A DNA stretch of 64,000 nucleotides, taken from Liopterus haemorrhoidalis (Eukaryota; Arthropoda; Insecta; Coleoptera; Dytiscidae). Location: positions 26,144,306-26,208,305 of the forward strand of contig OZ020616.1 of NCBI GenBank assembly GCA_963971575.1. The letters run 5' to 3'. Each line of letters begins with the position of its first letter. Position 1 is the first letter of the stretch. The position numbers and the translations under genes are program-made. This document shows positions 1 to 64,000 of this stretch, one piece after another. The notes under the pieces were generated by a model, which saw nothing but the letters and a program-made list of their open reading frames with translations, ran no database searches and was not told the DNA's origin.

Positions 1-690
1 ATCTGTGTAGATTTTAAAAATTCAAATCGCATATTTCTATCCCTAACCATTTTATAGTCAGGATTTATAAAAAAAATAAATAAATAAAAGATTTAAAAAA
101 CTGAAAATTTTTCAAAAATGTTGTTTCTTTCAAAATATGGTTACAAGTCAATTAGGACCTCTAGATTTTAAAAATTTCAACCGCAGGTTTTTATTGCATC
201 TCGTTTTTGAAATATGTCCATGCGAAGATGAAAATTTTTATAAATCACGCCATATTAAAATTTGTCATAATTTTAAAATAAGCTAAACAAATTAAGCCTC
301 ACATTTTTTTAGTCTTAATAAACTACGATGAATCCAAAAATTCTAACCTCAGGTCATCTTCTCTAACCGTTATTTGAGTTGTAATTTTTATTAATTCACA
401 ATTTTCACAAATAATGTAAATTATGCCATTAAAAATATTAGTCATAAATAATCTCAAAACGCATTAAACGATTAAAGCCCCAAAATATTTCTAGATTAAA
501 TAAACTACGGAGATTCCAAAAATTTTAATCGGAGGTCGCTGTCTCGAACCGTTTTTGTCTTGTGCTTTTTTTTTATTCACAATTTTCACAAATAATGTAA
601 ATTATACTATTAAAAAAATGTCGTAATCTCAAAACACGTTAAACGATTAAAGCCGCAAATTGTTTCTGTACTAAATAAACTACGGACTTT
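1..690. repeat. ~182-bp tandem repeat, satellite-like
   Basis: At least four degenerate units are seen. Landmarks recur about 182 bases apart: 'aaataatgtaaattat' near 408 and 590, 'aaacgattaaagcc' near 468 and 650, and 'aaactacg' near 310, 493 and 671. Each unit also carries a cctcaggtc/cggaggtcg-like stretch. The array runs off the left edge, so its length is unknown. No coding potential is seen. Confidence 0.75.
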
Positions 691-707
691 TTTAGATGCC
701 TATAACC

Positions 708-889
708 CAGTGGTGCCCAAACTTTATCGGTTCCCGGCGCCCTTAATTTATTAGAATTTTTCCGCGGTGCCCCAAGTAAAAACTGGTCTAACTAACGCAG
801 TTGTGGGAATAATGTAATATTTTCGCGGCGCCCCTGTAACCCATCTGGGGTGCCCCAGGGCGCCGCGCCGCACAGTTTGGGAATCGCTG
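708..889. mobile_element. hAT-type MITE (short non-autonomous DNA transposon)
   Basis: The ends are imperfect inverted repeats: it starts CAGTGGTGCCCAAACTTTAT, and the reverse complement of the other end reads CAGCGATTCCCAAACTGTGC. It is GC-rich compared with its AT-rich surroundings and contains 'ggcgccc' blocks typical of hAT-derived MITEs. An 8-bp target duplication is not evident, so one flank may have decayed. No protein is encoded. Confidence 0.65.
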
Positions 890-1499
890 CGCTAGACTAT
901 GCCTGACTCGGGAATTACATGCTTTCCGGCGAGTCAGTTTTGTGCATCGTCACAATTCTTTATTCCTTCGTCGTTAATTTATTTTCAAATTCATTAAAAC
1001 ACGTTTCTACATCACCATGATTGTTTATGTGTTAAACGATTTTTCAATATTTATTTATTTTTTTTTTTAATTGACTAAGTATATTAGACTTAGGATGATT
1101 GGACTTACCAGCTAAAAACCGCCATATACACAAATATTTATCACAAATAAAATGTTGATGGTTGATTCACGTATTAAGGGCTTTCAATATTTTTTACCCT
1201 ACCTTTCTTTCTCTATCAATAAATATTTATTTATATTTTCAGACGATGTTGTTTTTTTTTTGTCTCAGTATTTTTTCTCAGAGAGTTGTATAAGTATGTC
1301 ATATTATAGACCTCCAGGGGGGCCTGTAGCATTTTTTATAATGGGGCCCGAAATTAAAATAATTTCTTATTTTCCATAGTTACATAATACTTAAAAATAG
1401 TTTATAATCCAGTTAATTGCAGTTATTATAACAGAAGTACGATTTAAAAGTTACAATTTTTATATTTAGCATATTCAGATTAATATCGATTTCACATTC
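890..1499. other. AT-rich stretch with no recognised gene
   Basis: Only short chance reading frames are present, for example 75 codons from 1152 with no family resemblance. Poly-T runs are frequent. I see nothing else. Confidence 0.6.
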
Positions 1500-1717
1500 A
1501 TATTTCGAGTTCATGTTGAATGCTCATTAGAGACAAGTTTTCCAGTCTGTTTTTATCTCTTGTACTCTTAAGTTCATCATTAATCCTTCTTAGTTTTAGA
1601 AAGGACCTTCCTCCTGTTCAGTTGGTAATCATGAGTGACAAACATATTCCAGAGGCAGTTTCAATTGTTAGAAACAAGTCTCCAAATAATATTTAAATTA
1701 TTCAACGACATCTGTAA
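1500..1717 (-). pseudogene. hAT transposase pseudogene, 3' part
   Basis: Read on the minus strand, about 1525-1640 encodes residues resembling the hAT C-terminal dimerisation region (GGRSFLKLRRINDELKS, then KNRLENLSLMSIQHE). It corresponds to the family motif in which an E-R-S-F-S-K-L block is followed by a hydrophobic L-S-I-E-H-E block. Upstream codons on the same strand continue into the segment at 10187-10745, from which it is separated by an errantivirus and a small hAT insertion. Stops and frame changes show that it is dead. It resembles the ZMYM1-like branch of hAT proteins, but that placement is inferred from motifs. Confidence 0.6.
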
Positions 1718-1721
1718 CGCC

Positions 1722-1929
1722 AGTTATATTCCATAAAACACGACTATGTACACGGAATAGGATACCCGGACAACAAGCTGCATCAGCATGTCTTAGAAAT
1801 ATTATATATACTTGGTTTTTTGTAACATCTTTTAATCTTACTTGTATCATTGTACTAAGTACACATATTTGTATCTTAATAAAATTTTGTCTTTTTAAAA
1901 AGGCTCTTGTAAGTGTCCGAAACATAACT
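1722..1929 (+). repeat. 5' LTR of the errantivirus
   Basis: It starts AGTTATATTCC and ends GAAACATAACT, giving the inverted termini AGTTA/TAACT. By eye it matches the 208 bases at 9445-9652 without a difference. It contains an AATAAA signal near 1878. No TATA box is obvious, which is common for LTRs of this group that rely on initiator-type promoters. Confidence 0.95.
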
Positions 1930-1946
1930 GGCGCAGTGCGGTAGGA
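1929..1946 (+). other. Primer-binding site, tRNA-Ser-like
   Basis: The sequence TGGCGCAGTGCGGTAGG begins at the last base of the 5' LTR. Its first nine bases match the complement of an insect tRNA-Ser 3' end (the 17.6/297/ZAM group uses TGGCGCAGTCGG). One extra G follows the ninth base relative to that consensus. Confidence 0.8.
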
Positions 1947-2270
1947 TACTCGAAATTAGTTCAATCGCTGAATTAATTGTTCGTTAACGATTAATGAGTA
2001 TCTAAAGAACAAAGAAATAAGTTAAGTGACACGGACAGAAAGTGACACGGACAATTTCAAAAATCGAAATTAAGGGAGACAAAAATCGCTCCTGGTTCGC
2101 GTTGCAGTTTCGCGAAGTGCCGTGAAAAGACAGAATAAAACAGTGCAAGAAGATCGCAAGTCCTGGGAACAACTCTAACATCGAGGGAACCTATAGGCAA
2201 ACCTTAGAAATAGGAAGTCCTGGGGAACATCCAAAAATCGGAACCACCCTATAGGCAGTAGATAAGAAAA

Positions 2271-2296
2271 ATGAAAAACTGGATATTAATGTAAGT
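2271..2296 (+). promoter_or_regulatory. Env leader exon, 7-codon uORF and splice donor
   Basis: An ATG at 2271 opens a short frame that in unspliced RNA stops after seven codons, at the TAA of 2292-2294. That TAA lies inside a near-perfect 5' splice site (AAT|GTAAGT, cut after 2290). If spliced to the acceptor AG at 7680-7681 (preceded by a pyrimidine-rich run), the 20 coding bases join the env frame in phase. The total is then 1755 bases, exactly 585 codons including the stop. The same ATG would thus serve as a uORF in genomic RNA and as the env start in spliced RNA. Splicing is inferred, not observed. Confidence 0.8.
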
Positions 2297-2395
2297 TGCT
2301 CATCCTTAATTAATCCTTAACACAAAAAACTATACGATAGCAACCAAATTAAATAAATAAAAAAAATTTAAAAAAGAAAGGAAATTTATTAATTA

Positions 2396-3835
2396 ATGAT
2401 TGACATAGAAAACGAATTAAATAATTTAAGTGACAGAATTAACGAAATACAACTTAATACTGACACAATGGCACACGATGACAGAACTAATTATCAATTA
2501 CTCAAATTACACATTGACTGTATCCCTCACTTTGACGGCAACCCTCACACATTATCGGTTTTTGTCGATGACTGTGACAATTTAATAAGAACATTTGCTA
2601 GCCCAACCAATATTAACTTAAATAATTTTCTTATAAGAGCTATAATTGGTAGATTATCTGGTAGAGCGCTATCATTAATCGGCTCTAGATTAGAATTGAG
2701 AACTTGGTCCAAAGTAAAAGAAGCACTCTTACTCTGCTTCGGAGACCAAAGAAACGTAGATTGTTTGATACAAGATCTTTTAAATTTAAGACCATTTAAG
2801 AACGAATCACCGTACAATTTTGGAATGCGATGTCAGGACAGTAGAAGTCTAATAACCGCTAAATTAAATACTATGACTGAACTTACGGAAGAACAAAAAG
2901 CTGTTTTTCTCAGTAGTTATGACGATTTGGCTTTAAAAACCTTTATTCGTGGCTTACCACCCCAGCTACAACTAAGCGTACGTTTAAGAAATCCCCAAAA
3001 ATTAGAAAACGCAATGAGTATCGTTATCGAGGAAGAAAATTTCTTATACTCCAGCCAAAAAAATAATAATTTAAATACGCATACTTCTTACAAACCCGCG
3101 ACACGTATGACTCCAGTACAGCACGTAAGACCCAATGTACAGCAAAGACCTTTTTACAATACGCCCTATGGTAATGCAAGTACAAGGCCTACATTTCAAA
3201 ATTTTCAACCGAGATTCAATTTTCCACAACCAAACACCAATTCTAATTCATATGGTTCAAGACAATCAAATCCATTTTTCAACCCTAATGAAAGACCAAA
3301 TATACGCCCAAGTTCATTTACCTTTAGACCACAATATCCAGCACGTCCAAACCCTCAATTTCAAACGTATCAGAACTCTCAATTTCAACCACGCCCTAAT
3401 ACAAGTAATCCAATAAATAATCAAAATTCATTTCAAAGATTTAGTCAAACCAATCAAAATCAAGCCAAGCAATTTAAACCAGAACCAATGGATACAACAT
3501 CAGCAAGGTCCCACATAAAGCAAAAACCCAACTTCATTTCTGAAGAACTTTTCACCCATAGTGTACGTCCAAGTGATTATTCTTATCAGTCCTTTGAAAA
3601 CACTTGTGATGAACAAAATTTTGAATACAACCCTGAACAAAATTTTGATAACCAAAGTAATGATATCTGCTATGATCAAGATTTTAATGATTATTGCTAC
3701 GATCCAAATGATATCTATTATAACGAGAACACTGATAATTCCAATGAAATATTTGATCAGCCAAACTCTTCTAATAATCATGACGGTAATGACGTAAATT
3801 TTCACATGGTTCAACCCAAAACCAACCCAACGTAA
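2396..3835 (+). CDS. gag: Errantivirus Gag (capsid polyprotein)
   Basis: A 479-residue structural protein that would build the particle and bind genomic RNA. The N-terminal ~200 residues have the helical capsid-like pattern of Ty3/gypsy Gag, including a PHFDGNPHTLSVFVDDCDN stretch near residue 45. The C-terminal half is rich in Asn, Gln, Pro and Phe, and has no CCHC zinc knuckle. Lack of the knuckle is normal for errantivirus Gag, where a basic or polar tail replaces it. The ATG at 2396 is the first in frame after the leader, and the frame ends at TAA 3833-3835. A slippery heptamer at 3796-3802, 33 bases before the stop, leads into pol. No disruption is seen. Confidence 0.93.
   Translation: MIDIENELNNLSDRINEIQLNTDTMAHDDRTNYQLLKLHIDCIPHFDGNPHTLSVFVDDCDNLIRTFASPTNINLNNFLIRAIIGRLSGRALSLIGSRLELRTWSKVKEALLLCFGDQRNVDCLIQDLLNLRPFKNESPYNFGMRCQDSRSLITAKLNTMTELTEEQKAVFLSSYDDLALKTFIRGLPPQLQLSVRLRNPQKLENAMSIVIEEENFLYSSQKNNNLNTHTSYKPATRMTPVQHVRPNVQQRPFYNTPYGNASTRPTFQNFQPRFNFPQPNTNSNSYGSRQSNPFFNPNERPNIRPSSFTFRPQYPARPNPQFQTYQNSQFQPRPNTSNPINNQNSFQRFSQTNQNQAKQFKPEPMDTTSARSHIKQKPNFISEELFTHSVRPSDYSYQSFENTCDEQNFEYNPEQNFDNQSNDICYDQDFNDYCYDPNDIYYNENTDNSNEIFDQPNSSNNHDGNDVNFHMVQPKTNPT
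3796..3802 (+). promoter_or_regulatory. Gag-Pol -1 ribosomal frameshift site (AAATTTT)
   Basis: In the gag frame the heptamer reads A-AAT-TTT, the phase required for simultaneous slippage. The pol frame is closed by a TGA at 3790-3792 just upstream and is open from 3793 to 7728. The shift must therefore occur in the 3793-3835 overlap, and this is the only correctly phased heptamer I found there. A downstream stimulatory structure was not evaluated. Confidence 0.8.
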
Positions 3836-6800
3836 TCCAGTTACAAGCTTTAACCCACAGCCTACCATTCATACATATTCCTAAAATAAATGCCAGATTT
3901 CTTATAGACACCGGCAGTACTAAATGTCTAATGAATTCCGAATTAGCCTACAAATTTTATGCAAATTTCATTTTTAAAGAAGACTTTAACATACAATCTG
4001 CACATAATATATCATACCACGATGAAGTAGTCGAAATTCCAATTTTTAACATTTTTAATGTAGATCAAACCCACAAATTTTATCTTTTTGAATTTAGCCC
4101 AAAATTTGACGGATTAATTGGCATAGACCTGCTCAAACGATTAAACGCTACCGCGAATATTAGTTCCAAATTATTAGAAACCCCTTATTCAAAAATTTCA
4201 TGTACATTTAATTCAGACGATAAAAATGTAGAAAAAAGTAATTCAAAAATTTATTCCATCACTGTACTCCCACGTACTCAGCAAGTAGTCAGATTACCTG
4301 TGAACTTAGATAACGGAACAGGAATATTAGATTACAAAAATCTAGGAGACGGAGTAGATACCCCGAAAGCAGTTGTAAATGTTATCAACAATTTTGCAAT
4401 TACAACAATTACTAATGTTAATGATCAACCTGTAAATTTAGACTTTTCTGAACCATTCAAAATTGAACCTTTAATTAACGTTAACTTTGTAGAAAAAATG
4501 GAGACAGAAGATATACTAACCAAAGAACATGACGATAAATTAAAACAAAATTTAAAAAATTTAAGATTGGACCATTGTAATCGCGAAGAGAAAGAAGCGA
4601 TCAGGAAACTCTGTTTCGAGTACAGGGATATCTTTTATTGCGAAGGAATTCCTCTGACTTTCTCAAACCAAATTAGACATCAAATTAAATTAAAGGACGA
4701 TACCCCGATTTTCACAAAATCGTATCGGTTTCCCGAAGTCCATAAGCAAGAAGTAAAATCTCAAATGTCAAAATTATTAGAGCAAGGTATCATTCAAGAA
4801 AGTGTATCCCCCTGGTCTAGCCCAATCTGGATAGTACCGAAGAAATTCGATGCTTCCGGTAAGCGAAAATGGCGACTTGTGATCGATTATCGCAAGTTGA
4901 ATGAGAAAACGATCGACGACAAGTATCCATTACCTAATATAACGGATATTTTAGACAAACTAGGAAAAGCTAATTACTTCACAACTATCGATTTGGCGAG
5001 CGGATTTCATCAGATCGAAGTCGATCCCAATGACATACAAAAAACAGCATTTTCCACTAATGAAGGTCATTACGAGTTCACCCGGATGCCCTTCGGATTA
5101 AAAAACGCGCCTTCCACCTTCCAGCGCGTAATGAACAATGTTCTGAGAGGAGTAAATTCGTGCCTCGTATATCTAGACGATGTAATAATTTTTAGTACCT
5201 CCCTACAGGAACATCTTGCAACCATGAGATCAATTTTTGAAAGATTAAAATCTGGAAATTTTAAAGTACAATTAGATAAGACTGAATTTTTGCAAAAGAC
5301 AGTACAGTACTTAGGACACATAATTACACCAGACGGAATTAAACCAAACCCCGACAAAATTAATTCTATAAAAAACTTTCCCATACCAACGACACAAAAA
5401 GAAATTAAATCATTTTTAGGATTGTTAGGTTATTACCGACGTTTCATCCCCGATTTTGCAAAAATTACCAGACCAATGACGAAATGCTTGAAAAAGAACG
5501 CTAAAGTTTTACACGACAATGACTTTGTTAATTGTTTCAAAATTTGTAAAGACGTACTTATAAATGAACCAATTCTTCAATACCCGGACTTTGAAAAACC
5601 ATTTATATTGACTACAGATGCCAGTAACTATGCAATCGGTTCTGTTCTATCCCAAGGTAACGTACCTAACGATAAACCTATAGCATACGCATCTAGGACC
5701 CTAAACGATTCAGAAACCCGATATTCAACTATAGAAAAAGAATTATTAGCTATAGTTTGGGCCTGCAAACATTTCCGCCCATATCTCTATGGACGCAAAT
5801 TTACGATATATACCGACCACCGACCCCTCACATGGTTATTTAGTCTCAAAGAACCAAATTCTAAACTAGTACGTTGGAGACTTCGTTTAGAAGAATTTGA
5901 CTATACTATCCTATACAAAAAGGGAAAGCATAATTTAGTAGCAGATTCTCTTTCACGTATTCAAATTAATGCTCTTGAAAATGAATCGGTTATTAATAAC
6001 CCCGGAGATGTAGATCAAGACGTTTTAGACTTTCTCAGAAATCTAGCGGAAAATATTCCACCACCCTCAATCTATGAAAATCCAGAACCTTCCACTTCTA
6101 CTGGAAAAAAGAATCCTAAATTTAAAATATTAGAAAATAGATTAATACGTCCAGCTGATCCACCCACGCATAAACTTATCGCGAATCGTGACATTGCGAA
6201 CAACGAAGAGACGGACACAGCTGATGAGTTCATAGACATTACTGAGACAAGTGAAACTGACACCGCGTCTGAACAAGAACAGACATTAACCGCATCTACC
6301 CAACATTCGACTTACAATGAAACAACGAATGACGGTATCCCGATTTTAGACGAAATTATTACTAATAAAATCCACCAAATTCTAGTCTTTACGAGTCCAT
6401 ACCCTAAATTACAAGTTACAAATGATAAGTACGAAAATTGTAAAATTATTTCTGTAAAAATTCCCGAAACTAACAACGATAAATTAATCGTAGAATTCAT
6501 AAAGAATTATACAGATCCCAAAAATACGTATTACATTTACTTTCAAAAGGACAAGTTATATCAAAATTTTTGTAGAGTCTATTTGCAAAACTTTTCGGAA
6601 AAAGGAACTAAATTAATTCGCTGTTTAAAGCAAGTTAATACCGTGTCAGACCCTGAAGAACAAATTCTTCTTATGAAACATCATCACGAAGGAAAAACGA
6701 ATCACAGAGAAATCGTTGAAACCCTTGAACATTTAAGAAAAAACTATTACTGGAAAAATATGAAAAATTCGATTTCAAATTTTATAAATTCTTGTGAAAT

Positions 6801-7728
6801 ATGCCAAAGATCGAAATATGCTAGGAAAAAGCCATATGTACCATTAATGGTCACGGAAACGCCAAGCAAACCTTTTCAAGTAGTTCACATAGACGTTTTT
6901 ACGTTTGACGCAAAAAATTATTTAACAGTTGTAGACGCTTTCAGCAAATTTGCACAAGCTTATCAAATTTCTGGAAAAACCGCCATACATATCTCGAACG
7001 CATTAATAAAATACTTCACCTCATTTGGCATACCCCAAAATTTTATAGTAGATAAAGGCAAGGAATTTGACAATGTAACAGTCAAAGAATTGTTAAAGAC
7101 CCACAATATTAATACCCATTTCACTACTAGCGGACACCATGAATCGAACTCGGTAGTAGAGAGATTTCATTCTACCATAATCGAACACTTAAGAATATTG
7201 AAAGAAATTTATCCCCAAACTGACGAAAACCTGATGGACTATGCAATTATCGCTTATAATAATTCTATACATAGTTCCACGAACTTTACACCTTTAGAAC
7301 TAACTTTTGGACACACTGACTCTCGCAACCCTATCGAAATTTTCACACCTGACTCCTTCTTTGCCGAATATGCTCAAAACCATAAAGACAAACTAAAACA
7401 TGTCTATCGCAATGTTAACAACAAATTAAGAACCGGAAAAGAAAAAGTAGTAGAAAAATTAAATACACAAGGTGAAACTAATAAAGAGTTTAAATTAGGT
7501 CAAATCGTTTATAAAAAGAACCCTCAAGGTAGAAATAAAAAATATAGAAAATTTTTAGGTCCATATAAAATTACAAAAATCTTAGAAAGAAACCGTGTCG
7601 AAATTTATAGCGAAAAATCAAAAAATGATAAATCCGAAATAATACATATAAAAGAATTAAGAAAACCCCCCGTTTTCACAGATACCTCATCTGCACCGTC
7701 GCAGCTGAACCAAGATTCCACGAACTAA
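3802..7728 (+). CDS. pol: Errantivirus Pol: protease, reverse transcriptase, RNase H, integrase
   Basis: Intact ~1308-codon frame, translated as a Gag-Pol fusion after a -1 shift, so no ATG start is expected (the first ATG, 3931, lies inside the protease). Domains in order: aspartic protease with LIDTGST at ~3901; reverse transcriptase with the YLDD active site at 5170-5181; RNase H with TTDAS (Asp at 5617) and YTDHRPLTWL; then a variable acidic linker. Integrase follows, with an HHCC zinc finger near 6676-6815 and catalytic D, D, E at 6892, 7051 and 7159 (35 residues between the last two), and a C-terminal FLGPYKI (GPY/F) module near 7555. All catalytic residues are present. The enzymes copy the RNA into DNA and insert it. 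The frame ends 46 bases after the env splice acceptor. Confidence 0.95.
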   Translation, partial: SHGSTQNQPNVIQLQALTHSLPFIHIPKINARFLIDTGSTKCLMNSELAYKFYANFIFKEDFNIQSAHNISYHDEVVEIPIFNIFNVDQTHKFYLFEFSPKFDGLIGIDLLKRLNATANISSKLLETPYSKISCTFNSDDKNVEKSNSKIYSITVLPRTQQVVRLPVNLDNGTGILDYKNLGDGVDTPKAVVNVINNFAITTITNVNDQPVNLDFSEPFKIEPLINVNFVEKMETEDILTKEHDDKLKQNLKNLRLDHCNREEKEAIRKLCFEYRDIFYCEGIPLTFSNQIRHQIKLKDDTPIFTKSYRFPEVHKQEVKSQMSKLLEQGIIQESVSPWSSPIWIVPKKFDASGKRKWRLVIDYRKLNEKTIDDKYPLPNITDILDKLGKANYFTTIDLASGFHQIEVDPNDIQKTAFSTNEGHYEFTRMPFGLKNAPSTFQRVMNNVLRGVNSCLVYLDDVIIFSTSLQEHLATMRSIFERLKSGNFKVQLDKTEFLQKTVQYLGHIITPDGIKPNPDKINSIKNFPIPTTQKEIKSFLGLLGYYRRFIPDFAKITRPMTKCLKKNAKVLHDNDFVNCFKICKDVLINEPILQYPDFEKPFILTTDASNYAIGSVLSQGNVPNDKPIAYASRTLNDSETRYSTIEKELLAIVWACKHFRPYLYGRKFTIYTDHRPLTWLFSLKEPNSKLVRWRLRLEEFDYTILYKKGKHNLVADSLSRIQINALENESVINNPGDVDQDVLDFLRNLAENIPPPSIYENPEPSTSTGKKNPKFKILENRLIRPADPPTHKLIANRDIANNEETDTADEFIDITETSETDTASEQEQTLTASTQHSTYNETTNDGIPILDEIITNKIHQILVFTSPYPKLQVTNDKYENCKIISVKIPETNNDKLIVEFIKNYTDPKNTYYIYFQKDKLYQNFCRVYLQNFSEKGTKLIRCLKQVNTVSDPEEQILLMKHHHEGKTNHREIVETLEHLRKNYYWKNMKNSISNFINSCEICQRSKYARKKPYVPLMVTETPSKPFQVVHIDVFTFDAKNYLTVVDAFSKFAQAYQISGKTAIHISNALIKYFTSFGIPQNFIVDKGKEFDNVTVKELLKTHNINTHFTTSGHHESNSVVERFHSTIIEHLRILKEIYPQTDENLMDYAIIAYNNSIHSSTNFTPLELTFGHTDSRNPIEIFTPDSFFAEYAQNHKDKLKHVYRNVNNKLRTGKEKVVEKLNTQGETNKEFKLGQIVYKKNPQGRNKKYRKFLGPYKITKILERNRVEIYSEKSKNDKSEIIHIKELRKPPVFTDTSSAPSQLNQDSTN

Positions 7729-9416
7729 ATAGCAACCCCGGATTACTTCCAATAAAACTCGGAAAAGCATATAACAAAATTAATTTTTGGAGCTATGTAC
7801 AAGTATATGACATTTCTAAATTAATATCTGAATTTTCAACATTACAAAATTCTTTTGAAAAAATTAAGACTTCTATTCAAAATGCAAAGCACAATGACTA
7901 TGAAAAAGAATTTCAAAATTCCTATAGAATCATTGAAATACTCCAGAATAAAATTGAAACCCAATTGACGAATTTAAATCCATTTCACGAAATTAGACCC
8001 AAAAGAGCACTCATAGATGGTCTCGGATCAATTATTAAATCCATTACTGGAAACCTCGACCATAAAGATGCGGAAAGGTACGATAAAGCCATCGATGTTC
8101 TAAAGAAAAATCAAGAAACAATTAAAACCACTATTGAAGATCAAATCACGCTACTACAAACTACTATAAAAAATTTCCAAGAAAACTCAAAAATTTTAAG
8201 TCATAATCAAGAAATTCTAACTTCTAGAATTCTGCAATTAGAAAAGGTTATTCAGATTACGCACGTAACAAAAGTCGATAATTCTCTATACTTCTTGTTA
8301 GAAATGGTAATTTCCCAAATTGCTAGCTCTTTACAAATAATATACGATAATCTCGAAAAAATAGAAGTGGCAGTCACATTTGCAAAATTAAACGTACTAC
8401 ATGACTCTATCATAGACCTGAAATTATTCCTGACAGAAATTAATAAAACGACAAAAGACTTGACGAAATGTAAATTTCCTTTCGAACCAAATTTGAATAA
8501 TATAAAATTATTGGAAAAAATTACTGAAGTTAAAAGTTACAGCAAAGGAAACGAAATAATTTTTATCATGGAAATCCCTATCGTAGAGTTGAGAAATTTT
8601 GACTATTACCGATTATATCCATTACCTACACCAACCGATATACCACATTCATTCAAGGTCATTATACCCAATTCCAAATTCATAATTTCCAATGAGCAGC
8701 ATTACGCATACTTAGAAGATAACTGCCAAGAAATCCAGCCAAGAAATTTCCTTTGTAATGAAGTACATCTGACGAAAACTAGAGTTCATAAAATGCCCTG
8801 TGAACTTCAACTATTAAGATATTTGAACGACACAAACGCCTGCTTACAGCTACCAGTTACCGTAGAAGAAATAGAAATTAGTAAAATCGACAGGAATAAA
8901 TGGATCATCACTACCCCTAACAGCGTAGTAGCCACGCAAAAGTGCGAGGAAAATGAAGAAAATGTTCCCTTAAATGGAAGTTACTTAATAGAACTTTATA
9001 ATAATAATTGTGAAGTGCATGTTGGAGACTTTCTACTAAAAACCGTTAAAGACTCTGGACACAAATTTAAAGAAATTAAATTACCGCAAATAAAAGTTAA
9101 AAGTGAAATATTAAATCAAACTCCTATAAAATCTGGGACACTTAAATTAAAATCAATTAAAATGGACGGACTAACACTAATACATAACCATCTTACTGAT
9201 CAAAATCTAAAATTAAAAGAAATTAATAATGTCCCTATCTATTACGACAGAATCGATATATATACGATAGTCATCTACATTTTAATTGGGATCTCCATCA
9301 TCATCGGTGCATATCGATATCACTTAATAAAGAAGAAGGCATCCACCTGCACCGACTCCAATGAAGGAACATCAGCCGATCCAGCAGCTCAAGAAATTGA
9401 TCGAACTCTGTGGTAA
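7682..9416 (+). CDS. env: Errantivirus Env, second coding exon (baculovirus F-like fusion protein)
   Basis: Single-pass envelope glycoprotein of the class I, baculovirus F-like type found in errantiviruses. The frame has no ATG at its 5' end and overlaps the last 47 bases of pol. The expected start is the spliced leader exon ending at 2290, which supplies the first part of a hydrophobic signal peptide. A furin-type site RPKR is at 7995-8006, directly followed by a Gly/Ile-rich fusion-peptide-like segment (ALIDGLGSIIKSITG). A long alpha-helical, Leu/Ile/Gln-rich region follows, then a cysteine-containing ectodomain. A transmembrane segment (about 25 hydrophobic residues) lies near 9245-9325, with a short basic cytoplasmic tail. 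The frame is unbroken to the stop. A decayed homologue is scattered across 26.3-29.9 kb. Infectivity cannot be inferred. Confidence 0.9.
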
Positions 9417-9444
9417 CCCCATAGTTCTCCAGTAAGGCCCAAGG

Positions 9445-9652
9445 AGTTATATTCCATAAAACACGACTATGTACACGGAATAGGATACCCGGACAACAAG
9501 CTGCATCAGCATGTCTTAGAAATATTATATATACTTGGTTTTTTGTAACATCTTTTAATCTTACTTGTATCATTGTACTAAGTACACATATTTGTATCTT
9601 AATAAAATTTTGTCTTTTTAAAAAGGCTCTTGTAAGTGTCCGAAACATAACT
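9445..9652 (+). repeat. 3' LTR of the errantivirus
   Basis: Base-for-base copy of the left LTR. It is preceded by the end of env (stop at 9414-9416) and by a short purine-containing stretch just before 9445 that may prime plus-strand synthesis. The AATAAA near 9601 would direct 3' processing. The CGCC that follows is the right-hand target duplication. Confidence 0.95.
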
Positions 9653-9661
9653 CGCCACAAG

Positions 9662-10179
9662 CAGTGACGGGATTATATTTGCTCAACAACCGGTTCGCAG
9701 GGGTATTTGTTTAAAAACATATAATTTTCACAAAATTAAAAATAGTATTGGTTTGATCAATCCACGACTTAATTAAAAATAGTATATTTATTTAAATTAA
9801 ACATTAAGATATGTAATTATTTTAAATATTGCCAAATAGCTCTGGTTTTCAGTCACTTCTACTTCCGTTTTTGTTTTCACACGAAGATCATCCGAACTGC
9901 TTCTTAACCAATTTAGCACTATCGGTACTGGATCTCAATCTATTAAAGGCAAACCATTCAAATTAATAACCATTATATTACTTATATTTGAAACGATCAG
10001 TTTATTTCGTTTTTCTGTGCATATATTATTCATAAGGCTAAAGCCTCTTTCAGCTTCTGCTGAACTAACGGCTATGGTCAATCCATGTATCTAAAGTATT
10101 TTAACAATCGGTTCGACGAACTTAAAATTTCTTAACAAGCTCGAGCGAGCCGGTGCAAACCGGGTGAATCCCATCACTG
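9662..10179. mobile_element. Small hAT element with perfect 8-bp target duplication
   Basis: The inverted ends are CAGTGACGGGATT and, at the right end, the reverse complement of CAGTGATGGGATTCACCC. The flanks are GCCACAAG at 9654-9661 and again at 10180-10187. Its interior (about 9885-10082, minus strand) still encodes part of a hAT C-terminal region: SSAEAERGFSLMNNICTEKR, followed by a decayed stretch with one stop. It is therefore an internally deleted autonomous element. Its target duplication overlaps by three bases the CGCC duplicated by the errantivirus. Confidence 0.92.
9885..10082 (-). pseudogene. hAT transposase C-terminal remnant
   Basis: Translation of the minus strand gives the hAT dimerisation signature (AVSSAEAERGFSLMNNICTE) followed by LNGLPLID, a stop, and DPVPIVLNWLR. 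This is the conserved end of hAT transposases related to vertebrate ZNF862/KIAA1586-type proteins. It lies wholly inside the 9662-10179 element and is too short to act. Confidence 0.8.
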
Positions 10180-10186
10180 GCCACAA

Positions 10187-10745
10187 GGTATTTTTTAGCG
10201 TCAATATGACAAATAAGATCAGTTTTCAGCAGATCAATAAATTGGAAAAAATTCCTCACTTTCTTCTAGACCTTTTGGATATGATTTAATAAGTTCGGAA
10301 GATTACTTTATAATCTCTTCAGAAATAAAAAGCGCCATTCATCTTTTGATAAGCTTTTTGTCGTTTTGTCTGTGCAAAAAGCAAGGTATCAATAATGACG
10401 AGATATGTTTTGTTTTTAAACTTATCAGGAGAAGCTTGAAATTCAGTAAGGGGATCAAGAATACTAGACCAACTAAAATCATCATACGCATGATTTCGCT
10501 TGTGTACTCTTCAAGTTGCCAATAATTTTCCCACGCAGTAAAATCCACGACCACCTGGTATGTAGTAAGCTCTTACAGATTTTTTTTATAAAATATCGAG
10601 TAAACTTTAAACGAGTTGTTCGGCACTATGACCTTCCATATCCCAAAACTTTACAAATCTTTCTATCAGTCCAGACGGCAGAACAAATAGCACAATCAAG
10701 GTCAGTTGGTCTACATTATGTATATGGATATTATGGTTTTGTATG
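10187..10745 (-). pseudogene. hAT transposase pseudogene, 5' part
   Basis: On the minus strand, with several stops and frame changes, this encodes ERFVKFWDMEGHSAEQL, then DPLTEFQASPDKFKNKTYL and FIDLLKTDLICHIDAKKYL. These resemble the catalytic-core region of ZMYM1-like hAT transposases. The reading resumes beyond the inserted elements at 1721 and continues to 1500. The gene copy was thus one piece before the errantivirus and the small hAT element landed in it. It is non-functional. Confidence 0.6.
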
Positions 10746-10769
10746 AAGCAGACTCCAGCGAAACTGAAT

Positions 10770-12745
10770 AATATTTATATTTTTTATTTAATTTTTTTTA
10801 TTATTTTTTTTATTTTTTTTTATTATTAAATATTATATACTACATTTTATCTTACAACAATTAACTTATACTTAATAATAATTGTAATTTTCGCCTTTCG
10901 GCTTAAAATCTACTCTCCTTCTCCTCTAGTTAATATCTTCGTTGACTCCTTTCCTTAATTTCCTCCCTTCTGTTTTTCACTTCTTTCATCCATTCATACC
11001 CCTTTCCTGTTTCATCCAAAATTTCATTTCTCGTTTCCGTTCTTTGTCGTATTTCATCACATTCTTCCAACAAATGTTCCATTGTCTCCCTTACCTTCCC
11101 TGCACATGCTACATGTTCTTTCTTCCCCTTTTATCCAAAAATTATTGTCCCTCTCCTCATTTCCACATCTAAATCTCGCTATCACTTTTTTCTTCTCTCT
11201 ACTGCCTTTTTCTGTCAGATACTGTGGTTTTCTCACCGTCCATTTCTTTTCATATTTGTTAGTATACCTTGACTCTCTTATTTTTGTATCTTGCTCCGTT
11301 TGTTGTGTGTCGGTCATTCGCTCTGTTACTTCGTGCCCCAATTCTTCTCCATTCATTCTTTTTGCCGTCTTACTGCTGTTGTTGAGTAGCCACAATATTC
11401 GTACATTTCCTTCCTTTCCTTTTCCCATCTTGATAGTGGCTTTCCTTGTTGATTCCGTTTTTCCATTTCCCTCCAGCATTCATAAAGAATTTCTTTTTCC
11501 GGGTGTTTAATTATATTCTCTTCATATTTTATGGCTTTTTGACTGCCTCTATTTTCATTTTCTTCATTTTCGTCTCTTCCAGTATAATGTATGTTGGTGT
11601 ATTCGTGTCTACTCCCAACATCCATTTTAAGTATTTTATTTGTACTTTTTCTATATGTTCTCGTTCCGCCCATCTCCATACTTCTGCTCCATACATTATT
11701 ATATTTTTTAGCAACGCCTCGTACATGAGCATACGAGTTCTATAATCCCCTGTGAATTTCCGTTCCCCAATACTCCATACTTGCGGTAGGGCTAGCATGG
11801 CCTTCTTATATAATAGTCTCGTATGTGCGTCTGTTCCTCCGTTGCTTCTAAATTGGTACCCTAGGTATTTATATTCCTTTACTTTTTCTATTTTCTCTTC
11901 TCCCCATGTCCATTTTTCTACTTTCTCCCTTCCTCTTCCCTTTCGAAACAACATGATTTTAGATTTAGCTGCATTTAGTTTAAGTTTTTTCTTGGTTAGG
12001 TACTTTTCAAACCTTTTCAGCATTTCCTGCATTTCTTCTTCTTTTGTTGCCAACAAAACCATATCATCCGCATAGGATAGGGACATAACTTTTATCCTGC
12101 CTACCACCACTCCCCCTTCTTGTCCCTTTTTCAAGTGGATTTCCAGATCTGCTAAATATAGCGTGAACAGTATGGGGCTTAATGAGCATCCTTTCCGAAG
12201 TCCTTGAACTGTCCAAAACTCTTCGGTTTCCTTCTGTCCCACTCTTACCACATTGCTGGTTAAGTTTTATATTTCCTCTACTCTGTTGACAATTCTGTTT
12301 TTATTCCCAATTCCTTTAGGGTTTTAATCAACTCTGCTCTATCAACAGAATCGAACGCCGCCTTCAAATCGGCGAAAAAGGCGTACACTTTCTCTTCCTA
12401 CTATATAATTAACAATATAAATATTGTCCATAGGGCCTCTTTCTTTTCTAAATCCTGCTTGCGTATCTGGTATAATTCCTTTCTCTTCCGCTTCCTTTTT
12501 AATTTTTTCTTCAAGGATCATTGCATATAATTTGTATGCAGTATCTAGTAACGTAATCCCTCTGTAATTGTTTACATCTTTTTTGCTTCCTGTTTTATGT
12601 ATCGGGTGTATTATTCCTTTTCTCCATCTGTCTGGTAGTTGTTCCCCTTTCCATATCCTGTTTAGCACATTCGTTAACTTCGTTATTACATTCTCAGTTC
12701 CATATATCCATGCCTCATTTTTTAATTTTTTTTTATGTATTCCAG
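10770..12745 (-). pseudogene. LINE (non-LTR retrotransposon) reverse transcriptase remnant
   Basis: The minus-strand frames read in order. At 12745-12390: KNEAWIYG, then NNYRGITLLDTAYKLY and DTQAGFRKERG. After a frameshift: AFFADLKAAFDSVDRAELI. At 12251-11529: GCSLSPILFTLYLADLE and the catalytic YADDMVLLA, with the thumb region following. At 11679-11057: a C-terminal part with a cysteine motif (RTCSMCREGKG). At least three frameshifts and a TAA near 12270 kill it. The endonuclease and the first protein are missing, as in 5'-truncated copies. The 3' end is an A/T-rich tail near 10770-10850. The clade is uncertain (the I/Jockey/R1 range). Confidence 0.85.
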
Positions 12746-12892
12746 AATACTGGTTCCAATTTGACTGATTAATACTATAATAATCACATATTGTTATATA
12801 TGAGCTGACATGTATGATATATGTAGCTGCTCCTTTCCTTTGATTGTATGTAAAAGTATTTTCCTTTACAAGTAGAGTCAACATACACACTT

Positions 12893-13080
12893 ATACCGCA
12901 CGGAGCCCCTTTACAGGCTAGAATTCCTATACAACCTGGGGCTCCTATACAGCCCGAGGCCACTATATAGCCCCGGGAATTTTGTACAGATTGGGGACCA
13001 TATACTGTCCAGAGCCCTTATACTACCTGGGCCTGGGCCGGGTCCTGACCCGGTCTGCCAGCATCCAACTACATAAAGAC
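12893..13080. repeat. GC-rich degenerate tandem repeat (~20-bp unit)
   Basis: Successive units resemble 'cctatacagcccggggc' with variation (ctatacaacctggggct, ctatacagcccgaggcc, ctatatagccccgggaa, and so on). The stretch is strikingly GC-rich beside AT-rich DNA. No function is evident. Confidence 0.6.
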
Positions 13081-13234
13081 AAATATATGCCTGTTCTTAT
13101 GTACACTGTCAGCAAGATGACTGTGTAATTATAATTGCATCATTATAAATCTTATACAGTTTGTGAATAGCCTGTAGCATATGTTACCTTTGCTTCTGTG
13201 TAAATTCGACACTGGATTGATTTATTTTAACTGA

Positions 13235-13495
13235 TGATGATGGGTACCCGGTTACCACACTACCCTACCCGTTAAGCACGTACCCGGTTCCGGTTTTGAA
13301 TACCTGCTACTCATTATCTACCCATTACTCGTAACTAACGGGTAGTGGGTAGTTAACGGATAGTAGCTAATTAATGGGTACTGGATAATAAACAGGTAGC
13401 AGGTAATAAACAGGTAGTATGTAACTAACGGATAATGGATAAATACCGGGTAACGGGAAACTAAAGAGTAGCGGGTATTTGGCGAGTAGCGGGTT
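13235..13495. repeat. Degenerate GGGTA-type tandem repeat with inverted halves
   Basis: The first part carries tacccggtt/taccctacccgtt motifs. The rest carries the complementary aacgggtagtgggtag/aacaggtagcaggtaa motifs, so the block switches strand near 13330 and could fold on itself. It may be the end of a DNA transposon. No coding sequence. Confidence 0.6.
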
Positions 13496-13499
13496 CCTG

Positions 13500-15150
13500 T
13501 AATTTTTTATTTTTGTCATTCCTACTTGATAATATTAACTGATTTTTGTATATGTATTATTTTTCGTAGAAGTATGCGTGGATACGTTTGAAAATAAAAC
13601 TATTTAATACTAGTGGACCCGTTGCCAACTATGTTGGAAAACAAATCATTACCTTAATGTGGAACTTGCTCGATACCTCAGACTTCTTTCTCTAGCCATA
13701 CGCCTACCTTCATCCAATTCAAATTGAGTCAACTCTTCGCCCATTATTAAAAACTGGACAAATACTGAGTATTATTCCGAATTATTTATTCATTAACTTT
13801 TTAAGATGGTAAAACGATTCATTTTCACGCGTGCATTACTTTTATAATAATAAATCTGAAAAGGATTTGAGACGTTAAATTTAAAATATATTTATTAAAA
13901 TAAAATTTCCAATTACTTATATAATATAAACATACGCACACGGAAAAAAGCGCACATGAAAAAATACACACACGGAAAAAAGCGTACTTACACTATATCT
14001 CAAATCAGTTTGAAATATATCGTGAGAAACTATTACACAGTAAAACTTAATCGTTTGCCCGCTTTAATATATTGCGTTCACTTTTGTAAAGTCAAACCAG
14101 ATCTGGTTCTTTTGGTTACTTTTATAGTGTAGTATTATCTGTCGCATTTTGTAATACGTAACTAACAGGGGAAGTTCATTTTTTATGTTGTATGTTGACA
14201 ATACATTTATAATATTATCATAGTATTGGTTCACACGGATACGCCAAAGTCTGTTTACACCACAACAGTCACCAAAGTAACCAGATCTAGTTTCGTATTA
14301 CAAATTGAGACGGATTATACCGACTTTTAAATATAAATTTATCATTTCAAAATATTCCTTACGCTGCAAAACCCACTTCAGATTTGTTGGTTATGATCGT
14401 AACTATGATATTATTTATCTTTATGACATATGTCAAATGAACTGGCATTTTAAGAAAGTGAAATTTTTTACCATGTTTTAATACCAACATGACATACAAT
14501 TTCAAAGGTGCAAACTATTGAATGTATCAATTTGTAATTTTTACCAAAATATTTTAAATATTTCCAACCAATTTTAAAGTCACACAAATAAGTTGTCACC
14601 TAGTGACACTGAAATGAATGACCAAACTCGGCCGGTAATTCTTGGTAAAAATATTAATTTTAAGGCGAGTTTTACTCAATACATTACATTTACATTTTTG
14701 AAAATTTAAGACGTTAGATAATTTAAAACGTTAATCGTAGAAATAAAAAAATAATAAAGCATTTAAAAAATAATAATAAAGAAAAGAAAGTCACATTTTT
14801 CTTACTCACTTTCATCAAAACCAAATATTTTTTAAAATAATTATTTTTCTGCTACTATTTATAATTTTAATTTATATTATTTTTGTGTAAACAAATCAAT
14901 AAACAACTATTATTATTACGCGTTATTTATATGTCAATATAAACTCGGTGAGCTTCGGAATATTTCGTTACATTTCGGAACCTCGCTACAATTGTTTTAA
15001 GTTTCAGACAACTTCCACGCACCCACGCATGCATTGACACATGTTGGCGTATTATATTATAGATTTTTTAAATTATATGGGTTTTTAAATATTTAGAAAA
15101 ATATATTAATATGATGCAATCGAATTCAGTATCGGATTATGGTACGGACG
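13500..15150. other. AT-rich DNA with no recognised gene
   Basis: There is a short direct repeat, cacacggaaaaaagcg, at about 13938 and 13970. An 'agatctggtt...ggttactt' motif near 14100 has a partial inverted copy near 14275. Otherwise I see nothing. Confidence 0.6.
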
Positions 15151-15151
15151 A

Positions 15152-15545
15152 GCAGTGGCAGGGCCGGGCACCATTCTAAGGGGCGCCGAAACGATATATC
15201 AATAACATATAAATTAAAAATAAAATACAAATAAAAAATGCTAATAGAAACAAATTGTTAACAGGGCGTTAAATTTTTACTAAAATTAGTATGTTTTCGA
15301 AACTGTAACCAAGATATACAACTCTTTGACAACTCACCGAAAAATATACTCCTATAAGTAGAGCAGGATTTGCGTCATGTGCGCTCCTAGGCAGAAAGTG
15401 TTGTTTTACCCTCTTACAGCAAGAAAGAAAGGGAAGACGGATCGAAATGATGGTAAGAAAAAGATAGGCCGATAAACTGAAGCGCCCTTCTTGTTTGTAA
15501 ATCGTAGGCAACTGCCTAGGTATGGGTACCATAGTTTGGGAACGT
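15152..15545. mobile_element. Possible decayed hAT-type element
   Basis: It begins CAGTGGCAGGGCCGGGCACC and contains ggcgccgaaac and gcgccctt blocks, the style of hAT MITEs elsewhere in the window. The far end near 'atagtttgggaacg' is not a clear inverted copy and no target duplication was found. Low confidence. Confidence 0.35.
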
Positions 15546-15549
15546 CTAT

Positions 15550-17220
15550 TTTATGCGATAGACTAAAAAATACCTGGTATTTAACAAATCAAACATGATG
15601 TTTCAATAAATTGTCGTCATGTAACTAGTTTGCGAGCAAGGAACTTAATCTTACTCCACATTTATTCCGTCATCTAAGGCTTTCTTGGTAACCGTACGTC
15701 TGCTGATCGTGAATGGTCTGCCGATGAATCTATTGCCTTATGAGTTTCATTCCAGTGGAACATATCATCTCAGTTATACATAACTTTGTGCGAATAAACA
15801 AAGTTCATTGAATTAGTCCTAGTTTACAAATATCAATGTCCTGTCTATGTATCTGAGATGTCGAATGGAATACTCTCTCTTTCTAAATCAATTATACTTA
15901 ACTCATATCAATTACTGATACATCGAAAAAATTTTATCTGCAACACATTGTTTACAATTTTCCGGTTCTTGCAATATTTTTTGTGATATTGGATCAAGGT
16001 AATGAAGTTTAAGTTCAAGTTACGTAGAGCTCAGTTTGCACCAAAAATAAAGAATTTTCTAGAAAGAGGATTGCTCGTAGATAGAAAGTCCTTCATAAGT
16101 TAATTATTAAAAATTAAATCCATCGCTTAGCCATAAACACGCTCTGTATGTTCTAACGTGTTAGTATCCACTTTATAAAATAAAATGGTTTTATAATAAT
16201 TCGATGTCAAGGCTGATTAATGTTTTTTTAACCCGCATTGAAAAATGAAGGGGTTATTATTCTGTCTAAAATGGCACAAAACTTCAACGTAAGACGCGGA
16301 CATTATGCTAAACCGATAACGTTTTCATATGCAATGATAAAATAAGCGAAAACAATATTTTATCTGCTTTAAGAAATGACAGCCTTGCATGGATTTGGAT
16401 CCTCAAGCTGAATTTATAAAACCGAACGCAATAATATCTACTTTAACATGGTTTATGAATCAAATTCTCTGAGATTTATTCACATATAAAAATACTTCTA
16501 AAGGACATAAATAACATGATAAGTCTTCTCTTGATCAAAATTATTGTTCTTTAGAATTACTGGAATGATACTGAATAGCAACATTGCTTTCCAGACAAGC
16601 ACAGCCTAATTCGTTGGAAAGTAGATTTCTCTATTTAACTATTTACTTAACCAACAATACAAAGACAATACGAACAAATGATCAGCTCAGAAGATTGATC
16701 ATACGATACTTCTTTCTCAAGGACAAATAATAAGCACGAAAATTTTAATAAACAGACCGATCACTTTTAAAATTTGGTATTCATTTTGAATAAATGAAAA
16801 ATAGAGAATCGTAGAATAATTATACCTTAACATGATATTTACAAATAAAATTACTTTTATCAAATAGTAATTTTATTTGTGTGCTAATTTATCTTATTAA
16901 AATCTATAAATATATTTATAATATATATGCGAAATGTCAGTAAAAGTGGTGAGTGAAACGAGTGTTATCTCTTACTTTTGATAAATGAATGGTAGGTGCG
17001 AACAGAACCGCATGAAGTTATTTCACATGTGACTAAACACATCTCGTCACACAAGTGTTATTTTACAAGTATGGCAGCACTTCTCCGCTGTGATTACCAG
17101 ATTTACATTTGTCTTTCAGTAAGATACACTTCATGATTTCAGTAAAGAGTTACCCATGTTAAAATACGTATATTATAAGTTATATAATATATATTTCCAA
17201 CATATTTGTTCTAAATAATA
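15550..17220. other. AT-rich DNA with no recognised gene
   Basis: No reading frame with family resemblance is seen. It may include upstream parts of the second errantivirus, too decayed to recognise. Confidence 0.5.
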
Positions 17221-17221
17221 T

Positions 17222-17905
17222 ATACTATTGGCCGAATCAAAGACGATCAATTCAAACTTTCATCAATCAATGTGAAATTTGTCAAATTACAAAGTACTTC
17301 AGAAGACTCCTTAATTTAAAATTTAGTATCACCCCCACAGCTGTAAAACCATTTCAAATAATTTATGTAGACATAATTACATTTGAAAAGGCAAATTTTT
17401 TAACTATAGTTTTTTAACTATTCATTTATGCTCAAGCGTACAAGACTGAAATCTACAAACTGAAATCTGCACAAGGAATAGAAATTGTTAACAATTTAAT
17501 AAAATACTCATCATTGTATACCCATTCAAATAATTTCTGACAATGGGTTAGAGTTTAAAAATACAGTTCTTACAGAATTATTAGAACCACACAAGGTCAA
17601 ATTACATTTTCCTAGTTCACAACATCCAGAATCTAATTCAATTGTAGAACGTTTCCTTTTCACATTAATAGAACATTTAAAACTTTAAAGTAATCAAGAA
17701 TTATACAAGGAAGATCCAATCGAAACTAAAGTGTCTTACGCGATTTTAGCATACAATAATACTATTCATTCAACCACTAAACTAAAACCGTACGATATTA
17801 TAATAGGTCATACAGATGCCGAATCCCCATTTTACTTACATTTAGAAAAACAATTACTAAATAACTGCATCATTAAACATAGAAAAAAAAAAAAAAACAA
17901 AATTT
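17222..17905 (+). pseudogene. Decayed errantivirus integrase (second provirus)
   Basis: The region encodes YYWPNQRRSIQTFINQCEIC (zinc-finger end), then IIYVDIITFE (first catalytic Asp). After frameshifts and stops come pieces equivalent to the second Asp and the Glu regions, then SYAILAYNNTIHSTTKLKPY and IIGHTDAESPF. All parts align in order with the integrase of the intact errantivirus at 6740-7340. A long A run near 17885 precedes a break, where the ~290-bp repeat array begins. The continuation is at 26010. Confidence 0.85.
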
Positions 17906-17924
17906 TATATAAAAACTAGTTGAA

Positions 17925-19815
17925 AACTACATACCGTAGTTTTGATGGCCTCATTAGCCTAACATCCTCAGTTTTTAAAAAAACTTATGTATGAGTAACC
18001 TTTGTGAGCAAAAACCAAGCCGATATCTGATACACACTACACTCTTACGTCATACTGAGGAATGTACTCTCCGAATTTCTAATTTCTGACAAAAAATACT
18101 AATTTACCCTTGAGGAGTGAAATTTAAGAAAACTGTTAAAACACTGTCGCAAGATTTTAAAAAGTCACCTATATGCCAGAAAATAATTTTATAACTCAAG
18201 AAGCACAGGAGTTACGAAGGGTTTCTTCCGAATTTCATAGTAACTATAATTCACCCCTTTGGGAGTGAATTGGGACGAACTCCTATTTTTTTTAAACATA
18301 TGTATGGTTAACCTTTGTAAGCAAGAACCAAGTCGATAACTCATTAGTCCTAAGAGATATTGGGAATCCCTGAAATCAGATTTCACTCCTTTACACCCCT
18401 AAGGCCTAGAATTTCCTAAAATCCCTTCTTAATGGGTGCTTACATAATGCAAGGAATATACTTACCGAATTCCCCTATGTCCAAGGGATGTTCTATCGAA
18501 TAAAAAATACCTATTTACCACTTTAGGGGTGATATAAAACAAACAAACGTCAAAACGCTTCCTAAATATTTTGAAAAAACACCTATATGCAAAAGGATTG
18601 TTATAACTCGACAAACGCTGGAAATACGAAGGGTTCTATACTTCATCCAGAATGTAGATTCACCCTTTCAGAGGTTAATTACGGCAAAATCCTGAATTTG
18701 TATGTTATTTAAACATTTGTATAGATAACTATTTTAAGCAAAAACCAAGTCGATATCCCTGATAACAAGTCGATAACCCTGAAATCATATTTGACCCCCT
18801 TTTTAGCCCATTGAAGGTCGACTTTTGAAAAATCTCTTCGTAGTGGGTGCTTACATCATTGAAAGAATATTCTTTGCGAATTTCATGTATCTATGTCAAA
18901 GGAACATTCTTACGAATAAAAAATATCCATTTACCCCTTTAAGGGTGAATTTTAAAAAACCATTTCGAGATATTTTAAAAGACACCTATGTGCCAATAAG
19001 GAATGTTGCAATTAAACAAACATGGGAAACACGACGGGATGTGTAATTTGTATGGGTAATCTTTGTAAGCAAAGACCAAAGGTACCATGTCGGTACCTAA
19101 TTGGTCCTAAGAGACATTAAAGAATCCTTGAAATCACATTTCACTTAAGGGATAAAATTTAAAAAAAAAACTATCAAAACCATTTCGATATAACTTAAAA
19201 AGACACCTATGTGCCAAATAGGAATGTTATAACTCGACAAACACAGGAAATACGACGAGATATATAATTCAACCCAATTGTAGATTAACCCTTTTAGGGG
19301 TTGATTAGGACAAAATCTTGAAATAAGTTTTTTGGTATTTTATGGGTCATCTTTTTAAGCAAAAAGCCAGTCGATATCTTATTGATCCTTAGAGATATTA
19401 AGCAATCCTTGAAATCACATGACACCGCTTTTCACCTTTTAGGGATGAAATTTTAAAAAACTGTCAAAACCATTTCGAGATATTTTAAAAGCACAACTAT
19501 GCGTAGAAAAGGAATGTTGCAACTGAACGAACACAGGAAATACGATGGAATGTATAATTCACTCCGATTCTATATTCACCCCTTTATGGGTTGATTAGGA
19601 TATAATCCTGAAATAGGTTTTTCGGCATTTGCATGGGTAGTCTTTGTAAGCAAAAACCAAGTCGATATGTTATTGGTCCTTAGAGATACTAAGCAATCTT
19701 TGAAATCACATGACACCCCTTTTCACCCTTTAGGGGTGAAATTTTAAAAAACTGTTAAAACTATTTCGAGATATTTTAAAAAGACACCTATGTGTCAAAA
19801 AATATTGTTGCAACT
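17925..19815. repeat. ~290-bp degenerate tandem repeat array, left part
   Basis: Units contain the recurring blocks 'gtaagcaaaaaccaagtcgat', 'cacccctttaggggttgatt', 'gacacctatgtgcca' and 'aacacaggaaatacgacggg'. The last block recurs near 18190, 18605, 19010, 19230 and 19515, with spacing of 220-415 bases because of internal deletions. The array inserted into the second errantivirus and was later split by a LINE at 19815. The palindromic block cacccctttaggggtg recurs in most units. Confidence 0.8.
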
Positions 19816-20034
19816 ATTGAAAATGATATTGAAAATGATGATATTGTTGAAGAGGATAACGCGAATGAATTAATAAACAAAATTATCAATCAAAATGATT
19901 TCAACTTTAATTTGGAAGAAAATAGTTTTAATTCGAAACTTGTGTTCAAATAAAAGGGAGTGGAACTTGGTAATTCAAACTGATTCGGCTCTACATCAAG
20001 CATTATTGCAGATTGATTAAATAAATATAGGATG

Positions 20035-20335
20035 GGAACGTTGTAAAATAGAGAACCATGTAAGTGTTATTCGGTGTTTTAAATGTTCTAAATATGGTCA
20101 TATGAAATTTGAGTGTAATAGTGTAAGCCCAATATGTCCTCTGTGCATGGAAAACCACCTTCTTAAAGACTGCAAGGCTGAGGAAATGGACTATAAATGT
20201 GTGAATTGTAGTAATGCTGTCAAATCATTGAAACTGAACATAAATTTTAATCATTGTACCCTAGATAAAAATTGTCCATCTTACCTTAATGTAATCAAAA
20301 GCTTGACACGTAGAATTAATTATTCTGGTGCATAG
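20035..20335 (+). pseudogene. LINE ORF1 fragment with zinc knuckles
   Basis: A nucleic-acid-binding Gag-like protein, of which only the C-terminal part remains. From about 20035 the frame encodes CFKCSKYGHMKFEC (CX2CX4HX4C), CPLCMENHLLKDC and a longer Cys/His cluster ending in NCPSY. This matches the three-knuckle end of Jockey/CR1-type ORF1 proteins. Upstream codons are broken by stops. It ends at a TAG at 20334. Confidence 0.75.
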
Positions 20336-20339
20336 CAAT

Positions 20340-21027
20340 TAAAGACTAAACAAAAGGATATTGTTTACTTAAATGCCGAAAGTTACATAGCTCATAAGGA
20401 TGATATTGTACATTTTATTGAAATACATAGACCTCTTGTTATGTATTTCTCTGAAACATGTGTTACTGACAATATCTTGGATTCAGAAATTAGTATTAAA
20501 AATTATAGTTTAATATGATGTAACTCTGTAAGTCGACATACAGGTGGAGTTATAATACTATTGAAAAGCAGTTTAAAATTTAACGTGCTACATAATATTG
20601 CATTGGATATGAATGTGTGGCTTCTGGCAATTGACATTTTTCTGAAGATAATAAATTAATATTATGCACTGTTTACCACTCTCCTAATGCCAGTCATAAA
20701 TATTTTATTGATTTTATTGAATCGTTTTGTGAAGAACTTATACCTACTTATAAGTAACAAATTTATTATCTTAGGTGACTTTAATTTGAATTTGTTGAAA
20801 GATAATACGTATAGCTTACTTTTTAAAAATGTAATACGCAGTTTGGGTTTAAATCAAATTGTTAAAGATCCAACTAGCAAAACTCGTAATTCTGAAACTT
20901 TGATCGACTTTGTAGTAACTAAATGATTATTTACTTGGGGCAGTTGTTTTAAATTCACCTAAAATTACTGATCCCGATATGGTTAAGGTAACTTTGAAAG
21001 ATAATGTTCAAATAAATAGTAACAATT
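20340..21027 (+). pseudogene. LINE ORF2 endonuclease region, broken
   Basis: Pieces of an APE-type endonuclease are recognisable: VMYFSETCVTDNI, a TGGVIIL stretch, then FIILGDFNLNLL and SETLIDFVVTK (the G-D-F-N and D-x-x-x-x signature). Several stops and frame changes interrupt it. It continues after the inserted 21028-21890 segment. Confidence 0.75.
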
Positions 21028-21890
21028 AAAGTTGAAGCTGCAGAGTGATCAGCTGGTGGTAGGTTGGATATTAAATTAAAAACAGTATTTGTGTTTCGAC
21101 TAGTTTCGTGGGATTAAACCTCACATCATCAGGATTATATTTTCCTACAAGTTTAAGAAATACATTTCGTCACATTATATATAACAGAGAAAATGAGTTT
21201 TAAATAACAATATAATTTTTACAATACTGACCTATATCTGATAATTAATAGCAATTTCATAGTTTGATGTCGTGAAAAACGTGGTGTTCATAAACAATTG
21301 GTTTCCATGTGAAAATATCAAAATTTAAATTGAACTTGTCAATGTAAGAACAGTAGACATGTTAAAATGTATAAAATAGCATTCTTAAGCCAGTAAGAAT
21401 GTGGGAAACATCCCAAAGTATAAAAGTTAAACGTTAAAATAATTACATGTTGTATCACAGACAGTCAGACTAGAAGTAACTGGTGACTCGGAAACTAGTT
21501 GGTTAAGATACGTGCACGTGACATATCAACGGTAAGGCGCTAAATTTAAATAGTAAAGACAAATACAACCTTTGAAATGTCAGACATAAAATGTCTGATT
21601 ACCAAATATTAAATGAATTTAATGTTGAATAATACTCTCAATCAAATATAAAATCTAAACAGAAAGAGGGTATTATTCAGCATCAAATGTACATTAATAA
21701 TATTAAAATATATAGATATTAACTATAATAAGATATTATGAACAAGAACGTAAATGTCATATCTGCAGTTAAGGCATACAAGAGGCAGGAGAAGAAATCA
21801 GTCATATTTAATTTTGATTTTGTCGATCAGTAACTTGAAAACTTTAATCGAAGGGAAGTCTGTTTGTTCGTTAAGTAGGTGAGTGTATCT
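21028..21890 (-). mobile_element. Penelope-like element terminal fragment (non-coding)
   Basis: It interrupts LINE ORF2 and is bounded by a direct repeat, aatagtaacaat, at about 21016-21027 and 21891-21902. Near one end is the conserved 'gtttcgactagtttcgtgggattaaacc...catcatcagg' block of Penelope terminal repeats (shown here with its middle omitted). No reverse transcriptase or GIY-YIG coding region is visible, so it is a truncated copy. The assignment rests on the terminal motif. Confidence 0.65.
21090..21135 (-). ncRNA. Hammerhead-ribozyme-like core of the Penelope-like fragment
   Basis: On the minus strand the CTGATGA core element is at 21132-21126. It is followed by a potential stem II (gtgagg...tcccac), then GAAAC, a two-pair stem III (AC/GT around TA) and the cleavage triplet GTC. 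This is the minimal hammerhead arrangement known in Penelope-like elements. Stem I looks weak, so activity is doubtful. Confidence 0.55.
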
Positions 21891-24062
21891 GAATAGTAAC
21901 AATATTAACAAAATGTATAGAAGAAATTTAAATGAATGTATACTTTCTCAGATAGCTAATGAACTTATACATTGCAACTCGGTATATGAATCTGTTAATG
22001 TTGAGTTCATTTACTCTAATATGTACAGTAATATCAAAGATGTTTTAGATAAGATATGTCCTTTAAAGCCTGCCAATGTTAATGATTGTTCATCACAATT
22101 ATGGATCATTAATGACATTAAACACTACCGTCAAGAGCGCGATAAGGCGTACAAAAAGTTCAAACTTACTAGCAATCCAATATATTGGGATAACTACAAA
22201 AATTATCGTAACAAAGTCATTTCCTCATCACGTACAGCTAAAAAGAATTATTTTGATCGAAAAATAGATAGTTTAAAACATGATTCTAAAAATATGTGGG
22301 TCACATTAAAACAATTTGCTAAAAATAAGAATGCAGCTGAAATAAGCAACGACATTATTTTCGAAAATTTAAATGTGCCTGATGAATAAACTGTAAATAA
22401 ATTTAATATGTACTTTGTTAACAGTTTGCAAGAAATAGTCGATAGTATACCTTCTGTTAAATCAGTTTGGTCCAACTATAATCTGCCAAGTATAGTAAGC
22501 ACTCTAAAAAGTTTTGAAACCATTTCTGTACAAAAACTTAAAAATATAATATTCAATTTTCAAAATAAATTTGCAGTGAATAATTGTATCGATGCTAAAT
22601 TCTTAAAAGATAACTTTCATATTATAGGTTATCCCTTATTGCATTTAATTAACACTTCAATAGAAACTGGCACTTTTTCCGACGCGTTAAAAAATGTTAC
22701 CGTTGTCCCTATTCCAAAAATTTCTGGAATCAATAATGCAATTAATTTTAGACCCATAAATATATTACCAATATGTGATAAACTAATTGAAATAGTTGGA
22801 CATGAACAGATCATAAATTATTTTAATAATAACAATTTATTATTCGAACAACAATCTGGTTTCCGTTCTAAGCATTCCTGTGAATCAGCATTGTTAGTTG
22901 TTTTAAATACATGGATATCAGATAAAGATATGGATAAAACAACGGTTAGCATATTTCTTGATTTCAAGCGGGCTTTTAAAACTATCGATAGGGATATTTT
23001 ACTTCCAAAGTTGCACTATTATGGTTTAAGAGGTACCGTGTGGAATTGGTTTCAAAATTTTTTGGTAAATAGATCTCAACAAACCAAGTACAAAAATTGT
23101 TTATCTGGAAATATTAACAAACCATTTGGTGTGCCTCAAGGTAACGTTCTAGGTCCGTTGTTATTTATAATTTATATTAATGATATACAATTTAGTACTA
23201 AATGCTGCTCCATTCATTTATTTGCGGACGATACTCTAATATCATTAGCTGATTTAGATCAGGCTCGTATTGTGGAGAGGCTTAATGAGGATCTGGTGTC
23301 AATTCTGGATTGGTTAAATATCAATAAATTAAAATTAAATGTGCAAAAAACTAAATGTTTGGTTATTGGTTCGGAAAAAAAAAATACGATAAATATTTCA
23401 CAAATAATTACGATTTATTACTGGACAAAGTCAAATTAGAATACACACGCGAAATAAAATACTTAGGCGTAATTATTGATAGAGAGTTAGGGTTTAAAGA
23501 ACATTCTAACATGTTAATAAAGAAAATTGCCAAAAAAATTGGGTTTATGTCAAGGACCACTAAATATTTATCAACATGGTCTAAAATTACAATTTATAAC
23601 TGTCTCATTTTACCTCACTTTAACTACTTTCCGTACTATTTATGTTGAACAAAACTGAACTGAATAAATTTAAAAAACTCCAAAACAGAGCTATGAGAGT
23701 TTATTCTACAGTGTGATAAGTATACATCAGTTAATGTTATGTTAAAGATATTAAATTGGATGAACGTGTCGGATCAAATTAAATTTAATAATATGGTTCT
23801 CATTTACAAAATTACCAATGGTCAGCTGCCATTTTACTTGTATAAATTACTTAAACTTAACCCAAATGTGCATAACTATCCAACAAGAGGTCAAAATAAT
23901 TTTTATGATAAATCATTTAAAAAAACATCTACAATGAATTCAATATTCTTTAAAGGTATTATCGAATATAATAAGCTACCTTTGAGTGTAAGAAAATGTT
24001 CAACAATTAATCAATTTAAAATTAAATATAAAGATTGGTTAGTAAACGCAGTTGAACGTTGA
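21891..24062 (+). pseudogene. LINE reverse transcriptase (Jockey/CR1-like), broken
   Basis: Copies the element's RNA at a nicked target. After an N-terminal linker (21883-22389), the frame at 22408-23439 encodes FRPINILPICDKLIE, EQQSGFRSKHSCESALL, VSIFLDFKRAFKTIDRDIL, GVPQGNVLGPLLFIIYINDI and the active site FADDTLISLADL. After a frameshift at ~23390 comes the thumb (YLGVIIDRELGFKEH), then at 23739-24062 the C-terminal part (YNKLPLSVRKCSTINQFK). Catalytic residues remain, but at least three frameshifts and a stop separate the parts. Confidence 0.88.
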
Positions 24063-24087
24063 GCAAATTATTGTCTATTTTTAATGA

Positions 24088-24089
24088 TC

Positions 24090-24156
<67 letters not shown>

Positions 24157-24160
24157 TTTT
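24088..24160. repeat. (TTTA)n microsatellite in the LINE 3' UTR
   Basis: About 17 TTTA units in succession, directly after the LINE coding end. Such simple repeats commonly mark the 3' end of Jockey/CR1-type LINEs. Confidence 0.9.
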
Positions 24161-24501
24161 ATCATTTATATTGATTTTATGTTAATTTTATTTTGTTGTA
24201 ATTACTTTATTTACTATATTTTATTTAAGAATTGTTTTATTAATATTTTAAATATGTACAATGTATACCTTTTATATTATGAATGTGATAATGCTCTAAT
24301 GTGATATTTCAAAATTTTATATATAGTTTTTTTTTTTAACTCCAATTTTATATATTTATGTTTTTTTTTTTAATATGTTTAATTAGCTACACTTTGTATA
24401 TTTTGCATGTATTTTATCTTTTTGTATTTTTTTTTTTTTTTTTTTTTTGTAGTATCTTTAGCTATTTAATAAAGCATTATTATTATTATATTATTATAAC
24501 T

Positions 24502-24577
24502 AAACGAACACAGGAAATACGACGGGATGTACAATTCACGCCGATTGTAGATTCAGCCCTTTAGGGGTTGATTAGAC
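24502..24577. repeat. ~290-bp repeat array, short middle part
   Basis: It resumes the array unit (aacacaggaaatacgacggg, then cctttaggggttgattagac) after the LINE and is cut again by a hAT element. Confidence 0.8.
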
Positions 24578-25449
24578 CTTAGCGTTCTTCAACCTTTTTG
24601 CCACCGCGACCGGTAAAAATAGGATAACTATTTCGCGGACCGGCTCAAAGCTAAGACACAAATAAAAACCAATATAGATAGTATCTTATTATTATATAGG
24701 TATATGTTATAGAGTTATGTTACTGCTTCTTTCTTAGAAAATTTGATATACGTGGCTGCAGAGTTGTTTCTGAGAGACCAAGCGCTGCGTTAACATCCAT
24801 TCGATTTCTCTATTTGGTTTTTATTATTGACATGGCTGAAAAAATCTTTTCGCACAAAAGTCGAAAAAATGACAAATAATTTGATAGCCTTATACTCAAA
24901 GATAGATATTCTTTTTCTAGCGATTTTCAAAATTGAGACAATGATTGCATTTTATATCTGGACACCAGAGTGACATCATAAGACAACTCGATCAGCTTTT
25001 ATTTATCACGAGGATCAAGTACACATGACTTTATACCTTCCAAGAATGGATTATACTCCAGAGGTTACTTTTACGAGGATCCTCATTTTCAGGAAAATAA
25101 TTATTAAATTTTTCCGCTAATGCTCTTAAATGTTGACATTTTATGTTGTATATGACTTTCTGGTTGACATGAGCAGCAATAAAACATTCTTCCAAAAGTG
25201 AAAACATTTGTATATCTTCCTCTTACAAACAACTATCCCGAAGAGCTAGCTTCTTCAGAAATATGAAAAATAGCCGCGAGAGGCGTTATATTGGGGCTAG
25301 TAAATATAAAATATATCATGATTCGGACAAAAGTTAGTTTCTGCTTCGACTAAAAAAATGTGCTATATACTCGTGAATATAAGTGTGCATCTACATGATT
25401 TGGTCGAAATATTTTGTGGACCTGCAGGAATTTTGGTTGAAGAACACTG
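24578..25449. mobile_element. hAT element with perfect 8-bp target duplication
   Basis: The left end is CTTAGCGTTCTTCAACC and the right end is GGTTGAAGAACACTG. They are inverted copies apart from a two-base insertion at the left tip. The flanks are GATTAGAC at 24570-24577 and 25450-25457. The interior (872 bp in all) has no intact reading frame. It inserted in the ~290-bp array. Confidence 0.9.
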
Positions 25450-25457
25450 GATTAGAC

Positions 25458-26004
25458 AAAATCCTAAAATAAGTTTTTCGGCATTTGTATGGGTAATCTT
25501 TGTAAGCAAAAAGCAAGTGGATATCTTATTGGTCCTAAGAGATATTAAGGAATACATGAAATCACATGTTACACCTATTCATCCTTTAGGGGGTGAAATT
25601 TTAAAGAACTGTCAAAACCATTTAGAGATATTTTAAAAAGACACCTATGTGCCATAAAGAAACGTTACAACTCAACAAACACAGGAAATACGACGGGATG
25701 TAAAATCCACTCCGATTCTAGATTCACCCCTTTAGGGGTTGATTAGGACATAATCCTGTTATAGGTTTTCGGCATTTGTATGGGTAATCCTTGTAAGTAA
25801 AAACTAAATCGATGTCCCATCGGAACCAAGAGATATTAAGGAATCCGTGAAATCACATTTCACCCCTTAGGAGTTGAATTTCGAAAAATCCCTTCTTAGT
25901 GGGTGCTTCCGTCATGAAGGAAATACACTCTCCAAATTTCAAATTTCTTGACCCAGGGGTTCGGTCTGGGCGATGATGAACCAGTCAGTCAGTCAGTCAG
26001 TCAG
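25458..26004. repeat. ~290-bp repeat array, right part, ending in (CAGT)n
   Basis: Two more degenerate units with the same blocks (gtaagcaaaaagcaagtgga, cctttagggggtgaaatttt, aacacaggaaatacgacggg). They end at 'gggcgatgatgaac' followed by about five CAGT units at 25981-26003. The CAGT run looks like a fixed 3' terminus, which suggests that the whole array is one mobile element. The errantivirus pol remnant resumes after it. Confidence 0.75.
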
Positions 26005-26009
26005 GACAT

Positions 26010-26555
26010 TGTGCTTTATGTATATAGATTTAAATGAACGCATTCAAGCAACTAAAATAAAAACAATTGATAAAGTCAATGAAGATAAAGAAGATCTCCC
26101 TAAAATTCCCGACAAATGTTATGTAAAAAACCATCAAAATCAAAGTAAGGCTAAAAATAAATACCAACCCGAATACATAAAAAGTATTGATAACAAATTA
26201 AAAACTGCCAAAATAAAGCCCACACATTTCAATACTCATGAAAAAATTAATTTGTCAAATGTAAAATGATCTAGAAAGGTTTCTCCCATTCGGAATTGGA
26301 GCAGAAATAAAGAATATAACTCAAAATTTAGGAATCTTACCAATAAATCTTGGTCCCGCAAAATTGCAAAAATCAGAAAACACATTAGTTCACTATTACG
26401 ACCTAAATTTAATCTACCAACAAATTTATAGACTTAATAATGAATATGATGATTTGAAAACAAAAATATTCAATAGTAGGTAACTACACTAAAGAATTGA
26501 TAAATTATGATAACATGATAAAATATGTACAATTATCACTAAACGAAACCAGTGG

Positions 26556-26575
<20 letters not shown>
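26010..26575 (+). pseudogene. Second errantivirus: end of Pol and start of Env
   Basis: 26018-26269 encodes a Lys-rich stretch (YIDLNERIQATKIKTIDKVN) that corresponds in position to the Pol C-terminus after the integrase core. About 26300-26560 encodes LGILPINLGPAKLQ and YDLNLIYQQIYRLNNEYDDL, the same pattern as the Env N-terminal region of the intact copy (near 7735-7860). It is interrupted near 26556 by an unrelated repeat. The protease, reverse transcriptase and LTRs were not found. Confidence 0.65.
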
Positions 26576-27960
<1,385 letters not shown>

Positions 27961-27969
27961 ATTTAGTAA

Positions 27970-28098
27970 ATTCAAAAAATTAATAAGGTCTTATTAACGG
28001 TCTCGGAACAATATTTAAAACTTTTACTGAAAATTTAGACATCGAAGATGGAGAAAGATACAACAAAATTATAAATCATTAAGAGACTAACGAAAATC
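27970..28098 (+). pseudogene. Second errantivirus: Env fusion-peptide region
   Basis: It encodes GLINGLGTIFKTFTENLD and ERYNKIIN, matching the position just after the furin site in the intact Env (8007-8090). The upstream basic cleavage motif is not recognisable and a stop precedes the glycine. It is cut at 28099 by a Foldback-like element. Confidence 0.75.
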
Positions 28099-29315
28099 GA
28101 TTCACGGTAAGTTCATCGAAAATCAATTCATCGAAAATCAATTCATCGAATGATCAATTCATCGAATGATCAATTCATCGAAAAAAAATATTTTGTAAAT
28201 ATTTGAGAGGAATGCCGAGAGGATCGGAAAGCCAAAAAAGCAGTGGTCAATAAAAGTTGACAGACTACACTTATTAAATAACTATCATACTTGGTCTATT
28301 AATAATTTTTAAATTTTCCATTCAGAAAATACGCCAGGTAAAAGATACCTGTTGGATTATTTTGAAATCGAACAGAACTCCTTAGATCAGAAAACACCGG
28401 TTAATGGGATCATAAATGTACTTAATACACCCATTCTTAAAGGATTATAAAAATGGTATTTCCCCATCTGTTAAGTCTTAAGGGTTTTGTGTTATGTACA
28501 TAGTTTTACTATTCATATTTATTATACCACACATGATTTGTTCAATGTACGGTGATTCTAAACAGGTGGCATTGTTATGTTAGTGTGAGTTTGTTTTGTC
28601 ATTAAACTAGATGATGGGTAGCTCGCTTCGCTCGACTTCTTCTAACCAAACCCTTACTAACCTAACCTAAGATAGTGTTCTGACATTAAACTAGAAGATG
28701 GGTAGCTCGCTTCGCTCGGCTTCTTCTAACAAAACCCTTACTTACCTAACCTAACCTAAAATAGTGCTTTGTCCTTAAACTAGAAGATGGTTAACTTGCT
28801 CCGCTCGATTTTAGACTTTTACTAACTAAACCTAACCTAATTACCTTGTTTTTAGGCGCATAGTACTTTATTTCCCCCCATATTAGCCCAATTAAAATGC
28901 GTATCATTGTGTATGAATTTATAAAAATTATTTGCGTGCAATTGCCCATAACCTGTCTTATTAAACCTTAAAAACAAAACATTTATTTCTTTTATTATAT
29001 AAGTTTTCTTATTATATTTCTTTATTTATATTCACACACTATGTCACTTTATTTACCTTTTTTTAAACCATATAAAAAATTTTACGCAATTATTTCTTAG
29101 TCTGTCTACTTTTATTGACCACTGCTCTTTTGACTTTCCGATCCCCTCGGCATTCCTCTCAAATATTTACAAAATATTTTTTTTTTTCGATGAATTGATC
29201 ATTCGATGAATTGATCTTTCGATGAATTGATTTTCGATGAATTGATTTTCGATAAATTGATTTTCGATGAATTGATTTTCGATGAATTGATTTTCGATGA
29301 ACTCGTCGGTTACCA
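28099..29315. mobile_element. Foldback-like element, copy 1
   Basis: 1217 bp. The left end is GATTCACGGTAAGTTCATCG, followed by tandem 'aaaatcaattcatcg' units. The right end is the same in reverse (units of 'cgatgaattgatttt', ending aactcgtcggttacc). Just inside, the arms share inverted blocks (gtaaatatttgagaggaatg; its complement is near 29155). The middle carries three ~85-bp repeats with the gctcgcttcgctcg motif, each followed by aacctaacctaa. No coding sequence. It interrupts an env remnant; a clean target duplication is not visible here. Confidence 0.8.
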
Positions 29316-29876
29316 TTAAAGATGTATACAACCAATTATTGATAGTTTACAATTCAATTTTGTATATAATGCAAGAGATTGAGAATTCTATAACATTCCG
29401 TAAATTAATAGCATTGCACCCAAGCATTGTGAAACTCGACACCTTATTTTTGGAATTAACTAAAATATTTGATTACTACAAAGGTCAACTACCGTTCGAA
29501 TTGAAACGCGAAAATATTTTGAGATTTTGAAAGCATTATCAAAATTAATTGCAAAGTCGAAAATAATTTACTTCTTATCAATTCCCTTAGATTATGAAAA
29601 ACAATATTAATTATATTACCTCCTACCTATTCCTACAATGCATGAATCTGAATAAGTAACAATTGTCCCCAAATGCAAAATATGTGTTAAAATCTGAAAG
29701 TAATGAAATAATACCTGTGAGAGACATAATATGTCGTAAAAGCAAAACCTTTCATTATCCACTACAACTACAAGCCAACACACAAACAAGTTGCGAAAAA
29801 GCAATCATTTTCAATTATATATCGACGAAAATTCGAAAATATCGACACGTTGAAATTATTCCTGAAATTAATTAGT
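29316..29876 (+). pseudogene. Second errantivirus: Env central region
   Basis: 29310-29530 encodes IKDVYNQLLIVYNSILYIM, TFRKLIALHPSIVKLDTLF and KGQLPFEL, aligning with intact Env around 8275-8490. After stops, 29663-29875 encodes SPNAKYVLKSESNEIIPV and ICRKSKTFHYPLQ, matching the later ectodomain pattern. The transmembrane part and the 3' LTR are not recognisable. Confidence 0.7.
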
Positions 29877-30084
29877 ATATCGCAGTTCTTCCAAATGAAA
29901 ATAAAATGTTTTGAAGAAACAGAAACTAAAGTACTTGTATTAGTGCAGTGTATTTCATCATAAATTCAGCCAATTAACTCGTCGTACTTCAAACAACTCA
30001 TGTGACAATACATCGTCTTATAAAACTCGTATAATAATATACTATTTTATACTTTGCATTCACAATAATATCATTGTTACACTG

Positions 30085-30123
30085 AAAACAGTTTAACAAT
30101 AGAGGCTATTGTTAAACTGTTTT
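30085..30123. repeat. Perfect 18-bp hairpin with 3-base loop
   Basis: The arms aaaacagtttaacaatag and ctattgttaaactgtttt are exact reverse complements around agg. It lies shortly downstream of the env remnant. There is no T-run suggesting a bacterial-style terminator. Possibly a transposon footprint. Confidence 0.85.
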
Positions 30124-31480
30124 GATGACTTTTTATTTTGAGAGATTGGCAGTACTACTCGTCTACGGTGTGTCATTGATAACCTCAAATATTTTATAAT
30201 GTTTATTTAATACAATTTGTAAGTATTTATTTTTACTTTACATTTTTAACGTAAAGTGTTGATCTGTCTTTATCTTGTTTTTCGTGTACGAATGATAATG
30301 TTTTGTTATGTTTCAACGTGAGAAGGTGTAGTCAGTAAATAATTTGTACGAATACAAGTGTTGTGTTACATTATAGTTTAATGCCACGAGGAGTAGGTTA
30401 TATAAATATTAAGTGATGAATGAACTTGATTTGTTAAAAGAAGTAACATAACGATCATCTTGAAATATAATGGCCGTAACTAAGATGTAGCTACTTACTT
30501 TATTCATCATAATCCGAGTAAGACAGCCAAATAGCAATTTTAATAGAAAACTCTATGATTTTCTGAAATGATAGCGATGCATAAATTGTTTATAATTAAA
30601 TAAACAAGATGTTAAAAAGGCAATTTCGCGTAATCACGATAAAACATTAAACACCATTCCCAGCAACTGAGCAAAGTGTAACTCTAAATCGTCCATAAAC
30701 CTGCACAGGGGGACAGCCTAACTGTACTGTAGATACGATTCTAAAGTAAAATAAAAACAGATGGTGCTATATATTTTTTCGTCCTGTGAGAGAATAAGCG
30801 AACTAATTTAATCCTGCGCCATTATCTGGCGAGGCACAGGCCATTTGGTTTTATTTCCGTTTGCAAGAGTTCCGTTCCGATTGCACTAGCAAGACAACGA
30901 TGGTCCACGCTTTACCCTCCCTTCGGCCAGTTCGATCGAACCATTTTGTAATGTCAGCGTATATAGAGAACAAGTTTTCCTGTTATTTTTACGTAACCGT
31001 CTTCAAAAGTTGTCTCATATGTTCACAGTTTCACAAGCAAGTATAAGATGATGCATGCTTCTCACAAGAATTTGCGTGTAATGTTCATGATAAGATACTT
31101 GAACTGAAGTTAAAGTAGTTGTTACGCTAACGCAACTTGATCCCATCTAAATTGTATGTATAATGTTCTACTAGATATCATCTCATATATTGTCTAATAG
31201 ATTCTGAAGCATATTAAAATTTAACTGTAAACTGTATAGAGTCTAATGTAGATGTTAATGAGTAACGAATGCAAAATTCAATACAATTTTATAGGATCAT
31301 ATTGTTTATTTCCTTTCGAAGGGTACAATTCTAACATAATTTGATGTATAAGACCATGTTAAAATTTAAATAATTTCTCTGGAATGATATTATATTTTTG
31401 TTGTACGTGGTATTTAAAGTAAATAAACATTACTCAATGTTCCATATCTAAAATTGGGTATTACGCTCCGGAAACTGTCG
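30124..31480. other. No recognised gene
   Basis: AT-rich, with a slightly more complex GC-containing patch at about 30720-30960. No open frame there exceeds 61 codons and no motif is recognised. Confidence 0.5.
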
Positions 31481-31484
31481 CGAT

Positions 31485-32510
31485 AAACCGATTAATTGAT
31501 CATTTGATTAATCGAAATGTTATAATCGATTTTCGATTAAATAGGTAGAAAATAATCGATTATGAAATTAAAAAAAAAAAAAAAAACTTGCCGACAAAAA
31601 AAAAGTGGGACTGTGTTAATGTTATATTTTAAAGGCTGATACTACAATGTCAGCATAAATAAATATTTGTTTTTTGATAATTAAATGGACAGTAACAATA
31701 AGTAATGCCCGTTTGAACGAAGACAATATTACTTATTAAGTATGTAATTTTAACACAAATAACTCATTGTTAACATAAAATTTTGCCATTAGTTACCCAC
31801 CTTAGAAATTTCTAAACTCCTACAAGTCTTTTTTGTGCAATAAAATTAAAATGTGACCGGAAGACGTTGTTCGAGCTGTGCCATTATATGAAAATAGCCG
31901 CCATATTGAAATATCGCTGGTGTTTTGGATGTAGCTAAAAACTCTATTAAATACGCTATAAGGCGTCATCATCGAACTGGCCTCTACGTAAAAAAACCTA
32001 GTTCAAATAATCCACGAGCCACAAGCACTCGAAACGACCGATTTCTTACCCTAATTGTGCTGCGCGATCGCGCCTATCCCTTAAATTTTCTCACACGTCA
32101 TTTCGGCGAGGATCAAAATTTGGCAATTTCATCCCGAACTATCCAAAGACAATTGAGGAAACAAGGGCTTGTATCCAGAAGACCTGTAACTTGCCAGGCT
32201 TTTCTAGCAAATTATCGAGTTTGAAGATTGTGTTTCGCTCGTGAGCATTTGAACTGACCGGACGCAAATTATAGCAGATATTGTGCTGAAATGAAAATAA
32301 ATCGATAGCGGTTGAGTTTAATTCTCCAGATAGGTGAGAACGAGTGTTCTGAAGACGTAGTAATTTAGGGACTTTATTGAAAAGAAGAGAGCATAGTCAT
32401 CTACAGATCAGTGTTTCAACAATACAACTAAGTGATTTCTTGCAAATAAAATAAAATTATCGATTAATAATAAATTAATCGATTAATTATAAATTAATCG
32501 CAACCAAAAA
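31485..32510. repeat. Region bounded by TTAATCGATTAAT clusters
   Basis: Clusters of attaatcg/cgattaat occur at 31490-31570, 32455-32500 and again at 36745-36775. They may belong to one old element, since broken by other insertions. The middle holds a Tc1-type transposase fragment. Confidence 0.4.
31850..32270 (+). pseudogene. Tc1/mariner-type transposase N-terminal fragment
   Basis: The region encodes a paired helix-turn-helix-like segment: VAKNSIKYAIRRHHRTGLY, then KKPSSNNPRATSTRNDRFL and RTIQRQLRKQGLVSRRPV. This is the bipartite DNA-binding domain of Tc1/Tc3-type transposases. It stops near 32224, and the following codons (RLCFAREH-like) are broken. The DDE catalytic domain is absent. Confidence 0.7.
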
Positions 32511-33910
32511 TGTCATATAGGGTCATTCCATAGCAAGTGGTCTGGTGGTCCCTGCTCGACCATCACGGATTTCGATGAAATTTTGTATGGACATTCACAC
32601 ATGTCCACAACGAACATTCGTAAAGTTTTACGTTCATCCATGCAATACTTGCTGAGATTTAGTAATTTGTTTGACCCCATACCGCAGACTTCTATGGTAT
32701 GACTCCGAGATTTTGGCAACTTGACACAGTATCTCTGGCAATATTTTGTTGAGAGAAACAAAACTTTGCCAACTTATACAACTTTTTGCGCTCTATTAAA
32801 CAAAATAATAAACAAATCTACATGAGCGATTTCCGTGAAGAAAATTTGGATCAAACTTGGCCTAAAAATTTGCAATTCGAAAAAATTTGAAAGTTTGGCT
32901 TTTTATACCTCTGAAAGTAAAGGTACGATAAATGTGAAATTTTGCACATAATTACTTATCAATACAAGGTTAACGAATATAAAATTTCACACTCCTTATA
33001 TTTTTCATTAGTTCAGGAATTGAGTGTAAAGTTGATGATTTTTGTGAAAATGCTAAAAACAGGGTATATTTAGTCCACTTTTACAAAAATATACCTTCTG
33101 GAAATTGTTTTAAATTATTTTCATTAGAAAGAGCATGTTATAAACCCCCTAAAAAATTAGGATTGGTTTTTCATCCCTGGTATATAAGGTCTTAGAAATA
33201 GGGGCAAAGTTGAGGACATTGCTATCGAAACGTCATATACTTCAATATGCATTTTTTTTACATTGTGTCACTTTCCTTTCATTCCTGCTGAAGTTTAAAG
33301 TGTACAATTAATTTTTGTACGCTATATGAATCTGTTAGTCTGCTAGCGGTGGTTCTACACTGATGACATTTTTTAAATATTCTGTTAGTGCTGTCACGCG
33401 GCAGCATGTTTTGGGTATAGAATTCTGTACTGTTAACAGTGGCGGTCGGTGAATAAGGTGACCAATCATCCCGAATTGGCCGGGAAAATCCCGAATTGGC
33501 CGGGACAGTGCCGAATTTCCGCCTTGCGTCTCGATTTTTTTTCAGAGGAAATACTTGTCCCAAATTTGGGTTTTTTTGTCCCGAATTATCCCGAATTTTA
33601 GAAAAGGTACTTATTTTTAATAATTATTTTTAATATATTTCAACTGAAATTATTTTTACAAAACTTGAACTAAAAAAATCTACCAAAATGGTATTTTTTT
33701 GATGAACAGCTTTTGGCCAAGTGAGAAGACTCAACTTGATGTAAACACTAGTGGTGGAGAAACATCGATAGTGGCCGCCATCGATATTTACCGATAGTAT
33801 AGGCCTTGACTATCGATAATTATCGATAATATTCGATAGTCAGCCATTTTTTTTTCAAGTTCCCCTTCTTCATAGATATTAGGCGCGTTCAGCGCCTAAA
33901 CGTAAACGTA

Positions 33911-34316
33911 CAGTCTGTTCCAAACGGTTAAGCGGAACTAAATGGGAATTTAGTTCTTTTAGGTTGTCACGAGAAGGGACCTTGCTTGGGTTATTTCATT
34001 TTTCACGTTGGGATGTCAAAATTTAAAATTCCAACAATGAAACCATGGAAACGAATGACATATGTCAAAATTAAATATTTTTTTAGATATTTTAATGACA
34101 AAAAAATAAATAAATGGGAAATTTGTATTAAGAATGACACAAAAAATGAAAATATAAAGAAAATGACATTTTAAAATGATATTAACCTTAACCAAAAAAT
34201 GTTTATTGTAAGTATGATTTACAAAGCTTAAACAAAACGGCCGAAAGGCACGATTTAAACGATGAAAGTAACTAGATTGCAAAATCTAGTTCCGCTTAAC
34301 CGTTTGGAACAGACTG
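33911..34316. mobile_element. Mariner-type MITE (406 bp)
   Basis: TA flanks both ends (33909-33910 and 34317-34318). The inverted ends CAGTCTGTTCCAAACGGTTA extend about 30 bases, with agcggaact inside. The interior is AT-rich and non-coding. It is nested in the hAT element. Confidence 0.9.
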
Positions 34317-34869
34317 TACGTTGATTAAACAATTTGGTGAATATCTGAACGGTTAGCGGTTAGTTTCAACACGAATGTTTGACAGTTTGGGTACATAACC
34401 TTAAAAAATATTTAGAGATGGATCCATTTCTAAGATGAATGAATGAATATCAACTGTGAATATAGCTAAATATGCGCATGTTAAAATCGCATCTATTCGG
34501 TGTGATCGGCCTGTATTATATTGAGCAACGAGGGAAGCCGAGTGAGTATCTCTCACAATGGCTTGTTGTTTTACAATTGAGAACTGACGCGCTCGGATAC
34601 GCAGTCTGGTGGTCAAATATTGTACTACGCGACTGTAGTACTGTTTGAAATTATTACATATGTTCTGGTGTTTTTGTTAAAACGTCGATAGATACATTTT
34701 CATAAAATAAAAATGTACTGTGCTTAAATTAACCTGTTCCCTGTTAGCATATTGACAGCTGAATACTAGACAATTCAGCCATTTTGCCATGATTTACAGC
34801 GCCGCCAACGGTAATGTCACTTCTCAATATCCTACCACAAGGTTTGTTCCAACACAGTTTAGAATCGGA

Positions 34870-34985
34870 ACGGAATCGCCTAGCGCTTGCGCACTTACAA
34901 AAAAGCGTTTAAAAAGAACTCGGAAGGGAACTCAGAAGTTCTGTTGAAGCTTTTTTTGTAAGTGCGCAAGCGCCAGGTGATTCTG
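34870..34985. repeat. Imperfect hairpin (~116 bp)
   Basis: The blocks agcgcttgcgcacttacaaa and its reverse-complement-like partner tttgtaagtgcgcaagcgcc flank a short loop. It is probably a small MITE or solo inverted repeat inside the hAT element. Confidence 0.7.
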
Positions 34986-35139
34986 TTTTCATAATAAAAG
35001 TTAAATAAATTCTTTTAATCGTTTAAAGTACTATCGGAAATTATCGATAGTTTCAAAAAATAATCGATGGTTTTCGATAGTCAAAAACATCGATAATTAT
35101 CGATAGTGCTATCGATAATTCTCCACCACTAGTAAACAC

Positions 35140-36019
35140 ATTAAAAGCAATATTACTGATTAAAGAAAATTCTGAAGAAAACTGTGAGAATTTTTATAAA
35201 ATGCTTCAAAGCTAAAAAGTCCTACTCAAAAAGATCCATAGTTCGGAAAAATATAAAAAGTTTTCTACTAAGTAATTTTAATTGACAAATTTAGAATTCA
35301 TTTAAAAAATACTGTGATCTTAATAACGTTTCTTTTAATAATATAAGTTATTTAATAATATAAGTTAATCTGTGATTGAAAATTTTTATTTATTATAAAT
35401 TATAAATATATATGGTATACAATTTGTATTAAAAAAAATAATAATTAGACAATTATATTTGATATTTGAATAATAAAGCCCCCCTCCACCGTATTTGAGT
35501 TCCTTTCAGCACCATCAGTTATGTCACCAGGCCGATAGTATCAATTCCAAAAAGTGACACTGAAGAAAGTGGCTATTAAATTCAATAATAAATAAGCAAT
35601 CGTTGCAATTTGGCAATTCATACAAACATCATGGACTTCGGCTTGGGAACCATGTAAGATACCCACTTCAGGCTTAGGAACATAGGATGAGCTGCCCAAT
35701 CATTGCCTTGGGAACCGGACAGATACCCACACAATGCTTTGGAACCTTAACGAAGAAACCAAACTAGAGGCTTGGGATCCTCAACCAAGAAACCCACCCG
35801 TGGCTGGCATTGCACGGCTATCGGGCGTGAACCCTATGGCGATGGGGTTACTGGTTCAAGTTTCTGAACTGGTAGTGAGAATGTCACCATGGATCAACAC
35901 AATTTAGGTACTTACAATGCCTGTATAAAACAAACAAGATGAAAAATAATGGAATGCATGCGATATTGCGATATCAGCATCTGATAGAAACGTTCTGAAC
36001 ATAAAGTACATAAGGGATA
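35140..36019. other. Interior of the long-TIR element, no gene
   Basis: It contains a low-order repeat of 'cttgggaacc'/'agatacccac' phrases at about 35635-35800. A loosely tRNA B-box-like 'actggttcaagtttc' is near 35850. Nothing firmly identifiable. Confidence 0.45.
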
Positions 36020-36721
36020 AACCCTATTTCTTAGGCCTTATATACCAGGGATGAAAAACCAATCCTACTTTTTTAGGGGGTTTAAAACATGCTCTTTCTA
36101 ATGAAAATAATTTAAAACAGTTTCCAGAAGGCATATTTTTGTAAAAGTGGGCTAAATATACCCTGTTTTTAGCATTTTCACAAAAATCCTCAACTTTACA
36201 CTCAATTCCTGAACTAATAAAAAATATTAGGATTGTGAAATTTTGTATTCGTTAACCTTGTATTGATAAGTTATTATGTGCAAAATTTCACGTTAATCGT
36301 ACCTTTACTTTCAGAGGTATAAAAAGCCAAATTTTTAAATTTTTTCGAGTTGCAAATTTTTAGGCCAAGTTTGATTTAGATTTTCTTCACGGAAATCGCT
36401 CATGAAGATTTGGTTATTATTTTGTTTAATAGAGCGCAAAAAGTTGTATAAGTTGGCAAAGTTTTGTTTCTCTCAACAAAATATTGCCAGAGATACTGTG
36501 TCTCAAAGTTGCCGAAATCTCGGAGTCATACCATAGAAGGCTGCGGTATTGGGTCAAACAAATTACTAAATCTCAGCAAGTATTGCATGGATGAACGTAA
36601 AACTTTACGAATGTTCGTTGTGGACATGTGTGAATGTCCATAAAAAATTTCATCGAAATCTGTGATGGTCGAGCAGGGCACTTCTCTGAAATCAGACCAC
36701 TTGACATGGAATGACCCTATA

Positions 36722-37435
36722 GTTAGATGATTAACTGAAACAGATAAATCGATTATTACAATCATTCGATTAATTGTTGCCATATCCAGCAACAACACTT
36801 TGTTAATGAACTAAACGATAAAGTTTGCAAACTAAATGTCGTACAATCAAAAAATTTATGTTCAGTGTGAATTTTTACATATTTCAGGATTTTATAGATA
36901 TTTAGTAAGTATAAGAAGTCAACAAAATGCTATTAATCATTTTTATTCGTTATTTGAATACTAAGAGCTTCCATTTAAGTTTTTAAACAAAATTTAAATA
37001 ACTAAGCTAAATGTAGCTAAAAATTCGTCGATTTTTTTTGCATTTGCCTCTTCTTCAGGCCTTCATTAAATTAATAAGAAATAAATTGATAAATCACTTC
37101 TTTTTTGAATTTCAGAAACGTATTTCTCACTATTAACAATTTGATTTATAAGTATTTCACTAATATAAATGACTTATTCCTCTTTGATACCTTAAAACGA
37201 AAAAACTAAAGATATTCAAACAATAGGTTGAATCATGACGTATATTAATAAGCGAAGCCTACTGAATGCTATACTAAATCCTCAATACATGAACTCCATT
37301 CTCAGTAAAAGAAAACACATTTTTAATTTCTTTTTTTTTTTTCACTTCCTTAGCTAGAAATACAAAAAATCCATAACATTACTAGCCATAATTTAGCCAT
37401 GAATTTAAAAATAATTAATTTCGCCAAGAACTCAA
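36722..37435. other. AT-rich DNA with no recognised gene
   Basis: Apart from one cgattaat cluster at 36745-36775, I see no repeat family or coding sequence. Confidence 0.5.
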
Positions 37436-37446
37436 AAACATTCATT

Positions 37447-37720
37447 TGTTGTAATCGGCTCTATGACATTTTGTTAAGTTATATAAAGGCATACAATGTA
37501 AATGTTCTCCCCGGTAAAGACTGATATAGCCGATGTGTTTATATGTGTGTCCCATTAAAATAACTCACTAACTACAAAGTTTAGTAAATTATCCACAATC
37601 GACAACGAACAACGTATTAAATTTAGAGGTCTGAATGGTTCCTCGTCTTACCAAACGACAAACTTGTTACTGGCAATCAACAGAACACAAGCTACAGCCT
37701 GCAATCTATTAATTTAAGAG
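37447..37720. repeat. Dispersed repeat, copy A (possible solo LTR)
   Basis: It starts tgttgtaatcggc and contains a TATA-like gttatataaaggcata. It ends near cctgcaatctattaatttaag. It closely matches 39052-39210 plus 44503-44604 (copy B), which is split by an LTR retrotransposon. The TG start and TATA box would suit an LTR, but no primer-binding site was found. Confidence 0.65.
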
Positions 37721-39040
37721 CTCTGAACGCAGCTTTAGAGTTTTTCAGTATTTTCCAAAAACGAAATCTGATCAAAAATTCTTCTCTACTTTTCTGGTTT
37801 AGATTAATGTACATTAATTAGAATTTTTTTCAGATTTTTTGTTTGATATCTTTGCGTTAAAGGGTGCAGGACAGTGATTTATTTAGTACATTTTTGGAAA
37901 AAATCGTATTAAAATTAAAAAAAAAAAAAATGAAAACCTACTTTTTGTTCCTTAATCTACGTCTTAAGAGCTTTCTTTTGATACCACATAATAAATTCAA
38001 ATATATATGTATATATATTCAGTACATAAACAATGAACCCCATCAGTTTTTGGTTTAATATATATATTTCTAGAGTGCAAGTGCGTTAGTTAATTACTCT
38101 AGTGTTATTAGTAAATCTTTCTGGATGTTATCCACTAAAATTATTTTAGCTTGAAACAACTACTAACAATTTTGCTTATTTTATCCGAATCTTATACTTA
38201 CATAAATATAGTTTAAATATTTATTTTAATAACGTTTTCATGATTCTGCAAATGGAAATTGAATAAAACAGACAAAATAATAACCTCAATGACGTTTATT
38301 TACAACACATTAGCTACAGTTCCTATCAGATTTTAGTTTTGTTACTGAACATAATTTTATTCAAAAATTGCAGTATAACTCTATATTATTCAGTACTTTT
38401 AGTGTATTGCCTACGCCTATGTTTTTCTTCTTCCTCCTACAAACTTCTTGCGATGACTGGCTATAACAATCCATCTGCGCAGCACAATGAGATCTGCTAT
38501 GTTAAGGCACCCGGTCTTTAAGGGCAATCTCTTCCATGTATTAAATTAAAACTACCTACTTTCACGGATCTCTTATTTTTACGCAGAATTTCTGTCCCAT
38601 TAATTTTTATGGGTATAGATTTAAGTACTTATTTAAATGTGTTTTTTTTTATTCTTATGTATATTATTGTTTTAAGTCTGTGGAATTATTAGATCTGCAG
38701 GATTTTAAATAAAAAATGCCAGTGTTAAGCTGCGTTCAGAGCTCTTTAAATTAATAGACTATAGACTGTATGTTGTGGATATGTTTAATAGATTGTTAGA
38801 GAGAGTTAATAGATTATAGAACGCTACGTCGAACGTTAACGACGTAGCGTTTACAGCTTAAAAATTAGTGAGTTACGAATAGCGCGACATCTGTGTGTCT
38901 TTAAACCAACTACGGTGGCTTCGTAAAATGTCTTTTATCTATTATCGTTTTCCTAATTCTGCTGTTCTAGATTTTTACTAACTTAAGCTAATTACCTAAA
39001 TTGATCATATTTACTGTTCGTCTTTGTAATTTTGGGCTAG
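37721..39040. repeat. Segment bounded by inverted gagctctgaacgcagctt blocks
   Basis: taagagctctgaacgcagct at about 37717 recurs inverted near 38728-38760. The similarity extends outward into copy A sequence (about 50 imperfect bases). It may be a ~1.05-kb non-autonomous DNA element. No gene inside. A run of AT microsatellite sequence lies near 37998-38060. Confidence 0.45.
38820..38851. repeat. Perfect 12-bp-stem hairpin
   Basis: aacgctacgtcg and cgacgtagcgtt are exact complements around aacgttaa. It is GC-richer than its surroundings. Confidence 0.8.
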
Positions 39041-39051
39041 ATTTGTTGTAA

Positions 39052-39210
39052 TCGGCGCTATGACATTTTGTTATGTTATATAAAGGCATACACTGTAAAC
39101 GTCCTTCCCGCTATAGACTGAGATAGCCAATGTGTTTATATGTCTGTATCATTAAAATAACTCACTAACTACAAAGTTTAGAAAACTATCTACAATCGAC
39201 AACGAGGAAC
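39052..39210. repeat. Dispersed repeat, copy B, left part
   Basis: Homologous to 37447-37620 (tgttgtaatcggcgctatga onward). It is interrupted after 'caacgaggaac' by the LTR retrotransposon; the remainder is at 44503-44604. Confidence 0.8.
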
Positions 39211-40190
39211 TGCGACGCTCCTACCTCGATACCCTTTGTACTCTCAGGCAGGTAGTGGAGTTCGGTCGCAAATGACGCTTACCTGTACTCGTTCAGTTAT
39301 GTTATTCGGGCGCCAACCGATTGCTCGGATTTCTCAGTGGAGCGAGGTCCGGGTTCCAAGATAACACACACACTCTCTCTCTCATAGGCACACACCAAAG
39401 AAAACAGCAGATACTTTTAACCCGGATTTATTTTATCTCAACCGTATATTACAACAAAAAAACACAAAAATAATATAATAATACATTCAATGGTGGGATT
39501 CTCCGTCCCTGGTCCTCTGTTGGGGCGTCCTTCGTGGGCGACGGGGACTCTGCAAAGAAACAAACCCCCCTCTCTCTCGCGACACTCTATCCGCGTGAGA
39601 AGCGATACGTCTGGCGAAGCTGGAACGGACGCAACTTTGCCAGCGCGCAACGCTTCCCAATGCCTGTCTAAACCCCCACCCTTGGGCTAGAGCAAGATCT
39701 CCCCCACCCTGCTCTGTCCGTGGTATGAAGTATTGCACCCGGCCTTAGCTGGAACGGACGCAAGCCTTAGCAGGGCGCAACACTTCAAGACCAACACAAA
39801 TGCTCCCCTTTTCCCCTCAAAAAGAAAACAACAATCCCTCGCGGCACTCGAGCAGCGTGGGAAGTGATACGTCTGGCGAAGCTGGAACAGACACAAACTC
39901 TGCCAGTACGCAACACTTCCAAATGCTAGTCCACTATTGTCCGTGATGAAGGAAGCGGGGTGTCTGTCGATGCTGGAACAGACACAGCAGAGCCAGAACA
40001 CAACACTTCAAAAATCACAAAACAATATAGACAAAATACAATCGACAAAAATCAGATAATAAATTAACCACAAAATTTACTTACTCGTATATTCACTCGG
40101 ATATTGCAGAGGTTCACTACCTCTGCTCGAAGATGCCTTATTTGAAATTCCCCTGTGAGGTCCTATACATGAAAATACCTATGTGCCACC

Positions 40191-40440
40191 GAGAGGCAAG
40201 CATGTTCGGTCAGCGCCATCTGTTAGTGTAAAAGACAACTGCTGCGGGAGGTCGAGGGAGGTCGATGTCTCCACTGGTCCTTACGCTAGCGAGAGGTAAG
40301 GATGTTCGGTCAGCGCCATCTGTTAGTGTAAAAGACAACTGCTGCGTGAAGTCGAGGGAGGTCGATGTCTCCACTGGTCCTTACGCTAGCGAGAGGTAAG
40401 GATGTTCGGTCAGCGCCATCTGTTAGGTGTAAAAGGCAAC
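40191..40440. repeat. Threefold 100-bp repeat in the 3' LTR
   Basis: cagcgccatctgttag occurs at 40211, 40311 and 40411, exactly 100 bases apart, each in a unit starting gagaggcaagcatgttcggt (or a close variant). The same triplet lies in the other LTR at 43994, 44094 and 44194. The motif's reverse complement, ctaacagatggcgctg, resembles the CTCF consensus. Confidence 0.85.
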
Positions 40441-40589
40441 TACCTCCTCACAGGAAAATTTCAAAAAAAACAAAAAAGAAATTCAGGAATTTAATTTAAA
40501 AAAAATTTTATGGCCGATTAAAATTTTAATTTTATTAAAATAATTTGGGATAGGCCCCAACCTATCCCAAAAACAAAAAAAAATATTTC

Positions 40590-40675
40590 GACCCTCCAAG
40601 GGGTGTCGAACCCGGGTCCCCCGAACGTCCATCAAATCTGCCAAGCATTAAGACCGCTCGACCATGCTCGCCTGG
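40590..40675 (-). other. tRNA-like module inside the 3' LTR
   Basis: On the minus strand, an A-box-like tggtcgagcgg (40664-40654) and a B-box-like gggttcgacac (40613-40603) are about 50 bases apart, as in a tRNA with a long variable arm (Ser/Leu type). Acceptor and T-stem pairing is incomplete, so it is probably a tRNA-derived or SINE-derived piece rather than a working tRNA. The twin lies at 44373-44458. Confidence 0.6.
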
Positions 40676-40762
40676 TTAAAAAATTTCAATTTTGGGACGA
40701 TCACTTGTGCATCATCACACTCTCCTCTTACTTCGCCCAAAAATGAAAAACAAAAACAGCGG

Positions 40763-42880
40763 CTATCGAGGATCCGGGGGTATCGTGATCCATGTCCCGG
40801 CCGCCAACCGCAAACGACAGCGCTTCTTCGGGTTCCAACCCTTGGGTCGCAACCGAGTGAGCAGCATCACTGCTCTCGTCGTGCGGCTGTCCCTGGGCCG
40901 GCCGGGATTATTCCGGTCCTCCTTCCTCTGGAGTGACGCGGGGGAAAACGGGGCAGCTCTCGGAGTTGGGGGTGGCGTCCTTTGACCTGGCGCCGGAGCC
41001 CGTCGTCGCGGCGGAGTCGATGGGGGCTCGTCCAACGCTCTCATCGGGTAGTCCGGCATCTCGTCTTGGGGGTGGGCGATGTAGCGCGTCCTGGTCACAC
41101 CTAGAGTCATCATAAAGTTACCTTTATGCCCTGGATGTGCATCTGCTTCAACGCCCTTCCTTGCGGGCTCGTGAACTCCACGACTTGTGGCGATTGTAGT
41201 CGCGTGACGGTCCATGGTCCCGAATACCTTGGGGCCATTTCCGCGGCAAACCCTTTTCCTCCTGGGGAGAGGGGTCGTTTGCAACGCCTCACAGCTTCGC
41301 CGACGCGAGGTTTCCAACCTCTGGAACTCGCTCCCGGCCGCTGGCCTGACTGTTAAGCAAGACGTCTCCTTGCTTGCTCCGAGCTTACTTTTTCCATGTG
41401 AAAAGTCGAGCTTCAGGCGCCAGGCCCTAATGGCGTCCATACCTAGTATCATTGATACTGGTAGCCCTGGTAAGCAGAACCATTCGATCCGTCGGCAGAT
41501 TCCTTCGATCACGGCTCTCATTTCCCAGGGGCCCTGGGCTGTCACCACCTCACCGTTCGGTAGCAGGACCTCTAATCCCTGCTCCTGTCTCGCCGTGGCT
41601 CCATTCTTTATGCAGTGTTCCAGGAGCGTCTCGTCGACGTACGACCGGCAGGATCCGGTGTCCACCAAAGCGTGGACGGCCCGTCCTTTTATCTCGACCT
41701 CCTGGAATACTCGGTCGTCCCTCCGTGTGGACTGGAGGGATATCACTTGCGTCGCTCCGCTCCCTGGTTGCGAGCCCCTGCTTCCGTTTTCCGGGTGAGC
41801 AAGGCGGCAGTTGCAGGCGTCGGACGTGAGGCCGTCGTGGCCACACCGGTGACAGAACTGCCTCAGGGAGTTCGGACATAGCCGGGCGCTATGCCCCCGT
41901 TGACTGCATCTCCAACAGTCTCGTTTGGGGTCGTAATCCCTGTTTACTGGTGCTTGCTCGCGGGGTTGGCGGGCCACCTCCTCGGTAGCGGTCAACGAGG
42001 CCGGTTTCTTCAGGACCTGGCGGTTCAGGTCTCTCTGCAGCTTCTCATATTCCTCGATTGACTGCAGGAGCCCGTTTAGGTCGGAGAAATCCCTCCTCCG
42101 TATATATTGCCTGTATTCCGGCAGAAGATTATTATACAGCCGATATAGCTGTTGTTCACTGCTTAATTGTCCATGGCGACGCATCAGCGTTTGCAGGTCA
42201 ATGCAGTATTCCCTGCCGCGCTCCCCTTGGCGTTGGAGACGTTTCCCTGCTTCTTCCTCTAGCCGCATCCGATAGTCACTGGGCCAGTAGAACGCCTTAA
42301 AATCCTTCTCAAAATCCGCCCAGGTGTTCCATGAGCCCCGACTGTTCCGGCTCCACAACAATACCGTACCCTTCAAGAGTTCGGATACAGCCACCAGGAG
42401 TTGAGAATCCTCGAGCCCGTATGACTCCTTCAGCTCGTGAAGGCGTTCTAAAAATGCGATGGGGTCGGCCCGACCGTCGAACGAGACGTTCCACTTGCGG
42501 ACGACCTCACATCCGTGCCTACTGTTCCGGCTCAGGTCCAGCACATGGTGTCCTGCCGTAGAGTCCTGCACGCCCGATGTCGAATTACGCGGGGCGGACA
42601 GTACCGGTGGTCTCTCTCGTTTCGGGGTGCTCGCCTGGACAGCGGTGTGTTGGTCGGCCACTTGTATTGCCTGCCTGGCAAATTTGGCCAGCCAAGCCCT
42701 CTGTTCTTCAGGGGTGCCGGAGGTATCCTGGCCGTATTTTCTCAGTTCAGCCTCCACTTCCTGTGGACTGAACCGGTTCACCCATTCGGGTGTTGAGACG
42801 ACTTCGTTGTCCATCATGCTGGACTCGTCCCCCATGTACCACTTTCCACTCGCGGTTTCGGGCACACCTGTCTCTGGCAT
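40763..42880 (-). CDS. gag: Gag-protease polyprotein of the LTR element, truncated Pol
   Basis: A single long frame; the start is taken at the ATG 42880-42878, because the frame further upstream is primer-site and poly-A sequence. Gag: a capsid-type domain (FDGRADPIAFLERLHELKES, LLKGTVLLWSRNSRGSWNTW) and a matrix-like start. Two zinc knuckles follow: CWRCSQRGHSARLCP and CHRCGHDGLTSDAC. Aspartic protease: ALVDTGSCRSYVDE and later MILGMDAIRAW (a G-M-D flap-end motif). After about nucleotide 41400 the frame no longer resembles Pol; it crosses a deletion junction and reads the remaining integrase end out of frame, giving a Pro/Arg-rich tail. The product could form particles and mature them, but cannot reverse-transcribe or integrate alone. 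Confidence 0.85.
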   Translation of the reverse strand: MPETGVPETASGKWYMGDESSMMDNEVVSTPEWVNRFSPQEVEAELRKYGQDTSGTPEEQRAWLAKFARQAIQVADQHTAVQASTPKRERPPVLSAPRNSTSGVQDSTAGHHVLDLSRNSRHGCEVVRKWNVSFDGRADPIAFLERLHELKESYGLEDSQLLVAVSELLKGTVLLWSRNSRGSWNTWADFEKDFKAFYWPSDYRMRLEEEAGKRLQRQGERGREYCIDLQTLMRRHGQLSSEQQLYRLYNNLLPEYRQYIRRRDFSDLNGLLQSIEEYEKLQRDLNRQVLKKPASLTATEEVARQPREQAPVNRDYDPKRDCWRCSQRGHSARLCPNSLRQFCHRCGHDGLTSDACNCRLAHPENGSRGSQPGSGATQVISLQSTRRDDRVFQEVEIKGRAVHALVDTGSCRSYVDETLLEHCIKNGATARQEQGLEVLLPNGEVVTAQGPWEMRAVIEGICRRIEWFCLPGLPVSMILGMDAIRAWRLKLDFSHGKSKLGASKETSCLTVRPAAGSEFQRLETSRRRSCEALQTTPLPRRKRVCRGNGPKVFGTMDRHATTIATSRGVHEPARKGVEADAHPGHKGNFMMTLGVTRTRYIAHPQDEMPDYPMRALDEPPSTPPRRRAPAPGQRTPPPTPRAAPFSPASLQRKEDRNNPGRPRDSRTTRAVMLLTRLRPKGWNPKKRCRLRLAAGTWITIPPDPR
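41110..41355 (-). pseudogene. Integrase C-terminal remnant
   Basis: In another frame than the Gag ORF, the minus strand encodes WKPRVGEAV, then KGFAAEMAPRYSGPWTVTRL and a Val-Glu-Phe stretch, ending at a stop near 41110. This is the SH3-like (GPY/F-type) end of gypsy integrases. Its survival marks the right border of a large internal deletion that removed reverse transcriptase, RNase H and the integrase core. Confidence 0.75.
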
Positions 42881-42970
42881 CACTCTTGATGCCCAAGTTT
42901 CTGTTTCTTTGGTGTGCGGTCGTGTGTGTGTGTGTGTTAACCTCGCTTCCTTATAAAGTTTTTTTTTTTT

Positions 42971-42990
42971 GAGTCCCTGCTCGGGCGCCA
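42971..42990 (-). other. Primer-binding site, tRNA-Lys-like
   Basis: On the minus strand TGGCGCCCGAGCAGGGACTC lies three bases after the 5' LTR. It matches the complement of the tRNA-Lys(UUU) 3' end used by many retroelements, apart from G for A at position 11. Confidence 0.88.
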
Positions 42991-42993
42991 AAT

Positions 42994-44502
42994 TGCGACG
43001 CTCCTACCTCGATACCCTTTGTACTCTCAGGCAGGTAGTGGAGTTCGGTCGCAAATGACGCTTACCTGTACTCGTTCAGTTATGTTATTCGGGCGCCAAC
43101 CGATTGCTCGGATTTCTCAGTGGAGCGAGGTCCGGGTTCCAAGATAACACACACACTCTCTCTCTCATAGGCACACACCAAAGAAAACAGCAGATACTTT
43201 TAACCCGGATTTATTTTATCTCAACCGTATATTACAACAAAAAAACACAAAAATAATATAATAATACATTCAATGGTGGGATTCTCCGTCCCTGGTCCTC
43301 TGTTGGGGCGTCCTTCGTGGGCGACGGGGACTCTGCAAAGAAACAAACCCCCCTCTCTCTCGCGACACTCTATCCGCGTGAGAAGCGATACGTCTGGCGA
43401 AGCTGGAACGGACGCAACTTTGCCAGCGCGCAACGCTTCCCAATGCCTGTCTAAACCCCCACCCTTGGGCTAGAGCAAGATCTCCCCCACCCTGCTCTGT
43501 CCGTGGTATGAAGTATTGCACCCGGCCTTAGCTGGAACGGACGCAAGCCTTAGCAGGGCGCAACACTTCAAGACCAACACAAATGCTCCCCTTTTCCCCT
43601 CAAAAAGAAAACAACAATCCCTCGCGGCACTCGAGCAGCGTGGGAAGTGATACGTCTGGCGAAGCTGGAACAGACACAAACTCTGCCAGTACGCAACACT
43701 TCCAAATGCTAGTCCACTATTGTCCGTGATGAAGGAAGCGGGGTGTCTGTCGATGCTGGAACAGACACAGCAGAGCCAGAACACAACACTTCAAAAATCA
43801 CAAAACAATATAGACAAAATACAATCGACAAAAATCAGATAATAAATTAACCACAAAATTTACTTACTCGTATATTCACTCGGATATTGCAGAGGTTCAC
43901 TACCTCTGCTCGAAGATGCCTTATTTGAAATTCCCCTGTGAGGTCCTATACATGAAAATACCTATGTGCCACCGAGAGGCAAGCATGTTCGGTCAGCGCC
44001 ATCTGTTAGTGTAAAAGACAACTGCTGCGGGAGGTCGAGGGAGGTCGATGTCTCCACTGGTCCTTACGCTAGCGAGAGGTAAGGATGTTCGGTCAGCGCC
44101 ATCTGTTAGTGTAAAAGACAACTGCTGCGTGAAGTCGAGGGAGGTCGATGTCTCCACTGGTCCTTACGCTAGCGAGAGGTAAGGATGTTCGGTCAGCGCC
44201 ATCTGTTAGGTGTAAAAGGCAACTACCTCCTCACAGGAAAATTTCAAAAAAAACAAAAAAGAAATTCAGGAATTTAATTTAAAAAAAATTTTATGGCCGA
44301 TTAAAATTTTAATTTTATTAAAATAATTTGGGATAGGCCCCAACCTATCCCAAAAACAAAAAAAAATATTTCGACCCTCCAAGGGGTGTCGAACCCGGGT
44401 CCCCCGAACGTCCATCAAATCTGCCAAGCATTAAGACCGCTCGACTATGCTCGCCTGGTTAAAAAATTTCAATTTTGGGACGATCACTTGTGCATCATCA
44501 CA
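42994..44502 (-). repeat. 5' LTR of the gag-protease element
   Basis: 1509 bp, unusually long. Read on the minus strand it contains, in order: a tRNA-like module; a threefold ~100-bp repeat with cagatggcgctg motifs; four degenerate repeats of a 'gaagctggaacggacgcaa' theme; and the regulatory/R end near 43200, where 'aataaa'-containing sequence occurs. It ends GTCGCA. Confidence 0.93.
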
Positions 44503-44604
44503 GAACGTATTAAATTTAGGGGTCTGAACAGTTGCTTGTCTTACCATATGACAAACTCGTTACTGGCAATCAACAGAACATAAGCCTACAATCTATTAAT
44601 TTAA
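44503..44604. repeat. Dispersed repeat, copy B, right part
   Basis: It continues copy A homology (gaacgtattaaatttagggg, then tactggcaatcaacagaaca) after the LTR retrotransposon, to aatctattaatttaag. Confidence 0.8.
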
Positions 44605-45095
44605 GATTTCTTAAACGATCTTGTGTTTGGACTAATATGATGTTGACTTTTCGGAGATGTATCTGTAACTAACTAATGTTGCTAACAAGAAGGTCGTTTA
44701 TCGTAGTAACCAGATGGTTTATAACATCTTTGGGGTAAAAATAATCTCTTAAGTGAAGGAAAAACACGTGACTATTTGCAAAATATAAAACTTGTAAAAT
44801 AACCAAGGTTGTAAAATAAATGGAATCGTAAAAATACTTTTGTACTATGTGAAACCCGAAGGAAATTAGTAATAAAATATAATTCGGGCACCTCCATTAC
44901 AAGGGTCGTTAACCATCTGCTGCCACAAGTGTATTGTAAACAACAAACATTAAATTTATATAAATAATAATTTATGTGGTGAAGGAATTTTATATACAAC
45001 AAGATGGGGCATTTTCCCATTTTTATTGCAATTTTTAGGGCTTATCTGCTTGAAACTTACCTAAACAGATGTATCGGACGAAAAGGCAATAAGTA
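44605..45095. other. No recognised gene
   Basis: AT-rich, with only short chance frames. Confidence 0.5.
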
Positions 45096-45103
45096 CCCTA
45101 GGC

Positions 45104-45237
45104 CAGGGGTCGGCAGACCGCGGCTCGCGAGCCGTATGCGGCTCTTTGAGGACATTCGTGTGGTTCTCTTTAAAATATTTCCAGATGCCGTAAAGGGTGA
45201 ATTTGGCTCTTTGGCTTCTAAAGTTTATCGGCCCCTG
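45104..45237. mobile_element. hAT-type MITE (134 bp)
   Basis: It starts CAGGGGTCGGCAGACCGCGG and ends cggcccctg. The 8-bp flanks CCCTAGGC (45096-45103) and CCCTAGGT (45238-45245) match at seven of eight bases. The GC-rich 'cggctcgcgagccg' core is a palindrome. Non-coding. Confidence 0.85.
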
Positions 45238-45593
45238 CCCTAGGTGTTTAACGATAATGTCGGATTTAACGCCATTAATTTTTTTGTTTTTAATAAGGAT
45301 AACTTAAAGATAAAATTTATGCCACAAAATCGACTATCGCTGAATTATGGCAAGTTACTGAAACAGAATGTGCAGCAATATCAACACATATCTTAGGTAA
45401 TGTATGCACTTCAGTTTCTAGATGATGTCAATTTTGGAGAACAATTTGAACACTTGCGTTAATGCATAATTTTTTCCCACATTTTTTATTCATTATAGAG
45501 ATACAAAATAGAATTTAGGAAAATAACCGTCTCAGTGAAGTTCCAACTATTAAAAATAGTTTTTTCAAAGAAAATATTTATATAAGAAGGGAA

Positions 45594-45617
45594 ATCTCTC
45601 TCTCTCTCTCTCTCTAG
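45594..45617. repeat. (CT)n microsatellite
   Basis: About twelve CT units in a row. Confidence 0.9.
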
Positions 45618-45639
45618 TATGTATGCAGTTGACTTATAC

Positions 45640-46815
45640 CTTCATTTGGTCGACCCAGGATTTGGGATATCTGCCTCGATCGATGCTTATTCACAATCCC
45701 TTGCATGATTTACCTTTCCATGCTGTCTCCTCTTCTGGATATATCTTCTTCTTCTTTGGGCACTATCAGTAAGGTTGACTTTTGGCCTCACTCACATAAG
45801 CCCTCCATCTCGATCTATTCATTGCCAAGTCTTGCCAAGAACCCTGTATACCTATGCTTGTCAAATCCTCTGTTAGCTGATATCTCCATCTCTTGCGAGG
45901 TCTTCCCACTGGTCGACGGGTATTCAATCTTCCTTCCCATTTCTTCCTAACCATTCTGTCCTCCATCATCCTCATAACGTGTCCTATCAACTGAAATCGC
46001 CTGCCTCGGAGTTCTTGGGTGATACTTGGCCTTGAGTACAGTTCTCGGATATCTTTGTTCTTGCGGATTCTCCATTCACCATTAATTTGAATGGGACCAA
46101 AGATTCTGCGTAATATTTTATTTTCGAAAACTATGAGGTGTAGTCGATCTCGCTTTGTTAAGGTCTATGTTTCGGAGCGATACATAAGTACGGGACGTAC
46201 TATAACTTGATATAACTTGATCTTGGTGCTCCTCGACAAGAGTTTCGTTTTGAAGAGGGGATCAAGTGCAAAATACGATGCATTAGCAGCCTTATTTCTA
46301 TCCGTAATTTCCTGCTGTATCATATTCACCTGATTTATCATGGTTCCCAGGTATTTGAAATTAGAAACTCTCTCAAAGGTGTTGTTATTAATTTTTAGGT
46401 CGGTCGTGTTCTCATAACTGCGTCAACTAATAATGAGATACTTGGTTTTTTCATTACTGATGATGAGTCCTACTTTACGAGCTTCAACATCAATAAGGTT
46501 AGTAAGGTATATTACGTCTTCAACCTTATTTGAAATAATATCCAGGTCATCTGCGTACCCTAAAATCTTGTGGTACCCATTGAGCTCTAGACCACGGTAG
46601 TTGGTATCTTGGGCATTTCGTAACACCATCTCCAGCACGAGATTGAACAGCAAAGGTGAGGTGGCATCTCCTTGTTTGACTCCAGTATGAATTTCAAATG
46701 CTGTGACAATAGGTTTCCTACTTTCACTCTGCTTATGGATCCCGACACACACACCATAGTCATCTTGATAAGTTTACTAGGGATGCCAAATTCGTCCATG
46801 ATGTCCCAGAGTTTT
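45640..46815 (-). pseudogene. LINE reverse transcriptase remnant, 3' part
   Basis: Minus-strand pieces in order: DEFGIPSKLIKMTMVCVSGS (46799), KQGDATSPLLFNLVLEMVLR and the catalytic-site-like GYADDLDIIS (46752-46423), then EARKVGLIISNEKTKYLIIS. A decayed stretch follows, then at 45990-45766 GHVMRMMEDRMVRKKWEGR and GRPRKRWRYQLTEDL. This C-terminal signature is common in RTE-type and related insect LINEs. At least three frame breaks occur; the endonuclease is missing. Confidence 0.82.
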
Positions 46816-46819
46816 TCTT

Positions 46820-47426
46820 CTGGATATATGATAACTTATAATAAAATATCGGAAAATATTTTAGTAAAATACTTTTAACAAAGTACTGTTGTAATAAAAA
46901 CGATTTATTTTCAATTATATTTACTTTATTTTAACATAAATTCACAGTTTTCATGATTTGAGTAGTTGGGCCAACTTCACTGAGACAGGGCTCGTATGTA
47001 ATAAATAGCCCCCATAAAGTGTCCAAATAAAATCTATTCCCACGATTTAATTACAATACAAATATTTTTCGCATCTATTTTTTCGTAATATATTTCATAA
47101 AATTTATTTATTTCTTGTCTTGGCCGTAAATGTGTTATTTAGGTATAATATATAAATAACTATATTATTTATTTAACACTTTCAGTTAACTATTAGAGGA
47201 ACATTTTCAATTTCCAAAAAGATTGAGTACCTACAAAACAGAAGAAAAAAAATGATATAAATTTGCTCAATATGCACTTCATCTGGAGGATATGATTTAG
47301 TGTGGAAAAGACAAAAATTATTGTTGTCCTAACTGTGTGTATAAATAAGTTGTAAATCAGTTAACGCTAATGAATCTACACGAGGCTTTTATTATTATTT
47401 ATTTTATTTTTATTTTTTCAAACGCT
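46820..47426. other. No recognised gene
   Basis: AT-rich sequence up to the target duplication GTGTCATCT at 47427-47435. Nothing identifiable. Confidence 0.5.
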
Positions 47427-47435
47427 GTGTCATCT

Positions 47436-49290
47436 GGCTCCGTGAAGTTAGCAGTCCACTGAAAGCACTAACGAAAATTCGTCGGCCATCCGTTAGTGCT
47501 TCGTTAGTGCCTGTTAGTGCTTCATAAAAAATCGTAGCCACCCTAACCGTTTTCGAAAAAAAAGCAATTCAAAATGGACTGCTAACTTCACGCTTCGTTG
47601 GAAGCACTAACGAAAATTCGTCGGCCATCCGTTAGTGCCTCGTTAGTGCCTGTTAGTGCTTCATTAAAATTTGTAGCCACCCTAACCATTTTTGAGATAT
47701 TGAGCATTCAAAAAAATAAGCGTGAAGTTAGCAGTCCACTGAAAGCACTAACGAAAATTCGTCGGCCATCCGTTAGTGCCTCGTTAGTGCCTGTTAGTGC
47801 TTCATTAAAATTTGTAGCCACCCTAACCGTTATTGAGAAATTGAGCTTTCAAAAAATCGACCGTGAAGTTAGCAGTCCACTGAAAGCACTAACGAAAATT
47901 CGTCGGCCATTCGTTAGTGCCTCGTTAGTGCCTGTTAGTGCTTCATTAAAATTTGTAGCCACCCTAACCGTTTTTGAGATATTGAGCAATCAAAAAATTA
48001 AGCGTGAAGTTAGCAGTCCACTGAAAGCACTAACGAAAATTCGTCGGCCATCCGTTAGTGCTTCGTTAGTGCCTGTAAGTGCTTCATTAAAATTTGTAGC
48101 CACCCTAACCGTTTTTGAGAAATTGAGCTTTCAAAAAATCGACCGTGAAGTTAGCAGTCCACTGAAAGCACTAACGAAAATTCGTCGGCCGTCCGTTAGT
48201 GCCTCGTTAGTGCCTGTTAGTGCTTCATTAAAATTTGTAACCACCCTAACCGTTTTTGAGATATTGAGCATTCAAAAAAATAAGCGTGAAGTTAGCAGTC
48301 CACTGAAAGCACTAACGAAAATTCGTCGGCCATCCGTTAGTGCTTCGTTAGTGCCTGTTAGTGCTTCATTAAAATTTGTAGCAACCCTAACCGTTTTTGA
48401 GAAATTGAGCATTCAAAAAATCGACCGTGAAGTTAGCAGTCCACTGAAAGCACTAACGAAAATTCGTCGGCCATCCGTTAATGCCTCGTTAGTGCCTGTT
48501 AGTGCTTCATTAAAATTTGTAGCCACCCTAACCGTTTTTGAGATATTGAGCATTCAAAGAAATAAGCGTGAAGTTAGCAGTCCACTGAAAGCACTAACGA
48601 AAATTCGTCGGCCATCCGTTAGTGCCTCGTTAGTGCCTGTTAGTGCTTCATTAAAATTTGAAGCCACCCTAACTGTTTTTGAGAAATTGAGCATTAAAAA
48701 AAATTCACGTGCAGTTTGCAGGTCATGAAAAGCACTAATGAAAATTCATCGGCCAACCATTAATGCCTCGGTAGTGCCTGTTTGTGCTTCATTAAAATCG
48801 AAATCCACCCTAATCGTTTTTGAGAAATTGAGCATTCAAAAAAATTAACGTGTAGTTTGCAGGTCATGAAAAGCACTAAAGAAAATTCATCGGCCAACCA
48901 TTAGTGACTCGGTAGTACCTGTTTGTGCTTCATTAAAATCGAAATCCACCCTAAACGTTTTAGAGAAATTGAGCATTCAAAAAAATTAACGTGTAGTTTG
49001 CAGGTCATGAAAAGCACAAATGAAAATTCATCAGCCAACCGTTAGTGCCTCGGTAGTGCCTGTGTATGCTTCATTAAAAATCGGAATCCACCCTAAGTGT
49101 TTTTGAGAAACTGAGCATTCAAAAAAATAAGCATTAAGTTAGCAGGACATAGAAAGCACTAACGAAAATTCGTCGGCCATCCGTTAGTGCCTCGTTAGTA
49201 CCTGTTAGTGCTTCCTTAAAATTGGAATCCACCCAAGCGTTTTTTAGAAATTGAGCATTCAAAAAAATAAGCGTGAAGTTAGATGGTGAT
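47436..49290 (+). repeat. 141-bp tandem array, left arm (~13 units)
   Basis: The unit runs from gtgaagttagcagtccactg through aaagcactaacgaaaattcg and ccgttagtgc(c/t)tcgttagt to gccaccctaaccgtttttga. Because 141 is a multiple of three, units stay open in one frame (a 376-codon repeat ORF at 47598-48728) without evidence of being a gene. The outer nine units are nearly identical. The inner four (48710-49270) are diverged and carry different spacers such as gtagtttgcaggtcatgaaa. Confidence 0.95.
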
Positions 49291-49338
49291 TGAAATACTA
49301 TATTTTTCTCTAGATGGGGGTAGATTTATCTAAGATAT

Positions 49339-49555
49339 ATTAATTTATTTATTTATTTATTTATTTTACATTGGCCTATTTCTGCAACGAGGCTAATCGC
49401 CGATGCCAGGGGGCGAACTCCTACACCTGGATGAGGGGTGAATGATTGTGAAATGAGAGTAATGTATACATTATTCTCGCCCGAATATCACCAACGGAGA
49501 ATCGAACTACCGACCGCACAATCCAGACTGTTTTCACCAGTCCAAACTGCACGAT
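49339..49555 (-). mobile_element. tRNA-derived SINE in the left arm (head deleted)
   Basis: Inverted copy of the SINE at 53291-53534. The A-rich tail ((aaat)n as attt at 49343-49367) and TSD remnant tctaagatat at 49329-49338 are present. The tRNA-like 5' head is missing after 'ccaaactgcacgat'. Confidence 0.8.
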
Positions 49556-50145
49556 ATTTTAAATCCCAAGATATTTGAGAATAATTTTTACTACAATTTT
49601 ACGCCTTCACAAATATTGTATTTTCAACCCTATCTAATTAATGTAGGGCGAGCTTGCAAATTAACTTCGATGACAGAATAAGCACCCAGAATTATCTGAT
49701 AAGTTGAAAAAGGTATGAAAACAACTAATTAATTATATCACAAGTAAAATTAGAACAAGTCAATGTAATCTGTGTAAAAAAGCGTCTAAATCGTCTAATG
49801 TAAATAAGCAATTTTTAATAAGTGTTGGACTAAATATGACTGACGATTTAAGTATGATAAATGATAAGCAAAATATCTAGTGTAATAAAACACAATATTG
49901 AAGGAAAGTTTCGATGTTAGTATATAATATAATCAATATAATAATATACAAATAACAAATCATCAAAACACAATTTAAAATTTACTTCAACTAAACAGAA
50001 CTTTTGAACCAGCAGTATTGTTAATCCCGGCAGCCCGCTCTACCACCTAACGATCAAACTGACTCATCAGATTAATTTATTTACTGTGATCTTCTTTCTG
50101 TGATTACTTCTGACCTATAAACGATAGGTACATGAGTCAAAGGGA

Positions 50146-50724
50146 GGGTCAAAAGAGGGGGGGTCACGAATATCAATGTATATCTATCTTTGTTATACTT
50201 ATATGCTACAGCATACGAACACAATAATTTTGGGTATAATAATTTTTAAATATATTTGTGACGAACAAACTAAACGAATATTATCATCGACTATCATCAA
50301 CTGCATTGCAAACTAAAATATATAGCACCAAAGACGCGTAGTATAATACCTTATCTATCTCAAATGTGTGCGGCTTGCTTTATATTTATTAAAAATATAA
50401 AATATAAAAAAATATAAATAAACTGCAACCACTTTATATTTACCTATTAAATCTTTGGCCATACTTACTTTCATTGACAGCAAAAACCCCTCTATTTTTC
50501 AATTCAATGGTCTACCTGCACTTTTCTCCTTCGACCGTTAGGTTTGTGTGCCGCGTCTTAAACGCAAGAAACAAAATACATAGTAAAAATAATTGGACAT
50601 CTTCTTCTTTATATATATATAAAAGAGGAAAATTGTCTGTTTGCTTGTTTGTTTGTTCGCTATACATTCCTAGGCCGTGTAACCGATTTAAACCAAATTT
50701 TGCACAGTTACTATTTAGAACCCT
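50146..50724. other. Loop of the palindrome, left part
   Basis: Unique AT-rich DNA with no gene. At 50610-50720 is the phrase 'ggaaaattgtctgtttgctt' followed by 'aaccgatttaaaccaaattt'. That phrase is typical of dispersed insect repeats and continues at 51655 beyond the inserted element. Confidence 0.5.
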
Positions 50725-50732
50725 GCGGAACT

Positions 50733-51646
50733 GATTCTAGGTTAATTTATCGAAAATCAATTTATCGAATACAAATTTATCGATAGCAAGTTTATCAAAA
50801 GCAAAGTTATCGAAAATCAATTTATCGAATGCTCAATTTATCGAATGCTCAATTTATCGAATGGCATGTTTATCGAAAATGCTTAGTAATATTATATTAT
50901 TACATAAAAACAAATTTTCTTATTAATATAAATTTTCGGTATAACTAGGGAATAGGTCATACCACTAGCGTCATACCATACATGATTTGTTCAATTTACG
51001 GTAATTCTAAACAGGTGGCATTATTATGTTAGTGTGAGTTTGTTTTGTCATTAAACTAGAAGATGGGTAGCTCGCTTCGCTCGACTTCTTCTAACCAAAC
51101 CCTTACTAACCTAACCTAACCTAAGATAGTGTTTTGTCATTAAACTAGAAGATGGGTAGCTCGCTTCGCTCGGCTTCTTCTAACCAAACCCTTACTAACC
51201 TAACCTAACCTAAGATAGTGCTTTGTCATTAAACTAAAAGATGAGAAGCTCGTTTCGCTCGGCTTCTTCTAACCAAACCCTTACTAACCTAACCTAAGAT
51301 AGTGTTTTGTCACTAAACTAGAAGATGGTAATCTCTCTTTGCTCGGCTTCTTCTAACCAAACCATTACTAACCTAACCTAAGATAGTGTTTTTATATGTC
51401 ACTTTATTTACCGTCACAATAATAAATTACAATGTAAACTAAAATTTCTTTCATTATTAATTCCTACCGAAATAATTCAACAATCAATTTTCGATAAACG
51501 TGCCATTCGATAAATTGAGCATTCGATAAACTAGCTTTCGATAAATTGATTTTTGATAAATTGATTTTCGATAAATTTGCTTTCGATAAATTGATTTTCA
51601 AAATTTGCTTTCGATAAATTGATTTTCGATAAACTCGCTGGTTCCC
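50733..51646. mobile_element. Foldback-like element, copy 2 (in the loop)
   Basis: 914 bp. Flanked by GCGGAACT at 50725-50732 and 51647-51654. The ends are tandem 'tttatcgaaaatcaa' units and their inverted counterparts 'gataaattgattttc'. The middle has four ~82-bp repeats (about 51050-51390) with gctcgcttcgctcg and aacctaacctaa. The interior matches copy 1 closely (catgatttgttcaat...aaacaggtggcatt, middle omitted) but the end repeats use TTATCG instead of TCATCG, so it is a subfamily. Confidence 0.88.
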
Positions 51647-51654
51647 GCGGAACT

Positions 51655-51999
51655 AATGGTGCAAAAATTAATCGGTTTTTAAATGATGTACATGTTTTTA
51701 GGGCCTACGGACGGAAAAAAGTCGGAAAATATCTTTGGTGCGGAACATTAAAATAGTTACGACGGCTAAACTGTAAGAGATATATCGAAAATATATATAT
51801 CGGACTTTTCAGGTTTAATATTACTACAAAAATCTCCGGGAGAGCATATATCGCAGGTCAATAGATAACTCACAATTATGATTTATAATTTTATTTTCGA
51901 CGAAAATTATAACGCTGTTTGCTGTGGAATATCATCGTTACCTTTAAAGATTTACAAAGAAAAAATACTTTAATGGCAAGGGCATTTACTAACGAATAA
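51655..51999. other. Loop of the palindrome, right part
   Basis: It continues the dispersed-repeat phrase interrupted by copy 2 (aactaatggtgcaaaaatta, then cctacggacggaaaaaagtc). No gene. Confidence 0.5.
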
Positions 52000-52187
52000 A
52001 AAGCCCTTTGACCCATGTACCTATCGTTTATAGGTCAGAAGTAATCACAGAAAGAAGATCATAGTAAATAAATTAATCTGATGAGTCAGTTTGATCGTTA
52101 GGTGGTAGAGCGGGGTGCCGGATTAACAATACTGCTGGTTCAAAAGTTCTGCTCTAGTTGAAGTAAATTTTAAATTGTGTTTTGATG

Positions 52188-52969
52188 GATTCACAGTAAG
52201 TTCATCGAAAATCAATTCATCGAAAATCAATTCATCGAAAATCAATTCATCGAAAATCAATTCATCGAAAATCAATTCATCGAATGATCAATTCATCGAA
52301 TCGTCAATTCATCGAAAAAAATATATTTTGTAAATATTTGAGAAGAATGCCGAGGGGATCGGAAAGCCAAAAAAAGCAGTGGTCAATAAAAGTTGACAGA
52401 CTACACTTATTAAATTACTATCATACTTGGTCTATTAATAATTTTTAAATTTCATTAAGCTAGATGATGGGTAGCTCGCTTCGCTCGGCTTCTTCTAACA
52501 AACCCTTACTAACCTAACCTAACCTAATTACCTTGTTTTTAGATGCATAGTACTTTATTTTCCCCCATATTAGCCCAATTAAAATGCGTATCATTGTGTA
52601 TGAATTCATAAAAATTATTTGCGTGCAATTGCCCATAACCTGTCTTATTAAACCTTAAAAACAAAACATTTATTTGTTTTATCATATAAGTTTTTTTATT
52701 ATATTTCTTTATTTATATTCAAATACTATGTCACTTTATTTAAATTTTTTTAAACCATATAAAAATTTTATGCAATTATTTCTTTGTCTGTCTACTTTTA
52801 TTGACCACTGTTTTTTTGACTTTCCGATCCCCTCGGCATTCCTCTCAAATATTTACAAAATATTTTTTTTTAGATGAATTGACGATTCGATGAATTGATC
52901 ATTCGATGAATTGATTTTAGATGAATTGATTTTCGATGAAATGATTTTCGATGAACTCGTCTGTTACTG
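52188..52969. mobile_element. Foldback-like element, copy 3 (in the right arm)
   Basis: 782 bp. Flanked by TTTTGATG at 52180-52187 and 52970-52977. The left arm of the giant palindrome (about 49962-49982, inverted) carries this site uninterrupted with one TTTTGATG, proving the boundaries. The ends are five or more aaaatcaattcatcg units. The body is a deleted version of copy 1 with a single gctcgcttcgctcg/aacctaacctaa unit (52447-52530). Confidence 0.94.
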
Positions 52970-53290
52970 TTTTGATGATTTGTTATTTGTATATTATTAT
53001 ATTGATTTTAAATACTAACATCGAAACTTTCCTTCAATATTGTGTTTTATTACACTCGATCTTTTGCTTATCATTTCTCATACCTAAATCGTCAGTGATA
53101 TAATTAATTAGTTGTTTTCATACCTTTTTCAACTTATCAGATAATTCTGGGTGCTTATTCTGTCATCGAAGTTAATTTGCAAGTTCGCCCTACATTAATT
53201 AGATAGGGTTGAAAAACAATGATATGTGTGAAGGCGTAAAATTGCAGTAAAAATTATTCTTAATTATCTTGGGATTTAACATATCTTAGA

Positions 53291-53534
53291 TTCAAACGGA
53301 GTGGTCGAGCGCATTAAGTCGTACAGTTTGGACTGGTGAAAACAGTCTGGATTATGCGATTGGTAGTTCGATTCTCCGTTGGTGATATTATTCGGGCGAG
53401 AATAATATGTATACATTACTCTCATTTCACAATCATTCACCCCTCATCCAGGTGTAGGAGTTCGCCCCTGGCATTGGCGATTAGCCTGGTTGCAGAAATA
53501 GGCCGATGTAAAATAAATAAATAAATAAATTAAT
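53291..53534 (+). mobile_element. tRNA-derived SINE in the right arm
   Basis: 244 bp. The head is a tRNA-like sequence with an A-box-like gtggtcgagcgca near 53302 and B-box-like tagttcgattctcc near 53364, with a long variable arm (Ser/Leu type). A body and an (AAAT)n tail follow. A 10-bp target duplication, atatcttaga, is at 53281-53290 and 53535-53544. Confidence 0.85.
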
Positions 53535-53589
53535 ATATCTTAGATAAATCTACCCCCATCTATAGAAAAATATAGTATTTCAATCACCA

Positions 53590-55297
53590 TCTAACTTCAC
53601 GCATATTTTTTTGAAAGCTCAATTTCTAAAAAACGGGTTGGGTGGATTCCAATTTTAATGAAGCACTAACAAGTACTAACGATGCACTAACGGATGGCCA
53701 ACGAATTTTCGTTAGTGCTTTCTATGTCCTGCTAACTTTATGCTTTTTTTTTTGAATGCTCAATTTCTCAAAAACTCTTAGGGTGGATTCCGATTTTAAT
53801 GAAGCACAAACAGGCACTACCAAGGCACTAACGGTTGGCCGATGAATTTTCATTAGTGCTTTTCCTGACCTGCAAACTACACTTTAATTTTTTTGAATGC
53901 TCAATTTCTCAAAAACGGTTAGGGTGGATTTCGATTTTAATGAAGCACAAACAGGCACTACCGATGCACTAACGGTTGGCCGATGAATTTTCATTAGTGC
54001 TTTTCATGACCTGCAAACTGCACGTTAATTTTTTTTTAATGCTCAATTTCTCAAAAACGGTTAGGGTGGATTCAAATTTTAATGAAGCACTAACAGGCAC
54101 TAACAAAGCACTAACGGACGGCCAACGAATTCTCGTTAGTGCTTTTCATGACCTGCTAACTTCACACTTATTTTTTTGAATGCTCAATTTCTCAAAAACG
54201 GTTAGGGTGGCTACAAATTTTAATGAAGCACTAACAGGCACTAACAAGGCACTAACGTATGGCCGACGAATTTTCGTTAGTGCTTTCAGTGGACTGCTAA
54301 CTTCACGCTTATTTTTTTGAATGCTCAATATCTCAAAAACGGTTAGGGTGGCTACAAATTTTAATGAAGCACTAACAGGCACTAACGAGGCACTAACGGA
54401 TGGCCGACGAATTTTCGTTAGTGCTTTCAGTGGACTGCTAACTTCACGCTTATTTTTTTGAAAGCTCAATTCCTCAAAAACGGTTAGGGTGGCTACAAAT
54501 TTTAATGAAGCACTAACAGGCACTAACGAGGCACTAACGGATGGCTGACGAATTATCGTTAGTGCTTTCAGTGGACTGCTAACTTCACGCTTATTTTTTT
54601 GAATGCTCAATATCTCAAAAACGGTTAGGGTGGCTACAAATTTTAATGAAGCACTAACAGGCACTAACGAGGCACTAACGGATGGCCGACGAATTTTCGT
54701 TAGTGCTTTCAGTGGACTGCTAACTTCACGGTCGATTTTTTGAAAGCTCAATTTCTCAAAAACGGTTAGGGTGGCTACAAATTTTAATGAAGCACTAACA
54801 GGCACTAACGAGGCACTAACGGATGGCCGACGAATTTTCGTTAGTGCTTTCAGTGGACTGCTAACTTCACGGTCGATTTTTTGAAAGCTCAATTTCTCAA
54901 AAACGGTTAGGGTGGCTACAAATTTTAATGAAGCACTAACAGACACTAACGAGGCACTAACGGATGGCCGACGAATTTTCGTTAGTGCTTTCAGTGGACT
55001 GCTAACTTCACGCTTATTTTTTTGAATGCTCAATATCTCAAAAACGGTTAGGGTGGCTACAAATTTTAATGAAGCACTAACAGGCACTAACGAGGCACTA
55101 ACGGATGGCTGACGAATTTTCGTTAGTGCTTCCAACGAAGCGTGAAGTTAGCAGTCCATTTTGAATTGCTTTTTTTTCGAAAACGTTTAGGGTGGCTACG
55201 ATTTTTTATGAAGCACTAACAGGCACTAACGAAGCACTAACGGATGGTCGACGAATTTTCGTTAGTGCTTCCAGTGGACTGCTAACTTCACGGAGCC
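53590..55297 (-). repeat. 141-bp tandem array, right arm (~12 units)
   Basis: Inverted counterpart of the left array, with the same outer-uniform and inner-diverged gradient and one unit fewer. The terminal unit (55140-55297) differs from the inner ones in the same way as the left terminal unit (cgaaaaaaaagcaattcaaa spacer). The arms are therefore homologous as ordered arrays, not just as repeat families. Confidence 0.95.
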
Positions 55298-55306
55298 GTG
55301 TCATCT

Positions 55307-56860
55307 ACATTAATAAAATCGATGCTATTATTTTTTTATTTTTTCGTCTTCATGTTTGGTTTCTACACGCTTCAAGCGATTATAAAACTATATCCGCAAA
55401 AAAATAAATTAGTGTGTGTCTGTCTGTCCGAGATTCACGCATAACCGGTTAGACATATTTTAACTATAATCAGTGGCGTATTCAGGACTCATGGTTAGGG
55501 GGGCACTTATGATGCTTATCTATAAGAACGGGAGCAAGGTGAGTTTTTGACCCGTCAAGCAAGGGTGGATCAAGCTTGGGGTCCCTGGCTGAAAATTTTG
55601 CCGTGGCCCTTGCATCAAGCTGATTTTTGTTAATTAGTAAAAAATACCATATTCTAGTCATATATACGTTGGTATGCGAATATAATAAACGAAATACGAT
55701 TTGATGCTAATATATTCCCTTAAAATCGGTTTGAATCAAATAGAAAAACCAGTTCAAACCTGTTTTACTACATAAGATTATTGGCTTAGTGCTTATAGCA
55801 CAAGCTAGTGCTTATTTATACGTAAACGAAATATTGTTGCCTACTGTATACTTCTGTTAGACTTCGTATATATGCAAATAATCGGAGAACAAACCTTACC
55901 ACTTCACTAGACGCATTAGTGTAAGGCTATCGCCAAATAGTACAGTCTGAAAATATTCATATTCAAAGGCTCAAAAAAAGCTAATGGTATACATACATTA
56001 ATCTCTACCTGCAAGATACTGTATAAAAGATGTTAAATAAAATTATATTGTGTTCCTCAAAATTTAATCCCTCTAACATATATACATTTTACTAAGTTAA
56101 TACATAAATTTAGTAAAATAAAATGCAAGTTATTACCAAAACAGCGGAATATACCTAAGACAAATATTAGTTTTAAATTTAGTATATTAGGGCAAACTGC
56201 TATATGATTATTTCTATTTAACAAAAGTTATAATAACTAAAATTTGACCTTTTAGAAAGTAAATAAAGCGCAAGGAATGTTTTTCTATAATCGCCCCTTT
56301 AATTTAGCATTGCGTGGTAAAAATATAAAATTGGTGTAAGTCAAAAAATAAATAAATCATGGAATTTCATGGTATTTATCAGAATGTTAACTGAAGAATG
56401 TTAAGTTAAACCGGTTAAAACCGGTATTAAATATTATCAATTTCGTTTTCGTTCTTAACAAAAAAAACAAAATATTTTTCAATATTATTTCCGTTCTTTA
56501 AAAAAAGGTCAATGAAGTTTGATATTTTTCTTCTTCTTTTTTAAAAATTTAGCCCTCGGCGAAAAAAGATCATACCTGAAATAAAAGATTCTTTTTATAA
56601 CTAACTCGGCAAAACATTTCGTAAAACACTACTTCAATGGTTTATTAGTTTTTTTAATTTACAGATTCGTTTAACACTTCATAGATCTCTTGTTATTAAC
56701 GTCATATTTTATTCTTAATTTTCGTTTTGTCTTTTAACATTTAATAGGTATTTAACAAGTTTAACAAGTATAAAATATACCTTTCTTTAGATGTAAATGC
56801 ACATGTAATAATAATAAATAATAATATTTATTTATTTATAGGCATACAAAATATACAAAA
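55307..56860. other. AT-rich DNA, hAT-like scrap, no gene
   Basis: A possible hAT tip, cagtggcgtattcaggactc, lies near 55471 with 'ggggggcac' following, but no matching second end was found. The remainder has no recognised sequence. Confidence 0.45.
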
Positions 56861-56867
56861 TACATAC

Positions 56868-57065
56868 CATGAGTTCAAAAAATAATTACATAAGGGTTGG
56901 CTATGGAAAAATAAAATAATGTCTACTGCAAGCTTTATATAACAATAAATAACTTATGACAAAAACAATAGTTATGACAGTTAGTTAATTCTAAAGCTTG
57001 TAAAACAGTAGACATTATTATATTTTCCATAGCCAACCCTTATGTAATTACTTTTTGAACTCATG
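56868..57065. repeat. Near-palindromic hairpin element (198 bp)
   Basis: Arms of about 68-73 bases: catgagttcaaaaaataatt... on the left and its complement ...ctttttgaactcatg on the right. Both contain ataagggttggctatgg or its complement. It is separated by ~55 bases of AT-rich loop. It may be a MITE or an inverted pair of LINE 3' ends, since 'ataatatttatttatttata' precedes it. Confidence 0.8.
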
Positions 57066-58373
57066 GTCATACATTTTGTTGATCAAAGCATTAAGAATTG
57101 CTGAAATTTCAGGATTGCATTTTAACCACATTTATATTTAATCTCAAACGTTTCCTTAGTTTTTGTATTTAGTATGTAGATATTCCAAGTCCCTAAAACT
57201 TTATTGATTTTATTAATTAGAGGTTGATAAAATAGCAAATATTTAGTTTTATATAACTATAGCAACTTTGATTTGACGATGGTTACTAGGAATATTTTAT
57301 GCACGACGTCACATCACGACATTTCAAACTATTAACTATTGCTGTAAGTCATTAATTATAAAACAAAGATAAATTTACAATATATACAAGTTATAAGTTG
57401 AAGTATTTAGCGCGGAATTTAAGCAATCTGCATAACAAGGATTGTACAAATCATTTCTATAATTAAACACAAGAATTTTATCCTCAAATGGTTATTGCGC
57501 CATTCAGTTCCAAATACAACACGACCAGATAAATTTAAATTAATTCCTGGACAAAATTTCTGAAAATGACAACAATAAAATATAGGTACATGTGATGATG
57601 ATATTCTTAATATTTTGTAAATTTGGCCTTATACATATGAATTAAATATAAATTACACTTATATTAATTTTGAAAACCAAATATTATGATTATGACATTT
57701 ATCAAAAGATTTGTTTATGAAAGATTGTTTAAAATGTATAATTTATTAGACAGAAAATCTGAAATTGATATATTCTCGCAAATATAAGCAATAAAAGAAC
57801 ATTTTGAAGTAATAATCCTTAAAATTCTCTTGATAGTGCTATGCTTTTAAAATTGCAAAAATTTCAAATCGAGTAGGTACCTTGCACATAATATTATTTT
57901 CTTGAGAGATAGAAAGTTTCGTAGTCACCAGCAAGTTAATGGTTTGAATTTTCTATGCTGAAGTTGACAAATTTTGTGAACAGAAATCAAGTTATATCAA
58001 ATTTTACGCGGTTGAAGACGTTTCTCAAAAAAATAAATAAATATATAAAAGTTTCATATGTACCTTCGTAATTGTTAAATGTAAAATGTTAAATTCCCTA
58101 TACTGTGATAATTTCTTAAGAAAATTAAATTTATTAGTAGATGTTAGAAATCACCGATTAGTATGAATTTACATTATGTTTAACTGTCAGTAAACTTTAT
58201 AAATCTATTTATAAAGCCCAGCAGTAACAAAAACACTCCAACGTCGGAAAACAAATTAAGAGAATTTCTTAGCATATTAATTTTTACCATAGATTTATTC
58301 TCAACTGCACATTAATTCTACAGTCCTTAAATAATATACTTTCGAAATCAGAAGGCATCAGTTAAGCAATAGA
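57066..58373. other. AT-rich DNA with no recognised gene
   Basis: No frame of note and no repeat family recognised. Confidence 0.5.
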
Positions 58374-58381
58374 ACTTAGAG

Positions 58382-58540
58382 CAGTGGCGGCGCTAGCGGG
58401 GGGTCCGCCCCCCCCTGAAAGTTGTTCTGGCCCCCAGTTGCCCCCCCCCTAGAACCGCTTGGAAAAAAATATATTTTAGAAGTGAGGACCTTTTTTTAGG
58501 TATATACCCCCCCAGATTTTAAGTGCTAGCGCCGCCACTG
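58382..58540. mobile_element. hAT-type MITE (159 bp) with perfect target duplication
   Basis: The ends CAGTGGCGGCGCTAGC and GCTAGCGCCGCCACTG are exact inverted repeats. The flanks ACTTAGAG at 58374-58381 and 58541-58548 are identical. C/G homopolymer-rich interior. Non-coding. Confidence 0.95.
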
Positions 58541-58668
58541 ACTTAGAGATATGGAGGTTACGGCGTTTAAAAACGAAAAGGATGTACCGCTATTAAAATT
58601 TCCAAAAACTAATTCTCCAATCTTTATCATACTTGATTCTTCTGACAACCGTCAATCTTAAGTCAGCT

Positions 58669-58720
58669 GTAAGGGGGGGGGGGGTGTATAAAACACTTGA
58701 AACACGTGTTTTATACAAAA
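58669..58720. repeat. G-run followed by a GTATAAAACAC hairpin
   Basis: A run of about 12 G, then gtgtataaaacac...gtgttttatac: an 11-base arm pair around a short loop. It resembles a minimal palindromic footprint. Confidence 0.7.
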
Positions 58721-58835
58721 AATATAACATTTTTATGTTGAGAACCGCAGCAGATTCAATATGGCGGTTAAAATAGACTACCAAGTACAATAACGATAAG
58801 TAGTTTTCACAATAGAACAAAATAGCTAGAAACAT

Positions 58836-61077
58836 GTTTGTAGAATGAAGATCTAGCTAAAATTTTCCGCTCCGTACACAAATATGCGCCGAATGGTTTA
58901 CAAGATGGCGTCTGTAATTTGTTTATTTACAATGACAGTTTTTTTCAGTCAAAAATATTTTATTAGATAGATAAGAATTCCCTAAAAATTTTGATGTATA
59001 GATTGTTATATTAATTTTATTTCAGATTGTTCGTTTTGTATAAGAAACTATTCGGTTGTACGCCCCCTTTAATATTTTATACACATTCACGTATTCTAGT
59101 TAATGAATTTTAGTATGGTCTATTATTATTATAGATTATAGGTATTATTTACTCAATATTTGAAAAAAATCGAAACAAATAATGTCCCGCCTAGGGTTCT
59201 TTTGGAACGCTTATAAATAGAGCGGAAATTCGGGATTTCTCGGGAAATTCGACTTTGTTTGGAGGCATATGTGTATTATACAGACAACAAAAATTAAATT
59301 AAAATAGGCTGTTTTTACGTTATATCAGATCAATTATATTTCGGCGTCACCATAAACTACTAAGTTATTTGGTACATTTGTGAATAATGTTTATTTTATG
59401 TATGTCACCAAATATAAAGTCAAATAAATTGGGTGGTTTAAATATATGCATACTTGTATCGAACTTTTTATACAGACTATTTGAGTCATAGGTGACCTTC
59501 ACTAGAGTTTCACAGTTCTTTGTCCAGAAACGGCACTCTGCTTTATTTGTATGTCAGTTTAATAAATTTGACTAAATGCATAACATAAATCACAACCTCT
59601 TTGAATTAATAGGATCGTAACAGGTTTAAAATTTCATAAATACCTTATTAACGGTGCCATAATTTATTAGGTAGTGACGGTATTTTTGCCACTGCTATCT
59701 CGATCGAGATCTAGAGATGGCTGGATAAAATGGAATCCAAAAGACGCAACTGGCTGCTCTAACCGCAGGCTTTTTTTCAACGCTAAATAACAACATGGCA
59801 ATTTAATTCAGTTAACATTGGTGGAAACAACAGAACAAAAGATATACAACCACAATTAAATAATTTAAATTTGGTTCCGATTTAGATAAATGTCGTAATG
59901 AGATACTTTACATACGTAAGTATTTTCACACCGACTTGAGCTTATAATGGGATCACAATTTACATCCTATTATGCTTGCCTACATCATGCATTCCAGAAT
60001 ATCCGGTTTCAAAATACACTAAATACGAAATTATACACATATCATCAAGTAACTGACAATACTAGTTTCTTTTGTACAATACTTTTGTAATTTTAATTAT
60101 ACGCTTTTTTATATTTATGTAAATACAGAAATTTTAATGACGCAAATTTTGTAATAGGATCACCATGTTTTATCAATGACATTCTTCAATTGATATTGGC
60201 CTTTTTTCTTTTACGTACAAAAAGCTCTCTACTCTAAACTAAAACTCTACTCTAACTAAAAGTACTCAAAAGGCCTATAAAAACGTACAAAAAGCTCTTA
60301 AAAGCCGTTAAATAATAGATATTATTGATAATTTTTTTTTTTTAAAGACAATATTTTTTTAAATTTGTTGTCGTGGCTGCTTGGTAAGACGCCTGCCTAG
60401 CAAAGGGACGCAACTTCCGATATCATACAGTCAACTCAGTTATTTTACAATAAATTAATATGGTTATAGTGAATGTAAAACATTTAATATTTGTAACACA
60501 ACTTACTGCGAATTGATGTTTGTTTTATATTATTAATTTTTATCTTTTCATGTTTAAAATTTTTAATAAATTTTTCACTGTCAAAATCAGCTGATTTTTT
60601 TAACTTAGGCTTACTAACCTTTTCTTAAATTGAATATCTGATATAAATATAGGTGATAATAATTCTACATTAAAAATAAAAAGACTTTACAGTATCTATA
60701 ATATAATCGTGTAATTTTCTGTTGGTTTTAACCAATCAGCATCGTCTATTTCTGTTGTTTTCCACCAATCAGAAAGTGCCATTACTCTGATGCCAGTGAC
60801 GTATGACAGTGACTGTATTGTTCTCGTGTCACATTTACGGCCGGTACCTTATATTTTGGTTGCCATAGTCTAAAGGTTTCATATTCTTTTCCATATTTCT
60901 GTTTAGATTTAAGTGGCAACAAACTTTCTGTTGTTTTTTGTGCATTTTTCTAATGTATGTATGTATGTATATGTTAGCGAAAATATAATTATGCAAAATT
61001 TACCCTAATTGACGATCATGGTGTGCTATATCGTTGTTAAGGCATATTGTTTTATGTAAATAGAATAGTAGAAAATA
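58836..61077. other. AT-rich DNA with no recognised gene
   Basis: A weak tRNA-Ala/SINE-like patch (cttggtaagacgcctgccta at about 60382) and a palindrome atctcgatcgagat near 59697 are noted. No coding sequence was identified. Confidence 0.45.
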
Positions 61078-61079
61078 TA

Positions 61080-62454
61080 CAGTGAATTTATTTTTTAATT
61101 CAACATGTACTATGTCATTACCATGGATACAGTTTTTGACAGCAATATAAATCGTGTTCATTTCCATTTGCAACATAGACAATTAGTGTGTATACTTTTG
61201 CTCATTGCTGATTTAAAAATTAATCAACATGTATACAGATGAAGAAAAAATAATGATGGTAACTTGGTATAACTCCCAAATGAGTTTAAGAGAAGTTTCT
61301 GCTGTATTTAGTGCAACTTAATCTCTACAATATCAAGACTAGTTAATAAATTTCATCGCGAAGGCTGTCTTAAGTGAAAACATAATAAAAAAAGAACAAC
61401 ATCCCACGTGCTTACAGAAGAGAAGCAGTTGGAAATATTATTACAAGTGGAAGAAAACAATCAAAATACTTTAAGATTGATTGCACAAACCATTGGTGTC
61501 AGTATTGGATCTGTTTTTAACTTCTTAAAAAAAAAAGAAAAGTTTCGATCATACAAATTTCAAAATCATCAAGAATTTTTAGAAAGGGACGCAGCAGTAC
61601 GTATGGATTTTTGTTTTGAAATGTTTGAAAAAATTAATTCCGACCCAACAATGCTTCAAAGAATTTTATTTACTGACGAAGCAACGTTTACTCTAAATGG
61701 TGAAGTGCACAGACAAAATTTAAGGTACTGGAGTCGAGAAAATTTTATTTGTTTCATTCCTCCCGAACTCAAAGGCCGCAAAAATTAAATGTTTGGGCAG
61801 GGATAATAGGAACCAATATTATAGGGTCTTTTTTTATTGACGGTAACCTTAATGCCGCAAAATATCTAGCCCTTTTGAAAAACCAAATATTACCTGCATT
61901 GCGAAAACTGAATATTAATGGACAAGTATGGATTCAACATGATGGCGCACAAGTCCATTATTCTAGAATAGTTAAAGAATATTTACATAGAACTTTCCCA
62001 AATAGCTGGATTGGAAGAGGAGGGTCGATGAATTGGCCAACGAGATCTCCGGATTTGGCACCCAATGATTTCTTTTATTGGGGATATTTAAAGGTCAAAG
62101 TATATAATGGAGAACTTAGGGATGTTGCTGAACTGCAAAACAAAATTGTTCAAGCATCCAACAGTACACCTCAAGAGCAATTGCTGAATATTTTGAATCA
62201 TTTTTATGATCGCTTAACATTTTGTATGCAAGTAAACGGAGAAACTTTTGAACATTTATTATAAGTTTTTATTAGTTATTTATCTATTATTATTATTATT
62301 TTTTATTTGTATTTTCAATAAAATATTTTGATTTTGCTAGTAAATATGGTTTTTTCTATGTTGCAAATGAAAATGAACACGATTTATATTGCTGTCAAAA
62401 ACTGTAACCATGGTAATGACATAGTACATGTTGCATTAAAAACTAAATTCACTG
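61080..62454 (+). mobile_element. DD41D mariner-like element, inactive
   Basis: 1375 bp. TA flanks both ends (61078-61079, 62455-62456). Inverted repeats of about 100 bases start CAGTGAATTTA and contain gtactatgtcattaccatgg and gacagcaatataaatcgtgt. They are nearly identical apart from a few substitutions. A broken transposase fills the middle. The long terminal repeats are a notable trait of this copy. Confidence 0.93.
61229..62264 (+). pseudogene. DD41D mariner-like transposase, frameshifted
   Basis: Cut-and-paste transposase that would bind the element's ends. It starts MYTDEEKIMMVTWYNSQ (DUF4817-type helix-turn-helix). It is broken near 61319 (frame change), at a TGA near 61375 and at a frame change near 61760. 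The catalytic triad survives: FTDEATFTL (first Asp), IQHDGAQVHY (second) and SPDLAPNDFFYWG (third, the Asp after Asn). Forty-one residues separate the last two, hence DD41D. The last segment (61749-62264) is intact to its stop. Confidence 0.9.
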
Positions 62455-62459
62455 TATCA

Positions 62460-62852
62460 TATGATGTGCGAGACGTATTAGTTGATCAATAAAATCATGT
62501 TTTATTACTCATAAAATACCTTTTCTATTAGTATTAGGAGTGTTATTGGCCTATCACCCACAAGAAATACAAAATAAGTACTATATTAAAAATATTTTTT
62601 TTAATGCAACCATTGTGATGGTTGAGAAACATAAGGTTGTATAATAAATTGGCGAATTTGAAGTTATTTTTTCTAAAAATACTTCAAGTGGTTTCTAAGG
62701 AAATTATACTTATTGGAATAAATTTGAAATGTGACATTTGTTTGAAAAATGCAGAATCTTAACACTGAGAACGTCAGGATTAATTATCCAAAGCAGATCT
62801 CTAAAAATTGTCAGGATGAACGAGCGTTGCTTTGTTATTAACAAATACATTG
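62460..62852. other. No recognised gene
   Basis: AT-rich spacer between the mariner element and the LINE 3' end. Confidence 0.5.
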
Positions 62853-64000
62853 TAATAATAATAATAATTCTTTATTGTCTATAGGATCATACATATTGTA
62901 GAAATTAGACTTGTCAAATACAAAATCAAAATAAAAGTTTTAAAATAGCAATTACATAATATAATTAACTATCAACTCTAGTTGGTCGTGTCCCATAAAT
63001 TACTGGAGGCACTCGTTTATGGAGTAAAAACAATGGGTTTGGAGAAAATTTTTGACCTCTTTTTTGAATGTTTTATATGTTGTTATGTCATATGGAAATT
63101 ATTTGGGAGCATATTAAATAACGTTAATGCCATATAATTTGGGCTTCGTTCATATCGCGTACTTCGATGAGTAGGGCTAAACCATCATAAGGCGTTTCCC
63201 GTGGCGTGTGTTATAATTTTGATGGTCACCTATTAATTTAAAATCTTTTAGGTTTTTGAAGGCAAATAATAGAGTTTCTTATATGTAAATACAGGGTAGT
63301 GGCAAGATTTTTTGGTCTTTAAATAGATTTCTACATGGATAACGAAAAGGTTTCCCACATAATATTCTTAAAGCATTTTTTTGGAGAACAAATAATCAAT
63401 TTGTTTCCATTACCATACCCCAGCATACAATTCCATATGTGAGAATGGAGTGGAAATTTGAAAAGTAGTAGATCCTACATGCAGTCGTGTTACTAAGTTG
63501 TTTAATTATTTTCATACAAAAACAGTTTCTGGCAAATTTGGGACTAATGTTATTAATATGCTGTTTCCAGTTTAGGTTGCTGTCTATTGTTATCCTCAAG
63601 AACTTTGTAACATCAACACATTCTAAAGGCAAAATTAATTGTTCGTTAATATTAATCTTATCTTCATGAGCTATATTAAAATACATAGTAACTGTCTTTG
63701 ATTTATTGAGCACTAATTTGTTGTTTGAGAACCAGTCGAACATATTACCAATATTGTTATTAGTTTTTTCAACGAGCCTCTCTATCCACTGCTCTAGACA
63801 TAAGGTGTCGTCTGCAAACTGCGTAACCAAGGCGTCGTCAACACAGTTTGGAAAATCATTTACATAAATGAGATAAAGTAACGGCCCAATTACACTTCCT
63901 TGTGGAACAGAGCATGTTTGAATAATAGAGGTGGATAAACTGTTATCTATTTTTACTATTTGTGATCCATTTGATATGGATCAAGGTATGAGGCAATCCA
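62853..64000 (-). pseudogene. CR1/Jockey-like LINE, 3' half, running off the right edge
   Basis: Read on the minus strand from the edge: TCSVPQGSVIGPLLYLIYVN, then the active site TQFADDTLCLEQW, DWFSNNKLVLNKSKT (63830-63396) and NLNWKQHINNISPKFARN. After a stop near 63396 come decayed C-terminal pieces (RYPCRNLFKDQK, KTFKKEVKNFLQTHCFYS) to about 63000. A frame change lies near 63960. The 3' end has a (TTA)n tail at 62853-62870, as in many insect CR1-type LINEs. The 5' half is outside the window. Confidence 0.85.

What the first reader, a model, noticed from the sequence alone, without database searches (positions are those of the whole stretch)
47436..55297. 7.86-kb palindromic transposon whose arms are 141-bp tandem arrays, with exact 9-bp target duplication
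The two ends are exact inverted copies. The element is bracketed by GTGTCATCT on both sides. The arms begin with 12-13 units of a 141-bp repeat in opposite orientation and continue as homologous unique sequence. Drosophila FB elements share the design (tandem-repeat arms, 9-bp duplications), but this unit length and sequence are not ones I recognise. It has no visible transposase, so a partner encoding one should exist elsewhere.
Basis: partly seen in the sequence, partly recalled or inferred. Interest (0 to 1): 0.88.

Follow-up and report, generated by a model that had tools for sequence, protein, structure and literature searches.

The report
Foldback transposon with tandem-repeat arms
This is a jumping gene without its own engine, probably from an insect, whose two mirror-image ends are built from a 141-letter repeated unit; it looks like a new family of a known kind, with an unusually clear trace that one arm was copied onto the other.

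Summary
Window 47436-55297 (7,862 bp) has inverted arms of 2.7 and 3.3 kb and exact flanking 9-bp copies of GTGTCATCT. Each arm has a self-complementary 157-bp cap, a 141-bp tandem array (13.1 left and 12.1 right periods) and a shared non-tandem domain. The tips match exactly for 26 bp and at 280 of 285 overall. No transposase was recognised in the 1.86-kb middle.

Best reading: a non-autonomous foldback DNA transposon, most likely moved by a Mutator-type transposase encoded elsewhere. A SINE-like insertion, with its own 14-bp target duplication in the right arm, sits at the same point in both arms. One arm was therefore copied to the other after that insertion; five non-tandem pieces are now 95.7-97.7% alike. 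The arrays differ in unit order: the left alternates as a dimer, the right does not. Two smaller foldback elements with 15-bp repeats lie inside.

Closest published design seen is Tetris of Drosophila virilis; five pieces of this sequence were not found in print. Other copies and the transposase partner could not be sought: all 14 own-genome requests did not complete. Verdict: new member of a known kind.

The parts
47427..47435 (.). left 9-bp target site duplication GTGTCATCT
   Evidence: exact; only two occurrences in the window, both strands searched
55298..55306 (.). right 9-bp target site duplication GTGTCATCT
   Evidence: exact; only two occurrences in the window, both strands searched
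47436..47592 (+). left terminal cap: GGCTC plus a segment closed by an 18-bp inverted repeat (CGTGAAGTTAGCAGTCCA ... TGGACTGCTAACTTCACG)
   Evidence: hairpin z-score -5.07, 0 of 200 shuffles as stable (150 of the 157 bases folded)
55141..55297 (-). right terminal cap, same structure inverted
   Evidence: same 18-bp inverted repeat at the same offsets; not folded separately
47441..49282 (+). left 141-bp tandem array; units 1-7 alternate between two unit types
   Evidence: Tandem Repeats Finder 13.1 copies; unit sequences; among units 2-7 neighbours differ at 8-10 positions, next-but-one at 3-5
53591..55292 (-). right 141-bp tandem array, not alternating
   Evidence: Tandem Repeats Finder 12.1 copies
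49272..50144 (+). left inner arm domain (non-tandem)
   Evidence: inverted alignment to the right arm; five pieces 95.7-97.7% identical, gap columns left out
52004..53601 (-). right inner arm domain (non-tandem), interrupted by nested element N2
49344..49552 (-). SINE-like insertion, left-arm copy; 35 bp at its head junction are missing relative to the right arm (31 of the insertion, 4 of the target duplication)
53290..53529 (+). SINE-like insertion, right-arm copy with AAAT-repeat tail, flanked by TTAACATATCTTAG (53276) and TTAATATATCTTAG (53530), 13 of 14 identical; B-box-like GTTCGATTC at 53366
   Evidence: no Rfam match up to E 5
50145..52003 (.). middle domain, not palindromic, no transposase recognised
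50733..51646 (.). nested foldback element N1: inverted arms of 15-bp repeats (TTTATCG type), 8-bp duplication GCGGAACT at 50725 and 51647
52188..52967 (.). nested foldback element N2: inverted arms of 15-bp repeats (TTCATCG type), 10-bp duplication TGTTTTGATG at 52178 and 52968; absent from the left arm, whose mirror site at 49961 carries the 10-bp target once

Best explanation
A non-autonomous foldback DNA transposon that was inserted as one unit by a transposase making 9-bp staggered cuts, most likely of the Mutator (MULE) superfamily, supplied from another locus. Shown: the tips, the duplicated target, the tandem arms, and that no transposase is recognisable here. Inferred: the 141-bp arrays multiply binding sites for that transposase, as reported for Galileo; the arms are kept mirror-like by occasional long copying of one arm onto the other, probably when a break in or beside the element is repaired from the other arm. 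The SINE-like insertion present at the same point of both arms marks at least one such copying event. Afterwards N2 entered the right arm only, and the arrays changed unit order separately.
For: Exact 9-bp duplication abutting exact 26-bp inverted tips. Colinear inverted arms over tandem and non-tandem parts. SINE-like insertion with a 14-bp target duplication (13 of 14 identical) in the right arm and the same insertion at the mirror position in the left. Non-tandem arm pieces, gap columns left out: 98 of 101, SINE piece 198 of 206, then 174 of 179, 111 of 116, 169 of 173; tips 280 of 285. The unoccupied N2 target lies in the left arm at the mirror site. Among the 32 stop-to-stop frames of 45 aa or more listed for 49290-53580 the longest is 108 aa; 10 of the 32 were scanned and none reached a Pfam cut-off. 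Published foldbacks with 8-10-bp duplications encode, or are assigned to, Mutator transposases: 14 Aedes families (ten of the twelve with long arms have subterminal tandem repeats), Tm1, Tetris by inference of its authors. Repeats in Galileo arms hold further transposase binding sites. Arm-from-arm repair copying is proposed for Galileo.
Against: No second copy with the same tips was found: 0 stretches in viral contigs and 0 in bacterial and archaeal genome contigs for a 21-base piece of the unit, but neither collection is meant to hold insect genomes. No transposase was linked to these tips, so the superfamily rests on duplication length and design alone. The foldback design has arisen in more than one superfamily (Galileo is of the P superfamily). 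Same-position units 2-7 of the two arrays are no more alike (mean 6.0 differences) than any two units between arms (5.9), so the outer arrays do not record the arm-copying event; only the non-tandem parts do. Inner array units differ more between arms (4-15 differences at best-matching pairs) than the non-tandem parts.
Confidence: 0.72

Rival explanations
1. A foldback element of the same general kind, but moved by a P-superfamily transposase (Galileo-like) or another non-Mutator one; the foldback design is convergent.
For: Galileo has long arms, about 210-bp tandem repeats in one subfamily and internal sequence recruited into the arms. No transposase is available here to decide.
Against: Galileo is described with 7-bp duplications, here 9 bp. 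Aedes Mutator families have 8-9 bp and Tm1 most commonly 9 bp.
Confidence: 0.15
2. Not a transposon: an inverted duplication of a short satellite array with its flank, produced by replication error, with the 9-bp match by chance.
For: Tandem arrays and inverted duplications do arise this way, and only one copy is known.
Against: The exact 9-bp match falls precisely at the outer ends of the inverted tips, chance about 1.3e-5, and about 0.75 kb of each flank showed no match to the other flank or elsewhere in the window at E 1e-4.
Confidence: 0.04
3. Assembly artefact: an array contig joined to its own reverse complement.
For: Long inverted repeats are prone to misassembly; raw reads were not available.
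Against: The arms differ at 2.3-4.3% of aligned non-tandem bases, in unit number and order, by gaps of 35 and 99 bp and by a 780-bp nested insertion, and the duplication is exact.
Confidence: 0.02
4. The palindrome itself was formed once, after the SINE-like insertion, from a one-armed precursor, instead of copying between two existing arms. (This differs from the best explanation only in that step, so its odds overlap with it.)
For: The five non-tandem arm pieces show similar divergence (95.7-97.7%), as expected of a single origin.
Against: Needs a mobile one-armed precursor; inverted tips are normally required for transposition of such elements (established knowledge, recalled).
Confidence: 0.25

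Closest known systems
Tetris (Drosophila virilis foldback transposon, PMC4079207, passages seen)
   Same: Long inverted arms in domains with a tandem array of about 220-bp units, middle domain of variable composition without apparent coding capacity, 8-10-bp duplications, apparently non-autonomous
Muta1 and Muta5 (Aedes aegypti Mutator-like elements, PMC5225508, passages seen)
   Same: 8-9-bp duplications, tandem repeats next to the tip, palindromic terminal motif in Muta1, non-autonomous derivatives, those of Muta1 with varied middles
   Different: Repeats of 12 and 15 bp and arms of 145 and 151 bp; encode a transposase. The nested elements N1-N3 resemble these more than the main element does
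Tm1 (Meloidogyne Mutator/Foldback family, PMC3169594, passages seen)
   Same: Composite arms with a variable number of tandem repeats differing between the two ends, mostly 9-bp duplications, non-autonomous forms
   Different: Repeats of 13-15 bp, asymmetric terminal motifs, a transposase-encoding copy known
Galileo (Drosophila, P superfamily, PMC3573991 and PMC3688188, passages seen)
   Same: Long arms with about 210-bp tandem repeats in one subfamily, arm extension by recruiting inner sequence, binding sites in the repeats
   Different: 7-bp duplications, P-type transposase, arms up to about 1.26 kb in D. mojavensis
FB of Drosophila melanogaster (details recalled, no call)
   Same: Inverted arms of tandem repeats, 9-bp duplications
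   Different: Much shorter basic repeats (recalled)

Membership tests
foldback transposons (structural class) | long inverted arms that contain tandem repeats | tested here: met
foldback transposons (structural class) | target site duplication at both ends | tested here: met
   9 of 9 bases identical
foldback transposons (structural class) | several copies at different sites with the same tips | not testable with these tools
   own-genome search unanswered in all 14 calls (3, 4, 10, 14, 20, 25, 30, 37, 41, 45, 50, 54, 56, 58); within this window only the two tips of this element
Mutator (MULE) superfamily | target duplication of about 8-11 bp | tested here: met
   9 bp; necessary, not sufficient; published ranges seen are 8-9 and 8-10 bp, 11 is recalled
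Mutator (MULE) superfamily | MULE transposase in the element or in a partner with the same tips | tested here: inconclusive
   none recognised in the element, 10 of 32 frames scanned; partner could not be searched for
P superfamily (Galileo) | 7-8-bp duplication | tested here: not met
   9 bp; Galileo 7 bp, P 8 bp recalled
P superfamily (Galileo) | THAP-domain transposase | tested here: inconclusive
   no transposase recognised in the element, 10 of 32 frames scanned
Tetris family | sequence homology of the final arm portions | not tested
   no Tetris sequence was fetched or compared

The most novel reading that the evidence does not exclude
A foldback family whose arms work as a satellite nursery: a self-complementary cap and a 141-bp array that expands into dimeric higher-order repeats in one arm, with whole arms periodically recopied from one side to the other, foreign insertions included, so that the palindrome grows by annexing whatever lands beside the array.
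Probability: 0.3. Interest if true: 0.5.

Novelty: new member of a known kind. Interest (0 to 1): 0.4.

Why it matters
How foldback elements keep or rebuild long mirror arms is not settled; the proposal made for Galileo is repair of one arm from the other (passage). A SINE-like insertion with its own target duplication, at the same point of both arms, is an insertion-tagged trace of such copying and can be tested by comparing copies. The left array also shows a 141-bp unit organised as a dimeric higher-order repeat, relevant to how transposons seed satellite DNA, as argued for Tetris.

Tried and rejected
Coding array: a frame stays open for 380 aa through the left array and 333 aa through the right. 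The unit is a multiple of three, and 1,213 of 5,000 base-composition shuffles of it have at least one open frame of six. A 188-aa piece (four units) found no relative at E up to 10 among the 7,980 candidates scored. Pfam did list families for these frames at E up to 0.01, six for the left and nine for the right, and a few sums exceed the curated cut-off (IL28A in both, His_kinase in the left, HCV_NS5a_C in the right). In every one of these rows no single stretch passed on its own, so I take them as artefacts of summing weak matches over repeats. Rejected as a gene.

Viral contig matches: a 17-base tip piece gave 5 stretches; compared with six query pieces of the element they showed only an 18-base match in one, L005. 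Taken as chance.

SINE as a tRNA relative: Rfam gave no match up to E 5 in 53240-53560, none at gathering scores in the whole window, and ARAGORN found no tRNA gene. A B-box-like string is present; the A-box pattern that I tried is not. I therefore call it SINE-like, on its target duplication and its AAAT-repeat tail.

Host: not identified. Insect is inferred from a Baculo_F-type envelope frame and from the first named relative of a LINE frame, Callosobruchus analis at 43% identity (416 hits, 120 listed, most unnamed).

Literature: seven searches. Five papers were seen as passages (with 51, 48), none as a whole; the rest as listings. One search (141-bp terms) listed two papers, on Fragaria and on Wolbachia in tsetse flies, neither opened.
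Full report
Observation. The element at 47436-55297 is flanked by GTGTCATCT at 47427-47435 and 55298-55306, the only two occurrences in the 64-kb window on either strand. Inverted alignments cover 1,721 bp at 93.6% identity in register and 2,189 bp at 91.6% one unit out of register. The tandem arrays have period 141, with 13.1 copies on the left and 12.1 on the right. The tips are identical for 26 bp and agree at 280 of 285 positions. The 21-base tip occurs in the window only at these two places with up to three mismatches allowed, and in none of 100 shuffles.

Anatomy of an arm, outside to inside. (i) A 157-bp cap begins GGCTC and is closed by an 18-bp inverted repeat, in both arms. 150 bases of the left cap fold with z -5.07, 0 of 200 shuffles as stable; two ordinary units fold less strongly (z -2.04 and -3.92; 8 and 0 of 200 shuffles as stable). 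(ii) The 141-bp array. Outer units are nearly uniform; inner ones (left 9-12, right 8-11) differ from the outer ones (2-7) by 15-30 positions. In the left arm units 2-7 alternate: neighbours differ at 8-10 positions, next-but-one at 3-5. The right arm has no such alternation: neighbours 1-6, next-but-one 0-7. (iii) A non-tandem domain, 49272-50144 on the left, 52004-53601 on the right.

A shared insertion in both arms. In the right arm 240 bp (53290-53529) ending in an AAAT-repeat tail lie between TTAACATATCTTAG and TTAATATATCTTAG, 13 of 14 bases identical. That is the mark of a SINE-like insertion, although no Rfam family matched it. The left arm has the same insertion at the mirror position; 35 bp at its head junction are missing there, including four bases of the target duplication. 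Two independent insertions at the same base are very unlikely, so one arm, or a tract of it that includes this point, was copied into the other after the insertion. The pieces measured, gap columns left out, are now 95.7-97.7% alike: outside the insertion 98 of 101, insertion 198 of 206, then 174 of 179, 111 of 116 and, innermost, 169 of 173. Against a simple account, inner array units differ more between arms than that (4-15 differences in about 141 at the best-matching pairs), and same-position outer units are no closer than random pairs between arms (6.0 versus 5.9). Array turnover within each arm would explain both, but that is inference.

Nested elements. N1 (50733-51646, 914 bp) and N2 (52188-52967, 780 bp) are smaller foldback elements with inverted arms of 15-bp repeats and duplications of 8 bp (GCGGAACT) and 10 bp (TGTTTTGATG). 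GCGGAACT also occurs at two other places in the window and TGTTTTGATG at one more on the + strand. The only - strand copy of TGTTTTGATG, at 49961, is the mirror site in the left arm, where it stands once: the empty target of N2. N2 therefore entered the right arm after the last copying of that part. N1, N2 and a third copy, N3 (28099-29313), begin GATTC and share inner sequence; no duplication was found for N3. Their design resembles Muta5 of Aedes aegypti, whose arms hold nine copies of a 15-bp repeat (passage).

Coding capacity. Of 32 stop-to-stop frames of 45 aa or more listed for 49290-53580 the longest is 108 aa. Ten of the 32 were scanned against Pfam at E up to 1; four gave one weak match each, none at its curated cut-off. 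The long frames through the arrays are explained by unit length and chance (Tried and rejected).

Mechanism. Shown: two-armed structure, exact 9-bp duplication, no recognisable transposase, one arm-copying event. Inferred: insertion as a unit by a Mutator-type transposase in trans. Fourteen Aedes Mutator families have 8-9-bp duplications, and ten of the twelve with long arms carry subterminal tandem repeats. Of 53 complete Tm1 elements 45 have 8-10-bp duplications, most commonly 9, and the family includes a transposase-encoding form. The authors of Tetris suggest the Mutator superfamily from duplication length and earlier views of foldbacks. That the array multiplies binding sites is by analogy with Galileo, in whose repeats further binding sites were identified. 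That arms are recopied during break repair is the proposal made for Galileo by its authors. Here an insertion with its own duplication tags the copying; the repair step itself is inference.

Comparison and novelty. The general plan is that of Tetris and other foldbacks. Five pieces of the unit and tip were not found in the full text of the library; the two papers that one search listed for 141-bp repeats were not opened. I found no description of a SINE in both arms of a foldback, but the search was narrow (one paper, in which the word foldback was not counted). New member of a known kind; a new family by its sequence, provided that further copies exist.

Limits. Every request to search the host genome was unanswered (14 calls, listed in Tried and rejected), so copy number, other duplications and the partner transposase are unknown. 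The host is not identified; an insect is inferred.

Noticed in passing
28099-29313: Third copy (N3) of the small foldback family with 15-bp repeat arms; inner 84-89-bp repeats shared with N1 and in part with N2; no target duplication found
   Followed up: partly
2393-9416: Three long frames on the + strand: weak Ty3 capsid match (below cut-off), reverse transcriptase/RNase H/integrase, and a Baculo_F-type envelope: an envelope-bearing Ty3/gypsy-type element, described only
   Followed up: no
40190-44224: Two 252-bp stretches with the same consensus, each 2.5 units of 100 bp, bracket a frame on the - strand (40763-43003) with weak gag and protease matches: probably an LTR element with tandem repeats in its ends
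   Followed up: no
27070-27806: (AC) microsatellite of 368 units, 99% matches
   Followed up: no
47586-48728 and 54146-55147: Frames of 380 and 333 aa stay open through the 141-bp arrays, reading inward in both arms; judged chance
   Followed up: yes
52092-52160: Inner arm holds a second stretch with tRNA-promoter-like strings (TGGTAGAGCGG, GGTTCAAAAG; patterns recalled), possibly another SINE remnant shared by both arms; read by eye only
   Followed up: no
61704-62264: 186-aa frame with a weak DDE_3 match (E 0.0017, below the curated cut-off), perhaps a mariner-type transposase remnant
   Followed up: no
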